Shown here: in pieces, positions 1 to 64,000 of the stretch
How the letters are laid out: each line of letters starts with the position of its first letter
How positions within the stretch are numbered: position 1 is the stretch's first letter
Source of the DNA: Acholoe squamosa
Lineage: Eukaryota; Annelida; Polychaeta; Phyllodocida; Polynoidae
DNA: 64,000 bases
NCBI GenBank assembly: GCA_949317995.1
Contig: OX439045.1
Coordinates: forward strand, 43,791,693-43,855,692
Reading direction: 5' to 3'
Translations under genes and position numbers: made by a program
Notes under the pieces: generated by a model
Told to the model about the DNA's origin: nothing
What the model saw: the letters and a program-made list of their open reading frames with translations, nothing else
Database searches by the model: none

Positions 1-1008
1 ATCTTTTGTAATATATGGCCTCATGGGAGCCTTTATGGTTAAAGACCTTCCTTCCATGAATCCCCGGCTGGGAGAGAACACATGTGTATTAGCAGGGTTC
101 TGAAGGAAAAATCAAGTATCCAACCTAACTGGCTGTATCGTGGAAATTGGGAAAATTTTAAATCTGCTAACGTCTTAAGATGAATATTGGAAAAGGGGAG
201 CCAAAAATGCAGTGGTTTCCAGTCGGCTGAGAGTCCCACGTGCGCCGATAGAACGCACGTGTGGCAGAAGACAATTAGATTTTGGCGGGGAAATTGATGA
301 AGCCTCGGTTGCTGGCCCCCAGTCAGCTGCATCATTTTGCGACATCAAAAATCAGCATCCAATCTTCTGCTCACAGCCGGGCCCATCCAAGCCACAAAAA
401 CCCAAAATACCCATGGTATCTTCCCCAAAACATTTCCCTTGGATCCTTAAGGTAGTGATTTAAAGTACATCGCCTGGGGTGTAATTACTGTGTATTTTCT
501 CGCGAAAATAGCTGACTTCTGGGGGAGTATATAATTTTCGCTGCCTGTTCTCAGACGTTGCCATGTGAAGGTTAGGGGAGAGGTCTGGGGCCGTAATAGG
601 ACGTGTCAGACAGGGGGCAAGGCGGGGGCAGATCCGACCCGCGGCCGACCATGAAAGAAGCAGCGGTCGGTAAAATAGATAGACCATTGAGTGAAGACAG
701 GTCAAATTAACTTGGGGGCCACTCCTCATCCCCGCCCCATCCTCGCCAACACTCTATCGCCTCCCCGCCAATAACTCAGCCATGTCTAATACAATGCACC
801 TAGCGTCCTTTTAATCACCATGGTAACGAGTACAGATGGTCTCCACAAAATTGACCATCTCCTGTATCAGAGCCAGCCTTGACAACCCATTCTATCACTA
901 ACTGAGTGCTTTATGATCCATTTATCCTTAGTTTGTTTTTGATGATGATCAACCTTTGTGATGTGTGAAAAGATGAATAACAAATGGTTATCCTCTTTGT
1001 TTTTGCAG
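1..1008. other. Presumed intron or 5' flank of the membrane-protein gene
   Basis: No exon is convincing here. The open frames are short and lack paired splice sites. The exon starting at 1009 needs one base from an earlier exon, so the gene begins upstream, probably outside the window, and this stretch is most simply its intron. GC-rich patches near 600-770 contain no recognisable gene. Confidence 0.5.
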
Positions 1009-1135
1009 AGAATGACGAGCCCAGCCTTCTCCGTCTTGGTACCCTTCCCCATGGCTCCTCAGTCCTGATCGTCGTCGCTGTGGCCCTCTTGGTCGGCCTG
1101 GTTGTCCTCATCCTCGGCCTGCTCTGCCTGAAGAG
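1009..1135 (+). CDS. Exon: transmembrane segment of a single-pass membrane protein
   Basis: The exon follows a TTTTTGCAG acceptor and ends at AG/GTATGT. It is read with two bases completing an upstream codon. After a short polar stretch (NDEPSLLRLGTLPHGSS) it encodes about 24 hydrophobic residues rich in V, L, I and G, then a Lys-Arg stop-transfer sequence that continues into the next exon. This is the layout of a type I single-pass receptor or adhesion protein, with the ectodomain encoded to the left of the window. The codon split (AG + A, Arg) joins exactly to the exon at 1549. I do not recognise the family, because the diagnostic ectodomain is absent. Confidence 0.75.
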
Positions 1136-1548
1136 GTATGTATATCCTAAATCAATCCAAGGGTACTTACTATAGAAATGGGAGGGAATAAGGGCCCCGG
1201 GAGTCCATGCAATTATTTTTATCACCAAAACTTATAGAATGCAGCCTTAAGTTCCAGTAGAATTTGACTGCGTATACACAGACCAAAACTGTTTTGCTGC
1301 TTGATTTAATACTAATTTGCTTTACATTTATTCATACAATGAGTTATATAAATTGTTTGCTGCGGGAATCGAATCACTATGGGATCAGATATGGGAATGT
1401 GTCCCAAGGGGTGGTGTTTGGGGCCCTTTGTATATACACTCATGTCCGAGTGATTGTTCACTCTGGATATGCCCATCATCCATAGCCCTATACCAAACAC
1501 AAAAAAGGAGAACCAACTAGAACGGTCGATATTTGGGTGTTTTTGCAG
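1136..1548 (+). other. Intron
   Basis: GTATGT donor and TTTTTGCAG acceptor; AT-rich with no other feature seen. Confidence 0.7.
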
Positions 1549-1708
1549 AACCAACAAGAAATTGAAGGAGGCCAATCAGGCTAACCCAATCACCACTAAG
1601 ACTAACCCCGAGAGCCAGAAAGAATCCCCCTACGTTATCACTTTCCAAGTGTGGTCCGATCAGAACAAGAAAACCCCATCTAACAGACCCCCTACTAACC
1701 TCTACCAG
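1549..1708 (+). CDS. Exon: cytoplasmic juxtamembrane tail
   Basis: Bounded by TTTTTGCAG and CAG/GTAAGA. It begins with the last base of the Arg codon split from the previous exon. It then encodes 53 residues starting TNKKLKEANQ and ending PPTNLYQ, hydrophilic and Lys/Asn/Pro-rich, as expected for a cytoplasmic tail next to a membrane span. The third codon positions are strongly biased to C, G or T, unlike the flanking introns. The intron after it is phase 0. Confidence 0.75.
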
Positions 1709-2890
1709 GTAAGAAAAGTGAAAAATTCAGACCTTAACTGACAATGTGTCCTGTTCAAAATTGATGGTGTCTTTTTGAACGGCTGTTGTTTTTGTAGTTA
1801 CTAACAGCAACTGATTGTGTCGTGTACCTGACTCCTCCAAACATACCACCATTGGGTGGTTGTTTGATCCTATATAATCTGTAAAAGACAAAAGACCTGT
1901 CCAAATCCTTATCTCTTTATGTGTCCAGATGTATATCCATCCTCCATATTGTTTTGTGATGATATCATATATACATATTCAAAGTGTTTTGTTATCCTTC
2001 TCCAATACCCAAACTGAAAACCTCACACATACCTACACACAAAAAAATGACTTCCCTTCCAACCTCAAATTAGGAAGGGCAAAGCTATCCCCTCCAGTGT
2101 CAGTACTCCTATACTCCAGTGCCTAAAATACCCCTGTACACTTGTCACTATCCCCAACCTACCGTGAACTCACCTTGCTCCAACCTGGCAATAGCCATCA
2201 ACCTCTCTCCTGCCCCAGTCATGGTGGCACTGGAGAGGTTGGTGGTTCCTCCAGGGTGTCATGTTCACCTGAAGGTTAATACATCAGCCTTCTGTGAGCC
2301 GCCAGGCCTGTTAATCCCCAATCCCAGTCTGCGCCTGGATAATCCGGTTTGAGCCCACGGCATCTGCTGGAGAAGAAGGGCAATGCAGGAGTGGTAATGG
2401 CTGATGGTTGATCATGACCTGTGGTCATGTGTCACTGCCTGCCGTCATCCATTAAGGGCGCTGTCCTCCAGTGTGGGGGCAGTACATGTACCTCCTCTCC
2501 ACTACTACCTCTACTACTATTACTGCCGTCCATAGCAATCCTTACCACTGCTATGGGCATGTATGTCTATTGTATACATAGTGAATTTCAGTATCTTCCA
2601 TTGTAATTTATTGATAATGTAATATTGTACCCTAGTCAGCCTGTGTAAATGTGACTATTCCATATACTACGTACATAGTATACTACTCACACAGTAGACT
2701 TGTAATGCTACTAAGCCCTGGAAAACTAGTGTCATGATAGTGAATGTAATCTTATAACAAACATATTTGAAGTGTTAGTTAACAATATCTTTAAAACATC
2801 TTTGGATAAAAAAAAAAAAAAGAAATGGAAAAGCTATGGTACCTAGACACAAATTTAATGGTGCCATTCCTTTTCTCTTATCTTCCTCAG
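1709..2890 (+). other. Intron
   Basis: Runs from GTAAGA to TCTTCCTCAG. It includes a 13-A run near 2809-2821 and several short unsupported open frames. No other element recognised. Confidence 0.65.
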
Positions 2891-2995
2891 GTCGTACAGC
2901 AGCAGAACGCGATTACCGACAAAGATAACCGTGGCTGCTCCGTCCGACCCCTTGACGACCCCCACCAGCTCATGTTCAACGGAGAAGAAGTTTAA
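2891..2995 (+). CDS. Exon: C-terminal tail, ending in TAA in the conceptual frame
   Basis: Joined in phase 0 to the CAG at 1706-1708, this exon encodes 34 residues: VVQQQNAITDKDNRGC, then a Pro/Asp-rich segment, ending NGEEV and TAA at 2993-2995. Codon use is strongly coding-like. All four AG acceptors between 2889 and 2905 keep the same frame. If TAA is the true end, the C-terminus E-E-V fits a class III PDZ-ligand pattern (acidic-X-hydrophobic). However, coding-like sequence continues after the stop in the +1 frame; see the next entry. The two readings (true end, or a one-base frameshift) cannot be separated by inspection. Confidence 0.65.
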   Translation, partial: VVQQQNAITDKDNRGCSVRPLDDPHQLMFNGEEV

Positions 2996-3605
2996 ATGCC
3001 TAACTTCACCACCGTATCAGTCGGCTAATACCGAATCAGTATTGCCCTGTCGCATCGACGCATGCGCACGGCATGATGAGAACGAGTACGCCTACGTCGA
3101 GGAGTTCCAGTTTCCCACCGTACATGGGACGCTGGAGAAGGCCCTTGTCCGGCGCATGGATCAACGGTTCGTGTATGGCTTCGGTACCGGAACCGGAAGC
3201 CTAGCGCGTAACCTTCGCGTGCGCAGTTGTTACGCACCCGGAAAGCCGCAGACATCACATGCCCATTACGCCGCTGGCGGGTATGTGTGCGGGACACACC
3301 CCCGTGTGCTGCGCGCTGCACGACGCGGCCGTGGTTCTACGACGGGGGAGGCCGGAGAGAGAGAAGTACCCCAGTACTTCATTCTGGATCCAGATGCGCT
3401 TCAGGACGGGTCATTGGTGTCTACACATGAATGCCGGGGTCTCGACGGTCACGGCGCCGCTGTTGGGGTCCAGCAACAAACAACGCCACCCCCAACGCAA
3501 CAGCAGCGCGCCGAGCCCGACCCCGATCTGGTCGTCTGTGAGCGCCATACTACCGAGTATACTGCTCATAGGTGTGACACCACCCTTGAAGAAGAAGGCG
3601 AATAG
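2994..3605 (+). CDS. Coding-like continuation in the +1 frame after the TAA
   Basis: Starting at the stop codon, the +1 frame is open for about 200 codons to TAG at 3603-3605. It reads like a receptor tail, with segments such as DENEYAYVEEFQFPTV near 3079, VPQYFILDPDALQDG near 3366 and a Gln/Thr/Pro-rich stretch near 3470. Third positions are mostly G or C, especially in 3075-3200 and 3360-3560. The frame upstream of 2993 belongs to the previous exon in another register, so a single extra base would join them. The candidates are a consensus error, a mutated allele, a +1 recoding at GTT-TAA-A, or a GC-rich 3' UTR that mimics coding. A competing frame is also open over 3259-3636, so the downstream half is less certain. 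Confidence 0.45.
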   Translation, partial: KCLTSPPYQSANTESVLPCRIDACARHDENEYAYVEEFQFPTVHGTLEKALVRRMDQRFVYGFGTGTGSLARNLRVRSCYAPGKPQTSHAHYAAGGYVCGTHPRVLRAARRGRGSTTGEAGEREVPQYFILDPDALQDGSLVSTHECRGLDGHGAAVGVQQQTTPPPTQQQRAEPDPDLVVCERHTTEYTAHRCDTTLEEEGE

Positions 3606-6600
3606 TGAAAGTTACATCCCCAAGGATCGAAGATAAGTGAAGTGAAGATTAGGAGAATTAGGCAAAATGAAGATTACTACTCCCTTGATTACACATGAGC
3701 TGCCTTACACTTGCGCTGCAAAAACTGCAAGCAATCCCCCTCAGTCGCTCCCCCTTTACAAGAAGCGACCTGATCATCAGCATGTGTACATAGCCCATGA
3801 CTCATGTGTATATAGCCATACAAGCAAACAGACTGTGACTGCCTGCATTATTATATTGCATAGCAGCACACCCACGTTACCCTACAAGAGTCCATCATAA
3901 GAAGGACTTGTACATAGGCTGTACATATAGATTGTACATAGTGTATATAGTGAGAAGAAGACGAAGAAGACGTCAGTGAAGAATAGGGACGTTGTTGATT
4001 ATCAACGCCACTTTAGCTTTATGGGTTGACTACTTGAAGTGAAGTTTGATACGACTTCCCCCCGTGACATTGGTGCTTGTTGTCAAAGTGCACCGTGCTG
4101 AAGAAAATCTTGTGGACTTTGCCCCTTCCCCACTCCAGTTCTGCCTGTATCAACGTCAGCCGGTCTGGCTGAGTACAAGGCATTCTTGTAGTCACCTCTC
4201 TCAAGTACTCTGGGACTCTGACCCAGTATAGACTCAATCCCCGACTGTACACTCCCGCAATGAATGAACTGTCCCTGTTGAACTTCAGAAGTTCAGAAGA
4301 AGCTAGTGAAGATTAGAAGTGAGAAGAACTTGCTTTGCACAGCGCTTCACCGAAGTGGGTCCTTAGCGACGTCAAGGGACCGGTTAGTCAAACCGGTCTT
4401 TGACAGAAGAAACTACTCATGACCTAAGAAGACGAAACTTACGAAGACTTACTGAATACTTACTGCCCTGACGGTGCTTATGCACCATGAAGACACGAAG
4501 ATCCATCTACTATGACTGCCTGACATGAAAAATGAAGAAGTTCAGAATATTGAAGAAGTTCAGAAAGCTCTGAAGACAAAACTATGAAGAAATGAAAAAG
4601 AAGATCATGAAAAACATGAAGAAGAAAGAAAATCTATAGACTATTCAATTCATTCTGAGTGTCTTAAGTGTAGCTTTGAGTTTAATTGACCCTTACCATG
4701 ACCTTACTTAGTTCAGATTTAAGTATATAACACTCAGTTTTGAATTTATACTCATAGAGAACTTCTATGGACTTAGTATATATACTGCATATACTCAAAT
4801 ACTGACACAGCGTGCCCTGGTGGCCACTTGTGATATCATATATAACAAAAAAAGACTGCCTATAGTAACTCGTAGATAAGATGAAATACTCTTATCATAA
4901 GTATTAGGTGCCATGTCCAGTCTGAGCAGAGCTTGGACTGGGTGATGGACATCCTACAAATACTAGTTAATGAAGTTATCATTAACAGAAGACTAATGTC
5001 TGACAACTATACTCATGTCATATGAGATACTTGCCAAAGCTGTGATATGACATATCCAGACAAAGAGATGACATACCAATGAGTATGCAAATATTTATAC
5101 CACATTAAAAATGACAAAACATGACATACGACTCCTTCCCCCACTTCTTTCCCATCCCTTATTTAAGTGTTCATAATTGAACCATGCCAATTACGTCAAG
5201 TTATCATAATGGTAAATACTATTTTGGGAAGTAATTCTAAGAGTATAATTCACTATGAAAGTCATTAAGGGTAAGTATTTAAGAAGTAAATATATATCAC
5301 GGTAAAGATTATGGTATCACATAAGAAGAAGTTGAAGATTGGCAAAACCCCTTCCCACTCTCCTCTATCACTCCGACTGAAAACCTGAAGACATGAAAAT
5401 CTGAAGACTGAAAACCTGAAGACCATGAAAACCTGAAGACCTATGAAAACTTGAAGACCATGAAGACCTTATGAAAACTTGAAGACCATAAAAACTTGAA
5501 GACTATATGAAATATCTGAAGACACATTGAAAATGTATCATTGACTCTAACTTGAGGATGTAGATTTCAGAACCTGATAGTAACAAAGGTGAATGAAGTG
5601 CCTTTGAAGCCTAAAAGGTGATAAAGCTCATGGAAAGCCATGAAGAATTAGCAAGGCCATAGAGATCGAAGAAGCCATGAAGAATTTAGAAAAGGCTGGA
5701 GAGATCATGAAGAGGCCGTGAAGATTTGAATAACCAGTTGAAGGTCGATGAGGGCATGAAGATTTGGATGGCCAAGACAGCTCTAGAAAGGCTATGAAGA
5801 TGAAGAAAGGCCACGATCTGAAAGCCACAGACATATTAGAAGCCCAAAAAGTTAGTTAGAGAGTCATTGATATAAAATAAACTAAGGAGGCCTTAAGAAC
5901 GTCAAGGCCGCGAAAAGAATGCCAACAGAGAAGATGGCAAAACCCGACATTACTGACATAAAAAGAGAAGACAAAGAAGACGAAGAAGAGCTGACTACTT
6001 GAAGATACACTGACAACCATGAAACTGACAAATACATTCTAAAAACGAAAGGTTTCTAATGCAAAATAGCTTAAGGCAACCCTATTCAAAAAACCTTTGT
6101 TACTTTTGTGAAATTGACTGACCCTGACTTGATTCACAAAAGTGCCTCTGAGTTTACATAGGTATGGAAAAAAAGAACCTTTCCTTTTTGGACAAGGAAT
6201 TAGAATACATTACCCACCGACTAGGGTAATGTGGTGTGATTCCTATTTAAGAATACAATGGTTATTAGAGATATATGGTATTATCATATGCCACTGCAGA
6301 AGTAAAGTGATAGGAAAACTGACATTGAAGCCAAACCATGTGTATCTGCGCTATATTTTAAGCCCAGAAACACGTTGCCTGGCGACAAATCAGCCTTCCT
6401 CCGATCAACGACGATCTTTTACTTTAGTAATATCTTGGGCAGCTTAAGTATATCGATATAAAGTAGGTAATTTATATGGAAATATAGATTATGGTTATCT
6501 AAGATGAGAAGAAGCTAACTGTAAGAAGAAGAATTATTGAAGAAGTGAAGATGAAGACGAAGTTGAAGATGAAGATGAAGAATAACAAACACAAACACAT

Positions 6601-7180
6601 CTGGTTCTTGCTAACTATTCAAAATTCAATTCAGGAATCATGTTTAAAATCCCATTGCGTTTGATTAAACCCTAATGAGATTTTCGGCCAATCAAGCATC
6701 ATTAACACTCTAAGAGAGTATCGTAATTCGCTCCTCAATTATTTCTGTAATTAAACCAGCATCATGAGACCAGAGATATTCTAAATTGGGGCATGTGCTT
6801 AGTCAAACTAAAAATAAACTTTGGAAAAGTGAGAATAACGCATTCGACCACAACACCTCAGAATTGCCATACTTAGGTTCAGGCCTGGGCTAATTTTTTT
6901 AAGGCACGTGCACCCCTTTGAATCAAAACACACACATACTCACACATCGGTATGTATTAGATGTTGAGAAGGATAGTTAGGCTTAATGAAGGTAAGTCTG
7001 GGTGAGTATAACATGAGTGGTCAATACAAGTATAGTGAATTATGTGTATGGAATTTGGTGCCCCAAAATTTTGTTATGGTGTGTATCACTTTCCTCTAAC
7101 CCATACCCCCACTCAAATTCCCACGTGCGTACTCACCCATCCACCCGCACCCGACAGCCTACCCACAACTGATGATCACT
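3606..7180. other. Purine-rich, repeat-degenerate flank; possible long 3' UTR
   Basis: This interval is dominated by GAAGA, TGAAGAC and CATGAAGA words on the + strand. The clearest part is 5370-5535, where CTGAAAACCTGAAGACC-like units of about 16-20 bp recur with much divergence. At 5625-5830 a looser GGCCATGAAGA series occurs. No exon with splice sites is visible. It may be the 3' UTR of the gene to the left or a decayed minisatellite. Confidence 0.4.
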
Positions 7181-7740
7181 GAATCCCTCCAACTTCCGGC
7201 GAGGAGACAGTGAACTGTCCTTCGCGCCAAATGTCAACGTGAAAGCGCCGAGAATAGCGCAAGATCAGTTCTCCACGGCAACGCGCCAGCCAATCAGGGA
7301 ACTGCTCTTATTGACGTCATGGCTGCGGTGGAAGGGGACTCCATCCTGAGGCCGCTGGGAGTGGGAGGGAGGGGGTGATGAAGACGGGTGTAGTCTGAGT
7401 GGTGGATGGGGGGTACAGGTGGAAAACCACGTGCAGGTGACTCCTGAACGTGGGCCCCCGATCGTTGCCAGGGAAGATAATTAATGGCGAACCCTATCCA
7501 TGTCTTTTTTTACACTTCTATCAATGGCGTCGGAAGGTGGCTCCTTATATGGAGACGGGACAAGTCAGCCATATAAGGCCATCTCTACTCCATTCATGAT
7601 GTCCATCCCCGTCCCGCCCCTCACCACTCCCCTTATCATAATGATGATTATATGTACATGGACTTTAGGTGTGCCAAGAAGGTTGTCTAAGGGCGCGGAG
7701 GTTTCCATGGACATTGCTCATTAATTTAACATTATATTAT
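7180..7740 (+). promoter_or_regulatory. Promoter-like island with CRE, CCAAT, E-box and paired CArG boxes
   Basis: A CpG-rich patch in AT-rich surroundings. Direct reading shows CCAAT at 7290-7294, a full CRE TGACGTCA at 7312-7319, CACGTG at 7428-7433, and two perfect CArG boxes, CCTTATATGG at 7543-7552 and CCATATAAGG at 7569-7578. Potential splice donors (GTAAGT) at 7850 and 7884 could end a 5' UTR exon. The next coding signal downstream is the small-protein exon at 8187, on the same strand, so I infer that this is its promoter. Confidence 0.5.
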
Positions 7741-8186
7741 TGAAGTTGTCATTGAAAAGTTTGATGTGTGTGTTGTACTTCAGTGACTATAGTTTGTCAT
7801 ACCTTTCCTAATAACTGTTGCTTATCAACTTTGCTTAATGCAGCAGCTGTAAGTATTGTAGGATAGAGAGATATCTAACCTGTGTAAGTATCCTTTTGAT
7901 AGTTTACTTCTTTTTTAGAGCATTCTTTTAGAATTGTTATCTGTGTAGAACTGCGTGGATTACACTGTTAAACATACATTGTGCCTAGCCTCCTCTGTAT
8001 CTAAACTAGCTGTACTGAATTTCACATTTACGTAGTATTACAGCATTGTCAGTCTTTATTTGAATTAGTAAATTATTTGAAATTGCAATTGGAGAACAGA
8101 CTTAAATCTTAAACCATTTAACAGCGTATTATCAAATGGGATATAGATAGTAGGTGACTTTTTTCATTTATTTATCCCCTTTCAAG

Positions 8187-8252
8187 ATGGCAAAGGCCAT
8201 GGGCAGTGGTCAAGCCACCTATAGATCCCATGCTGAACTACATGGCATACAG
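8187..8252 (+). CDS. Small 52-residue protein, exon 1 (residues 1-22)
   Basis: ATG lies directly after a pyrimidine-rich TTATCCCCTTTCAAG acceptor-like sequence, and the exon ends at CAG/GTAAGA in phase 0. It encodes MAKAMGSGQATYRSHAEL and four more residues. The start sits at the first base of the exon, which fits a separate 5' UTR exon upstream, possibly from the CArG-box promoter. It joins in frame to the exon at 10915. No family is recognised; there is no signal peptide or membrane segment. Confidence 0.45.
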
Positions 8253-10914
8253 GTAAGAAGCCATATAGTCATTTTGTTGTGTCCTAGACGACCGACAACT
8301 GACAGAACAACAGTTTTGACTTGCTCAACTTGTTCATGTATGGAAGCTGACTGTTAACAAAAGACCCAACAGGATCTTTAACATGGTTTGTATCACTTTC
8401 AAAGACTTCTTTATCAGAATTCAAATGCAGAAATTTAGACCACGCATCGTTTGTGGATGGACTTCGTGATGGTGTATACAATCTCTAAAGGGTTTCATGG
8501 CTCTAATCTGGTTAATGCTCACCTAATTTCCCATTCCCACTAATATCCCTTATCTCATGTCATGTCACTATCTAATGATCCCACTTAAGACTCCATCGTA
8601 TTTTGAATTGTGATCTTTAGAAGGCCCCGTCCACCAGAAGCTGCAGAACTGGCACACATAGTCCAAAATGTCAGCACCTAGTTCAGCCTCTCTGATTATG
8701 TCTAATTCCCCCTGCCCTTTTATCTGAAATTGCTAATTCAATAAGACCATTCCACAAGGCATCACATAAGAAAATGCATGATGTTTTTGTTCTAAGAGCA
8801 TTTGCAAAAGTATACATTTCAAGAGTGACGTACAGTATGTTTTTTTTTTATCAGAATTATATATGTCAATGTATTGCATACATGCATACAGGTGATGATC
8901 AATAAGGTGAAGGAAAAACTGCCATATAATCTTCTGACCCACCTGAGCCCACCTATATGGAGAATGTCATGACGGGATGTATACACTTAACTCTCTCCCT
9001 TATTAGCCATCACATTCCCACGGCCTTGGTAACATCCTCGAAGATAAGAGATCAATAATGTGTACGTGATCTCTCCTGCTCCTCATCAAAAGACTTGTCA
9101 TGCTAATCGCGCCCATTTTTGCTACATTCTTCAAGGCTATTGTTTCCTTGTTGCCCAGACTAATGCATGTTTGCAATTGACTGCCATGCATCCCCGATCA
9201 AAAGCAAGTGAAACAATGTGGTTATTGACTACTTTTGGGGGACTTAAAGCTGCAAAACAAGGGAGGTAGAGAATGTAAACATCGCAGTTTGTTGACATTG
9301 CTGAGTCGTTTCAGGGCTGTCAAGTGAGCATTAGCTTCCGCCTGGATACAGCTTTCTAAAACAGGGACTGTGCGATTAAAGCGCCAGCCCTCAGATAGCG
9401 GCCAGGAAAGGTACTGGCACCCTGCACGACAACAACCAAATATGGTCACCTTCAGCGACAGGTGAGGACCTCCCTGGAGGAGGCATTGGATGAGTCTGAG
9501 CACCTGCAGCACTATAGGTGATGCGTATAGCAGGCATTAAGAGGACCCCACATCTCCCATCCCGCAGCCACCCCCTCTGTACTACCCACCGACCCACCCA
9601 CCTGCCTAACCACCCACCGGAAACGTTAGGACCTTATGGGGACTTCCTTGTAATTAGTCTCTCACCTTTACTTCTTTGAAGGCATCTAGCAGGTCCCACC
9701 ATCACCACCCCACCCCTCCTGACACCCACCACAGACTGCTGCTGTCATTATGTGTAATACAGACATGTCAGAGTGTAGGAGCATCTCCTCCCTTCCTCCT
9801 CCTACCTTCCCCTTTCTCAGTATGAGGAAAGTTCCATCAAAATGAGGCTTTGGCTTGATGAGATGTTGCTAGGATTGCACTTCAGATTGCCTGATAACAC
9901 TGCCGCAAACCAAGTTGTTTACGCCACCAGATGCATGGTCCATTAATTGCGTGTTGGCTTATTAAATTGCACGGCTTTAAATAACTGCATGCGCCACGCT
10001 TCCATATCCATATCGTGGAAGACGCTGTAATTAACTGCTTCCAAAGCATCATGCTTCACAATTATAAATCAGCTTTGCATGAAGACATTGTTTTATTTAT
10101 AACACTTTGTTCCACGTTTATTAGCTTCATTTCAGTGCCGGCTTTTGTTACTAGTTTTTAGTATGTCCACTCCTCAGGTTGCTATTCCCCCATTTTAAAT
10201 ACAATTGGCTTTCAGTTGCAATTTTGTATGAAAAGTGCCGGGGGAAGCGGGTGGGTGGGTTTGGAACAGTCGTATTGCACAGACAGAACACTGATATATT
10301 CTTTCCATAAAATATATACCTAAACCCTAAAGCTTACCTCATACTATACTCACTCTTTTACTCTCTATTGTATAAAGAATGATAAATCACCAGTTTCTGC
10401 TTGCAATGCTGCTGATCCGAAGCCCCGTGCACATGTTGTGTGATGGCGTATCCCCATCATGTACAAAATCCCTATACCTTACTGTGTCCCACACACATGA
10501 ACATTGCTGCATATTGAAATTCTTTGTACATTTTCACCATGCATTCTTATCTCCTGCGCATGTGTGGAGTCGTTATTATTTTTTAATGGCATTGGGCACT
10601 TTGCATTCTCCCATATGTCGATCACATAAAGGAATACGTAGTGCATGTTTGAATATGGAATTACATGAAAAAGCATTTTGAGCCTTTCTATAAAAAATTG
10701 CCTTATTTAGAGAGTAAAATTGGATGTTTATGTAATACATAGAGCCGCTAACTCGCTGTATACCACAGTGCCTCCAGCCCCTACCCCATACAGTGATAAG
10801 TAGAAGTGGCTTCCTGTCGACCTATCAGTCACAGGGGACATAGGATTGAGATAGAATGTCAGTCAGATAGAAGTACTATATTATAACAGCTACTTTTTTC
10901 TCTCCCCCTCATAG
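8253..10914 (+). other. Intron of the small-protein gene, with possible conserved regulatory DNA
   Basis: Runs from GTAAGA to CTCTCCCCCTCATAG. It contains no other credible exon. The segment around 9930-10110 is dense in homeodomain-type cores (CATTAATTG, TAATTA) and an octamer-like TTTGCATGAA, and could be an enhancer; this is inference only. Confidence 0.4.
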
Positions 10915-11007
10915 GCGCCATCCCAGCAGCATGACATGCATAATGGAGACTTCTTCCCAACCTGTATCAAAGCCTGTGAGGAGATGGATGTCCCTACTCA
11001 GGCCTGA
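10915..11007 (+). CDS. Small 52-residue protein, terminal exon (residues 23-52)
   Basis: A strong polypyrimidine acceptor (TTTTTTCTCTCCCCCTCATAG) precedes a phase-0 frame of 30 codons ending in TGA. It reads APSQQHDMHNGDFF, then a stretch with two Cys (PTCIKACEEMD), ending VPTQA. Codon choice is clearly coding-like (GAC, TTC, ATC, GAG, GTC). The combined product with the exon at 8187 is 52 residues, hydrophilic, and unrecognised. The pairing rests on matching splice phase and same-strand proximity, and is not proven. Confidence 0.45.
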   Translation, partial: APSQQHDMHNGDFFPTCIKACEEMDVPTQA

Positions 11008-12710
11008 TAAGAATAGATTGTCAGGTTTTTAATATGGACAGCCCTTGATGTTTACTGCTTAAGAATTATATTTAGATCACAGGTTGACCTTGAGACGATA
11101 CAGACCATGCTTGTTGACAATTCATTTTGCTTTCATTAGAAATCCCACACAGTGAGTATCACCCTCTGAAATATAAACAACAGCATTGTACATAGAAATG
11201 AACATTTCCCTTTATGTAGAAAATCCTTGTGAATCAAATGAATGCTCCATGCCTTTAACTTACAAGGTAAGGTTAAAAAAACCTCTACGAGAAATAGGTA
11301 AATCGAGTTCCTTTCTTTCTAAAAATAGGCTAATGCACAGTAGCACTTGAAACTAAAGAAATTGCAATGACATTGGGGAGTATTTAGATTGCGCACCTTG
11401 GAGCGGAATTAAAACGACAATGCTGCAAATGGCATTGTTAGGCGTAGAAACAGTAATGACTGTCTGTCGTGTAGTGCTGCCTTGGCCCGTCAGAGGGCAT
11501 TAAACGTTGCTGCACACAGCCTCTTCCCAACGGCCACCTGTTGCCATGGCAATGCTAATGTCTCCTATGACAATTATCTTTAATACTGACTCCCTGCGAC
11601 ACTCCTCGTTCGGATTTCTGAAAATTGAGACCCACATTCTACTATTTACTTGTATAGCACGTAGTAAACTACTTAGATCTTTTGTAGAATATTGAGTGTA
11701 CCTGAATTGTCCTTTATTCAGTATACATTGGATGAAGTTACTTAAGAGCTCATTGTACAGTCTACGCAGGCCGAGAGCTGCTCAGGAGGCATTGTCCTGT
11801 CCCTGAGGCAGGTAAGAGGTGCTCACTTAATGAGGACGATGTGACAGAGATGAGGGTACATCAGCACCACATGAGGTAAGGTGCTAATGAGCTGCTGACT
11901 GTTAAAGGGCATAACCATACGGCCAGTATCCAATATCTGAGCTGCTCAAAGCAACTCAGACATTGCCTGGTAAGCAGTGAGCAACTCCCAGGATCTCCCC
12001 AGAGCTGCTGCTCATGACCCTCCCCGGGCTCATGGAGTGGCGGCGGGACAGCCCTGAGCAGTGTAAATTATTCACTATCTGAAGCTATCAGTACCGCTCC
12101 ACCGGCATACGGCGCTAATACGTTAGTACAGAGGTGCTCTGTAAAGGCCACTTAGAGAGGGCACCTATGTCTGTAATATACATGGGTAGCTATATAGAGA
12201 GTGGAGAATGACTGGGACTCTATCTTACAATAAAAAAAAAAAACATGATTACTGCAGTGTGCCACACTCTATATAAAAGCTGTATAAAGCCATACAGAAT
12301 GTGGTTCCAGCCCTGCAGTATATTACCACCAGTGGGGATTTGCTTCATGAAGCAGTGCCATATAGCAGATGCCGTCATGCGGTGTCCTAATGGAATTATT
12401 CTCAATTCCAGCCACACCTGCTGCTTATTTTTACCCATTGCCAAGCTATTAACAGCAGCCATGAGCACATGATGAGAGAGCTTCACCATACAAGGAGATT
12501 CCTGCTGTCACCCAGCAGTACTGAAAACCCACCAAATTAAATGTCCAAATAAGGAAGTATGACGTCAAAAATGGGGAATCAACCCCAGGCTGGAGTGCAC
12601 CTGTTGAGGTACTCCGGCATTATGATCCCATTGTAGTGCTCATCCCCTACAGCAAGACTGCTGCAGATAGCTCTCTGAATATGAGATGAGGAGCAGAAGA
12701 GTAGCTGCTA
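11008..12710. other. Non-coding region with a GAGC-W-GCTC motif cluster
   Basis: No gene seen. GAGCTGCTC occurs at 11775-11783 and 11939-11947, with related words (GAGGTGCTC near 11817, GAGCTGCTG near 11889 and 12002) between. The sequence is less AT-rich than its surroundings and could be regulatory. Confidence 0.35.
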
Positions 12711-12713
12711 GAT

Positions 12714-12774
12714 AAAATAATAATGATAATAATGATAATGAAGAAGCCTCAGGCTCAATATCCCGTACGTTAAG

Positions 12775-12862
<88 letters not shown>
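12714..12862. repeat. Microsatellites: AAT/ATGATA run, then (TA)n
   Basis: An ATAATGATAATAATGATAAT run lies at about 12717-12741. About 85 bp of nearly pure TA dinucleotide follows at 12773-12860, with a few T or C interruptions. Confidence 0.9.
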
Positions 12863-15800
12863 TTAACTGTTGTTTACAGGTATGATAAGCGTAGAGGTAT
12901 GATATAGCAATGGTAAGCAGTCATGTTATTCAAGAAATTGATTTCAACATAATATCACCATGCCACACTGGACAGCATGTCCTTGAACAACCATAGCCCT
13001 CTCAGCACCTCAGACAGTTCGCACATTTCCCACAAGGTGTCCTCCCCTTTGACTCTGAGTCTGTGGTTCGTAGAAGGATAAGTAGGTGGCATCACGCTAG
13101 TTGATATGATCCCTCCAGTGGTCCCTGACATATTTCTCTAGCCCCAAACTTAGTAAATCCATAATATGTATAATGTCTATATGATTCCCCATTGATGTCT
13201 TTTCTAAAACATCTTTTGCATAATATGTTTTACAAGAGGTATTTTCTAATTAGTATCATGATATCCTGACGGCTCTCTTGTCCTGACTCTGAAAGCCGGA
13301 AGCACATGTATACTCAATTAACCTAATTGCCTGACCTTTTGCTTTTTTTCTTGCTTTCTTTGCTTTGTTTTATTTTTCTTCAGATCAGACACGGACGGAC
13401 TGCCTAATTTGGTTGGGGACGGCCTATATTTACATACTTGACATGAGGGTTACTTTATAACATGGACATTGACATTTATAATTGGAGATATATTGACGTC
13501 ATCCAATCGCCATGCTTAATGTAATGCCACTCTAATGCCACCAACAAGAACACATCCAACCATTTAGGCTTCAATGAAAGTTTATTCCTTGATGAATTCA
13601 AAATAACATTGCCTCACGTGATGCTATTGAATAGAAAACTTCCGATAATTCAGGCTGATAATGAAAGCTGATAAATTCAAAATTAAAAATGGTTTGAAGA
13701 TGATGAGAAACACGGTTTGTATATGACCGAGAGAAACTGTATTGAGCAGAATTCTTGGTACATTTTCTGAGAGAAAATAGTAACTTGTGAGAAGTCAGAT
13801 CTGAAACAACTATTTAAAAAACAAATGAATCATATCGATCGAAATTAGAATTTTGACTCCTTATCCTGTCCAGCATATTCATTACGCTTGCCGAATAAAT
13901 ATGTTGGGCGTTTGGTATTGAAGTAGAATTTAGGCTTTTTTCCCATTTATTGTACATATTCTTGTAAGTTTTTCAGTGACTGACTTTACGGACCCATTTT
14001 ATGTAAGTCTCAAAGTGCAAAGAACAATAAAAAAGACGAAAGTTAAACTTAATTTTCTGTTTTCAAGTTGTAATTACTTTGTAATGCTTTTCATAGGGTT
14101 TCATCTCGTGATTGTGGTTTGTTATTTTGCAATGAATAATTTCTACGACACAGTTAACAGAAGATTCGGGTTCACTTTCGCCATTCAAAGAAGAAAAGGA
14201 TTCACTTATGGGGCAGGAGTGGTCAAGATGGAAATAAGTCCATACTCTGTCGCCTTGTGTCTCCACTGTTTTGGGTAATGACGCACTTTGAGACATTTGA
14301 CTTTTTTTACATTTTGGTTAATGGAACTAATTTCTCTCAGAGAGTGGGCTAATAACGATTTCTAACAGCTACTGACGGCCAATCAGATCATCGCCTATGC
14401 TCCAAGCTGCTCTCTTTTTGAAAAAAAAATCCAAAAGCAGCGATACAGTTCTTGTGCATGTCTGGCCATGTTTCCCAACTATATCAAAAAGTATACAAAT
14501 TGGTTATGGGAAGCAAAATTGGGAATTTTGAAGTTTGAAATCTCTGTCAAAAACCACTGGAAATTCCTGGTCAAACCACAGATAAGAGTCGATTCTAAAT
14601 GTGAATTAATAAGCGAGCAACAAACCACATGAGTGAATGTGCAACATGAGCACGAAACCTATTCCTAAATACTGTGATACTGTCCAACGATATCACAGGA
14701 CGAACTTGCATTATCACCACTTATTTCATGATAACGTTCAAGGATAATTTAAAACACTAGGCTACTAGTATAATGGCTGCTCTAGCAGAAGTGTTAGCTA
14801 TATCACAAAGTAGGAAATTGTCAACATAGTTCCAATAGCACTGCCCATTTCAATGTTCCCATCAGTACTGATATAACTCACCAGGTGACGAGACTGATAC
14901 AACCATGAAGTTCCAATAACTGACACTAGACGGGGCGACAGTTTACTTGGTGGACTAGGACAGGCATGAGACTAGGTGTTGTCCAAATGCTTTCATGTTC
15001 TTAGCTACCTGAGTTTATCCCTGATATTAGATTACTTTTCCTTATATTTCGTTTTAGATCTTTATTATTTAGTACAGATATTCTGATCAGAATGGCCATA
15101 GACCTAACTACATAAGAGGATTCGACAAGGGAATTGGATGATACTTATAAATGTCAAACATATTGCAATCTGGTAATGATAACAGAATTAAAGGTACTTA
15201 TCCAAATAGCTAGGGGCTACCCAGACTGAGTAAACAGGACACCAATAGAAACAACTAGAGAACCAATTAGATTGTGAGCATGTAGATGAGATTTTATTGA
15301 TATTTTTCTTGATGTTGATAGAAGATTACATCAAAATAGTCGGAGCAGATTAGTATAAATAGATTGCAACAATGATGATAGATATCTATATCATTAACAT
15401 AGCAATTAAATCCACTTTCGTAGAACAACTGCTAATAATAACTAAACATAAAATTAACTGGTTTGAATAAGAAAAAAATATTTTAGTGCAAACAAGAATC
15501 AACCAGACAACATAACTCTCATTCGTATGTTGAGCTAAGATATTACATTTGTTTTCCTGCATAGCAAACTGATCGAATCTAAATGTTTATTAATTCATTA
15601 TTATGAAGATAAGAGACACAAAAAAGAAGGTAGTAAATAGGGGAACACTAACATTTTATTCACATCCATGAACAAAAGCTGATAAAACCTAGCAAAAATG
15701 ACACAAATGTTTTATATCTGAAATCTTCATGATCATGACTGATCAAATATAGAATGGACTATCCATCGAAGTTGGGAAAGATATAAAACTATACCATCGA

Positions 15801-17150
15801 ATAGATGCTGCCATAGGTGCATCAAACTGACCAAAACCATGATACTATTGTATCTCAAGATACACGAAGGCAAGAATGAGACCCCATTTTGACAAAAGCA
15901 GCAGGTCACAAGGCATTATAAAATGAAACTCACCCACCTAAGATGGTGTATAGTAGTAATCCATAGATGAATGTTTTACACAGGTTTCTAATGAAAATAA
16001 TGTAGAACCTCTGAAGGAAATGAAAGGTTTCATTGAACCAGCCACTCTATAGCATAAAGCAAATAAGATCTGGATAAATCTAATTGATATTTTAATCAAA
16101 ACACAAGTTTAGAGATAAAGAATAAAAAGCACAAAAAGCAGAGGTACATAATCAATGATAAGTGTATACAAGTGCTTGTTTGGTAGCTCAAAATCTAATT
16201 TCTGATTCTGCACTTGATCATAGAAAAATATCGATGGATTTATATTTTTTGTCAAAATGATATTGTCAATAAATTATATCTTAGACTAAAATAGAAAGTC
16301 CACCGCCATTGAAAAACAATGATTTAAGTCATGAAAGCGTCCAGTGAAGGTACATAATGAACCATAAAACGTAAAAGTGCAATGATCTAGACAGAATTTG
16401 TAATGAGACCGAATGTTGCCTGCAGCAATAAGGTATAGATAACTCAAAAGAGACAAGTGATGAAAGTCAAGTATTTGACTCTTATGCTTATAATGAAGTG
16501 ACATATGAACATGTCAACCTAAATAGCATGACATAAGTAGTATGTTCTAGCATTATTATTGCAAAACGGGCCAGAAAACATCTAACAGAGAAAGAGGGGT
16601 TCTCAAGAAAAGATGATCTCAGTAACTTAAATTAATGCTTCATAAAACTTCAAAACAGAGGCACAGAGGAATCGATAGACTAGTGTTCCAATGTTGACAA
16701 AATAATAGTCACAATTTCCTAATCCAGAGAAGTTATGGTTTATACAGCGCGGTAAACAATCATCAAAAGATAAGAATATGAGACACAGCCTAAGATAGAG
16801 CAGTGCACTTAAGCGGAGGTGGTGTGAATCTTTATGCCCGGGGAGGAACAAACAACAACAACTATTCACCCATGAGATCAACAGTATGAATGCTTTCGAA
16901 TCAAACTATTTAATCATACAATCGGATAATACTCTGATACTACAATGCACTTGTGAGAAAATCAGACCACTTAGTACCCCCTGATTTAGAAACTGAGAAA
17001 TATTGAGAGAAAAGTACAGTTAAATTATAAGCAAACTTGAAGCCTACGTTTTGGCATTATGCAGATTAGAGAGAAACATTATTAGGATATAATTAGTACA
17101 GAAAGTGATAGTGATCAGAAAGCAAGATGGGGGTATGTATGAAAGTAGCC
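12863..17150. other. AT-rich intergenic DNA, no gene seen
   Basis: Open frames are short and lack codon bias or splice context. From about 14.9 kb onward, scattered ACTAGA and GGACA words foreshadow the satellite array but are too diverged to call. Confidence 0.5.
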
Positions 17151-18181
17151 ATTGGTGAGGATTAGAAGCTAATCAGAACACAGGGAAATGTACCTCGTCA
17201 AAGACAAAAGAATAGTTGTAAAATGACTAACCTGAGGCAGTGGAAAGGAGTGATGGACTGATTATTAGAAAAAAAGAGGGTCTAAAGATCAGATTATAAT
17301 GAAAATCAGGGATGTTTACCAGGGTCAAAGAGGTTAGTGGATAAATTAGTTGATTGGAACGAAAGTGGAAAGGCACAGGATAAGAATAGAGGTTCTAACA
17401 GATGATTAGAGCAGGAACACTTAAATTGAGGAAAGACTAGAATAGTGACTCTAATATTTAACAGAGGCTGGTGCAAACAGTATTGAAAGACAATGTAACA
17501 GCCTTAGTAAGTAATAATATAGTCTAGAAAGGCTTCAACAGACACATACAAGAACAAAGTCTGTGATATCAAACATAGACTGTGACACACTCTGAAATTG
17601 AACAGACCCTAATACGGTGACGCTGATATTACCTTAGAATCAAATAATGATGTTGATATCAATACAGCCAAGATAATATTGAACTGAGACAAATAGAAAC
17701 TTAGATGGAGGCTAGAGCACTAATCTTGAGTAAAGTATGGCTAGAACTGTGACTTTGAGTTTCGAGAGAAACACGGCATAGTGACTGTAATATTGGGACA
17801 GGACAAGTAGTCAAGGGTAGGACACTGTTATAAAGATAATATACAGAGACAGAGACAGAATAACACACCACAAGACAGAAATAGAACATGAACGACTATA
17901 GGATAGAGATAATAGTTTACTTTACTGACTGAACAAAAACCCAAACTGAGACCAGAAGATGTCTTATATACATAGAGTAAAGACGAAGAAATCAGGAATT
18001 GGAACATGGACAGTGACTTGGACAGCTAGGAACCAGTGCAGACACTTGGACAGGAACTTGAGTTCTATAATTGAGAACCAGAACCAAAGGTGATGCTAAT
18101 GATTATTGACGCTAATAGTGTACAGACATGAAAACAGGAGAAAGAAATAGGATTATGCACAAAACTGTTGTACACGCCACA

Positions 18182-18429
18182 CAGAGAAAATATTGTTACT
18201 CACATGAGTCTAGATCCAGACTCAGGCAATGTCCCCAAAATGAGTATAGTTTGAGACTCAGCCTAATCCTTGGATGATACTCAGGCAGATCCTGAGACTG
18301 ATCCTTGGATGATACTCTGGCTTTGCCTGAGTATCATCCAAGGATCAGGCTGAGTCTCAAGTCATAGTCATTTTGACGACATTGCCTGAGTCTGGATCTA
18401 GACTCATGTGAGTAACAATATTTTCTCAG
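18182..18429. mobile_element. Foldback (palindromic) insertion in the satellite
   Basis: About 248 bp form two long inverted arms around a centre near 18305. GAGAAAATATTGTTACTCAC at 18184-18203 is matched in reverse complement at 18408-18427. The arms continue through ATGAGTCTAGATCCAGACTC and, nearer the centre, AATCCTTGGATGATACTC. No open frame is present. It interrupts the satellite, so it is probably a foldback or MITE-type insertion. Target-site duplications are not obvious. Confidence 0.65.
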
Positions 18430-18704
18430 TGCACCCAAGTGGGGGTGTCCCATTGATGTACCTGAGAATAAGACTAATGCGAATTGTGGACAGAGAATAG
18501 ACCAGGACACATAGGGGAATAGGACAGGGACTCGCATAATGAAGATAGACTGTAAAAGGACACAGAATTTATACATTGATAAGATCAAGGAGGGTCTCTC
18601 GTGTTGGAGAGAGACTAAATCAGGACACATACAGAGACAGGAACTCTCATGAATGATTAACAAAGGCAAGAAAGAGGACACAGCATATATATGCAATAAT
18701 ATGG

Positions 18705-18774
18705 ATAATTCGAGAATATATTAACTATCCACACAAATGGTTTTGTGTGGATATTTAATTTATTCTCGAATTAT
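18705..18774. repeat. Long imperfect hairpin
   Basis: ATAATTCGAGAATA, then about 18 bp including ATCCACACAAA, is followed after a few bases by the reverse complement, ending TATTCTCGAATTAT. The arms are about 33 bp with a few mismatches. It could be the remnant of a small foldback element inside the array. Confidence 0.6.
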
Positions 18775-21700
18775 TTATTTCGACCACACAAGTATCCTTC
18801 TTGGGATCATCGACAAGTTCTAGAGCCAGACACGGGAATTGTGTGCTAATTATATTTATATATATATAAAACTTGTCAATAATATGGATAATATTTCTTA
18901 TATTGAACATAGACTGCAACATGAATAATTGCTGTTGGAAATTGAGGACATTGTCCCACTAGTGAATGTAGAGAATATAGTATATTAATAAATACATTAG
19001 ATTTTGTTAGATATGGCATAATGTTGCTGCAGCGTTAGTCAGAGACAGAGACTAAAACAGGACACAGAGTTCATATTGTGGTAAAGACTTTGACTCTAAC
19101 ATTGAATAGAAACAAGAACAGGAGAATTTACTTATACATTGATTAGGATAGGGTATAGGATGTTGAATCAACTCTCATAGCAGAGAATCAAACAGGACAC
19201 ATACAAGGAATAGGACAGGGGCAAGCATAAGGAACACACACACAGACACACACATAGAAACTGGGACAAGAACTGACATAATGAACAGAAAATGGAACAG
19301 GACACATGGTTACACAAAGGTTAGGGTAATGAAGGTCTCTAGCATTGAATATAGGCTAGAACAGGACACATTGTAGAGAGCAGGACAGCATTCCTAGTCA
19401 TGAACAGAGACAAGAGGACACATATTTTATACATTGATTAGGCCCAGATTTTTAATATTGAGCAGAACTAGAACAAGACACAAACAGAGAATATTATGGG
19501 GACCCTTATGTTGAACCGAGAGTAAAACAGATAAGAGAATTCACACAGAGACTAGAACAGGACACAGAATTATTCAGAGAATAGGACAGGGACTATGATA
19601 TTGAACAGAGACTTGAACTCGGATGATAAATAGAGACTGGAACAGGATACAGGGTAAATACATAGACTTGGACAGGCAGGGTCTCGGGCATCAAATAGAG
19701 ATTACGACAGGACAAATGTGGGAACAGGACACATAACTTATTCAGGGACTCTGAAACCAGAAAAGAATGGCCCATACATAAACCAGAAGAGGGATTCTTA
19801 TATTGAAAAGAAAGGAGAACACACACATTAATTAGGACAAAGACTCTGATATTGAATACTAGTAGACAATTAAAGATACACATACATATATAGGACAGGG
19901 ACCCCAATGTTAAAACAGTACTAGAACAGGAAACATAATTTATTCAGGAAAATGACTCTATTATTAAATAGGAAGTGAACAGGATATATACAGAGAGTAG
20001 GGCAGGGTCTTGCATATCAAATAGAGACTAAAAAAGGATGCATACTGAGAAAAGGACAGGGGCTTTGTTATTGAACAGAGACTAGAACAGGACACATACA
20101 GATAACAGGACAGAGACTCTAATAATAGTCAAGACCGTTAGATTGGCAAGCCAACAAAGGGGAAGAGTAAAAGCTGCTCCTAAATGAATATTTCAATGAA
20201 ATATTCAAATGACATAAGGTGATGGTATTGGAGGTTAACAAGATGGGACTCTTATTGGGCGATTATGAACTCTTGAGCAGTGGGAGGGCTTGCCAAATTC
20301 TCTGGCCTTGTCTATAATATTGAACAAAGACTAGAACAGGACAACGAATTCAACAGAGAATCTGACTAGACTGCTAGACCAGGACAGATACATGACAGGG
20401 ACAGAGACAGAGACTTGCACATCAAACAGAGACTAGTAAAGAACCCACAATGAAAATAGGATAAGGACTTTTATTAGACAGAAACTAAAACAGGACACTT
20501 ACACAGAATAGTACAGGGGATCCAACATTCAACCGAGACTATAACAGGGCATAGAATTCAGAGAGAATAGGACAGGTACTACAATATAATGGAGACGAGA
20601 ACAGGAAACATACAGAGTCTAGGACAGGAACACATATCGAGCAGAGACTAGAAAATGACATACATCGAGAATATGATGGGAACTCTTATATTGAACAGGG
20701 ACTAGAACAGAACACATGCAGAGAAATAGACAGGGGCCCGTGTGGTGAACAGGTGCTAGCACAAGGCAGATAATTCATATACAATATTTGACATGGACTA
20801 AAATGAAGTCTAGAACAGGACAGATCTAAAAACTATGGCAGGGATTCACATTTCAAACAATGGCTAGAAATGGAAAAACATTGAGAACAGGACAGGGACT
20901 TAGACTAGAATGGGATACATAGAGAGAATAGGACAGTAATACTAATGTTGTACCTGACCATAAGAGGACATACAATTCATACAAAGAATAGGACACTCTA
21001 ATATAGGAAATTGAGTAGGCCAAGACACATAGAGAGACTAGGACCTCATATGTGAAAGAGAGACAGGAAAATGAGACATATTGTTCACAGAGACTAGAAC
21101 AGGACACATGCAGAGACTACGACAGGGACTTAGGTACAGAGGAGATGCTAGGACAGGACACACACAGAATGTAGGACAGGTATTGTACTATTATACAGAG
21201 ATTAGAACAGCAAGGGGACTATAATAAAATGGAGACTAGAACAGGAAACATACAGAGACTAAGACAGGGACTCACATATCAAACAGAGACACATAATGGG
21301 AATAGGACAGGGACTTTGATGTTAGTCAGAGACTAGAATAAGACACATGAGACTAGAATACAGAGAATAGGACACAGACTTCATACAGAGACTAATACAG
21401 GGACTTGCATATCAAGCAGAGACCTGAACAAAATGCCCAGCAGCAATAGGACAGGAACTTTTATATTGAATTGGGACTAGGCCAGGACACATAAAGAGAA
21501 TATGGCAGACATTCTAATATTTAACTGAGACTAGAATGGGATATATACTTCACACATACAATGAGATAGGGACATGCATATCAAGCAGAAACCACAAGAG
21601 AACAGATAGGAAGAATAGGACAGGGACTTTTATATTGAACTGTGACTAGACCAGGATGTATTACAGATAATAGGACAGGGACCATGATGCTGATTCAAGA

Positions 21701-23755
21701 CTAGAACAGAACACATACTCCAGAGTGAGACTAGGACAGGGGCTTGTATATTAAAGAGAGACCAGAGCAGAATGCACACCGATAATAGGACAGGGACTTT
21801 TATGTTGAAGTGAAACTAAAACAGGACACACACACAGAATAAGACATGACCTTAATGTTTAATCAAGACAGGAACGCTAATATCAAACAGAGACTAGAAC
21901 AGGACAGACATAAAAACTAGGACAGGGACTTGCATATCTAACAGAGACCAAAACTGAATCAGACAGGGACTTTAATATTGAGAGTAGAACCCTAACGCTG
22001 AAAAAAGATGCTAGAACAGGACCTTGCATGAGAGGGACCAGGACAGAATGCACATTGAAAATAGGGCAGGGACTTTTATATTGAATTGAGACTAGACCAA
22101 GACACATACAGAGAATAGGACCGAGATTCCAATGATCAACTGAGACTAGAACATGACCCATACTTCAGAAAGAGACTAAGACAGGGACTTGCATATCAAA
22201 CCGAGACCAGAACAGTATGCACACCGAGAACAGCGCAGGGACTTTTATATTGAATTGAGACTAGACCAATACAGAGATAATAGAGCAGGGATCTAATGCT
22301 GATTCAAGACAAGAACAGGACATATACTTCACACTGCATATCAAACCAAGAGCAGAACAGATCACAAGGAGAATAGGACAGGGGCTTTCAAATAGGACAA
22401 AGACATAGACAGAGAATAGGACAGGGACACTAATGCTGTACCGAGACTAGAACGGAACACACATTCATACAGAGGTTGGGACAAGGACTTGCATATTAAA
22501 CAGAGAGTGGACCAGAATGCACACCGAGAATAGGACAGTGACTTTTATATAGAAGTAAAACTAGAACAGGACACATACAGAGAATAGGACAGGACCCTAA
22601 TGTTAAACAAATACTATGACAGGTCACACATTTCATACAGACATAGAACTAGGACAGGGACTTTCATATCGTACAGAGACCAGAATGGAACACATACTGA
22701 GAATAGGACATAGACTTTTTCATTGAATTGAGACTAGAGCAGGACACATACAGAGAATAGGACAGAGATTCTAATATTTGACTGAGACTAGAACAGGACG
22801 TATATTTCAGACAGACACTTGGACAGGGACTTGCATATCAAGCAGAGACCATAAGAGAACAAATAGATTGAATAGGACAGGGACTTTTATACTGAATTGA
22901 GATTAGACCAAGAGACAATCATTACAGATGATAGGACAGGGACCCTGATGCTGAGTCAAGAACAGGACACAAACTTCACACAGAGACTAGGACAGGGACT
23001 CTATTATGTTGAAGTGAGACTAGAATAGGACAGAACAGGATTAGAACAGGACAGATATAGAAACTAGGACAGGGACTTGCATATCAAACAGAAACCAGAA
23101 TGGAACACATACTGAGAATATGACATGATCTTTCATATTGAACAATACTAGGACAGGACAGATAGAGAAACTAGAACGGGGACTTGCATATCAAACAAAG
23201 CCCAAAATGCACACTGAAAATCGGACAGGGACTTTTATTTTGAATTGAGATAGACGAGAACACATAGAGAGAATAGGACAGAGATTCCAAAGTATAACTG
23301 AGACTAGAACAGAACACATACTTCATACAGAGACTAGAACAGAGACTTGGATAACAGGGACCAGAACAGAATACACACTGAGAATAAGACAGGGACTTTT
23401 GTATTGAATTGAGATTAGACTAGGACACATACAGAGAATAGTCCGGGGATTCCAATGTTGAAATGAGCCTAGAACAGGACACATACTTTAAACAGAGACC
23501 AAGACAGGGTCTTTCATGTTAAACAGAAACCAGAACAGAATGCACACCGAGAATAGGACAGTGACTTTTATATTGAAGTAAAACTAGAACAGGACACATA
23601 CAGAAATTAGGACAGGACCCTAGTTTTAAACAAAGACTATGACAGGTCACACATTTCATACAGAGAATGGGACAGGAACTATATTGATGAAACAAGACAA
23701 GAACAGGACACATACTTCACACAGAGACTAGGACAGGGACTTGCATAACAGAGAT

Positions 23756-24308
23756 CAGAACAGAAGGTCCAGCGAGAATAGTAAATGGACTTTTAAATTG
23801 AATTGAGACTAGACCAGGACACAGAGATTAGGACAAAGATTCCAATGTTTAACTGAGACTAGAACAGGACATATACTTCAAACAGAGACTAGAACACAGA
23901 CTTGGATAACAGAGACCAGAACAGAATACACACTAAGAATAGGACAGAGACCTTTGTACTGAATTGAGATTAGAACACATACAGAGAATAGTCCAGGGAT
24001 TCCAATGTTGAAATGAGACTAGAACAGGACACTTACTTCATACAGAGACTGAGACAGGGACTTGCATATCAAACAGAGACCAGAACAGAAGGCACGGTGA
24101 GAATAGGACAGACCAGTCAAGACACAGGATATAGAGTTGGGACAAGACCATGACACATACAGAGTAGAAAAAAAGGACCTTAATGCTAAGCTAAGACTAT
24201 GACAGGTCACATATTTCACATTGCGAATGGGACAGGAACTTGCCTATCAAACAGAAAACAGAACATAATGCATACAGTGACTAGGACAGGGACTTGCACA
24301 ACAGAGAT
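23756..24308. repeat. Higher-order repeat, copy 1 (553 bp)
   Basis: Begins CAGAACAGAAGGTCCAGCG. Reading it against 24309-24861 shows no difference I could find over 553 bp, about ten times the basic satellite unit. This contrasts with the strong divergence of neighbouring units and indicates a recent tandem duplication, or an assembly duplication. Confidence 0.85.
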
Positions 24309-24861
24309 CAGAACAGAAGGTCCAGCGAGAATAGTAAATGGACTTTTAAATTGAATTGAGACTAGACCAGGACACAGAGATTAGGACAAAGATTCCAATG
24401 TTTAACTGAGACTAGAACAGGACATATACTTCAAACAGAGACTAGAACACAGACTTGGATAACAGAGACCAGAACAGAATACACACTAAGAATAGGACAG
24501 AGACCTTTGTACTGAATTGAGATTAGAACACATACAGAGAATAGTCCAGGGATTCCAATGTTGAAATGAGACTAGAACAGGACACTTACTTCATACAGAG
24601 ACTGAGACAGGGACTTGCATATCAAACAGAGACCAGAACAGAAGGCACGGTGAGAATAGGACAGACCAGTCAAGACACAGGATATAGAGTTGGGACAAGA
24701 CCATGACACATACAGAGTAGAAAAAAAGGACCTTAATGCTAAGCTAAGACTATGACAGGTCACATATTTCACATTGCGAATGGGACAGGAACTTGCCTAT
24801 CAAACAGAAAACAGAACATAATGCATACAGTGACTAGGACAGGGACTTGCACAACAGAGAT
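24309..24861. repeat. Higher-order repeat, copy 2 (553 bp)
   Basis: Directly adjacent to copy 1 and apparently identical to it. A third, diverged copy starts at 24862 (CAGAACAGAAGCTCCAGCG) and is recognisable for about 280 bp. Related blocks recur near 25.3-25.56 and 25.7-25.96 kb. Confidence 0.85.
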
Positions 24862-26520
24862 CAGAACAGAAGCTCCAGCGAGTATCGTAAATGGACTTTC
24901 GAATTGAATTGAGACTAGACCAGGACACAGGGATTAGGACAAAGAGTCCAATGTTTAACTGAGACTAGAACAGGACATATACTTCAAACAGAGACTAGAA
25001 CACAGACTTGGATAACAGAGACCAGAACAGAATACACACTGAGAATATGACAGGAACTTTTGAATTGAATTGAGATTAGAACACATACAGAGAATAGTCC
25101 AGGAATTCCAATGTTGAAATGAGACTAGAACAGGACACATACTTTAAACAGAGACCAAGACAGAGACTTGCATGTTAAACAGAAACCAGAACAGAATGCA
25201 CACCGAGAATAGGACAGGGACTTTTATATTGAATTGAGACTAAACCAGGACACATACAGAGATTAGGACAGACATTTCGATGTTTAACTGAGACTAAAAC
25301 AGGACACTTACTTCATGCAGAGACTGAGACAGGGACTTGCATATCAAACAGAGACCAGAACAGAAGACATGATGAGAATAGGACAGACCAGTTAAGACAC
25401 AGGATATTGAATTGGGACAAGACCATGACAAATACAGAGTAGAGAAAAGGACCTTAATGTTAAGCTAAGACTATGACAGGTCACATATTTCATATAGCGA
25501 ATAGGACAGGAACTTGCCTATCAAACAGAGAACAGAACATAATGCATACAGAGACTAGGACAGGGACTTGCATAACAGAGATCAGAACAGAAACCAGAAC
25601 AGAATGCATACTGAGAATAGTACAGGGACTATTGAATTGAGACTAGACCAGGACACATACAGAGATTAGGACAGACATGTCAATGTTTAACTGAGACTAA
25701 AACAGGACACTTACTTCATACAGAGACTGAGACAGGGACTTGCATATCAAACAGAGATCAGAACAGAAGGCATGGTGAGAATAGGACAGACGAGTCAAGC
25801 CACAGGATATTGAATTGAGACAAGACCATGACACATACAGAGTATAGAAAAGGACCTTAATGTTAAGCTAAGACTATGACAGGTTACATATTTCATACAG
25901 CGAATGGGACAGGAACTTGCATATCAAACAGAGAACAGAACATAATGCATACAGAGAATAGGACATGGAATTTCATATTGAAACAAAACTAGGACAGCAC
26001 GCATAGAGAGACTAGGACAGGAACTCCCATATCAAAAAGAGATGTCAAAAGGAGACCCAATTGGGATATACTAATTGGACAGGAACTGTCATATCTAACA
26101 GAGAGAACAGGACAGGGACTAGTGCAGCATTTTGCATACAAGACAGAATCTAGAATAGGACATATTCAGAGAATCAGATGGGGACCTTGATGTTGAACAG
26201 AGACTAGATCAGAATGCAGAATTCATATATAACATAGGAGAGATAACAGGAGAGGGTTTCTAATGTTGAACAAAAACAAGAATGGGAGAAAGAATTTGTA
26301 CAGATTATATAACAGGGACTCTAATATCAGACAGTGACCAGAACAGAATGCACACTGAGAATAGTACAGTGACTTTTATATTGAACAGAGACTAAAACAG
26401 GACACATAATTCATACAGAGAATACAACAAGGACTTTAATGAGATGGACACTCAAACTGGACTAATACAGAGAATAGGACAGGGACCCTTATGCTGACCC
26501 AAGACTAGCACAGAACAAAT

Positions 26521-27770
26521 AATTCATACAGAGAATAGGACAGGAACTATAATAGAACAGGGCACAGTCGACAGGAAACATATAATAGCACAGATGAGAA
26601 TTGGACAGGAAGCATAATGGGACAGCATCCTAATATTGAACACATACCAGAATACGACATGACAGTGATGACCATCGGACAGGAAACATATGATAGGCCA
26701 GTGACTGTGATATTGAACATAGACAAGAACAGAACAGGACAGAGATGAGAATCGAATAGTAAACATATAATCAGACAGTAACTGTTATATATAACAGAGA
26801 CCAGAATAGGACATGACAATGATGACAATCAGGCAGAAAAGATATAATAGGACAGTGACTGTGATATTGAACAACGACCAGAATAGGACAGGATAGTGAT
26901 GACAATTGGACAGGAAACATATTATAGAACATTGACTGAAATATTGAACAGTGACCAGAATAGGACATGACAGTGATGACCATTGGACAGGAAACATATA
27001 GTAGGACAGTGACTGTGATATTGAACAGAGACAAGACTAGAACAGGACAGAGATGAGTAAATATATAATAGGACAGTGACTTATATTGAACAGAGACCAG
27101 AGTAGGACATGACAGAGATTACAAATGGACAGGAAACATATAATAGGACAGTGACTGTGACATTGAACTGAGAAAAGAATAAAAAAGGGCAGAGACGAGA
27201 ATCGAATAGTAAACATATAATAGGATAGTGACTTATATTTTTGAACAGAGACCAGAATAGGACATGACAGTGATGAACATCGGACAGGAAACATACGATA
27301 GGACAGTGACTGTTATATCTGAACAGAGACCAGAATAGGACATGACAGTGATGAACCTCGGACAGGAAACATACGATACGACAGTGACTGTAATATTGAA
27401 CGGAGACCAGAATAGGACATGACAGTGATGACCATTGGACAGGAAACATATAATAGCACAGTGACTGTGATATTGAACAGAGACAAGACTAGAACAGGAC
27501 AGAGATGAGAATCGAATAGTAAATATGTAATAGGACAGTAACTGTTATATATAACAGAGGCCAGAATAGGACATGACTGTGATGACAATCAGGCAGAAAA
27601 GAAATAATAGGACAGTGACTGTGATATTGAACAGTGACCAGAATAGGACACGACAGTGATGACAATCAGAGGGGAAACATATAATAGGAGAGTGACTGTG
27701 ATATTGAATTGAGACAAGAATAGAACAGGACAGAGACGAGAATCGAATATTAGATAAATCAGATGACGAA
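26521..27770. repeat. Second satellite family, unit about 77-78 bp
   Basis: Abutting the main array, the unit changes to CATTGGACAGGAAACATATA, then ATAGGACAGTGACTGTGATA, then TTGAACAGAGACCAGAATAG, then GACATGACAGTGATGA. It is 77-78 bp, repeated about 16 times with moderate divergence, and shares GGACAG and GAACAGAGAC words with the 54-bp family. Units of 78 bp give 26-residue periodic minus-strand frames, which I treat as artefacts. Confidence 0.8.
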
Positions 27771-27957
27771 ATAAGTAACCGTTAGGGCATTGAACGCTCA
27801 TAGGAGAATATCTGAAGTATTACTGAAGTATTAAAAGAATGGAACAAGAACATGAATATCAACCAAGAAATGACCTCTCGATCAGTTTTAGTGAAGACAC
27901 TTTCAGCAATAGCAAAGAGGAAATACATACATGTTGTATAAAATTAGAATTCCTATA

Positions 27958-29255
27958 TGGGTCAATCCACCGAAAGTGGGCACCTGGGTCTTTTTTGGTC
28001 TTTTTTTGGATACAGGGGGCTGTAAAATAAAAAGTAAGTAACCATTCTTCTTATTTCTGGTTTCATTTGAAAGAAAACACCTTGGGCTTCAAAAGAAGAG
28101 CAAGTTTACATATGTTGGCTTGCTATTTTTTTAGATATGGTGGCCCAAAGTTCAAAAATGGCCAAAAATTGTCTTTTTATTCAATTTCCATCTCATCCCA
28201 AGGTCTATACCATCAGGCCAAACAGCAAAAGACCAATATAATTTTATCTATTCCTTAGTGGGGGGTCCTATCTAACATGTTCATGTTGTTTGGAGGTGCT
28301 CTGGTTGGCATTCTTTTTCCCCTGTTCATTTCTATAACCAAGTACAGGTGCTGTAATAGGTGTCAGCAAAATAAAACTACACTGGTACGCCCACTAAAAC
28401 ACTACCCTCAATCTTCTTATTCCCCACCAAGATTAGGGTCGTCATAGGGGATTTCTGGTACAGAAACTTAGGGTCTACTTGCATGCATGACTGTGCGCTA
28501 CATATTCAAGTGTTTTCGAGTCCATTTTACTCACGCCCATTACATTCAAATTTCTACGTCCAGGACAAAATACTATCAAAGTTTTCTTTCTTTCAACCAG
28601 CCTAACTTGAAGATCTATTGTTAATAAGTCATAAAGACTGGAGTCTTTACATGCCTTGGTTATGGCAAAAACAGGGGTTAACTTACAGATGTAATGGGTG
28701 TGAGTGTAATCGGTGTGAGCGTAATGGGCATGAGTAAAATGCAATGCAAGCATGTTGGCAGGCTCTATGCATTCCAAATGCATCCTATAAGTATTCTTAA
28801 ATTATTTTTATTGCCTAGATTAATTCTGGGTGAGGTTATGTTGCTGAGGGGCTGTCTGAAGCCTGGGAAAGTTGTTTCGCTCACGCCCATTACGCTCACG
28901 CCCATTACATTCATATTATTTCCTTATGTATTGTCAATATCCATCTTTTTTTCCTATTTTCTTCATAGTGTGTCTTTGGGACCTCTTGTCAAATGTCCTA
29001 ACTGAAAACCATGTAGTTCTGACAGATATTTCTGTGATGTAGAGAAAGATTCATTTTGCTCACGCCCATTACATTTTCATAATTTTGAATATTTGCAATA
29101 AAAACTGACTGCTTGGGAGTTAGTGACTTGAATGAACCTTTCCTAAGAGCCAAGATATAGGGCTATCAATACAATTAAGCTTCATGATCTAATTCTTAGT
29201 TTTTAAAAATGACCCTCTACCATGGAAAAGTGCCCACTTTCAGTGGATTGACCCA
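27958..29255. mobile_element. Non-autonomous TIR element flanked by TA (mariner-like)
   Basis: The ends are inverted repeats TGGGTCAATCCACCGAAAGT plus GGGCAC at 27958-27983 and its reverse complement at 29230-29255, with one mismatch in 26. TA flanks both sides (27956-27957 and 29256-29257), fitting a Tc1/mariner-type duplication. The 1,298-bp interior has no transposase frame (longest about 100 codons, unrecognised). It holds seven copies of a 14-bp word, CTCACGCCCATTAC, four direct and three inverted variants. Confidence 0.7.
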
Positions 29256-29257
29256 TA

Positions 29258-30344
29258 ACTTGTACACACGACTCGTTCATAATTGTAGAACAATAGAATC
29301 CTCTTCTGTATTAGAGCTACTACCCCCTGGCCTCCTACCCTATGCTCACTTAGACTAAACATGAATCCCTGGAGGCTTCAGACGCAGAGTTCTTAAAGCA
29401 TCTACAAAGAAGTACCTTTCTGCTCGCCCACCCCTAAGATGCACACGTGCTGCAGAGTGCTGCACGCCTCTCCATGTCATTACACGTGTGCCTTAACAAT
29501 TGTATCTCTGTCTGAGTTCAAGTACTTCCTCCTTTGAAGTGTGCTCCAGACGTTTTACCTAGAGAGCATCACGCCCCTGCATGAAGGGGTATTAACCATT
29601 CATCTCCATCATAGGTTATGGGTGCTGCAGGGCGATAAATGCTGAATATTTCATTATCCTGCCACTGTTTAACATGAGCAGCTCGGCACTTTGAGGTGCT
29701 CACCTCATATATACTTCTCCAAGAGCTATTGTTGGTTATTCATGACATCTTAGAAGTGTCTTATGTATTAAAGGGGGCAACATGTAGTTTCAGTGGTGGT
29801 AAAGACACACCACCTCTTTCCCCCTTCTGAGCAAGAATGATCGACTTTGATCAGATCTGCGCGTGACTTGTAAACGCAGTGACTTTTCTTTCATCCTCAG
29901 ATTTAACGGGTGTGGCGAGGTATAGGCACAAGGAACCACAGAGAGAGAGCGATTACTACATATTTGTTAGGGCAATTACTTGGGTGGGGAGGAGCAAAAG
30001 AGGCCCATTTCAATAAGAAAGTCAGTTCTCTGAGAGCAATCCAATTTAGTCATGATCTAAAAAGAGCAAGAAAGTGGTAAGGTGGTAAGGTGCATTGTCA
30101 CACGGCTGTGCTGTTATGAGGTTATTTGAGCCAAGACAATAAACTCAATTCAGCTTAAATCTGATAAAACTATGTAAGCATAGCAGTATTAAGAGAGTTG
30201 GAAGGCAGACAGCATGAGAAGCCAAATTCATAGCTGTGGGGAGATGCGAAGGTCGCAAACGAAACACTAGGTGGCACCAGGTTGCATTTGTTACAGCTCA
30301 GGTCTATAGTTAGAATGAAGTCACTGAGGGATGGCCACAGATTT
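29258..30344. other. Intergenic, no gene seen
   Basis: One GAGCAGCTC at 29676-29684, followed by GAGGTGCTC near 29693, is the only recurring signal noticed. Confidence 0.5.
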
Positions 30345-30357
30345 GGGTCTCACTTAG

Positions 30358-30540
30358 TGAGTGAGTGAGTAATAGATGTTTAACGCCATTTCGACAGCTG
30401 AGGTCATATTCATGGCGAGAACTACATTACACAATTTCACAGAGGAATGTGTCAGTGCCCGCACATATGTGCACCACACACATCCTGAGGGGATAGGAAA
30501 GAGGAGAAATAGACCCTTTTAAGTGGGCTAGGGAGGCCCG
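30358..30540 (-). mobile_element. SINE, minus orientation, with 13-bp target-site duplication
   Basis: The 13-bp word GGGTCTCACTTAG occurs exactly at 30345-30357 and again at 30541-30553, bracketing 183 bp. Read on the minus strand, the insert ends CGAAATGGCGTTAAACATCT, then ATTACTCACTCACTCA, that is, a GGCGTTAAAC core followed by a short tandem CTCA tail. This is a typical LINE-mobilised SINE layout, resembling molluscan SINE tails from memory. No clear tRNA A/B boxes were found at its 5' end, so it may be 5'-truncated. Confidence 0.7.
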
Positions 30541-30553
30541 GGGTCTCACTTAG

Positions 30554-33500
30554 AACAAGATACATGTAGTCATATCATACATAGCAGACAGATGTATCAG
30601 ACAGGCGAAGGGTCTCATTACCTGTTCAGATGGTGCTTATAACATTGGAACCTGTATGCCGGGCTGATATGTTGTCATGATGAGAAAATATTAGCTGCTG
30701 GATAGCTGATTCTAGAAAGAGAATCTTGAAACTGGAGACCCCAGAAGGCAGGTAAGAACGGAGAATATATGAAAGCACAAACACGATATCTTGACATAAT
30801 TCAATTCAAAGAGACTTGAATATACAGACAGAGCTCAGGTATGACTGAGCTAAATAGGAACTAGTATGAAGGACCAAAAGGTTTCATGAAATGTGATCTT
30901 ATTTTGAGAAGTCAAGGTAGAACAGTTTCAGCGCCCTTTGATAACATGACATGGTAAAACAATTGAAAACACTTTTCATATTATCTGCGACTCAGATAAA
31001 GTGTAAGTGAGCTAGATATCAAAAATACCCAACATAGCCAGTTTAACGACCAATTATGTGATGATGACCGTGACCTAACTACATTCAATGTTTTAGGGGA
31101 TCAATTGTATGATTGAAATTCAGCTATTGCGTTCGAAGTTACATTGTTCCATGGCTGAAAATGTAGAGGACTTATGATTAAACTGTGATAGTAGTTTTGA
31201 CTAGACCTGCGACAGAACCCTTCTCCTTTTGTATAACCGACATCTGCAGAACACACAGACTTTGACTTGAGGTTAGAAACCTTTTTCTCCAATTCATTTT
31301 GACACTGAGAACATAATATAAATATTTATATTTTCATGTCTCACAACTGAGACTTGTGTTTAAGACTGACACAATAACCTTCAGTAGTTCAAACACTGAA
31401 TACAGAATAACATTTTCTTGTGTGTTTTAGCACATTTGGGATAATGGCAGTTAGTTTTGTTAAGGACAGATCACTCCCCACCCCACACCAATTTTCAAAT
31501 TGGAATTCCAACACTGACAAGGACAAATAGATTTAGACATTTCGGACAGAACCATTTATTTTTTTATTGTACAACTGTGGACAGGAGGGCAAGGCAATTG
31601 TATTGGACACGGGAATAATACAACTGTGACTTGCACAGGAGTCAGGTATTGACAACAAAATAGACTCTGAATACAGGGTTAAGCCACTATAGACATAATG
31701 TGATCATGTAGAACACTTCACAGGGACATAACACTAACCCATCTTCTGATTTTGACGTCTGTAACCACCAATTGCAAGGTTGTTATCTATGTACCAGTAC
31801 ACCCTAGACTTTGACTGTAGACATTTAAATTTTCTCTTCGCGGTCAAAGACAGGGACTGACTTAAATATAGACCGAGACTTAGATATAGAAAGACTGACC
31901 AACTTCTGCATGAATATCATATGATTGGGCGAGCTATTTAGGGAAACGTACTGATACTCTGCGGGGCATGTAATCAATAAGTAGACGAAAAAGAATAACT
32001 TGATAATAATAACTAAGCAAATTGAGTGGGAATGCTATTCAGTATATTAGGCATACAGGGAATCTATACGTAGCTCATGAATACTATAACTTCTCCACAC
32101 CCTATCACATCTTATCCCATCTTACTGTGAAATCATTCATTGCATTATCGAACATTAAAGGTACATTACAAAGTTGATTATTGATTGATTGTTTCCAAGC
32201 TGCATCCACACAGTTTTCCCAGGCACAGTTTATGTATAGATAAAATGCCTATTAATTGTTTTATTTGACCGAATGAATCATGGTTGTTAGCTCAAAGTTG
32301 GTCAGATTACACCCGCGTTAAGGTAAGTAGTATATTCATGGTATTTGACCTAAATGACATCTGGTAGATTCTACTAGCCCTCTTGGGACCATCACATCTG
32401 TTCACTATTTCCCTCTTCCATCCTCTATCTGGAATGATTCATGTTATCATTGTATATTGTATGGTCTTTCATTTTCTCTACTTCACCTTCCCGACTTGAT
32501 GACATAATCTATTCCCTATAAGCCATTCCTGCCTCTGAGGCCCATAATATAATATTTACTTGAAATATCCATTCCATCGTGTACCTCATTCATGCTTTCC
32601 TTAGATCGAGGCCTTTTCCACTCCTATGTCGTGGCACATTCGCAGATCATTCTACCATACATCCAGTTTCTCTTCCATGGATAAAGATATATAATCTCCA
32701 CTTAGATGGTCCATTTCCTTTACCTTCTATATCCAATTTCCCTAACCCAGCCCCCAGTTCATTCCCTACATGGATCCACATTTGTTGTTCACACATATCA
32801 AATCACCCCTACCCTCTCCTTTCCCCCTTTTTCTCTCCCTTTATATCCCGATGGCATGTCAGTGCTGTCAACCTCAGTGTGAATTACAATGATGTGGCGG
32901 TCATTTCCTCATGATGAACGTTCCTTTGCGTCAGAATCTGTGGCCAAATGCACAACCCTGTTGTCATTGTAAGGCTAGTCTGGGGGCTCATAATGAAGCA
33001 TTAAAAAGTACCTGGCCTAGGTTTATGGCCAGAAGGGGTCTAGACGATTTATGTGGTCCATACCCTATGGCGTTACCTGGTGGGAATGTTTAGTGGTGGC
33101 GAGTTTAGAGGCTCCTTTAGAAGATAGATCATCCTTGCAGGTCTTTGCAATGGTGCCAATTCCCATCAGCATAAGAAAAATGAGGTCACCTGGGGACTTC
33201 TTTTGGGGAAATTGTACCAGAGGGGGTAATTTTGTGGAGTATCGTACGGGACATAATAGAATAAGATAACCATGGCCTTTCCTCAGAGAATATGAAAAAT
33301 TATTGTGCCCTAGGACCTAAATGAACGAACCTTTACAATCCAGTTCTTTCAACCAAACTAGAGAAGAAGATAATAAATAAATAAACAATTTTACAATGTT
33401 TTTTACACTTATCAATGGATACGACCTTTAAGCAAATCATACGTCAATGGTGGGATGGGGTTAAAGGGGAACGAAGACTATAAATAGGACGGAACAGCCT

Positions 33501-33600
33501 GTGATCCCACAGGGGACTCATATAAGGTGGGGTAAAGAGCTCTGGTCAAATATGCCAAGTTATCCTAAATATCTCTGTCTTTAGTGAATACTATTTTCTG
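30554..33600. other. Intergenic, no gene seen
   Basis: AT-rich. From about 31.5 to 31.9 kb, words such as GACAGGGACTGACTTAAATA recall the satellite and may be an ancient, decayed fringe of it. A C/T-rich stretch at 32.6-32.85 kb has an open frame without coding bias. Confidence 0.45.
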
Positions 33601-36600
33601 CAAAGCACATACCATATGTGTGAGTACCTCAATGATAGGTATAGCTAAAATCAGCTTTTTCTGATGAATAAAACAATCAGAAATTGAGTATTTTATTTTC
33701 TCCAACTGTCAGAATTTTGAAATTAGGCTGGTCCATCAATAGACACCAACCCACTTCTGTTGAGTTGTTGGTCAGTTTATGGAGCTGCTCCAACCTCCAC
33801 CCCCAAACCCTAATGACCCCACACAGACCAAACTTCAAACAGGACCACCTGTGGGGCAATAAAAATTAGCACCTCTGTGTGGAAGCAGTATACACATGCT
33901 GTAAGGACACAGCAGGACTTCAGTTCGTATGTACACCAACGGAATCTATCCCTTTAAGGCATTACGATTGCTGTTTTCTCTTTTCTATTAGATTACCACG
34001 GTGCAAGCTACAGAAATCTCATGGATGGACGCGTCGAGCCGAGGGCCAGAGCTACATCTCAAAATACATAGCTCATTGGATGTTACATCATTTAATATCT
34101 CGTTATTGCACAGTATATTTGCATTTTTATAATTCAAAATAAATAATTAATAATCATGTATTACTATGTAAATGACAGAAATAAAGACGAAAACATTGTA
34201 AGCACTGAATAGCATTATATCCAACTCCTGCGACTGTCATGGTATTGTTTCTTCTACTGATATCTCATGATATTCTACTTAATTCATGTTTATTGTCTCC
34301 CTCCACTCCAATTTCCGGGACAAATTCAAGTACTATATCAATGAGAAGAACAATTTAGAGACAGCGTTTTTAATTCTATTCTGTTAATGCTAGACTTTGA
34401 GGTCTAATTGGATCTTGGACCATTCTTCCCTTTAATACTATCTTACCCTGCCTTTCCTATTCCCTGGATGTTAAGATTTTTGAAGTAATGTGTTCTATAT
34501 TGAATAGGCCCCCTAACTAATAGACGTTAGTTAGGGGGCAGTGTTGGAAATGCTCGTGGCGAGATGAGATCACTCTCTTACATAGCTCTTGAAAAATGCG
34601 GTGAATCTAACTCATTCATTCTCTATTGATACAGGGTTCGTCATCCTTGGAAACATTTCATCAACGACCATGCCCCGCTCTCGATGTAAAATTACCCCAT
34701 TAAAGTTGAAAACAAAACTGAAATAAACTTGTCTGGTTTTCTGTGACAGAGATCTATCAAACGGTAAATGTGTATACGTAATTATATACAATGATAATTG
34801 TCAATGAATGATAAGAGGGCATTCTAACTAATATCATATATATCCGTTAATAAACTATAGCATCCTCTGATGGCTGCATGGAACAGCAGGTATACAACCA
34901 AAGACCATTCAGAGTCTATTACAAATATATCTATATTCTTACATTCTTACATGTGGAATAATTCATTCCTCATAATAGCCTTTGAGGTATAAAGTTGGCC
35001 AATTCTATTTAAAGAATGTAATTGACTAAATCGACAATATACAAAGTTTGGCAAACTGGGTCTGAATTGGTTTTGAGGACTGTGAACTCCAAAAAATCCT
35101 ATGGATTAAACAGACATATTATGACAAGGCATCTACACTCTTCGTATGGAAAACAAACTATTGCTCAGCTATAATGCAAACACCTCAAACGACATTAGAG
35201 TGAGTCCTTTCTGCATGGGTCTGCGTTTTGGCAGACATTCTGTTGGCCTTTGTCAAGTAATAATTAATGCCTTGTAATCCTAACACATGGTGATCCCCTC
35301 AAGTACACTCTCTTGCTATTCCCTGCCTTTGGAGATATGCAAAAATAAAGTTTTGGGAAGGCAACAATCAGAAATGTATCGTGTAATGTAACATTATCTT
35401 TTGAACCCTGGACAAGCCTATTTAATTTGGCTAATTCCAGGAAAGATATAGAGGAGTACTTTTTGCATATCTTAGACTTTAAAGTAAAAGATGTCTTAGA
35501 CTTCAAAGTGAAAGTATGATTTTAAAAAAATCATTACTTCTTAACTCCGCTGAACGTATTTTGAAGCCACTCAAACCTGCTAGTACAGGTGTATTCAGAT
35601 CAGTTTGTATGTATACACTTTGTGTGTTGCTCTAGAAATCTACAGGACTTAACACCCTCCCATTTATCTTGCCCTTGGGGCTTGGCCGTTGAACCAATGA
35701 CAATCATACCCCAGCTGTGCAAAGTCTCAACAGGGATAAATGCAACCACAAATTACACTGCACCCACCCAACTTGTGCCTCCCTCTATCCTGTATCAATA
35801 CAACTAGCGACAATCTTTATTACGGCAATATCTGTATCTAAACTGTCGGTTTGGGCATTACTCAATGATCAGAAGTGGCCAAAGCAGCTACATTATAGGG
35901 TGCTGCATAATATTTAATGGTTTACTAAGCCCAGGATACTCGTGTATCTATAGGGTTGCATGTAAGGCCCACGGGTAGACCATTGGTGTCCCTTCATTAT
36001 ATCCCACCATAGTGATCAATGATAAATGAAATAAAGGATGAAGCCCACGAATACAACCGCCCATACCAAGACTTAATTTATTCATTTGACTTAGTAGTAC
36101 GGCATTTCAGAATGGTATCGATTGCTAACAAACATCATCCTGAAAAACCCACCTAAGAATGATTATATACTGTAAAGAAAATGTAGTCGAAATAACAATG
36201 GAATCCTCATCCCAAAGTTCCCAGTGATCCATTATTATTTTCACAGAGATATCGTTATTTTTCACAGAGATTCCTTGTACCAACGTACTGCGACCTGGGG
36301 CTTCTTGTAAAAACTACACTGACTCCCTACTATATAATTACTGTTCAGTTTTACAAGAATTCCTGGTAGATTCAACAATTAATATTTTTTACACTGAAAT
36401 TTGGTCATAGTCATAATATATATGGTTTTAGAAATGGATTTATTGTGACCATTCGTATCTTTTGCCTCTAAAACGCCACACTGGCCTCCTGGCTGGAGCC
36501 AGTGATTGAAATCCAGGGGTCGCGTCGATGTCGTAATTTCCCAGCAATAATTACCATAGACACATTTCATTATAAATGCAGTATTAGCAAAGAGAACGCC

Positions 36601-38775
36601 TGGGAAGAAAACAAAGAAAATAGTGGAGTTAACCGTCCATCATGCACCTCAATGCTTAAATGATCTGATTTATAACAGCCTTTCATGATTCCTATTGAAA
36701 CCTTATGGTGCTTAGATTTACAATAGGCTTCTTTACAAGCCGGGAAATATAGCCATTCCTTGCTGGTTCATATTTCCCGTAGACCCTAGACTTTGAGCAA
36801 TTTCTGTCAGTCTGACAATGGAGGCTTACGTTCTGTGGACATACTTCTCAGCGCGCCTCCTCCTCTAGACAAAGGACATAAGTTCTACCCAACCTTAAAG
36901 AGATAAAAATGCCAGGCCATGCCCACTGTACATCGTTTAGCACTCTACAAAACATTAGCCATTCATCAGTTCCCCCACAAGACTGTCAGTGAACACCAGG
37001 GGGGTTTCAGTAAACCTAGTTAAAGTATAGGGAGAATTCTTGCTGAGGATATTCCTATATAAAGCCATATTCGTCTTTGAATTATGCAGACCTCTATACT
37101 CCCGTTGCAGAATTGTAAAATGCTTGTGGAAATATAAAGGCTATGGATTATCACGTTTAAGTGAGTTGAATTGAATAAGTTTTTTTTTCATTTGGTATAA
37201 ACAATCCACACAGGTGTAAATCTTTCATCACCGCAAGACCCAATAGAATAACAATAACAATTGACTACACAATAATTATTATTATACTAGTGGGCATTTC
37301 TGTATCATTGGCCTCGAAATGGTATAGGTAGATTCTGGTGAATGGTGCCAACAGGAATTTTTGTAAGGTTGGTATATAAACTGATTATCGATCTTGATAA
37401 TTATGCGGGTGTATCAAAAATTCAGCGAACACATAGCGTATGTTCAATTCATATAAAGTAACATATTTTGTGCTCATAATTCCAAGTTAGGCTGTGCTCA
37501 AGATGCTATAGCTTCTTTATTGACATCAGTGGGTTCCTTTATAACCACCGGAGGTCTCTACCATGTTGTATTTAGTGCCAGCAATTCATCACCTCCATTC
37601 GAACATCGGTGAACTATGGGATTTTAGTGAAAATCATTTAGTCATATTAGCCAAATTCCCATGCAGTCCCTGAGCTGAAGCAATTCCAGGTTAGGACATA
37701 AAGCCTTCTTTCAATTATTCAAGTCTTCACATTATGGTGAGTGAAATGATAGAATAAATGAGGGGCTAGGTATACCATATGCAGTATACATATAGTAGGA
37801 TTTCCTTTGGGATGTCAATTATCCTTGCAGTAGTTATCCCTTGGCTTTAGCATCAACCTTATAGGTATAGGCTTTCGGATTTCTTTAACAGTTTGAATAT
37901 GTATCATCTAGAACTGACTTTTGGTGAATCAGGTGAATGAATTAAAGACAAGTATGGGGAAGAAGCTTCATAATGATATATTCCCCTGTTAAGTGATATA
38001 CCGACTTAGGACCAGGATATGATGGTATACACCAGTATAGAAATCTTGCAAGGTAAGTGTAAGCTACAACTACTTGCAAGAATCCTAACAAACCAACCCT
38101 TGATTCCCTTAACACGACTAAGCTGTTACTCCCAGTAGAGCACGCACGATGAGAATATCTTTGAATAAGTCCGAGTCCGAGTTGCTCATCCTCTGTAATT
38201 ACCGGTATCCTCTTTACGTCACAGAGGGCCGTTTCACTGAGTACTGAAGGTGTGCTGTCATGAGATACGTCGTCTAGACACGTCACCAACGTCCAACGCA
38301 CCTGTCCTGCTTCCCATGATCATTTGCTGGTGATCCCGCGTTTTATTACTGTTGCACGAAACTGGGAATGGTATCCTGAGGCAACATGTAGTGCATTTTC
38401 AAAGGGGTACAGGGGACATGACATTGTGTGTATGGAAAGGGATCATTGGTGGAACCTGTTCAAACTAGGTTGAATCTTCGCATTTGGAATTATTAAACAA
38501 TGGGACCATGGTTTATCTGTTATCGTTATCACTCAATGGGAGAATGTCCCTCCAGTATGCCCAATGGGGTTAAATCTTTGATGCTGTGCTGTTATCTCAA
38601 ACGTCTCAATAGATGCAGGGTTGCGCCTGCTATGAGACAGGAGATGTCTACTGAAGATTAAATTTCAATCTCCATAGTCATGGCTACATATATAGATGGG
38701 GTGGGTTGGGAGGTCAGAGATGGGGAATGCTGACCCTTAAAATGGGAAGTCTCGGTCTGTTGGCTCAACTTGCAG
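33601..38775. other. Intergenic or intronic, no firm gene
   Basis: One GAGCTGCTC at 33782-33790 and a strong hairpin at 34508-34539 stand out. A possible small + exon near 38000-38052 (frame GPGYDGIHQYRNLA, donor AAG/GTAAGT) is too weak to call. A 119-codon minus frame at 37942-38301 lacks supporting signals. Confidence 0.45.
34508..34539. repeat. Perfect 13-bp hairpin
   Basis: GCCCCCTAACTAA, a six-base loop TAGACG, then TTAGTTAGGGGGC. It is not the histone 3' stem-loop, and no host gene is visible around it. Confidence 0.7.
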
Positions 38776-38777
38776 TA

Positions 38778-39011
38778 GCCAAGAAGCACCCAATACACAC
38801 AACTAGACGTGGTAGATCTTATCCCAATGGTTACTGCAAGACTCAAGGGACCCAACAGGGACCTGATCGCCACTCCCCCACTGGACACGTGATGGCCCAT
38901 CGAGAGAATTGGAAGAAGCAGTACAGGGTCCCAGCTAGGGTGTTGAGCCATAAAACCTTATCTACATCACCAAGGGAATCCTACTCCAGTGAAACCCATA
39001 TGAGAGACTAG
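38778..39011 (+). CDS. Candidate terminal exon of an unidentified gene
   Basis: After a GGCTCAACTTGCAG acceptor ending at 38775, the first two bases (TA) would complete an upstream codon. An open frame of 77 codons then runs to TAG at 39009-39011. It starts AKKHPIHTTRRGRSYPN and includes HSPTGHVMAHRENWKKQY, rich in Arg, Lys, His and Ser. Codon use looks coding-like compared with the flanks. No upstream exon with matching phase was found, so the gene assignment is open and a chance frame cannot be excluded. Confidence 0.4.
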   Translation, partial: AKKHPIHTTRRGRSYPNGYCKTQGTQQGPDRHSPTGHVMAHRENWKKQYRVPARVLSHKTLSTSPRESYSSETHMRD

Positions 39012-42000
39012 ATCGGACCTCGACAAGTTATGAAAATTCACTTTGCCCTGAGGAAAATTCAATTTCGTTCAGTCGATAGCGGCGAGGGCCGCAACACATC
39101 AGCAGTCATACGTGTCTTGCATCACTGCAGAATACTGCAATACGACTGTTGTACAAGGAGGGTCTGAATTCTACAACGTTTGCACTGTTGACTCCCAAAT
39201 AAAAATCAATGGTGATGGGTATCGTTGAGAAGGCAGGGTGCCTCGACAAAATACAATGTATTTGATATTTTACTGTTATTGTATGAGACTCCAAATATCA
39301 GAGGTCACCATCTTCAATCTCCATGCAAAACTTGAAGACGTCAAGGCGAGCCTTATCACGTCTCAATGCAGATATCATTAAATTGCCTTTCCAACAGTTG
39401 CTGATATCTGTAAAAAAGAGACCTTAGATGGAAAGGGAGATGGTGATATTGAGGAGAGGCGAATACAACAGAGAATTTCCAAAAATGATTATTACAGTAG
39501 TGCCAATATTGTGAGCCTTTTAAGAGATTGCTATTGGCAATATAACGCAAGCTATTGGTGATCGAGAACAAAGTTTGGACCTTTTTATGGCGTATCAGAA
39601 GTAACTTTCAGAAATCCACTCTCAATTTAGGGACCAATTTAGGGATTTTCAGTGGTGTGCTAATTTAAGAGGAGTGTTGTGACTGCTTTTTGTTTAGCGC
39701 TCAGCTGATGTAGATTAGGGGTACAAGAAAATGCACTCCACCCAAATAAAAGGTGAGCATGAAATAATAATGATTTGGCGCTGCATAATGGGGATGTGCC
39801 TGGTCTGTGATCGGTGGGAGGACAGTAGGTGTTCTCGTGATAAATTATACTCCAGAGGTGCTCAGTGAAGAAGGGTGTTATTGGTATAAGGCATGCTATG
39901 AGCTGCTCATGCCCAACTTGAGCAGCTCAATGGGCTGCCAAGAGTATACATTTGTTTAATTATGGACTATTCCCTCAAGGCCCCAATAGTCTACTCTGAA
40001 GATATGTACTCCTTTTCTCAAAGATTATTATCAGTGAGCATACCAAACTGCAAATAGTTTAGATTTCCTTATGTAATTAGGTAAATTTCAATGGTTTTTC
40101 ACGCTTTGATTTTCACAATACAGTATCCACTGCCGAGACTCCAAGAGACACTACTGCAGCAATGCAAATAAACTGAAATCTACTGCCACCATTGATTTTC
40201 AAAAGGGTGCTTCACTTGATTTGGTGCACTTTATACTGCGATATCATAAGCCTACTCTGCCATGAGGAAACCTTTTAGTTTTAAATATGAATAAATACTT
40301 GTCTGCACATAGACATAGACTGTCAGTTGGCACCCCATGCTGTTCAACCAATCCCCATTGTCATGGCGCCATGGGGAGCTGCTCACAAGCCTTGGATCTG
40401 CTCCTAAAAAACGACACGTGCGCCCTCTTTTAGTGACTCACGCTCATTAAACATCCTATAGACCCATTTCGGGAATTGACAATCGACGTTATTTGTTCGT
40501 GCCTTTTTCTGAAAGAATCTGAGGTGCTTTTGAGAAGGTTGGGGAGCAGCTCAAGTTGGGGGAAGGAGCTGCTCAGAGAGGACGTATAATGAAATCACCA
40601 CCACAAAGAGCAACTCGTTTGATCTGCTCATCTTCAGGCATTATTCACACATTGGGGTGGCCCTGTTTGAACTGATCTTTCAATCAGTCGAGCTTCTTCA
40701 TTTTTGTGTCACCCTCTTTTGGCAGAGGTACATCAAGAGATCTATGCACGCATATATCTTCAAATTGCAGAAACAATGCTTTTTGTCCCTTTAGTTTTAA
40801 TGGCCTTCTCTGAGCACTTCAACCAAGTCTTTTCATGCAGTAACACGACTATGTTGAAAGGTGTTGATTTTGCCAGGTATTTCTTTTGGGACTGTACCGT
40901 TATCAGCATGTAGGGTAGCTTTACCCTGAGACGTCCATATACTCTGAGACACCCACTCAAAGCGATGACAAGAAATTCAGTTTGCATGCCAATTTAACAT
41001 TTCAACCTTATTTAATCAATGCTGAGCAGTCGGATAATCCCAATTGAACATTAAAATAGCTTTCATGATCACTGGTTGAGGCTGAAGTTATTTGGACGTC
41101 AAGATCATGGTGAACCTACCCTAAGCATGAATGTTTTCTCTTACATGTACCATGGAGTCGTGCACGAGAATCACGTGGGACACAGCTGGCCATGGAAATA
41201 CCAGCCTACTTTTGTTTTTACCCACATGTGTTTTTATAGGTCGTGCAGGCTGGAGCATGCACAACTAGAACTGTAAAGTTTATGTTGGTATGTGCACAGT
41301 TCTCAAATAACGCGCTGGCCCTCTGCCCTTCTGCCACGGCCTTGTTCATAAATCACCTGAAACCATCAACTTTTCTCTGCTTTGTATTTTTAGTCATGTG
41401 TGTAACTGCATTATAAATACAATGCTGTTTATGCAGGTGGGACACCGGGCCCCATTTACTACTTTTTTTTTGTTGTGTAGCCATTTGTGTTGTTGGTTGT
41501 TTCCTGGGTTGTTTCAAATACGTTAGGTTCACTCGATTGAAATTCATGGGCAATATTAAACTCTCTATGTAAAGACCTCCTCAGATCCACTCTACAGTTA
41601 ATTGGATATCGAATGGGTATACTACACCATGTACGCTGAACATTGGACGTTACTCAATTCGTGTTTTCATTATCCATTGGTCGGCAACATGTTGATTATT
41701 CTCACTAACTTCTCCTTATTTATGACATATTGATTAAACATCTCCCTTGTTAGTGGGGGGGGGCGGGGCAATTCTCAATATGCTTATTAGCATTTTTGAA
41801 AAAGAAATAATGCCTAGAACAAGAGCATAATTCTATCAGTGTTTTCTACCTATCTAATGCCATTTTAGACTGAGTCTTCAGTGGTGAAGTGACCACCACA
41901 AGGCTATTGCTGTGAAAACATGACACATGCCTAGATATATTTTTCATTCAGCATCACACCTGCTGGAAGCTATAAACAGTATAACCCACACCCAGTGCTA

Positions 42001-42740
42001 TATTGCATGCAGTTGTTATGGTGGGTGGCCCTTTGAGGCCCCACAGAGAGCCTGTTTTTATTCCTATCGTTGGTCCCCCATAATGGCCATCGTTGACACG
42101 TTGACGCTGCGCAGCAGAAGCTTTATGGGTGACAGGGCCGTATTTACGGCTGTGTCCGGCCCTTCCCTAGCTCCCTCCCACCTCGATTAGTCCACCTTAA
42201 TTGTCCTCTTATTGATTATCCAAGACTGGAGCCTGCGATTAAGTGGCCAAATGAAGAAATCCACCTCACCCCCGTTCTGCCCAACTCCATCTAAGTCCTG
42301 TGCCAAATAGCAGTCATGTCCAAATAAGGGCGTGGCCCGGGCGGCATGCCAGTCTCAGGACATCAAAGTCAGATGCTACAGCCACACCTGAAAAGATTCC
42401 TCGCTGGCAGATCCTTTTGGCCCTCTGTGTTGTCCTTGGCTGAGGTGTTACCATTGGGAATAGGACATGCACTTGCTCTTTTATATTTTCTTTGTGAGCC
42501 CTGGGAAGACCCTAACTTAGCTCTGAGTCTGTTCTGTTGGGAGTTATGTTCAAGAGACAAATACCCCTGACCCACACCCCACCCCACCCCCATCCTAGCC
42601 CCCTCTATTGTCTCACCCTCCATCCCTTTTTAGTCCTGGTGCCTGAGCACATACCCCATCCAGATCCTACCCCTTTCCCATTCCCATAACACCCAGCCTT
42701 TCTCTCATTCCTTCTCCAACACACTCACTCACATAGGCAC
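39012..42740. other. Non-coding, with the densest GAGC-W-GCTC cluster
   Basis: No gene is supported. The 9-bp palindromic word occurs at 39900, 39920, 40376, 40544 and 40566, within 700 bp, with GAGGTGCTC near 39858 and GATCTGCTC-like variants near 40404 and 40622. This looks like a regulatory block. A G9 run lies near 41760. Confidence 0.4.
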
Positions 42741-43080
42741 TGAGAGGTGGGTCCCACACGCGTACTGCAACACCTCTGCCAACTCTCTCGCCTCATTCCA
42801 GTTCTCGCGAGAGCAGCTCGGGCATGCGTAGTGAGTAACATGACGCTACCAGCTGGTGGGGTAGAGGTGTGTAGCATGGTCGTGTCTGTTGGAGGGTGGG
42901 GAAGGGGGTGTAATCGGGATTTGCACACGAGAGAACACGATGATCTTTCTTCTGGTTTTCCCATGAGAGATCCCACCACTGAGGACGGCCAGCCCCAAGG
43001 GTGAGAGGCGGCGATTCCCAGGGATGAAGTGCTGGGACTGGAGTACGCAGGGCAAGATAGGGCGCACGCGTCTTCACTCT
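42740..43080. promoter_or_regulatory. Promoter-like patch with TCTCGCGAGA
   Basis: Rich in CpG relative to its flanks. The palindrome TCTCGCGAGA at 42803-42812 matches a known core element of housekeeping and bidirectional promoters, and overlaps a GAGCAGCTC at 42811-42819. Several overlapping short frames on both strands are not convincing genes, so the transcript it would drive is unknown. Confidence 0.35.
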
Positions 43081-44031
43081 TCAAGCACCAACTTGACTTT
43101 CTATGACAGATCTAAAGTTAGCTGGTACACCTCAAGAGTGACAGTTTGCAGAAGGTTGCGTGTACCTTGGCACTGAGCCATGCAGAATTTACTTTTATGA
43201 TGTGCAATGATGATAAAGTATAATTTGGAATTTTGGAATTTTTACATTTTAGATGGATGCTTTTGGAGTGGTTCTAGTAAATGTGAACTATGTTGAATTG
43301 AATAAGGGTCTAATTGAGTGGCAAACCCTTGGAAGCCTGGATGTATTGGTTAGTTGACTGAAAGGTTCCTGCTGCAGAGATCCTAACCCTTGTTAGATGG
43401 CGCCACCAGTCGTGTCAGTACAGACTTGTGTCAGACTGCAGGCAAAGGCCATCACCCTGCATCCCCTCTCCCTGCCCCACACCCTGTGACATGCACCAAG
43501 CTAACATGGCTAAGAACCTAGCTTGACTGCCAGCCAGAAAAGAAAACCTCCCCCTGCTCGTCCCCCAATCCCTTTTTGGGGCGTTATATTTCTTATGTGG
43601 GAGCCATGTGATCAAGATCACTTGCTGCACGAGTGGAACTTCTTTCTGTTAGATCGGGTTCAAAATAGTATTGATACCTGTATCCCGAAAAAGAATCGTC
43701 TAAAATCGATGGGGCCCCTGGAGATCTAGATAGTATTTCTACGTAGATTGTGTTTCATGGTTATCATTACAGATAGAGATCTAGGACCCTAGGAAGTTGA
43801 CAGTTTGCTAGGATTCAAGTTGGATGGAATTTCAATATTGCAACAGGAAGGTTATCAAAGAGATCCTTCCGAAAATATTAGCTCTGAAGCTGTATTCTTT
43901 GGAGAGATTAATATTTTACACATTTTATGCAATGTATGATTCTAGATGTCTGTAGAACATCATGCAGTACTTATCCTTATGCAAAACTATAAATTGAGAT
44001 TAAAATGAACTACATTGTGGATGCTATATAC
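43081..44031. other. Intergenic, left flank of the DIRS element
   Basis: No gene or repeat recognised; AT-rich up to the element boundary. Confidence 0.5.
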
Positions 44032-44095
44032 ATTATTTCAAAGAGTGGCATTTAAGCCAGGGGTAGCTATGGTATATAGCAGGACCTCGCTTTCA
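44032..44095. repeat. DIRS left inverted terminal repeat
   Basis: 44032-44068 is reverse-complementary to 58538-58574 with one mismatch in 37. The segment from GGCATTTAAGCC at 44047 through GGTATATAGCAGGACCTCGC is also similar, inverted, to 58733-58785 in the right end. Confidence 0.85.
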
Positions 44096-44260
44096 TTCTT
44101 ACAGTGATAGCCGTGGAGGTAGGAGCTAGGCTCCTTGGGCCACCGCTCTGAGCAAACAGAGCAAGCGAGTCCCTCTCGCTGATCCTGGGATCAGAGAAAA
44201 CTGGGCAAAGGGCCATAAAACTGCCCATCACATCGCCCTGAGGCCCCACCCCTCCCCCAG

Positions 44261-44309
44261 ATCAGATATGTAAAATCTTATTTGATCAGATATGTAAAAT
44301 CTTATTTGA
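44261..44309. repeat. Short tandem duplication, about 24 bp twice
   Basis: ATCAGATATGTAAAATCTTA plus TTTG occurs twice head to tail in the DIRS leader, upstream of the gag-like frame. Confidence 0.8.
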
Positions 44310-44525
44310 TTGGAGGATGAGGAATCCAATTAAAACAATAGATGGGGCGGAGAAAATGTATAAAAAGCTGAACACAAACCGCTCAGCATAACTTCTCGAA
44401 AAAAATAAATAAATGGAGCACCAGGCTACCACTCCGAGCTCAGACTCCACCTTTCCCGCTTTTCTGGTGGGCAGGGTACCCCCCAGGGGGATCATACCCA
44501 GGCTACAGAGTCCGGTCAGAGTGTC

Positions 44526-45603
44526 ATGGAGGACATTATAGCTGTGAACAGGGCATGTACATCCCAATCCAGCTTTACATCTGACGACAGCACTAACGCT
44601 GACGCTCAGTGTGACATCCCAACACAAAAATTTGACTCAATACCTGAGGATGGGATGGACTGGGAACTGAGCAGCCAAGTGCCGGCGGGCCAGATTGCCC
44701 GGAGGATCAGATACAAATCCTCAGAGAACATGGGAGGGAGATGCTCCTACTGCAGCCACTGCAGGAACCCATAGACTTCCATGCACCACTAGTGAGGTGG
44801 CCACAAGAAGTCTGACCTGACCCTAGATACTCTGCCAAAAGTCCAGCCGAAACAGAGGTAGGAGTTGCAGCAGAAAGCACTAGAGTACAATGGAAGAGAC
44901 TTAGACATCTACACCTCACACAGCACCAACCCCACCACACTAGGGCGGGGTACACCAGGTACACACCCGACTCCCCAGCACCAGATGACGCTAGAGGCAG
45001 GGTAACCTACCAAGCGAAACAACCCACCTTTGGGGACAACTACCCAAGGATGCCACTCCAGGGCTACAGCGATATCACCTTCGACCCCAGACGAGGTGGC
45101 TATGCAGCCCCACACCATAGCAACCTACAGGAGGCAGACATGGAATACTACCTGCATCCTAGATACCAAGTGGACACAGAACACACCACCACACACAGGA
45201 GGATCCTACCTCACCATAACCTGCCCCCACAGCACGCCCCAGCACCAACATACCACCCACAATGGACATGGACACAGGGCCCCACCTCACACCTGGCCAA
45301 AGACAACAATAAACAAGGCTTCCAGTACCTACTAGGTGACAGCCTGAAGGAGGAAGTCACCACATGTAGTAAGCTACATGACACCTTTAAGGAAGTCTTT
45401 ATCAGACCCAAAGACAAAAGGAAGCCCACAAACCAGGGAAACTCCACCAAGGGCCCAGCCCAGGGCCAGGTCAACAGCGAGGGCACCAACAGCAATAGAA
45501 CAACAGGTACCACTAAAACAACCAACAGTCACACAGAAACAACACCCACCAAGGGCAGTATGACGAAAAGAGGAAACAATACATGGAGGCCAATACAACA
45601 ATA
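44526..45603 (+). pseudogene. DIRS ORF1 (gag-like), broken
   Basis: ATG at 44526 opens an 82-codon acidic frame ending at 44771-44773. The coding register moves to another frame near 44725-44735. There a Pro/Gln/His/Thr-rich protein continues through one TGA (near 44815) to TAG at 45602-45604, with segments such as GYSDITFDPRRGGYAAP. The C-terminal part is basic and Thr/Lys-rich, as in nucleic-acid-binding Gag tails. Position before the RT and low-complexity composition support a Gag role; no zinc knuckle is seen. At least one frameshift and one nonsense codon make it inactive. Confidence 0.6.
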
Positions 45604-45790
45604 GCAAACAACACAAAAACAAGCAAGACAAACACCAGCGCAACAAAGGCAGCACCAACAACAGGCGCTAATAACAAAAATAAATTCACCTACCTCCCAC
45701 ACACATACAAGTTACACATTCCAGGCAGGTGGTCTGGGCAGGGAAGCAGGCACATGGTCACAATACACATCAGACGGATGGGTACTGGAC

Positions 45791-47068
45791 ATGGTAAAAG
45801 GCTTACCCATAAGCTTATGGTCCCTGCCCACCCAACTGAGACAACCTGACTCTAGGTGCTTGGACCCAGTGAAAGACAGAATCATGAGTGAGCAACTCAA
45901 GAAACTGCTATCACAAGGCATAATAGAACCTGCCTTCCCATTACCTAGAGCCTTCGTCTCACACATGTTCCTAAAAGAAAAATCTAATGGAACATACAGG
46001 CCCATACTAAATCTGTCAAGCTTGAATGAATACATATCATACAAGCATTTAAAAATGGACCACCTGTAGGTGGTTATGAAGACGGTCCTAAAAGACAGCT
46101 ACCTAACCAGCATAGACATAACCCAGGCCTACTTTTCACTACCGGTAAAACTGAGGGATAGGGACCTCCTACAACTAATACATGATGGCAATAGATATAG
46201 GTTCACCTGTCTCCCCAATGGTTACTCTCCAGGGCCTAGAATCTCCACAAAAATCATGAAGGCTCTCATGGCACACCTGAAAACAAAGCATGGGGTAAAC
46301 CTTGTCTTTTACATAGACGTCACACTAATCTACGCAAAAACAAAAGCAGAAGTCAGAACAGCCACAATACACACACTCAGGATGTTGCAAAATGCAGGCT
46401 TCACCATCAACTTTGATAAATCAGTACTAGAGCTAACACAAACCATCGAGTACCTAGGCTTCATACTGCACTCACCCACACTAACACTCACAATACCTGA
46501 CAAAAAACAAGCCGATATCTCACAAAAGGTGGAGGATATCATTAAGGTACAAATATGTACCATAAGGAAATTCTTGTAGGTTCTCGGAGCCCTAGCTGCC
46601 ACAAAACCTGGGAATGACAGAGCAAAAGTACTGACCAAAATGCTCATCATTGCAAAAAAACAGGTCTTAATAACAACACAGGGTAATTATGACAAATTTA
46701 TACCCCTCAGAGGGTTCATAAAACCAACCCTGAGAGAAAACCTACAGTACCTTCCACATGCAAAGAAAACATACACAGCAAAGTGCCCACAGATAGCTCT
46801 ATACACAGACTCCTCAGACACAGGATGGGGTGCATACATACCTGAAACCCACTCTGCGTATGGGGAAGAATGGTGTGGAGAAATAGAACCCCTCCACATA
46901 AACATAAAAGAGATCCTAGCAGTCCACAGGGCACTCCTACACTTCAAAAAGCCCCTAACGGAGAAACACATACATATGTTCATAGACAACACCACAGCCA
47001 TCAGCTGCCTCAACAAAGGGGGCTCTAGTCAATCCATCCCACGCAACAAAGCCTCAGAAAGTGTATAG
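45791..47068 (+). pseudogene. DIRS reverse transcriptase-RNase H, broken
   Basis: One reading frame runs throughout, interrupted by TAG at 46067 and 46577 and closed by TAG at 47066. RT motifs are visible: FLKEKSNGTYRPILNLS (fingers), SIDITQAYFSLPV with the first catalytic Asp, LPNGYSPGP, and FYIDVTLIYA where the YxDD box is expected. The second Asp of that box is Val, which should abolish polymerisation. RNase H follows, with LYTDSSDTGWGAYI, a conserved Glu in NIKEILAVHRAL and Asp in FIDNTTAISCLNKGG. Both internal stops could be CAG-to-TAG changes. The same frame stays readable beyond 47068 into the recombinase region. Confidence 0.9.
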
Positions 47069-47224
47069 TCGGCAGGAGAATGGACACTGAGCCTGAGAGC
47101 CAAGAGATTCAAAAAGTTCTCAAAACCTGACATTAACCTATTTGCCTCACCTTCCAATGCAATATGCCTACACCACTACCCCAATGCATATGCAACCGAT
47201 GCATTCTCCATAACCTGGCCAAGC

Positions 47225-48209
47225 TTGTTTGTACTCATATTTCTAACCTTTAGTATCATTGGCAGGACCTCAGGAGACTGCCCACCTTCAAGGACAGATG
47301 GACCCTCATCAACGCTACAATGGCCAGGAGATCAGAAGAAAGTCTTCCAGGATGAGGCTCCTATGCCTGTCCCTATAGCCGACAAGCACTCTCTTGAGAT
47401 CATCTGGTGCAAGCGCATAGGACTATCCAAAGCATCCTGGGAGCTCCTCATGGCTTCATGGTCAAAGTGTACTATAGCCAGCTATGCAATAGTGGCAAGG
47501 AAGTGGCTAAAACACACCAGCGAAAACAATGTTAGCATCACCCACCCCGCCATACACCAATGTGTCGATTTCCTAACAGAGATCGCCAACAGTGGGGTGG
47601 GTCACTCATCAATAGCCTCCACCAGGTTGCTAATATCATGCTTCATCTATATAGAAGGCAGACCATTAGGGGAGCACGCAATGACCCAGCTAGTGAAAGG
47701 GACAAAAGCCTAAACCCACGACAGGAACCTTATGAATACATTTGGAACCCAGCACCAGTAATACACAAACTGGCATAGTGGGGTGACATAGAAGAACTAG
47801 ACTTGGATAAGCTGACAAAGAGAATCCTACCACTCTTCATGCTAGCAACAGGTCAGAGGATACAGAACACCTATATGCCCTGCTAAGAACTGACCTCAGA
47901 CTTTCAGAGGATACCATCAGGATCAAATACTCCACAAAACTGAAATCCAACCACTACTCCTCAAAAGAAGCACACCCCAGAGTGTTGGGCACCATAAAAA
48001 GGCCTTCCACCCAAGCCAGCTCCATCACCTTATCAAGATAGGTGACCCTAAAGGACACAGGCATAGAGGAACACTTTGGGACATACAGCACAAGACACGC
48101 TGCCACAAGTGTGGCGGATAGGCTAAATGTGCCAATAAATGACATACTCAGCTTGGCAGGATGGGCTAGAACCAATACATTTGCCAGGTTCTACAACAGA
48201 CCTCTACTG
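47225..48209 (+). pseudogene. DIRS tyrosine recombinase, 5' part, broken
   Basis: The N-terminal core-binding region (GLSKASWELLMASWSK, then a VDFLTEIANSGVGHSSIA-like segment) is read in one frame to TAA at 47711. The signal then moves to a second frame (LFMLATGQR, supplying the first catalytic Arg, near 47840) and to a third (GTYSTRHAATSVAD with Arg/His, GWARTNTFARFYNRP with the Tyr nucleophile, 48080-48200). Nonsense codons lie at 47776 and 48040. The Harbinger element is inserted right after the CTG (Leu) codon at 48207-48209, and the remaining codons lie at 58027-58098. The Arg, His/Arg and Tyr catalytic set is recognisable, but the gene cannot be expressed as one protein. Confidence 0.85.
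48207..48209. repeat. Target-site duplication CTG, left
   Basis: Matched by CTG at 58024-58026. PIF/Harbinger elements usually duplicate TWA, so CTG is atypical. Confidence 0.8.
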
Positions 48210-48395
48210 GAGGTCGTTACAGAATCCACGAGAATGCAGTGTTTCTCGTAGAGCTGCGGTGCAACCGTTACACAAAAGAAATCTCGTTCTGTTTTGCCTG
48301 GTGTGACCTCAGAACGAGGAAAAAAGCGTAACACAAATAAAGTCTCGTTGTGAAAGTCTCGTTTTGTGTCCTCTTTGAGTCTGTCACGAGATAAA
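48210..48395. promoter_or_regulatory. Harbinger left end with CTCGT/ACGAG motif array
   Basis: About seven CTCGT or ACGAG words lie between 48228 and 48390, in both orientations, after the 12-bp terminal repeat. They probably include transposase or Myb-protein binding sites and the transposase promoter region. Confidence 0.55.
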
Positions 48396-48532
48396 AAAAG
48401 GCAGTTACTCTAGATGTTCTGCCTTTTACTTCTTCAGCATTGTTTTCAATGGGGACCATCGTTTTGATCCTGACAAGTTGGGTACCAGTGTAGACTCTGT
48501 TTTCTGAGGTAAATTTGAAGGAAGAAGACATC

Positions 48533-48736
48533 ATGCCTCCTTTAAGGGATCGCTTGGGCAGGAAAACCCGCAAGTGTAAGCCAAGGGAGTCGCCTTTTTC
48601 TTTGTTCAACGATGAGGAATTTGTGGCAAGGTATCGCCTCAGCAAAGACGTAGTCAGGAAACTAGTAGAAGAATACAAGAAGCACAGTGCTTTCAAGGGC
48701 ACCAAGAGGGCAGGAGGCATGACACATATTGACAGG
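48533..48736 (+). CDS. Harbinger transposase, exon 1 (residues 1-68)
   Basis: The five exons 48533-48736, 49274-49621, 49797-49945, 50145-50279 and 50455-50695 join in phase to 1,077 nt, an uninterrupted 358-residue product, about the usual size for HARBI1-type nucleases. This exon starts with ATG in MPPLRDRLGRKTRK, then SPFSLFNDEEFVARYRLSKD, the N-terminal helix-turn-helix-like region typical of the family. It ends AGG/GTAAAA in phase 0. The protein is the DNA-cutting and joining enzyme and normally needs a Myb/SANT partner for nuclear import and DNA binding; two candidates are on the opposite strand. Confidence 0.93.
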
Positions 48737-48859
48737 GTAAAAATTTTTCTCTTCAATCTAAATGAAACTGTTTTCCTTTTTTTCTTTATCAGACATCCTA
48801 TTCCCCTCCCCTTTCCTCTCTGTCTTATTCTCTTTTTAAATAAAAAAGTTGCAGCAGCC

Positions 48860-49125
48860 CACTGATGTCACTCATGTCTCTTAGGTTTCATTTCATGTTA
48901 GGGGGTGTGGATGGTGTGTCCCCCATGTCACATGTCGATTTTAAAAAACGGTCATGTCACATGTCACTTGAATCCCCATGTCACATGTCACCTCTAACAA
49001 CCTGTCATGTCCCATGTCAAATATAAGAAAACACCTATCTCATGTCACTAATTTTTTGCCTCATCTCACTAATGCCCATGTCACATGTAGATATTAAGAA
49101 CTGACCATGTCACCATGTCGAATTA
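48860..49125. repeat. CATGTCA-rich intronic repeat
   Basis: CATGTCACATGTCAC and shorter CATGTCA words recur about twelve times in transposase intron 1, with irregular spacing. Confidence 0.75.
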
Positions 49126-49273
49126 ATTGCTAAACACGGATATATTAAAAGTGAAGAGAAGGAGACTGATTCAGGATATATTCTTCTTACTCCTTCCCTC
49201 CTCTCCTCTTTATGAGACCCCCCCCCCCTTCACCCTTATCTTCTTGCAAGTAACTTTTCATCTTTCTTTTCAG

Positions 49274-49621
49274 TTTTGCCTGGTCCTCCGTTATTTTGCG
49301 ACAGGCAGCTTCTATGCGCTCACAGGTGATTCCCAGAAGGTGTCAAGAACTGCCGTATGCCGTGCTGTGAAGGATGTAGCCGGTTTCTTTTACAGGAACA
49401 GCCATCTCTTCATACAATGGCCTCACTCTTTCGAGGAGAAGCTCCATCTCGCACTGAAGCTGTATCGCCATCCGAAGCCTGGGACGGAGGAAGAGGAGCA
49501 GAAGACACCATACGTTTTTGGATACGTAGATGGGACTCATGTACCTGTTAAAACCCCTACTGAATACCAGAACGAGAGCGTGTATGTGAACAGGAATGGG
49601 TACCATTCTATTAACACCACC
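49274..49621 (+). CDS. Harbinger transposase, exon 2 (residues 69-184)
   Basis: The acceptor is CTTTCTTTTCAG and the donor ACC/GTAAGT, both phase 0. It includes LVLRYFATGSFYALTGD, the conserved family signature before the catalytic domain, and YVFGYVDGTHVPVKTP, whose Asp (about residue 154) is the first catalytic acid. GYHSINT at the exon end matches the usual N-x-Q/S-type motif before strand two of the RNase H-like fold. Confidence 0.93.
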
Positions 49622-49796
49622 GTAAGTTGTTGTTGTTGTTGTTGTAAGAGTAGTTCTTTATACATATAAAATTATATATCTTACTGGCTCAGAAAATTTC
49701 TTCTCTTAAGTAAGAGTCTTCATAAGTTTGCATGAACAAGTTCTCTTACATAGTTTTCTCTTTTCCCAAATTAATTTTTATTCTTGGTTCTATCAG

Positions 49797-49945
49797 GTGA
49801 TCTGTGACTACGACAAAAGAATCCTCTTTGTGGACCCCCGCTGGCCTGGATCGGTGCACGACGCATATTCCCTGAATTCCAGCCCGCTTGGAGACGAATT
49901 GGAGGCGGAGGCTTGGGAGGACTTTGTCCTCTTAGGGGACTCTGG
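49797..49945 (+). CDS. Harbinger transposase, exon 3 (residues 185-234)
   Basis: Acceptor TTCTATCAG, donor GG/GTGAGT in phase 2. It carries ILFVDPRWPGSVHDAYSL, where the HDA Asp (about residue 206) is the second catalytic acid, and FVLLGDSG, the usual G-D-x-G segment of the family. Confidence 0.93.
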
Positions 49946-50144
49946 GTGAGTTTTTTTTTATTCTTCTTTTTTTTTTATTCGTACTCTGGAGTTACTTAAA
50001 TGGATACTCAAGGGCTTCCTATATGAACGTCCTCCCCCATTTCTTTTTTTTTTTTCAGAGAGGAAAACAAAAATTTCTTAACACAGTTAGGGCACCTTCT
50101 TCTTTGTTTCTCTTCATCTTATTATCTTTTGGCTCCTTTCTCAG

Positions 50145-50279
50145 ATACGGTCTGAGGAGAAATCTCTTCACCCCCTTCAAGGATGAGGAGACTCCTAAAC
50201 AGCGCTCCTTCAATGTGTGGCACAAGAGGAGCAGAGTACGAGTAGAGCACTGCATTGGGATACTCAAGCAGCGTTGGAG
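50145..50279 (+). CDS. Harbinger transposase, exon 4 (residues 234-278)
   Basis: Acceptor GGCTCCTTTCTCAG, donor AG/GTGAGA in phase 2. It includes FNVWHKRSRVRVEHCIGILK. The Glu of VEHCIG (about residue 268) is the third catalytic acid, completing the DDE triad. Confidence 0.93.
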
Positions 50280-50454
50280 GTGAGAAAAATTGAATCTTTA
50301 TTTGATTGTAAACATCTTTTTATTTATCAAAGGAACTCAAAAATAAGGAGATGGTCCTCCCTTAAAAAAAATAATGAAGCATGTTACTGTTTGAATATAA
50401 AGAGGAAAAACAAGCTGGAACTGAAAAGTAAAAAACTCTCTTTTGAATATTCAG

Positions 50455-50695
50455 GATCCTGGACTCTTCGGCTGGGTACATACGGCATTCACCTAAGAGG
50501 AGTTCGTGGATCATAACGGCTTGTGCATGTCTCCACAACGTGGCCCTGGACCACCGGATACGGATTGTGAACAGCCCCTCTGATCATTGGAGGCCCAAGA
50601 GAGCCCCCCTTGTCCAGCCTCCACAGAGGACTCAGCTGGAACAAAGTGACTATGTCAAGAAGTTCAGGAAAGACTATGCTGAGAAGTATTTCTAG
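50455..50695 (+). CDS. Harbinger transposase, exon 5 (residues 279-358)
   Basis: Acceptor GAATATTCAG. It includes SSWIITACACLHNVAL, the conserved C-terminal helix with the LHN signature, and ends at TAG 50693-50695. An AATAAA polyadenylation signal follows at 50879-50884. No stop, frameshift or missing catalytic residue was found, so the enzyme looks intact even though the accompanying genes are damaged. Confidence 0.92.
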
Positions 50696-50943
50696 ATGTC
50701 CAAAAACTGACCTAGTCCTGGCAGTATTCTTTTATAGCCATGTAGTTGTTTTTCTATGTGCCACCTAAATTACCGGTATTTTCATAACAGAAAGATTTTT
50801 GTTTAAAGAAAGAAAAAAAATGATTTTTGTGTTTTTGTTTAACATGTAACCATGAAAGTCTATCCACGCACTGTCTTTAATAAAGGAAATGTAATTATAG
50901 GCCTTAATTCTCTTCTTGTTTAGTTTTTTAAAACAGAGTGAGC

Positions 50944-52659
50944 TCATTTTCCTTGTTTCATCTTTCTTGCCATTCTTTCTGCCCTTATGGCTGCTCTTTC
51001 AGCTTTCCTCTTAGCCTTTTCGGCGCATATTATTTTCCACTCTTCCTCAGTGCACTGGATGACCTTTAGTCCTGGTTTGGGTTTGACTTCCTGCTTTTGT
51101 TGAGCCAAAAGTCTCTTCCTCTCCTCCTCTTTTTTCATCGACATGTCATTAACCTCTTTCTGTATTCTGGCATCTATTTCCTCTTTTCTTCTCTCCTCTT
51201 TCATTTTTTTCTCATGGGCCCTCTTTCTTTCCTCTTTCCTCATCCTTTCTTTCCTCCTTTTTTCCTTGTCTTTATCTTTCCTTGGCATCTTTGTAACTTT
51301 CATTGATCCCTGAACTTTAGTGAAATCACAGGACCCAGGTTTCCAGAGAGCGTCCTCATCGAAGGCCTCTTTGTGTTCTGCTGGGTTCAAAGCCATCGGT
51401 TTTATGCCAGGAATACCTTTACGAAATAAATAATTGAGTAATTAAACATTATCCTTCAATTTTATTTCTGTTAAGAAATTTATTCTAAATTCCGGCCACA
51501 AATAAGGTGTAAGACAAGAGCCACAGCTTACCTCTCACTGCCTCGGGCTTCAGGTATTCCAGTGCCTTTTCCTGTGTCTCGGTTAACTTCTTTTTCTTGT
51601 CCACAGGGCCACTGCCAGTCTTGCTCAATTCCCTCCTCAGCTTGTTGTACTAGAACAAAACAAGAAAATAATTAAAGTTTCCTACTCTTAAGAGAAGGTT
51701 TATGCTAGACCAGGGCACCTTTTTACATTAAAAATCTCTTTGAAAGTTTACAGTTCTAAATTTGTGTCTCACCTTTTGCTTGTTCTTCTGGGTGAAATCA
51801 GAGGTTTTATAGGAACATTGTTCCACTGTGCGATGGGTTTTAGCTTCTGCATTAACGTACACTGCAAAAAAGAAGGGATTTAATTGAGCAATTAATTCTT
51901 AAAAATTAATTCAGTTTAAAAATATCTTGTTCTTATAGAAAACCGACACAGACAGAAAAAAAGAGGCCATTTGATATCTCTTATGTTACTCACAAGCTAC
52001 ATCCCTCCGTGCCTGCCTCCTGATGTCCTTTCCACCCCCTGTCCCACTGAAGTGGTACTTAAGGGCTGCTCTGTTATGGTTCACAGCGTCCATTAAGGCA
52101 TCTACCTCCCTCTTTTTTCACCTATCAGTCGACACAGGCATGTCCTCTCTCAGGGGTGTGTCATCTGCCTCGCTCTCAGATGAACTGGCATTAGAATTAT
52201 CATCCGCAGCTCCTTGTTTGCCATACAGAGTCTCATTCAAGGGTCTATTAGTGTCATTTACATCTGGAACATAGAGCACTGTAGAGGCAGCAGAGTCGAC
52301 TGACTGGTTGTCTAAGGGTTTTAATGTCATCTGCCTTTTCTTTTTCTTCGGGCGGGTAACCTGTGACAGAAAAGGGAGAACAAGAAATAAAGACAAGTAG
52401 AATAACAGCAAAGAATATGTCTTTTATATTACCGTACAGCAGAACGAGACAAAAACTCTAGTAACGAGGGTTAACATCCTTTTCTCGTTGTGCTTCGTCG
52501 CCTTGCCTCCCGCGCAGCGACGTCTTATAAAACGGATGTTCCCTTTTTTTATGACAATCTCCTCATTAAAAGACTGCTTTTATAGGCCTGAATATATATA
52601 GCAGTAAATTTATTCTGAAATACACCCACCTGAACCTTGTTTGCTTGGTTATCGTCCAT
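50944..52659 (-). pseudogene. Harbinger-encoded Myb/SANT-like protein 1, one premature stop
   Basis: Minus-strand exons 52659-52630 (MDDNQANKVQ), 52360-51994, 51861-51773, 51649-51532 and 51416-50944 join in phase to 1,077 nt. A basic KKKKR cluster is followed by an acidic stretch, then a Myb/SANT-like domain (about residues 92-165) with REVDALMDAVNHNRAALKYH, YVNAEAKTHRTVEQC and KYNKLRRELSKTGSG, as in MSANTD-type proteins. A Lys/Glu/Arg-rich helical tail follows. TGA at 52120-52118 (codon 91) interrupts the frame just before the DNA-binding domain; it could be a CpG change from CGA. Role by analogy: partner that binds terminal DNA or imports the transposase. A perfect CRE (TGACGTCA, 52697-52704) lies just upstream. 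Confidence 0.8.
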
Positions 52660-52800
52660 TTGGTTAGGAGTTGAAGTCACGAAGTTGGGTGAAAGATGAC
52701 GTCACACTAGTTGTGTTTCAGTGGCGCCACCTTCGCACAACAAGAAAAATTGCCCTTTTCTCGTTGTGCTGCGTGGCATTTCTGACAGGGGAGAAAACCT
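52440..52800. promoter_or_regulatory. Internal CTCGT-rich region around the Myb gene 1 start
   Basis: TTTTCTCGTTGTGCT at about 52481 and 52759, and AACGAGGGTT at about 52465, resemble CTCGCTGTGCT and its surroundings near the right end (about 57829). The CRE at 52697-52704 is between them. It is likely the promoter and regulatory part of the minus-strand gene, carrying the same motif family as the transposon ends. Confidence 0.45.
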
Positions 52801-53445
52801 TTTTTATCCATTCTCTGTTTGATAAGAGAGGTTCAATTTTGATATTTAAATGGTTATGATCATAGTCAGCCATCTTTTTTCAGGATGGGATTTTCAGAAG
52901 AAGATGAATCTTTATTTCTGTTGTTTTGTAGCCTTTTTATTTTTATAATAATTACCATAAAGGGAAATAAACAGGTCTGAAGGTGAACAAACTCTTTATT
53001 GTCTCTCATAACAATGACCTTAATGTCCTCTTTCCTTCTGAGACGAAGACATATGGCGTCTTGGATAAATAACATGCTTATTCTCTTTGAGAACTCACAT
53101 CAGCACCGTAAAACTTCATAAAAAAAAGCTGAACATGGCAATTTTTTCTTCTCTTATATCTATAAAGAAGACACACATTAATTGTGCTATCTCTTCTGGA
53201 GCCAAGCTGTATGAAGATATGATTTCCTTCTTCACTAGTGTAATTAACGTTTAACACATACATGCATAAGATAAAGAGAAAAAGAATAGCAAATAATCTC
53301 TTGACATTTTCTTGCTCCTTCTGCATGAAATATCTGTTTTGATTTTTGCTGTTCATGTACAAGTTGACTAGAACGGAAAATTTTTAAACAGGATTAAAAA
53401 GAAAGGATATCCTTTGACAGAAATATAGTCTTCACATATATCAGT

Positions 53446-56400
53446 CTAGTTCTTTTTGGGGAACCCTTTCTTGGGTTTCTTGCTTTTGCCAGAAGCTGCA
53501 GCATTAGCAACTACTACGCGTTTCCTAGTAGTGGGGGGACCTGGCACGACAGGGGGGGGGCCGGGACTTTTCCTTTGGTACGCGTTTTTCTTCATACATG
53601 TGCATGTTATGCAGCACATTAGCTGCTTCCATAACTTTGTCTGAAATATCAGCATCTTGTTTTGGTTCCTTTGTTTTTTCCGGGTCCGAGTCTGGTTGTG
53701 TTTTAACATGGATCCTGACTCCACCTTTTGACACATCTACTTCATGTCGGACAGAAGAGCCGGAAGGGGCAGGCTTTCTGACATGTTCTCCCCTAGTACG
53801 GGCAGAAGAAAGAACATCAAGATGAAGGTTTAAAGGTTCTTCGGGGAGGTCATCATTCACTATGTCTATGATAGAGTCATGGTTTTTTCAGCCTGCTGAG
53901 ACAGTCCCTGTTGATCCCCTACCTGATTATTTGGATTGTCCTCATTTGAACCTCTCTCCTCTATAGCTTCTTCTGATAAATTAACAGGCACCTTTTGAAT
54001 GTCCTCTTTCTCAGTAGTCTCTTTGAGTCCATCCTCTTTCTGTGGTTCAGAGCCGTGCTCTGTAGCCTCGTTTCTTTCTGTTTCTTTCAGGTGGGCCTCG
54101 TTAGGTTCAGAGCAATTCTCTGTACATTCATTTGATTCATTTTCTTTCAGGTGGGCCTGGTTAGGTTCACAGTTGTTGTCTGTAGCCTCATTTCCTTCAG
54201 TTTGTTTCTCTTCAGGTGGGCTCAGTTCAGACTTCTTATCTGTAGCCTCATTAACTTGAGGTTCATTGTCGTCACCATTTTCTGCTTCATTGTTGTTTCC
54301 TGCAGGCTCTTTTTCTTCTGTCTCGTTTACTTCTTCCTCTTTCTCTCCTTCGGCATCATCTTGTACATCCTCTTGTGTTTCAGCATTATGTTCTAGGTTT
54401 TCTCCCCCATCTCCTTCCTTTTCGTCGTCGCCTTCTTCCTGCCGTCTCTCTGTGGCCTCTGTTGTTGGCTTCTCACAAGGCAATTGCTCCTCTGAACGAG
54501 GCTTTGCTCCTCGAGTGTCATCAGCGGGTTGGGAGTCACCTTTAAGTGGGCTATGGGTAAGGATGACTGGGCGGGCAGCGGACGGAGAAGGACCCACCAC
54601 AAGAGATCCATCAGGGTTCAGGTGCAGCAGGTTGTTGGTGTCTGCAGAGTTAGGATCCAGGGACACGACTGTCAGAAAAAGAAAATGAATAAGGTAAGGT
54701 TTTTTTCAAGAAAAACAAAAAGAGAAAAGAAGACAAAATTTCATATTTAGCTTCGTTTGGTCTAGTCAGATTTGGGATTAATATTCTATCATCTTAACAG
54801 AGAAAATAACTTTTGAAGAAGAATAAAGTCTTACTTTGTAAATCACCGGTACGGGGGTTTGGCTGGAGACCTAAGGGCCGTACTTCCCAATTTTGCGGAA
54901 GAGGGGCCTCTTGCTTCTGGGGAGTCTTGAACACGAGTCCCTCTGTCACATATATCAGCTTCCCGAGGGCTGAAGGAAAGGAGGAGGGAAGAATGAATTG
55001 AGAGGAATCATAGTACTCTGCAGTAAACAAGGAAGCGATGTCAAGTTTTAATCTCGAAAGGACAGGCACATCTAATTTTTTGCTTCAACTGAAATTTTTA
55101 AGTTAAGACATTTCTTTTTTCTTTTGTTCACATGAAAGAGAGAGAAAACATATAATTCTTTATGTTTAGAGAGAAAAAGTTAAAAAAATTTGTACTAGTA
55201 CCTTGTACGACCTGGGTTGAATTTTTAGTAGAAAGGGCATGCGACTCCAACAGCAGGTGTCGATCGCTGGCGATTCTCTCTAAAACTGATAGCGTCCTTT
55301 CATTTACCTCAGTGTTACGGTACAGGAGAGACTGAAGGTGCTCATCTGTCTGCCGCCTGTTCACTTCTATCGTGGACAGAAGAGACTCTATCTTGGCTAT
55401 CCTCAAGTCATGGTCTAACAAGAAAGGGGGGGGAAAGGTCCTTGGCATTATGTTCCTGTGTTCCACATTCCTGTTCTGTCTCATCTTCGAAGCTCAGTTT
55501 CCTGCTGCTTTTTCCACTTTTTGGTGGCTTATCCTTCTCTTGCAGCCGTGGGCTCCTACGCAAAGATGATTTCAGTTCTGATCCTTTAGGAGTGGAGGTC
55601 ACGGGGTTCTCACACCCAGTCATATCTACTATATCGTCGTCGTCTACAATGTTCACTACCATGTCATCTGACAAGTCGTCTTTGAAGTGGGTTTCCCCGG
55701 TGAGGTCAATATGGACCTCCCTAGAAGCTGCCCCTCTCACACCTTTCTTCCCCGGCTTGACGAATGGCTTGTGCTCTTTGGCAGAAGAACTTGCCGCAGC
55801 AGGACGCTTAGCAACGGGTGGCTTAACAGGAGGGGATTTCTTTTGAACACCTGAGGTAGAAGCCTTGGAAGGGGGGGGGTTGATGTTTTGTTACTTTTAG
55901 CAGAGGTTGCCTTAACTGTCTTCACGGTAGAAAAAAGCTGATGTTCTGCCTTTATGTCCTCCTCAGAAGGCACTACAATAACCTTTTTGGGGGTGGGAAT
56001 GTGCCTGGGGGAAGCTGCTTGGTGGGGAGAAGCCTTAGGCTGGGGTTTTCTCTGTTCTTTAGCTTTGTGGCGTCTTTGTTTCTCTTCCTCGACCTTGTCG
56101 GTGTGATATATCACTACGCTGCCTTCACGTTCAGGAAAATAAGTCAGAACAAACAACAGATTAAAGTAAAATTTATGGTGACACGCTTTCACACTAAGGA
56201 AAACAGAAATGTATTTTATTCGGCCTCAATTATTTAATAACTTGAACCAAGAGCTTCTTGGAAGAAGAAGACAACAAAACGTACAGCAGTAAATGATAAT
56301 GACAGAAACAATGTTCTTTAAGAGAAGATGATTGCTTACCTGCTATGCCTTGTACTTAAGGCATAGAGCCTCGGTCAGCGTCACACCATCCACTTTACGA

Positions 56401-57710
56401 CCCTTGTCTATAGCCGCAAGCATTTGCTCGTTCTGAAAGGAAGAAAGAACATAAAATAGTTTGCATTTTTTATAAATTAAGTTTAAATATCCTCCTTTGA
56501 AAAATAAGTTCATTGATTTCAAAAGACGAGAAGAAGCAGGTTCTTACATATAAATTTATTTTTTCGTACCATGTCATGATTTTTAGGAAAGAATCACTAA
56601 GAGAAAAAGAAAAGAGAGTTGAAACATTTTTTTTACCTTAGCTTTGACCTTCCAGAAGTAATCGTTAATATGGTTCCTCATCTTGTCTATGTTGCGGTCC
56701 TCGTTCTTCACACTGTTCACAGTGGCTGAAAAATTGAAAGAAAAGCTTCTTTGATATGGATGAAAAAAAAATTTCTATGTCTATGCTTGGTTTATCTTGT
56801 TTAAAAAAAAAGGGCAAGGTATGAAGTGATAAATATAAAAAATATTAAAGGGAAGACCTCAATTAATTCATGGACACATTAGACATAAACCAAAGTAAAA
56901 AATTAAGACAAAAAAAAAGACTCACTTAGCACAGTGTCCCAGCCTTCCTTCCTCAATTGAGCAGAGTTTTTACCTCGAGCTTTCAACAAGTGCTTTTGGT
57001 TATAGCACGAGTAAAACAGAGCCCTGTGTTCCCTGTCGTTCCAAACAGACTCCTTCTTGCTAATAGTTCCTCGTGTGGTTTTTCGAGGAGTGACAGGGCC
57101 AGGTACGTGTTCTGTGTTCTCCTCGTCGCTGATTTCACTTGAGTCTTCCACGACATATTCCTGCTTAACTTTAGACATGGTTAGTATCTCGGGCAGCTCA
57201 AAACTTTGGTGATGCTCCAATACCTCCTCTCCTGGACGAACTTCCATATAACTGTCGTCCTCGTCAGTGGAGCTCAAGTCGTAACCTTTTTGGTACTGAT
57301 AAATAAAAAATAATTACACTAATATTATATTACTTCTGAAGGAAACCACAGGAAGCAGAGGGGGGGGGGACATTTTCTGTCATAATTAAACTTTAAGACA
57401 CAAATTTGGACGCTTCATTTAACAGAAGTCAGGGTAGGAAAGGTAAAAAAAGAAGAAAAATGCTCTATAGGCACAAGGAAACTAGCCAGTGCTACAGGGA
57501 GGAAGAGAGAGACAGCCATATTGACACAAGAGAGAAGGGCGTGGGCTTTTACTCTATTATCGCTCATGCTGGCTGGCAGAGAAATGGAGATAACAGAAAA
57601 GAAAAGACAGAACAACTTTGAATACCACTATTATCCTGAAGATCGGAATAGATGAAACAAGATTGCTTTCATCAGTTAACTTTAATTACCTGTGTTTCGT
57701 CGAAATACAT
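53446..57710 (-). pseudogene. Harbinger-encoded Myb/SANT-like protein 2, long acidic form, four homopolymer frameshifts
   Basis: Minus-strand exons 57710-57690 (MYFDETQ), 57295-56926, 56725-56637, 56432 to about 56340, about 56118-55202, 54969-54835 and 54668-53446 give about 950 codons. A trihelix-like Myb/SANT domain spans exons 2-4: SVWNDREHRALFYSC, KEGWDTVL, RNHINDYFWKVKAK. Then come a basic Pro/Ala-rich linker, a probable coiled coil (IAKIESLLSTIEV to ERIASDRHLLLES), a very acidic region with three or four 20-24-residue repeats (EPNEAHLKE-like), and a Lys-rich tail (KSKKPKKGFPKK). The frame moves by one base at C runs (55868-55880, 55427-55436, 53552-53560 in + coordinates) and at an A run (53883-53888). 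A TAG at 56345-56343 precedes a strong donor, so that exon boundary is uncertain. An ETS site CCGGAAGTG (57770-57778) lies upstream. Confidence 0.75.
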
Positions 57711-57724
57711 GGTGCAAGCCGTAG

Positions 57725-58023
57725 TCCAGTAACTCTCCACCGTTCTTTGTTTTGGCGGCGGTGGACTACCCGGAAGTGACGTTCAGCAGTATATAGGTCA
57801 AGTTTCGCTGGTGTCCCGCACTTTTTTCTCGCTGTGCTGAACCCTCGTTGCTCTTACGAGGAAATCGGAACAACGATTACTTTCCTCGTCTCGTTTCGGC
57901 TACGAGACTCGCTCGGGAAAGGCAGAAGGTATTGTGTAACGGGTGTGAAAAATGCTCATATCTTTTCTCGCCCATGTATGAGGAAGCATCATAACGAGTC
58001 CTCTTTCATTGTGTAACGACCTC
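57725..58023. promoter_or_regulatory. Harbinger right end: Myb gene 2 promoter and CTCGT/ACGAG motif array
   Basis: About seven CTCGT/ACGAG or TCTCGC words lie at 57828-58000, then CCGTTACACAA (inverted) at 57932-57942 and the terminal repeat at 58012-58023. CCGGAAGTG and TGACGTT at 57770-57784 look like ETS and CRE-half sites driving the minus-strand gene. Confidence 0.5.
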
Positions 58024-58026
58024 CTG
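58024..58026. repeat. Target-site duplication CTG, right
   Basis: Pairs with 48207-48209. Confidence 0.8.
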
Positions 58027-58098
58027 GAAGATATAAAGGATACCCCACATGAGCCTAACTTCATAATTGCCATCATGAACCGTGAAACAGACTCCTAA
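58027..58098 (+). pseudogene. DIRS tyrosine recombinase, 3' remainder
   Basis: Directly after the right CTG duplication the frame of 48042-48209 continues for 23 codons (beginning EDIKDTPHEPNF) to TAA at 58096-58098. The exact frame match across the 9.8-kb insertion shows that this is the severed C-terminus of the recombinase. Confidence 0.85.
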
Positions 58099-58537
58099 AC
58101 CACCAACCAGTACACACCAAACACACCTAGAGAGTGGTGGTTTTATCAAAATATATATATTTAGGCACTCTAATGCCAGAAAGACACATGTAAAAATAAA
58201 CATGGACACCTTATCACCCTTCTCAGTATATGTCACCTAACAGGTACAAAAAAAGGTGGGGGGCTCTGACCACCTCTCTTCATGAAGAAGGGGGGGGCAA
58301 GAGACATCAACAGTGGAAACACTATGTCCCACAACATAGATTAAAAGACTATACATGAAATCAACATAATGCATAAAGCATTTATGATCAAAAGCCATAC
58401 AACATGTATACCTACTCTGCTTGACCAGCCAACTTACAGTAGTGTTAATAAAACCTGTCTATCTAAACATGAATCTATGACTCATGGTCCTTCAATTAGG
58501 ATATCAGCCTTGAGTTAAATTATCGAACGGACAAAAT

Positions 58538-58650
58538 AGCTACCCCTGGCTTAAATGCCACTCTGTGAAATAATTGAATATTAAACCTAACAATGTGTAA
58601 TTTAATATGAATTATTCCTAAGAGTAATTGCATTAAGCCATAGGGGTAGC
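58538..58650. repeat. DIRS internal complementary region
   Basis: 58538-58574 is the reverse complement of the left terminus (44032-44068). It is followed without a gap by 58575-58650, the reverse complement of the right terminus (58762-58842). The two extremities are therefore represented side by side, as in the circular-junction template of DIRS elements. Confidence 0.85.
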
Positions 58651-58732
58651 CCACCCGTTCGCTTCACTCTCTACCCACCCTATTTCACGGGATAATCTAA
58701 CTCAAAAACGGCTAAGACAAATACGTGACAAC

Positions 58733-58842
58733 CTGCAAGCGAGGACCAGCTATATACCATAGCTACCCCTATGGCTTAATGCCATTACTCTTAGGAATAA
58801 TTCATATCAAACTACACGATGTTAGGATTAATATTCAATTAT
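58733..58842. repeat. DIRS right inverted terminal repeat
   Basis: 58762-58842 pairs with 58575-58650 in inverted orientation with a few mismatches. 58733-58785 is an inverted, diverged copy of the left end. The outer end is about 58842 (AATATTCAATTAT). Confidence 0.8.
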
Positions 58843-60470
58843 AACATCCACCATAGTTCAATTTAACTCAGGATTCCAAGAAGGTATGAGGATTTTAACC
58901 TTCTAAGGGGCTCATACATATATGCCGGAAACGTGATCTCTTTATTGTTATAAATCATGAGAAGACAGGCACAATGTAATAACGGTAAAAGCCCATAGGT
59001 TAACCATACCCCTGCATTAAGGATAAACAGTTTCCATGACCGCCAGTATAGGGCCCTGTCCACTAACCCACCCTACTGTGATAAATGGTCCTGTGAGCTC
59101 AGAACACACTTGCCCGAGGCCAGCTCACACCTCGGGCTCCCTCCCCAAGCTACAAAGAGCTGCTCCCACTTGTGCTCACACTGCTTCCATCGCCTTCCGC
59201 TGGGGGGAGCCACCTGTGCCGCCGGCTGGATGGAAGGGGAGCTGCTCGATTTGACGGCTTGTAAATCAATGGGAGTGGCTCAACACTCTGCTTTGTCCGG
59301 GAAGTCACAGTTCCAGCCCAAACACTTCTAGGAACATGCTTTATGATTAATGTAGTGAGCATCTGAGCAAAATGGGTAGGGTGGAGAGAGGAGCACTACT
59401 TCTTTCAACAGACTAGTAAATACCTGGGTTTAACAGGGATGAATTATCGATTGTTCTAAGATGGATGATATAAAGATACATTAGTCCAAAACCACATTAA
59501 CTACACAATCATCTTCGATAAGTTGGTGTTGTATTTTAGTATATAGAGACTTCAGTTGGCGGAATGCTATTAGTTTCCTGTGCCAGTTTTGTCATTCAAA
59601 TTCCTGAATGTGGATAAATAAAACATTATAATTATCATGAAATATTAGTCAGGGGATATTCATTCAACAACTGAAACCATTAGGAATGTACTTCTCTGGT
59701 CGAAATTTTAGGGATAATCTTTCACGTGGGGGTGGTAAATCCTACAGAGTTATATCAACTACTGGTGATTCTTGATACTTGCCCTGCAATTGAACCAACT
59801 ATGGTTCACGTTTACCTATAGAATTTTTGAAAACTCTGCGGTGTTCACGCCCACTTCATGGTCGAGGTTCGTCCAACTGTGCAATACAAACTACATTCCG
59901 AGAGAAGGGGGGTCTTTATACATGATCTGAAAGATGTGAATCATACTATTATAACACCTGCTAGAAGTCGATGATAAAGGATGTCGCCATCCTAAATAAG
60001 ACTATAAAGTACACAAATCACTGTTTGTTCCTTGACACGCCAACATCTCTTTCCTGTCAGATCTCTTGCACTGCGCAATGATTATATTTCTCTTTCTTTG
60101 AATGGATCCTCGATCGTCTCACTTTGAAGACAAGGTGACAGTTGCAATATTTTATTCAGATGTGTCCAAGTGGGTGAACACACACCGGTACGCCTTTGTT
60201 TTGAAGTTTAAAGGTGTAGCACTGCATGAGACACCTTCAGCTATTTTGGAATATTACTGATACGCAATGGTATTTTAAATCTATTGTAACTTAACTATCG
60301 TATGTGAAGGTGTTGCCTCATGAAAATGCGTTCATGAACATGAAGCCTTGTGGCATAGAGACATTATGCCGCCTTCGGTGTGTCAACGTCAAAGGGTAGA
60401 ATGGCATATTGAACATTATAAGGCTACTTTGATATTTATCATCGCTCTGGACTTTGGAGGAGGTTGGAAA
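58843..60470. other. Intergenic, no gene seen
   Basis: A GC-richer patch at 59040-59300 holds two GAGCTGCTC words (59157-59165, 59239-59247) and short overlapping frames without splice support. Confidence 0.45.
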
Positions 60471-60626
60471 ATAAGAACAGTGGCAATGGCATTGGTGATG
60501 CCTCGTGGTGGGCGGTGGTACCAAGAAGCACTGTATAGATGTTGGTGATAGTGCCTGTTGTTGGTACCTAGATGCAGGGGTAGTGCTGGCTCCTTTTGGG
60601 GATTGGAGAATAGAGTAGTCTAGTCC

Positions 60627-60824
60627 CGCTACTCAGGCGGCAGAGGCTTGCTACTGGTACGCTACTCAGGCGGCAGAGGCTTGCTACTGGTACGCTACTC
60701 AGGCGGCAGAGGCTTGCTACTGGTACGCTACTCAGGCGGCACAGGCTTGCTACTGGTACGCTACTCAGGCGGCACAGGCTTGCTACTGGTACGCTACTCA
60801 GGCGGCACAGGCTTGCTACTGGTA
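60627..60824. repeat. 33-bp minisatellite, about six copies
   Basis: Unit GCTACTCAGGCGGCAGAGGC plus TTGCTACTGGTAC. Early copies have GGCAGAGG and later copies GGCACAGG, so an expansion boundary is visible. The unit length is a multiple of three, giving an 11-residue periodic frame on the minus strand that I regard as an artefact. Confidence 0.9.
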
Positions 60825-60879
60825 GTACCCCCTTGTGGTAAATGGTCATGCTACAAGACTAAGAATAGAGATGCCAGAG

Positions 60880-61760
60880 AGCAGTGTTCGATGTTGGAGC
60901 CCACCAGTGTATTGTGGTGGCAGTCTTGTAGTACTTGATGTTGGGGCTTGCCTATGCTTGGTATTGACGGTACTTGGTGTTGAGGCTCGCGGGTGCTTGG
61001 TGTTGGAGCTCATGGGTAGTTTGTAATGGTGTATCTTAGTGCTTGATGTTGCATAATGTTGGTACCACAAATTAGTGCCAGGGTGGTGATGCTGGGGGTC
61101 GCCGGTACCGGTGATGGTGGGAGTTAATACTTGATGTTGGAGACCTCTGTTGACCGGTCATGGTGGAAGCTAGTGTTAGAGCTTAGTTGTGATGGGTATT
61201 TAAAATTAATTTTGGAGCTTGGTGGTGCCTGCTTTTGATGCTTAGTGTGGGAGCTCGGTGGTGCCTGCCAAGTTTGCTTAGTTACGGACTGTAACTCTGA
61301 GTGGGGCGGCCTCAGAGTTACGACCAGAAGTGTCAATTTTCCACTGGTTTGTAGATTTCATTCAGCAATAGACAATGACACATTGTGTAGAATTCAGATA
61401 CATTTTGCAAAATCTAAAAATCTACAGGGGTAAAGGACACTTCCAAGTTACTACATATAAAATTTGGGTTAACTCGATATAGGGTTAAGCTCAGGGGAGC
61501 TAGAATAAAACCAACCTAGAATTTACCAGAGCTTTTTGAACACTTAAAATCTATACCAACAACATTAGTGTCCGTGGGTATTGCGTGCTATACTAAGTTT
61601 GCTTGGATTTTGATCTTGGTGGTGCCCAGGGAGAACCGACAGGCACCAGTCTAGGGCGGGGTGTGCTTGGTGTTGGGGGTTGGTGGTGCCTAGTGCATGT
61701 ACTGATGGGCTCTTTTACTTGATGTTGGGTTTCATGGTACCTGGTAGTTTGAGGTAAGGA
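60880..61760. repeat. Degenerate GGTG/TTGGTG-rich repeats
   Basis: GGTGCTTGGTGTTGGAGCT-like units recur with low identity at 60885-61280 and again at 61610-61740, separated by about 300 bp of unique DNA. Confidence 0.6.
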
Positions 61761-61938
61761 TGACTTGCAGCAAGGTTTGGGGTGGGGCAGGTCAGGCTCC
61801 ACAATCATACTACTGTAGGGGCAGTAATTCCCTGTACTAGGTGGCAGACCCCCAGGGGCGGGTCTCCGGGTAATCACTGCCCCCCTAGTGTGTATCATAC
61901 CGATCCAGGTGTGGATGGAAGGTGGAAATGTCAGGCCA

Positions 61939-62009
61939 GGGGAAATAGCTCAGAGGAAGAGCAGCCGCTTTGAAGTTGGAGGGTCCCGGGTTCGAGTCCC
62001 GGTTTCTCC
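61939..62009 (+). tRNA. tRNA-like sequence, probable pseudogene or SINE head
   Basis: A 71-nt fold has a 7-bp acceptor stem (GGGGAAA with TTTCTCC, one G-T), a 4-bp D stem (GCTC/GAGC), a 5-bp T stem (CCGGG/CCCGG) with loop TTCGAGT, and A and B boxes TAGCTCAGAGG and GGTTCGAGTCC. The anticodon arm is poor: GCCGC against TTGGA gives only three pairs, loop TTTGAAG. By position the anticodon would be TGA (Ser), but there is no long variable arm as required for serine tRNA. I judge it a degenerate tRNA or tRNA-derived element rather than a working tRNA. Confidence 0.55.
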
Positions 62010-64000
62010 ATGACATTTTCCGCTGACCATTACACTACATTATTCATCCTGAATAAAGCTTGCACTTCCCGGACTGCCCGCCATTTTTACCAGGTGGAGT
62101 ACCAGATATTCCATCCCTGCCGCATGGTGATGCTGTAGAACATGCTACTTATTACCTACAGGTATATACCTAAATCACACTCTCTTACATTTAATGTCAG
62201 ACATAGATGCCATTTTGGTGTTTCTCAATAATTTGTGCACCGACTCGCCCATGGCATTTTCCTCAAAATTGTATGATTATCTCTGACTTAAACATAGCCA
62301 AGCATCATGCAAGCTGGCTGCCCATCTAGCATGTAGATGTGGGGTCTGTCTTGATAAACATGACAAGATGTATTGTTATCTGATAAAATGGATAAATGCT
62401 AGGTTTGGCCCGTTAGTTACGTCAGGCATATGGCTAGATGGCCTCTGAAACTCTATATGCCATAGGTAGCACTTGATAATGAAAAGAATGCATATATAGT
62501 TGCTAATATTTAGCGGATAGAGATACACAGAAGCAGAGGTCCCTTTGAGAACTAAAATATCAAATATAAATGGCACTTACATGCTAGGATACTACAGAAG
62601 ATTTCACATTGAATTGTCTAAATTATTTAAAATGACACTCTGTATAACGGAGAAAAGAATCAACAGATGAGGCCTCTGATATTCCCAAAAATTCTACTCC
62701 TCGAACACTTATCATATACATTGTATTCAATATTCCTTTGGTATACTAGGATCTGTACTATATACTGCCCTACTGCATACAGACATTAGTAAGCAGGTGG
62801 GCCTTGGGTCAGTATAGCCGCACAACACTGCACACATTGTTTCCATTAGCATACTTACGTAGTGAACTGCATAGAGATGGTTTATCTACAGCTTTTACCT
62901 GACCCAGCCCACCAGCCTTACAGTTATAATTATATCATATTTTATATATACATGACAGAGGGAGCCGGGGGCGCTGGTGTAGAGGCGATAGAGCCACACC
63001 ACTGCCTTCCCACTTATGATAAGAGACAGAATAGTAGCATAAGCTCGCGCAGGTGCTTCTTGTTGGATGTCAAATGCTCAAATTCCTTGGGAAGTATTCA
63101 TCAGATTCAAAACAATATGCAGGATTTTACAGCTACACAATGTTTACAAAATAATTTAATGACATAATTTGATAAAGACAGTTATATACACTGATATCGA
63201 TGCTATAATTAAAATGCAACTAATGTACGGGACTATAGGAACTAATGATTGTGACTGACTTCAGATACATGGCCTCTTCCCTCAGACCTTGCGATTGTAG
63301 AAACAAGGAACTAGGTCCAACCACCCACCTCCCCCTGTCCATACATTTAATCCCATTCTAAAGGATGACAGCCCGAGAATATTCTCGGTAAGCTACCTGT
63401 CACTTTACTGTCATTATTTCAATACAGGACTACTTCTGTTATATGTCAGAAAGTCAATAATGTAAAATAAATGAGATAGAGATGGGAGACACAAAAAAAA
63501 GTGCCGAGAGAGCCCATCACCAGTGAGAACATACCACTTTTGTTCTTAGAAAGATGTCTTTTTTTTTCTTTCATACTTTTCTTTGTACCTCGACTTCTTG
63601 AAGACGTAAGGAAATCCATTCCAAAGGATAGATATTCCAAGACACAACCGAGAAAAGAGGGTCAGAGAGTACGTTGACAAGACGCATTTTAAGAAAGGTG
63701 TTTAGCTATTCTTTCTAATTTACTTTTGAAATGACAGGATGAAGATATTTGCTTTGAACATTTCAGATGCTGTTCTGCAATAGTAAATCTAATCTGGACT
63801 TATCTGATTAGCTGACGTCTAGGGAACATGATTGCCTTGTCTTCTGTCTCGAGCAGGCCAATTATTGAAGATATAGATGAATAAAGCACACAGATGGAGG
63901 CAGATGGGAAAAGGCTAATACAAAATTCAGAGTCTGTCATACTCTACCAGGCTTCTATATGGAAATTATGCGTATAGACATGGACACGTATAACATATTG
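62010..64000. other. Intergenic, no gene seen
   Basis: AT-rich. Reading frames are short and mostly lack ATG context or splice signals. No repeat or mobile element recognised. Confidence 0.45.

Follow-up and report, generated by a model that had tools for sequence, protein, structure and literature searches.

A PIF/Harbinger DNA transposon of Acholoe squamosa that carries a third, SANT-like gene in several diverged lineages

A stretch of 64,000 nucleotides from the annelid Acholoe squamosa (the window; contig OX439045.1) contains, at 48210-58023, a complete PIF/Harbinger (PHIS) DNA transposon of 9814 bp. It encodes a DDE transposase on the plus strand and two proteins on the minus strand: a Myb/SANT protein (G2) and a large SANT-like protein (G3). 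Two reports, in their available text, present PIF/Harbinger elements as having two genes (PMC2836001, PMC9710019). The data presented below establish the element, its ends and target site, the gene models, the three-gene order and the motif placement, and have led us to favor, by somewhat better than even chances, a NuwaI-like PHIS transposon with a stable third gene, in which G2 binds the ends as the usual partner and G3 acts as a chromatin-facing regulator.

The boundaries were defined by alignment of copies. The search for full-length relatives in this genome yielded eight further near-full copies, 96-97% identical, along with broken or truncated ones (14 candidates scored; the near-full count leaves out truncated ones, L019 and L021 among them). 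A reading of the window made from its letters (the sequence-only reading) had taken 48533..57710 as the element, but the true ends lie outside these bounds. The terminal inverted repeats are 12 bp long, and CTG flanks the element on both sides in 8/9 copies, the right end of L016 falling short. A 26-base left-end pattern has 56 exact matches genome-wide and none in the reversed control. All 40 places scored, from 160 candidates, span the joined empty site, and three of four fetched empty sites are exact with one CTG, confirming the target duplication. CTG is the duplication in family A, while one B copy and one C copy have CAG in the same orientation. Among the 25 longest of 122 inverted pairs, the outer ends are matched by 48209-48232/58001-58024. 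Internal repeats of the terminal core occur at 48266 and 57932, near the two ends; a left end at CGTTACACAA (48266) was considered and dropped, as the copies put the true end 56 bases farther out.

Features of the element in the window (positions are those of the window)
Feature	Position	Strand	Details
CTG target-site duplication, left	48207..48209		9/9 copies; one CTG in empty sites
Left terminal inverted repeat GAGGTCGTTACA	48210..48221	+	copy alignment
Left subterminal region, upstream of transposase	48210..48532		CTCGTTGTGA at 48344
Transposase	48533..50695	+	exons 48533-48736, 49274-49621, 49797-49945, 50145-50279, 50455-50695
G2	50943..52659	-	exons 52630-52659, 51994-52360, 51773-51861, 51532-51649, 50943-51416
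G2 start (intron 1 plus upstream sequence)	52361..52770		CTCGTTGTGC at 52484, 52760
G3	53446..57710	-	exons 57690-57710, 56926-57295, 56637-56725, 56340-56432, 55202-56128, 54835-54969, 53446-54668
Right subterminal region, upstream of G3	57711..58023		CTCGCTGTGC at 57828
Right terminal inverted repeat TGTAACGACCTC	58012..58023	-	8/9 copies
CTG target-site duplication, right	58024..58026		copy alignment; empty sites

The three gene places and spliced models proposed from the window agree with the eight other copies, and splice dinucleotides are intact in 123 of 126 intron-copy cases. The transposase (5 exons, 358 codons) is open in 8/9 copies, including the window copy, as had been claimed. 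It matches DDE_Tnp_4 (PF13359) above cut-off over residues 153-307 (E=5.9e-36), with a candidate triad of D154, D206 and E268 assigned by motif only; a PDB sequence search returned one weak, unrelated match (E 0.54). G2 (5 exons, 358 codons) has a tail rich in lysine and arginine and is open in 4/9 copies. The charged-tailed partner of the earlier reading is a real gene, but not an open one in the window copy, where codon 91 is a nonsense codon. G3 (7 exons) is open end to end in only one of nine copies, L014, where it spans 956 codons from an ATA start codon; it is open to codon 922 in L010 and to codon 816 in L017. The predicted size of about 950 codons holds, but the window copy is broken by a 10-bp deletion near 56348, homopolymer indels and loss of the acceptor at 56129. 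These lesions, with the G2 nonsense codon, leave the transposase as the one open gene there, and none of the nine aligned family A copies has all three genes open. A short minus-strand SANT gene ending in KYKA*, considered as a fourth gene of the element, was rejected: its stop is produced by a 10-bp deletion in the window copy that is found in 0/8 other aligned copies.

Both minus-strand genes, open or broken, are present in 9/9 near-full copies, and in this genome all five lineages analyzed have the three genes in identical order: A, B, C (L042), D (L041, in pieces only) and E (L049). The transposases of this group differ by about a third. Relatives lacking a minus-strand gene, which the sequence-only reading had named as evidence against itself, were not found among these near-full copies and the four further lineages. 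L047 was considered as a two-gene relative and rejected, since L049 of the same lineage has G3 and L047 has a retroelement after G2; that retroelement was identified by eye. No relatives turned up in the viral contigs.

The shared gene order makes it very improbable that G3 is a separate element nested in this one, or a host gene captured once and riding as a passenger. Such an origin would fit the fast evolution of the middle domain of G3 and the 12 of 83 G3 places at which no transposase exon is listed within 11 kb; the one place opened among these 12 (L042) does have such an exon. Against it, the position and exon borders of G3 are common to the diverged lineages, and family B has a continuous G3 of 1052 codons. 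The search for G3 relatives scored 85 of 2764 candidates, which leaves room for a distant single-copy host relative. The presence of G3 in several diverged families suggests that the element makes use of this additional protein.

The proposal of two distinct Myb/SANT-type partners is upheld, more firmly for G2 than for G3. Whole G2 proteins gave no Myb match in Pfam; the G2 domain scanned alone passes the cut-off (Myb_DNA-bind_4, 2.8e-6, in family A; Myb_DNA-bind_5, 4.1e-6, in family B). The G3 domain falls below it (19.7 bits vs 21.7 in family B, 19.2 vs 23.6 in family A), and “SANT-like” is used here as a label for a domain of this standing. An AF2 model of the family B G2 domain contains three helices (pLDDT 66.6), and a Foldseek search of this model against the PDB gave no match, to SANT or otherwise, at E <= 0.001. 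PDB sequence searches returned nothing for G2 and four weak unrelated matches for G3 (best E 0.63). Alignment of the G2 and G3 SANT regions with hhalign is weak, being built on two-sequence profiles (probability 14.8%, E 0.0018, 22% identity).

Conservation bears on which of the two proteins binds the ends. Within family A, dN/dS is 0.20 for G2, the lowest of the three genes, 0.34 for the transposase and 0.43-0.97 for G3; constraint is not seen on the G3 SANT exons, as their value is 0.97. The 61% identity between families A and B in the G3 SANT block would suit an exchange of roles, with G3 at the ends and the basic-tailed G2 an accessory in nuclear import or DNA compaction. We consider this arrangement quite unlikely, as G2 has the stronger Myb match, the lowest dN/dS, better overall conservation (61% vs 43% and 30% for the two parts of G3) and a size that fits the usual partner, 300-400 aa in the available text of PMC9710019.

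Across lineages, G3 keeps its SANT-like block, short SIM-like motifs and a C-terminal block, and a coiled-coil-like block stays in the same position, while the acidic domain varies. The acidic repeat singled out by the sequence-only reading is borne out in family A, with 34% D/E and a net charge of -52 in copy L015. It is not supported as a defining feature of the protein, because the tandem repeat found at this place in family B is a different one and weakly acidic (10% D/E); it was rejected as the key feature. The pattern [VIL]D[VILM][TSV], picked after the sequences had been seen, occurs four times in G3 of each of families A and B vs about 0.4 in shuffles. We take these motifs, whose cores include IDLT and VDLT, to resemble SUMO-interacting motifs, as a likeness only.

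CTCGT/ACGAG, which the sequence-only reading had placed at the ends, is enriched at both: 7 observed vs 0.73 expected on the left (counted over 48207-48532) and 6 vs 1.05 on the right (57711-58026). One 10-bp motif is repeated near both ends and at the G2 start. Its pattern, CTCG[TC]TGTG[ACT], likewise picked after the sequences had been seen, has 4 sites in family A, 6 in B and 3 in C vs 0.06-0.07 expected, located near the ends or the G2 start; in family E, 3/8 matches in L049 and 2/5 in L047 lie elsewhere. The motif positions are unlike in the left and right subterminal regions. This asymmetry, together with the SANT-type domains of both proteins (weaker in G3) and the fixed position of the coiled-coil-like block, would accord with G3 as a second structural subunit, G2 and G3 binding different end sites and both being needed for a correct synapse. 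We regard this as possible but doubtful: a transposase and one partner suffice for Harbinger3_DR and Ping in the available text of PMC2836001, and about 750 G3 residues outside the SANT block would be left unexplained.

In the model that we prefer, with G3 as a chromatin-facing regulator, the roles of all three proteins are ones we infer. The DDE transposase would cut and join at CWG. G2 would be the usual Myb-like partner, as judged from the roles of such partners in Harbinger3_DR and Ping (PMC2836001, PMC9710019, as far as their available text goes), binding subterminal sites (candidate CTCG[TC]TGTG) and carrying the transposase into the nucleus and to the element ends. G3, with its SANT-like block, SIM-like motifs, coiled-coil-like block, variable middle and basic C-terminus, would most likely act at element ends and promoters, aiding expression or transposition. 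A more specific version, which we hold to be unlikely, makes G3 a SUMO-reading chromatin factor on CTCGTTGTG sites, whose SIM-like motifs capture or divert SUMO-dependent silencing by the host. The CTCGTTGTG sites in question are those next to the ends and the three promoters of the element; the silencing might be, for example, small-RNA-guided. If true, an animal DNA transposon would encode in G3 an anti-silencing protein of its own.

Lineages that share a third large SANT-like gene, with transposases about a third apart, indicate that a rule of two genes does not cover all of these elements; among animal DNA transposons, some may bring their own regulator. What such an element, whose left end has 56 exact matches in this genome, needs for multiplying beyond cutting and end binding becomes testable, as does the presence in animal DNA transposons of anti-silencing factors, which plant Vandal elements are reported to encode (PMC12730594, available text).

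Comparison with known systems, limited to the available text of the reports cited, places the element within PHIS: it has a DDE_Tnp_4 transposase, a 3-bp duplication with short terminal inverted repeats like the canonical members, and, like most PHIS groups, a separate Myb/SANT gene. With canonical Harbinger (Harbinger3_DR, Ping/Pong) it shares a DDE transposase and a separate Myb-like partner, which in Harbinger3_DR recognizes a 9-bp subterminal motif (PMC2836001, PMC9710019, PMC9179366). NuwaI elements have a CWG target duplication; most of their autonomous members contain two ORFs, and the mean length is about 4462 bp (PMC4482050). The present element resembles them in its CWG duplication, in having a DDE transposase accompanied by a Myb/SANT protein, in its short terminal repeats and in its animal host, but differs in its 9.8 kb and three genes; the NuwaI-like label is a provisional one, based on target site and description. 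NuwaI terminal repeats usually start with GGG (PMC4482050, Han et al. 2015), while families A-C begin with GAGG and the left end of family E with GGGG. Other members of the Harbinger superfamily also carry additional genes: TET+ Harbinger (PHISTA), from rust fungi, and HarbingerS, which has a SET gene (PMC12730594). PHISTA has TA duplications and a remaining protein without Myb/SANT, and in both groups the extra gene encodes an enzyme (TET/JBP or SET), whereas here it encodes a second SANT-like protein.

The window (C11:43791693-43855692, C11 being the contig) belongs to a 1.48-Gb genome of eukaryotic appearance. A DNA search of this genome with window positions 48200-58050 (14 candidates scored) recovered, besides the PIF/Harbinger element of the window itself, eight near-full copies at 96-97% identity, together with broken or truncated ones. 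Alignment of the near-full copies, here called family A, resolved the boundaries as left flank, CTG, GAGGTCGTTACA ... TGTAACGACCTC, CTG, right flank. CTG is present on both sides in eight of nine aligned copies, the exception (locus L016) being short on the right. Scanning the genome for a 26-base left-end pattern gave 56 occurrences, versus 0 in the reversed control. When the flanks were joined with a single CTG, the junction was spanned at all 40 scored places (of 160 candidates), and the four empty sites retrieved carry exact CTACTGGAAGAT in three cases and CTC in one. Since the single-CTG junction is present in empty sites, CTG is the duplicated target; CAG was found in the same orientation in one copy each of the diverged families B and C, and the target is therefore CWG. 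The window copy has inserted into a DIRS-like retroelement, in its 3' portion, and the last frame of the retroelement seems by eye to run on over the joined flanks. Coordinates are collected below, along with other repeats of the window.

Element, host retroelement and other repeats in the window
Feature	Window coordinates	Size or copies	Basis or detail
Element	48210-58023	9814 bp	copy alignment
DIRS-like retroelement	44816-48206 and from 58027		reverse transcriptase PF00078 (4.6e-19) in 46070-46579; remainder by eye
CATGTCACATGTC-type short repeats	48921-49119		within transposase intron 1
Degenerate long tandem arrays	19981-27745		include 77-bp unit
77-bp unit	26633-27745	14.6 copies
33-bp repeat	60627-60824	six copies	99% matches

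In family A, the transposase (358 codons in five exons; PF13359 at 5.9e-36) is open in eight of nine copies and G2, the minus-strand Myb/SANT gene (358 codons in five exons), in four of nine; G2 codon 91 is TGA in the window copy and W in the other frame-keeping copies. G3, the minus-strand SANT-like gene, comprises 956 codons in seven exons. Its full-length frame is open in L014, starting with ATA, and extends to codon 922 in L010 and codon 816 in L017, while the window copy is broken. None of the nine copies has all three genes open. Of 126 intron-copy cases, 123 retain the splice dinucleotides. Several copies of family A show no differences along long G3 stretches (six at 100% over 310 residues), pointing to a young subfamily.

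The sequence-only reading had described one transposase accompanied by two different Myb/SANT-like genes on the opposite strand, and a search for relatives within the same genome bears this out: the three-gene architecture recurs in families B, C, D (in pieces) and E. Family B (L040 and L039, on contig C10) has CWG and GAGGTCGTTAC at its ends and three open frames. Its transposase matches the five exons of A at 72% identity, its G2 is a single long exon at 61%, and its G3 is continuous over 1052 codons, with 43% identity in the part matching A's exons 1-5 and 30% in the remainder. The decayed family C locus retains its ends and all three genes; the decayed family D locus retains fragments of all three in unchanged order, and no ends were found for it. 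In family E, L049 carries three genes and a left end of CTG followed by GGGGCC, its right end lying beyond the sequence examined; its transposase shows 64-67% identity over single-exon matches. A second locus of this lineage, L047, contains the transposase and G2 followed by a retroelement, and is uninformative on G3. This retroelement (L047 5672-9901, reversed orientation) appears by eye to be non-LTR, with a NADAR domain (PF08719, 3.4e-15) in the upstream ORF, to our knowledge an unusual domain in that position.

Association of the genes was counted from match lists scoring the best candidates only. Among 89 transposase exon-2 places at ≥90% identity, at least 71 have a G3 match within 11 kb, at least 67 a G2 match within 5 kb, and at least 56 both; these are lower bounds because the window copy itself is counted among the G3 misses. 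Conversely, among listed matches, a transposase lies within 11 kb of at least 71 of 83 G3 places and within 5 kb of at least 67 of 70 G2 places. Twelve G3 places lack a listed transposase match within 11 kb; the only one inspected, the family C locus L042, does have a transposase. The genome also holds a second expanded Harbinger-like family, with a DDE_Tnp_4 transposase (open frame of ~304 codons) in dozens of near-identical copies.

A cis motif recurs in families A, B, C and E. CTCG[TC]TGTG[ACT] occurs four times in A, six in B and three in C (0.06-0.07 expected), every site lying near an end or the start of G2, that is, beside each gene's start. Matches fall in those places, read by eye, in 7/7 cases in L048 (another family B copy), 5/8 in L049 and 3/5 in L047, a test only partly independent because the pattern was picked after inspecting A and B.

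A profile search with full-length G2 returned no Myb match; scanned alone, its domain clears the Pfam cut-offs (Myb_DNA-bind_4 at 2.8e-6 in A, Myb_DNA-bind_5 at 4.1e-6 in B). The G3 domain scanned alone misses them in both families, with 0.0025 for A and 0.00083 for B. G3 also carries short [VIL]D[VILM][TSV] motifs adjacent to acidic residues, numbering four in A and four in B versus ~0.4 per shuffled protein, which we take to resemble SUMO-interacting motifs. The G3 middle domain is acidic in A (34% D/E) and E (24%); in B, D/E content is 10% and the middle is a 75-bp tandem repeat.

Short [VIL]D[VILM][TSV] motifs in G3
Family	Motifs	Source
A	IDLT, IVDMT, VIDIV, VDVS	first 500 residues from L017, remainder from L015
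B	VDLT, VVDLT, VIDVT, IDVS
C	VVDMT
D	IDLT, VDVS
E	VDLT, VDVV, IVDLT, IDIS

Within family A (eight copies, L016 excluded; intron divergence 3.0%), dN/dS is 0.34 for the transposase and 0.20 for G2. For G3 it is 0.43 in exon 5, 0.70 in exon 6 plus most of exon 7, and 0.97 in exons 1-4, which speaks against constraint on the SANT exons inside family A. In the A-B comparison, where synonymous sites are at or near saturation, dN is 0.21 for the transposase, 0.32 for G2, and 0.57 and 0.87 for the first and last parts of G3. Across 119 columns, the SANT block of G3 reaches 61% identity between the two families, exceeding the 43% of the surrounding part. The middle of G3 is fast-evolving and its SANT-like, SIM-like and C-terminal blocks are conserved; the most economical reading is that G3 would serve as a chromatin-facing regulator.

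Two SANT proteins in one Harbinger-type element were not encountered in the literature searched, which took in neither Repbase nor most subscription journals; an earlier account may exist in those sources. Harbinger3_DR and Ping require a DDE transposase together with a single Myb-like protein; in Harbinger3_DR this protein binds the transposon ends, and nuclear entry of the transposase depends on it (PMC2836001, PMC9710019). The size, domain and constraint of G2 fit a candidate for this partner role. Compared with Harbinger3_DR and Ping, G3 is an additional, large gene.
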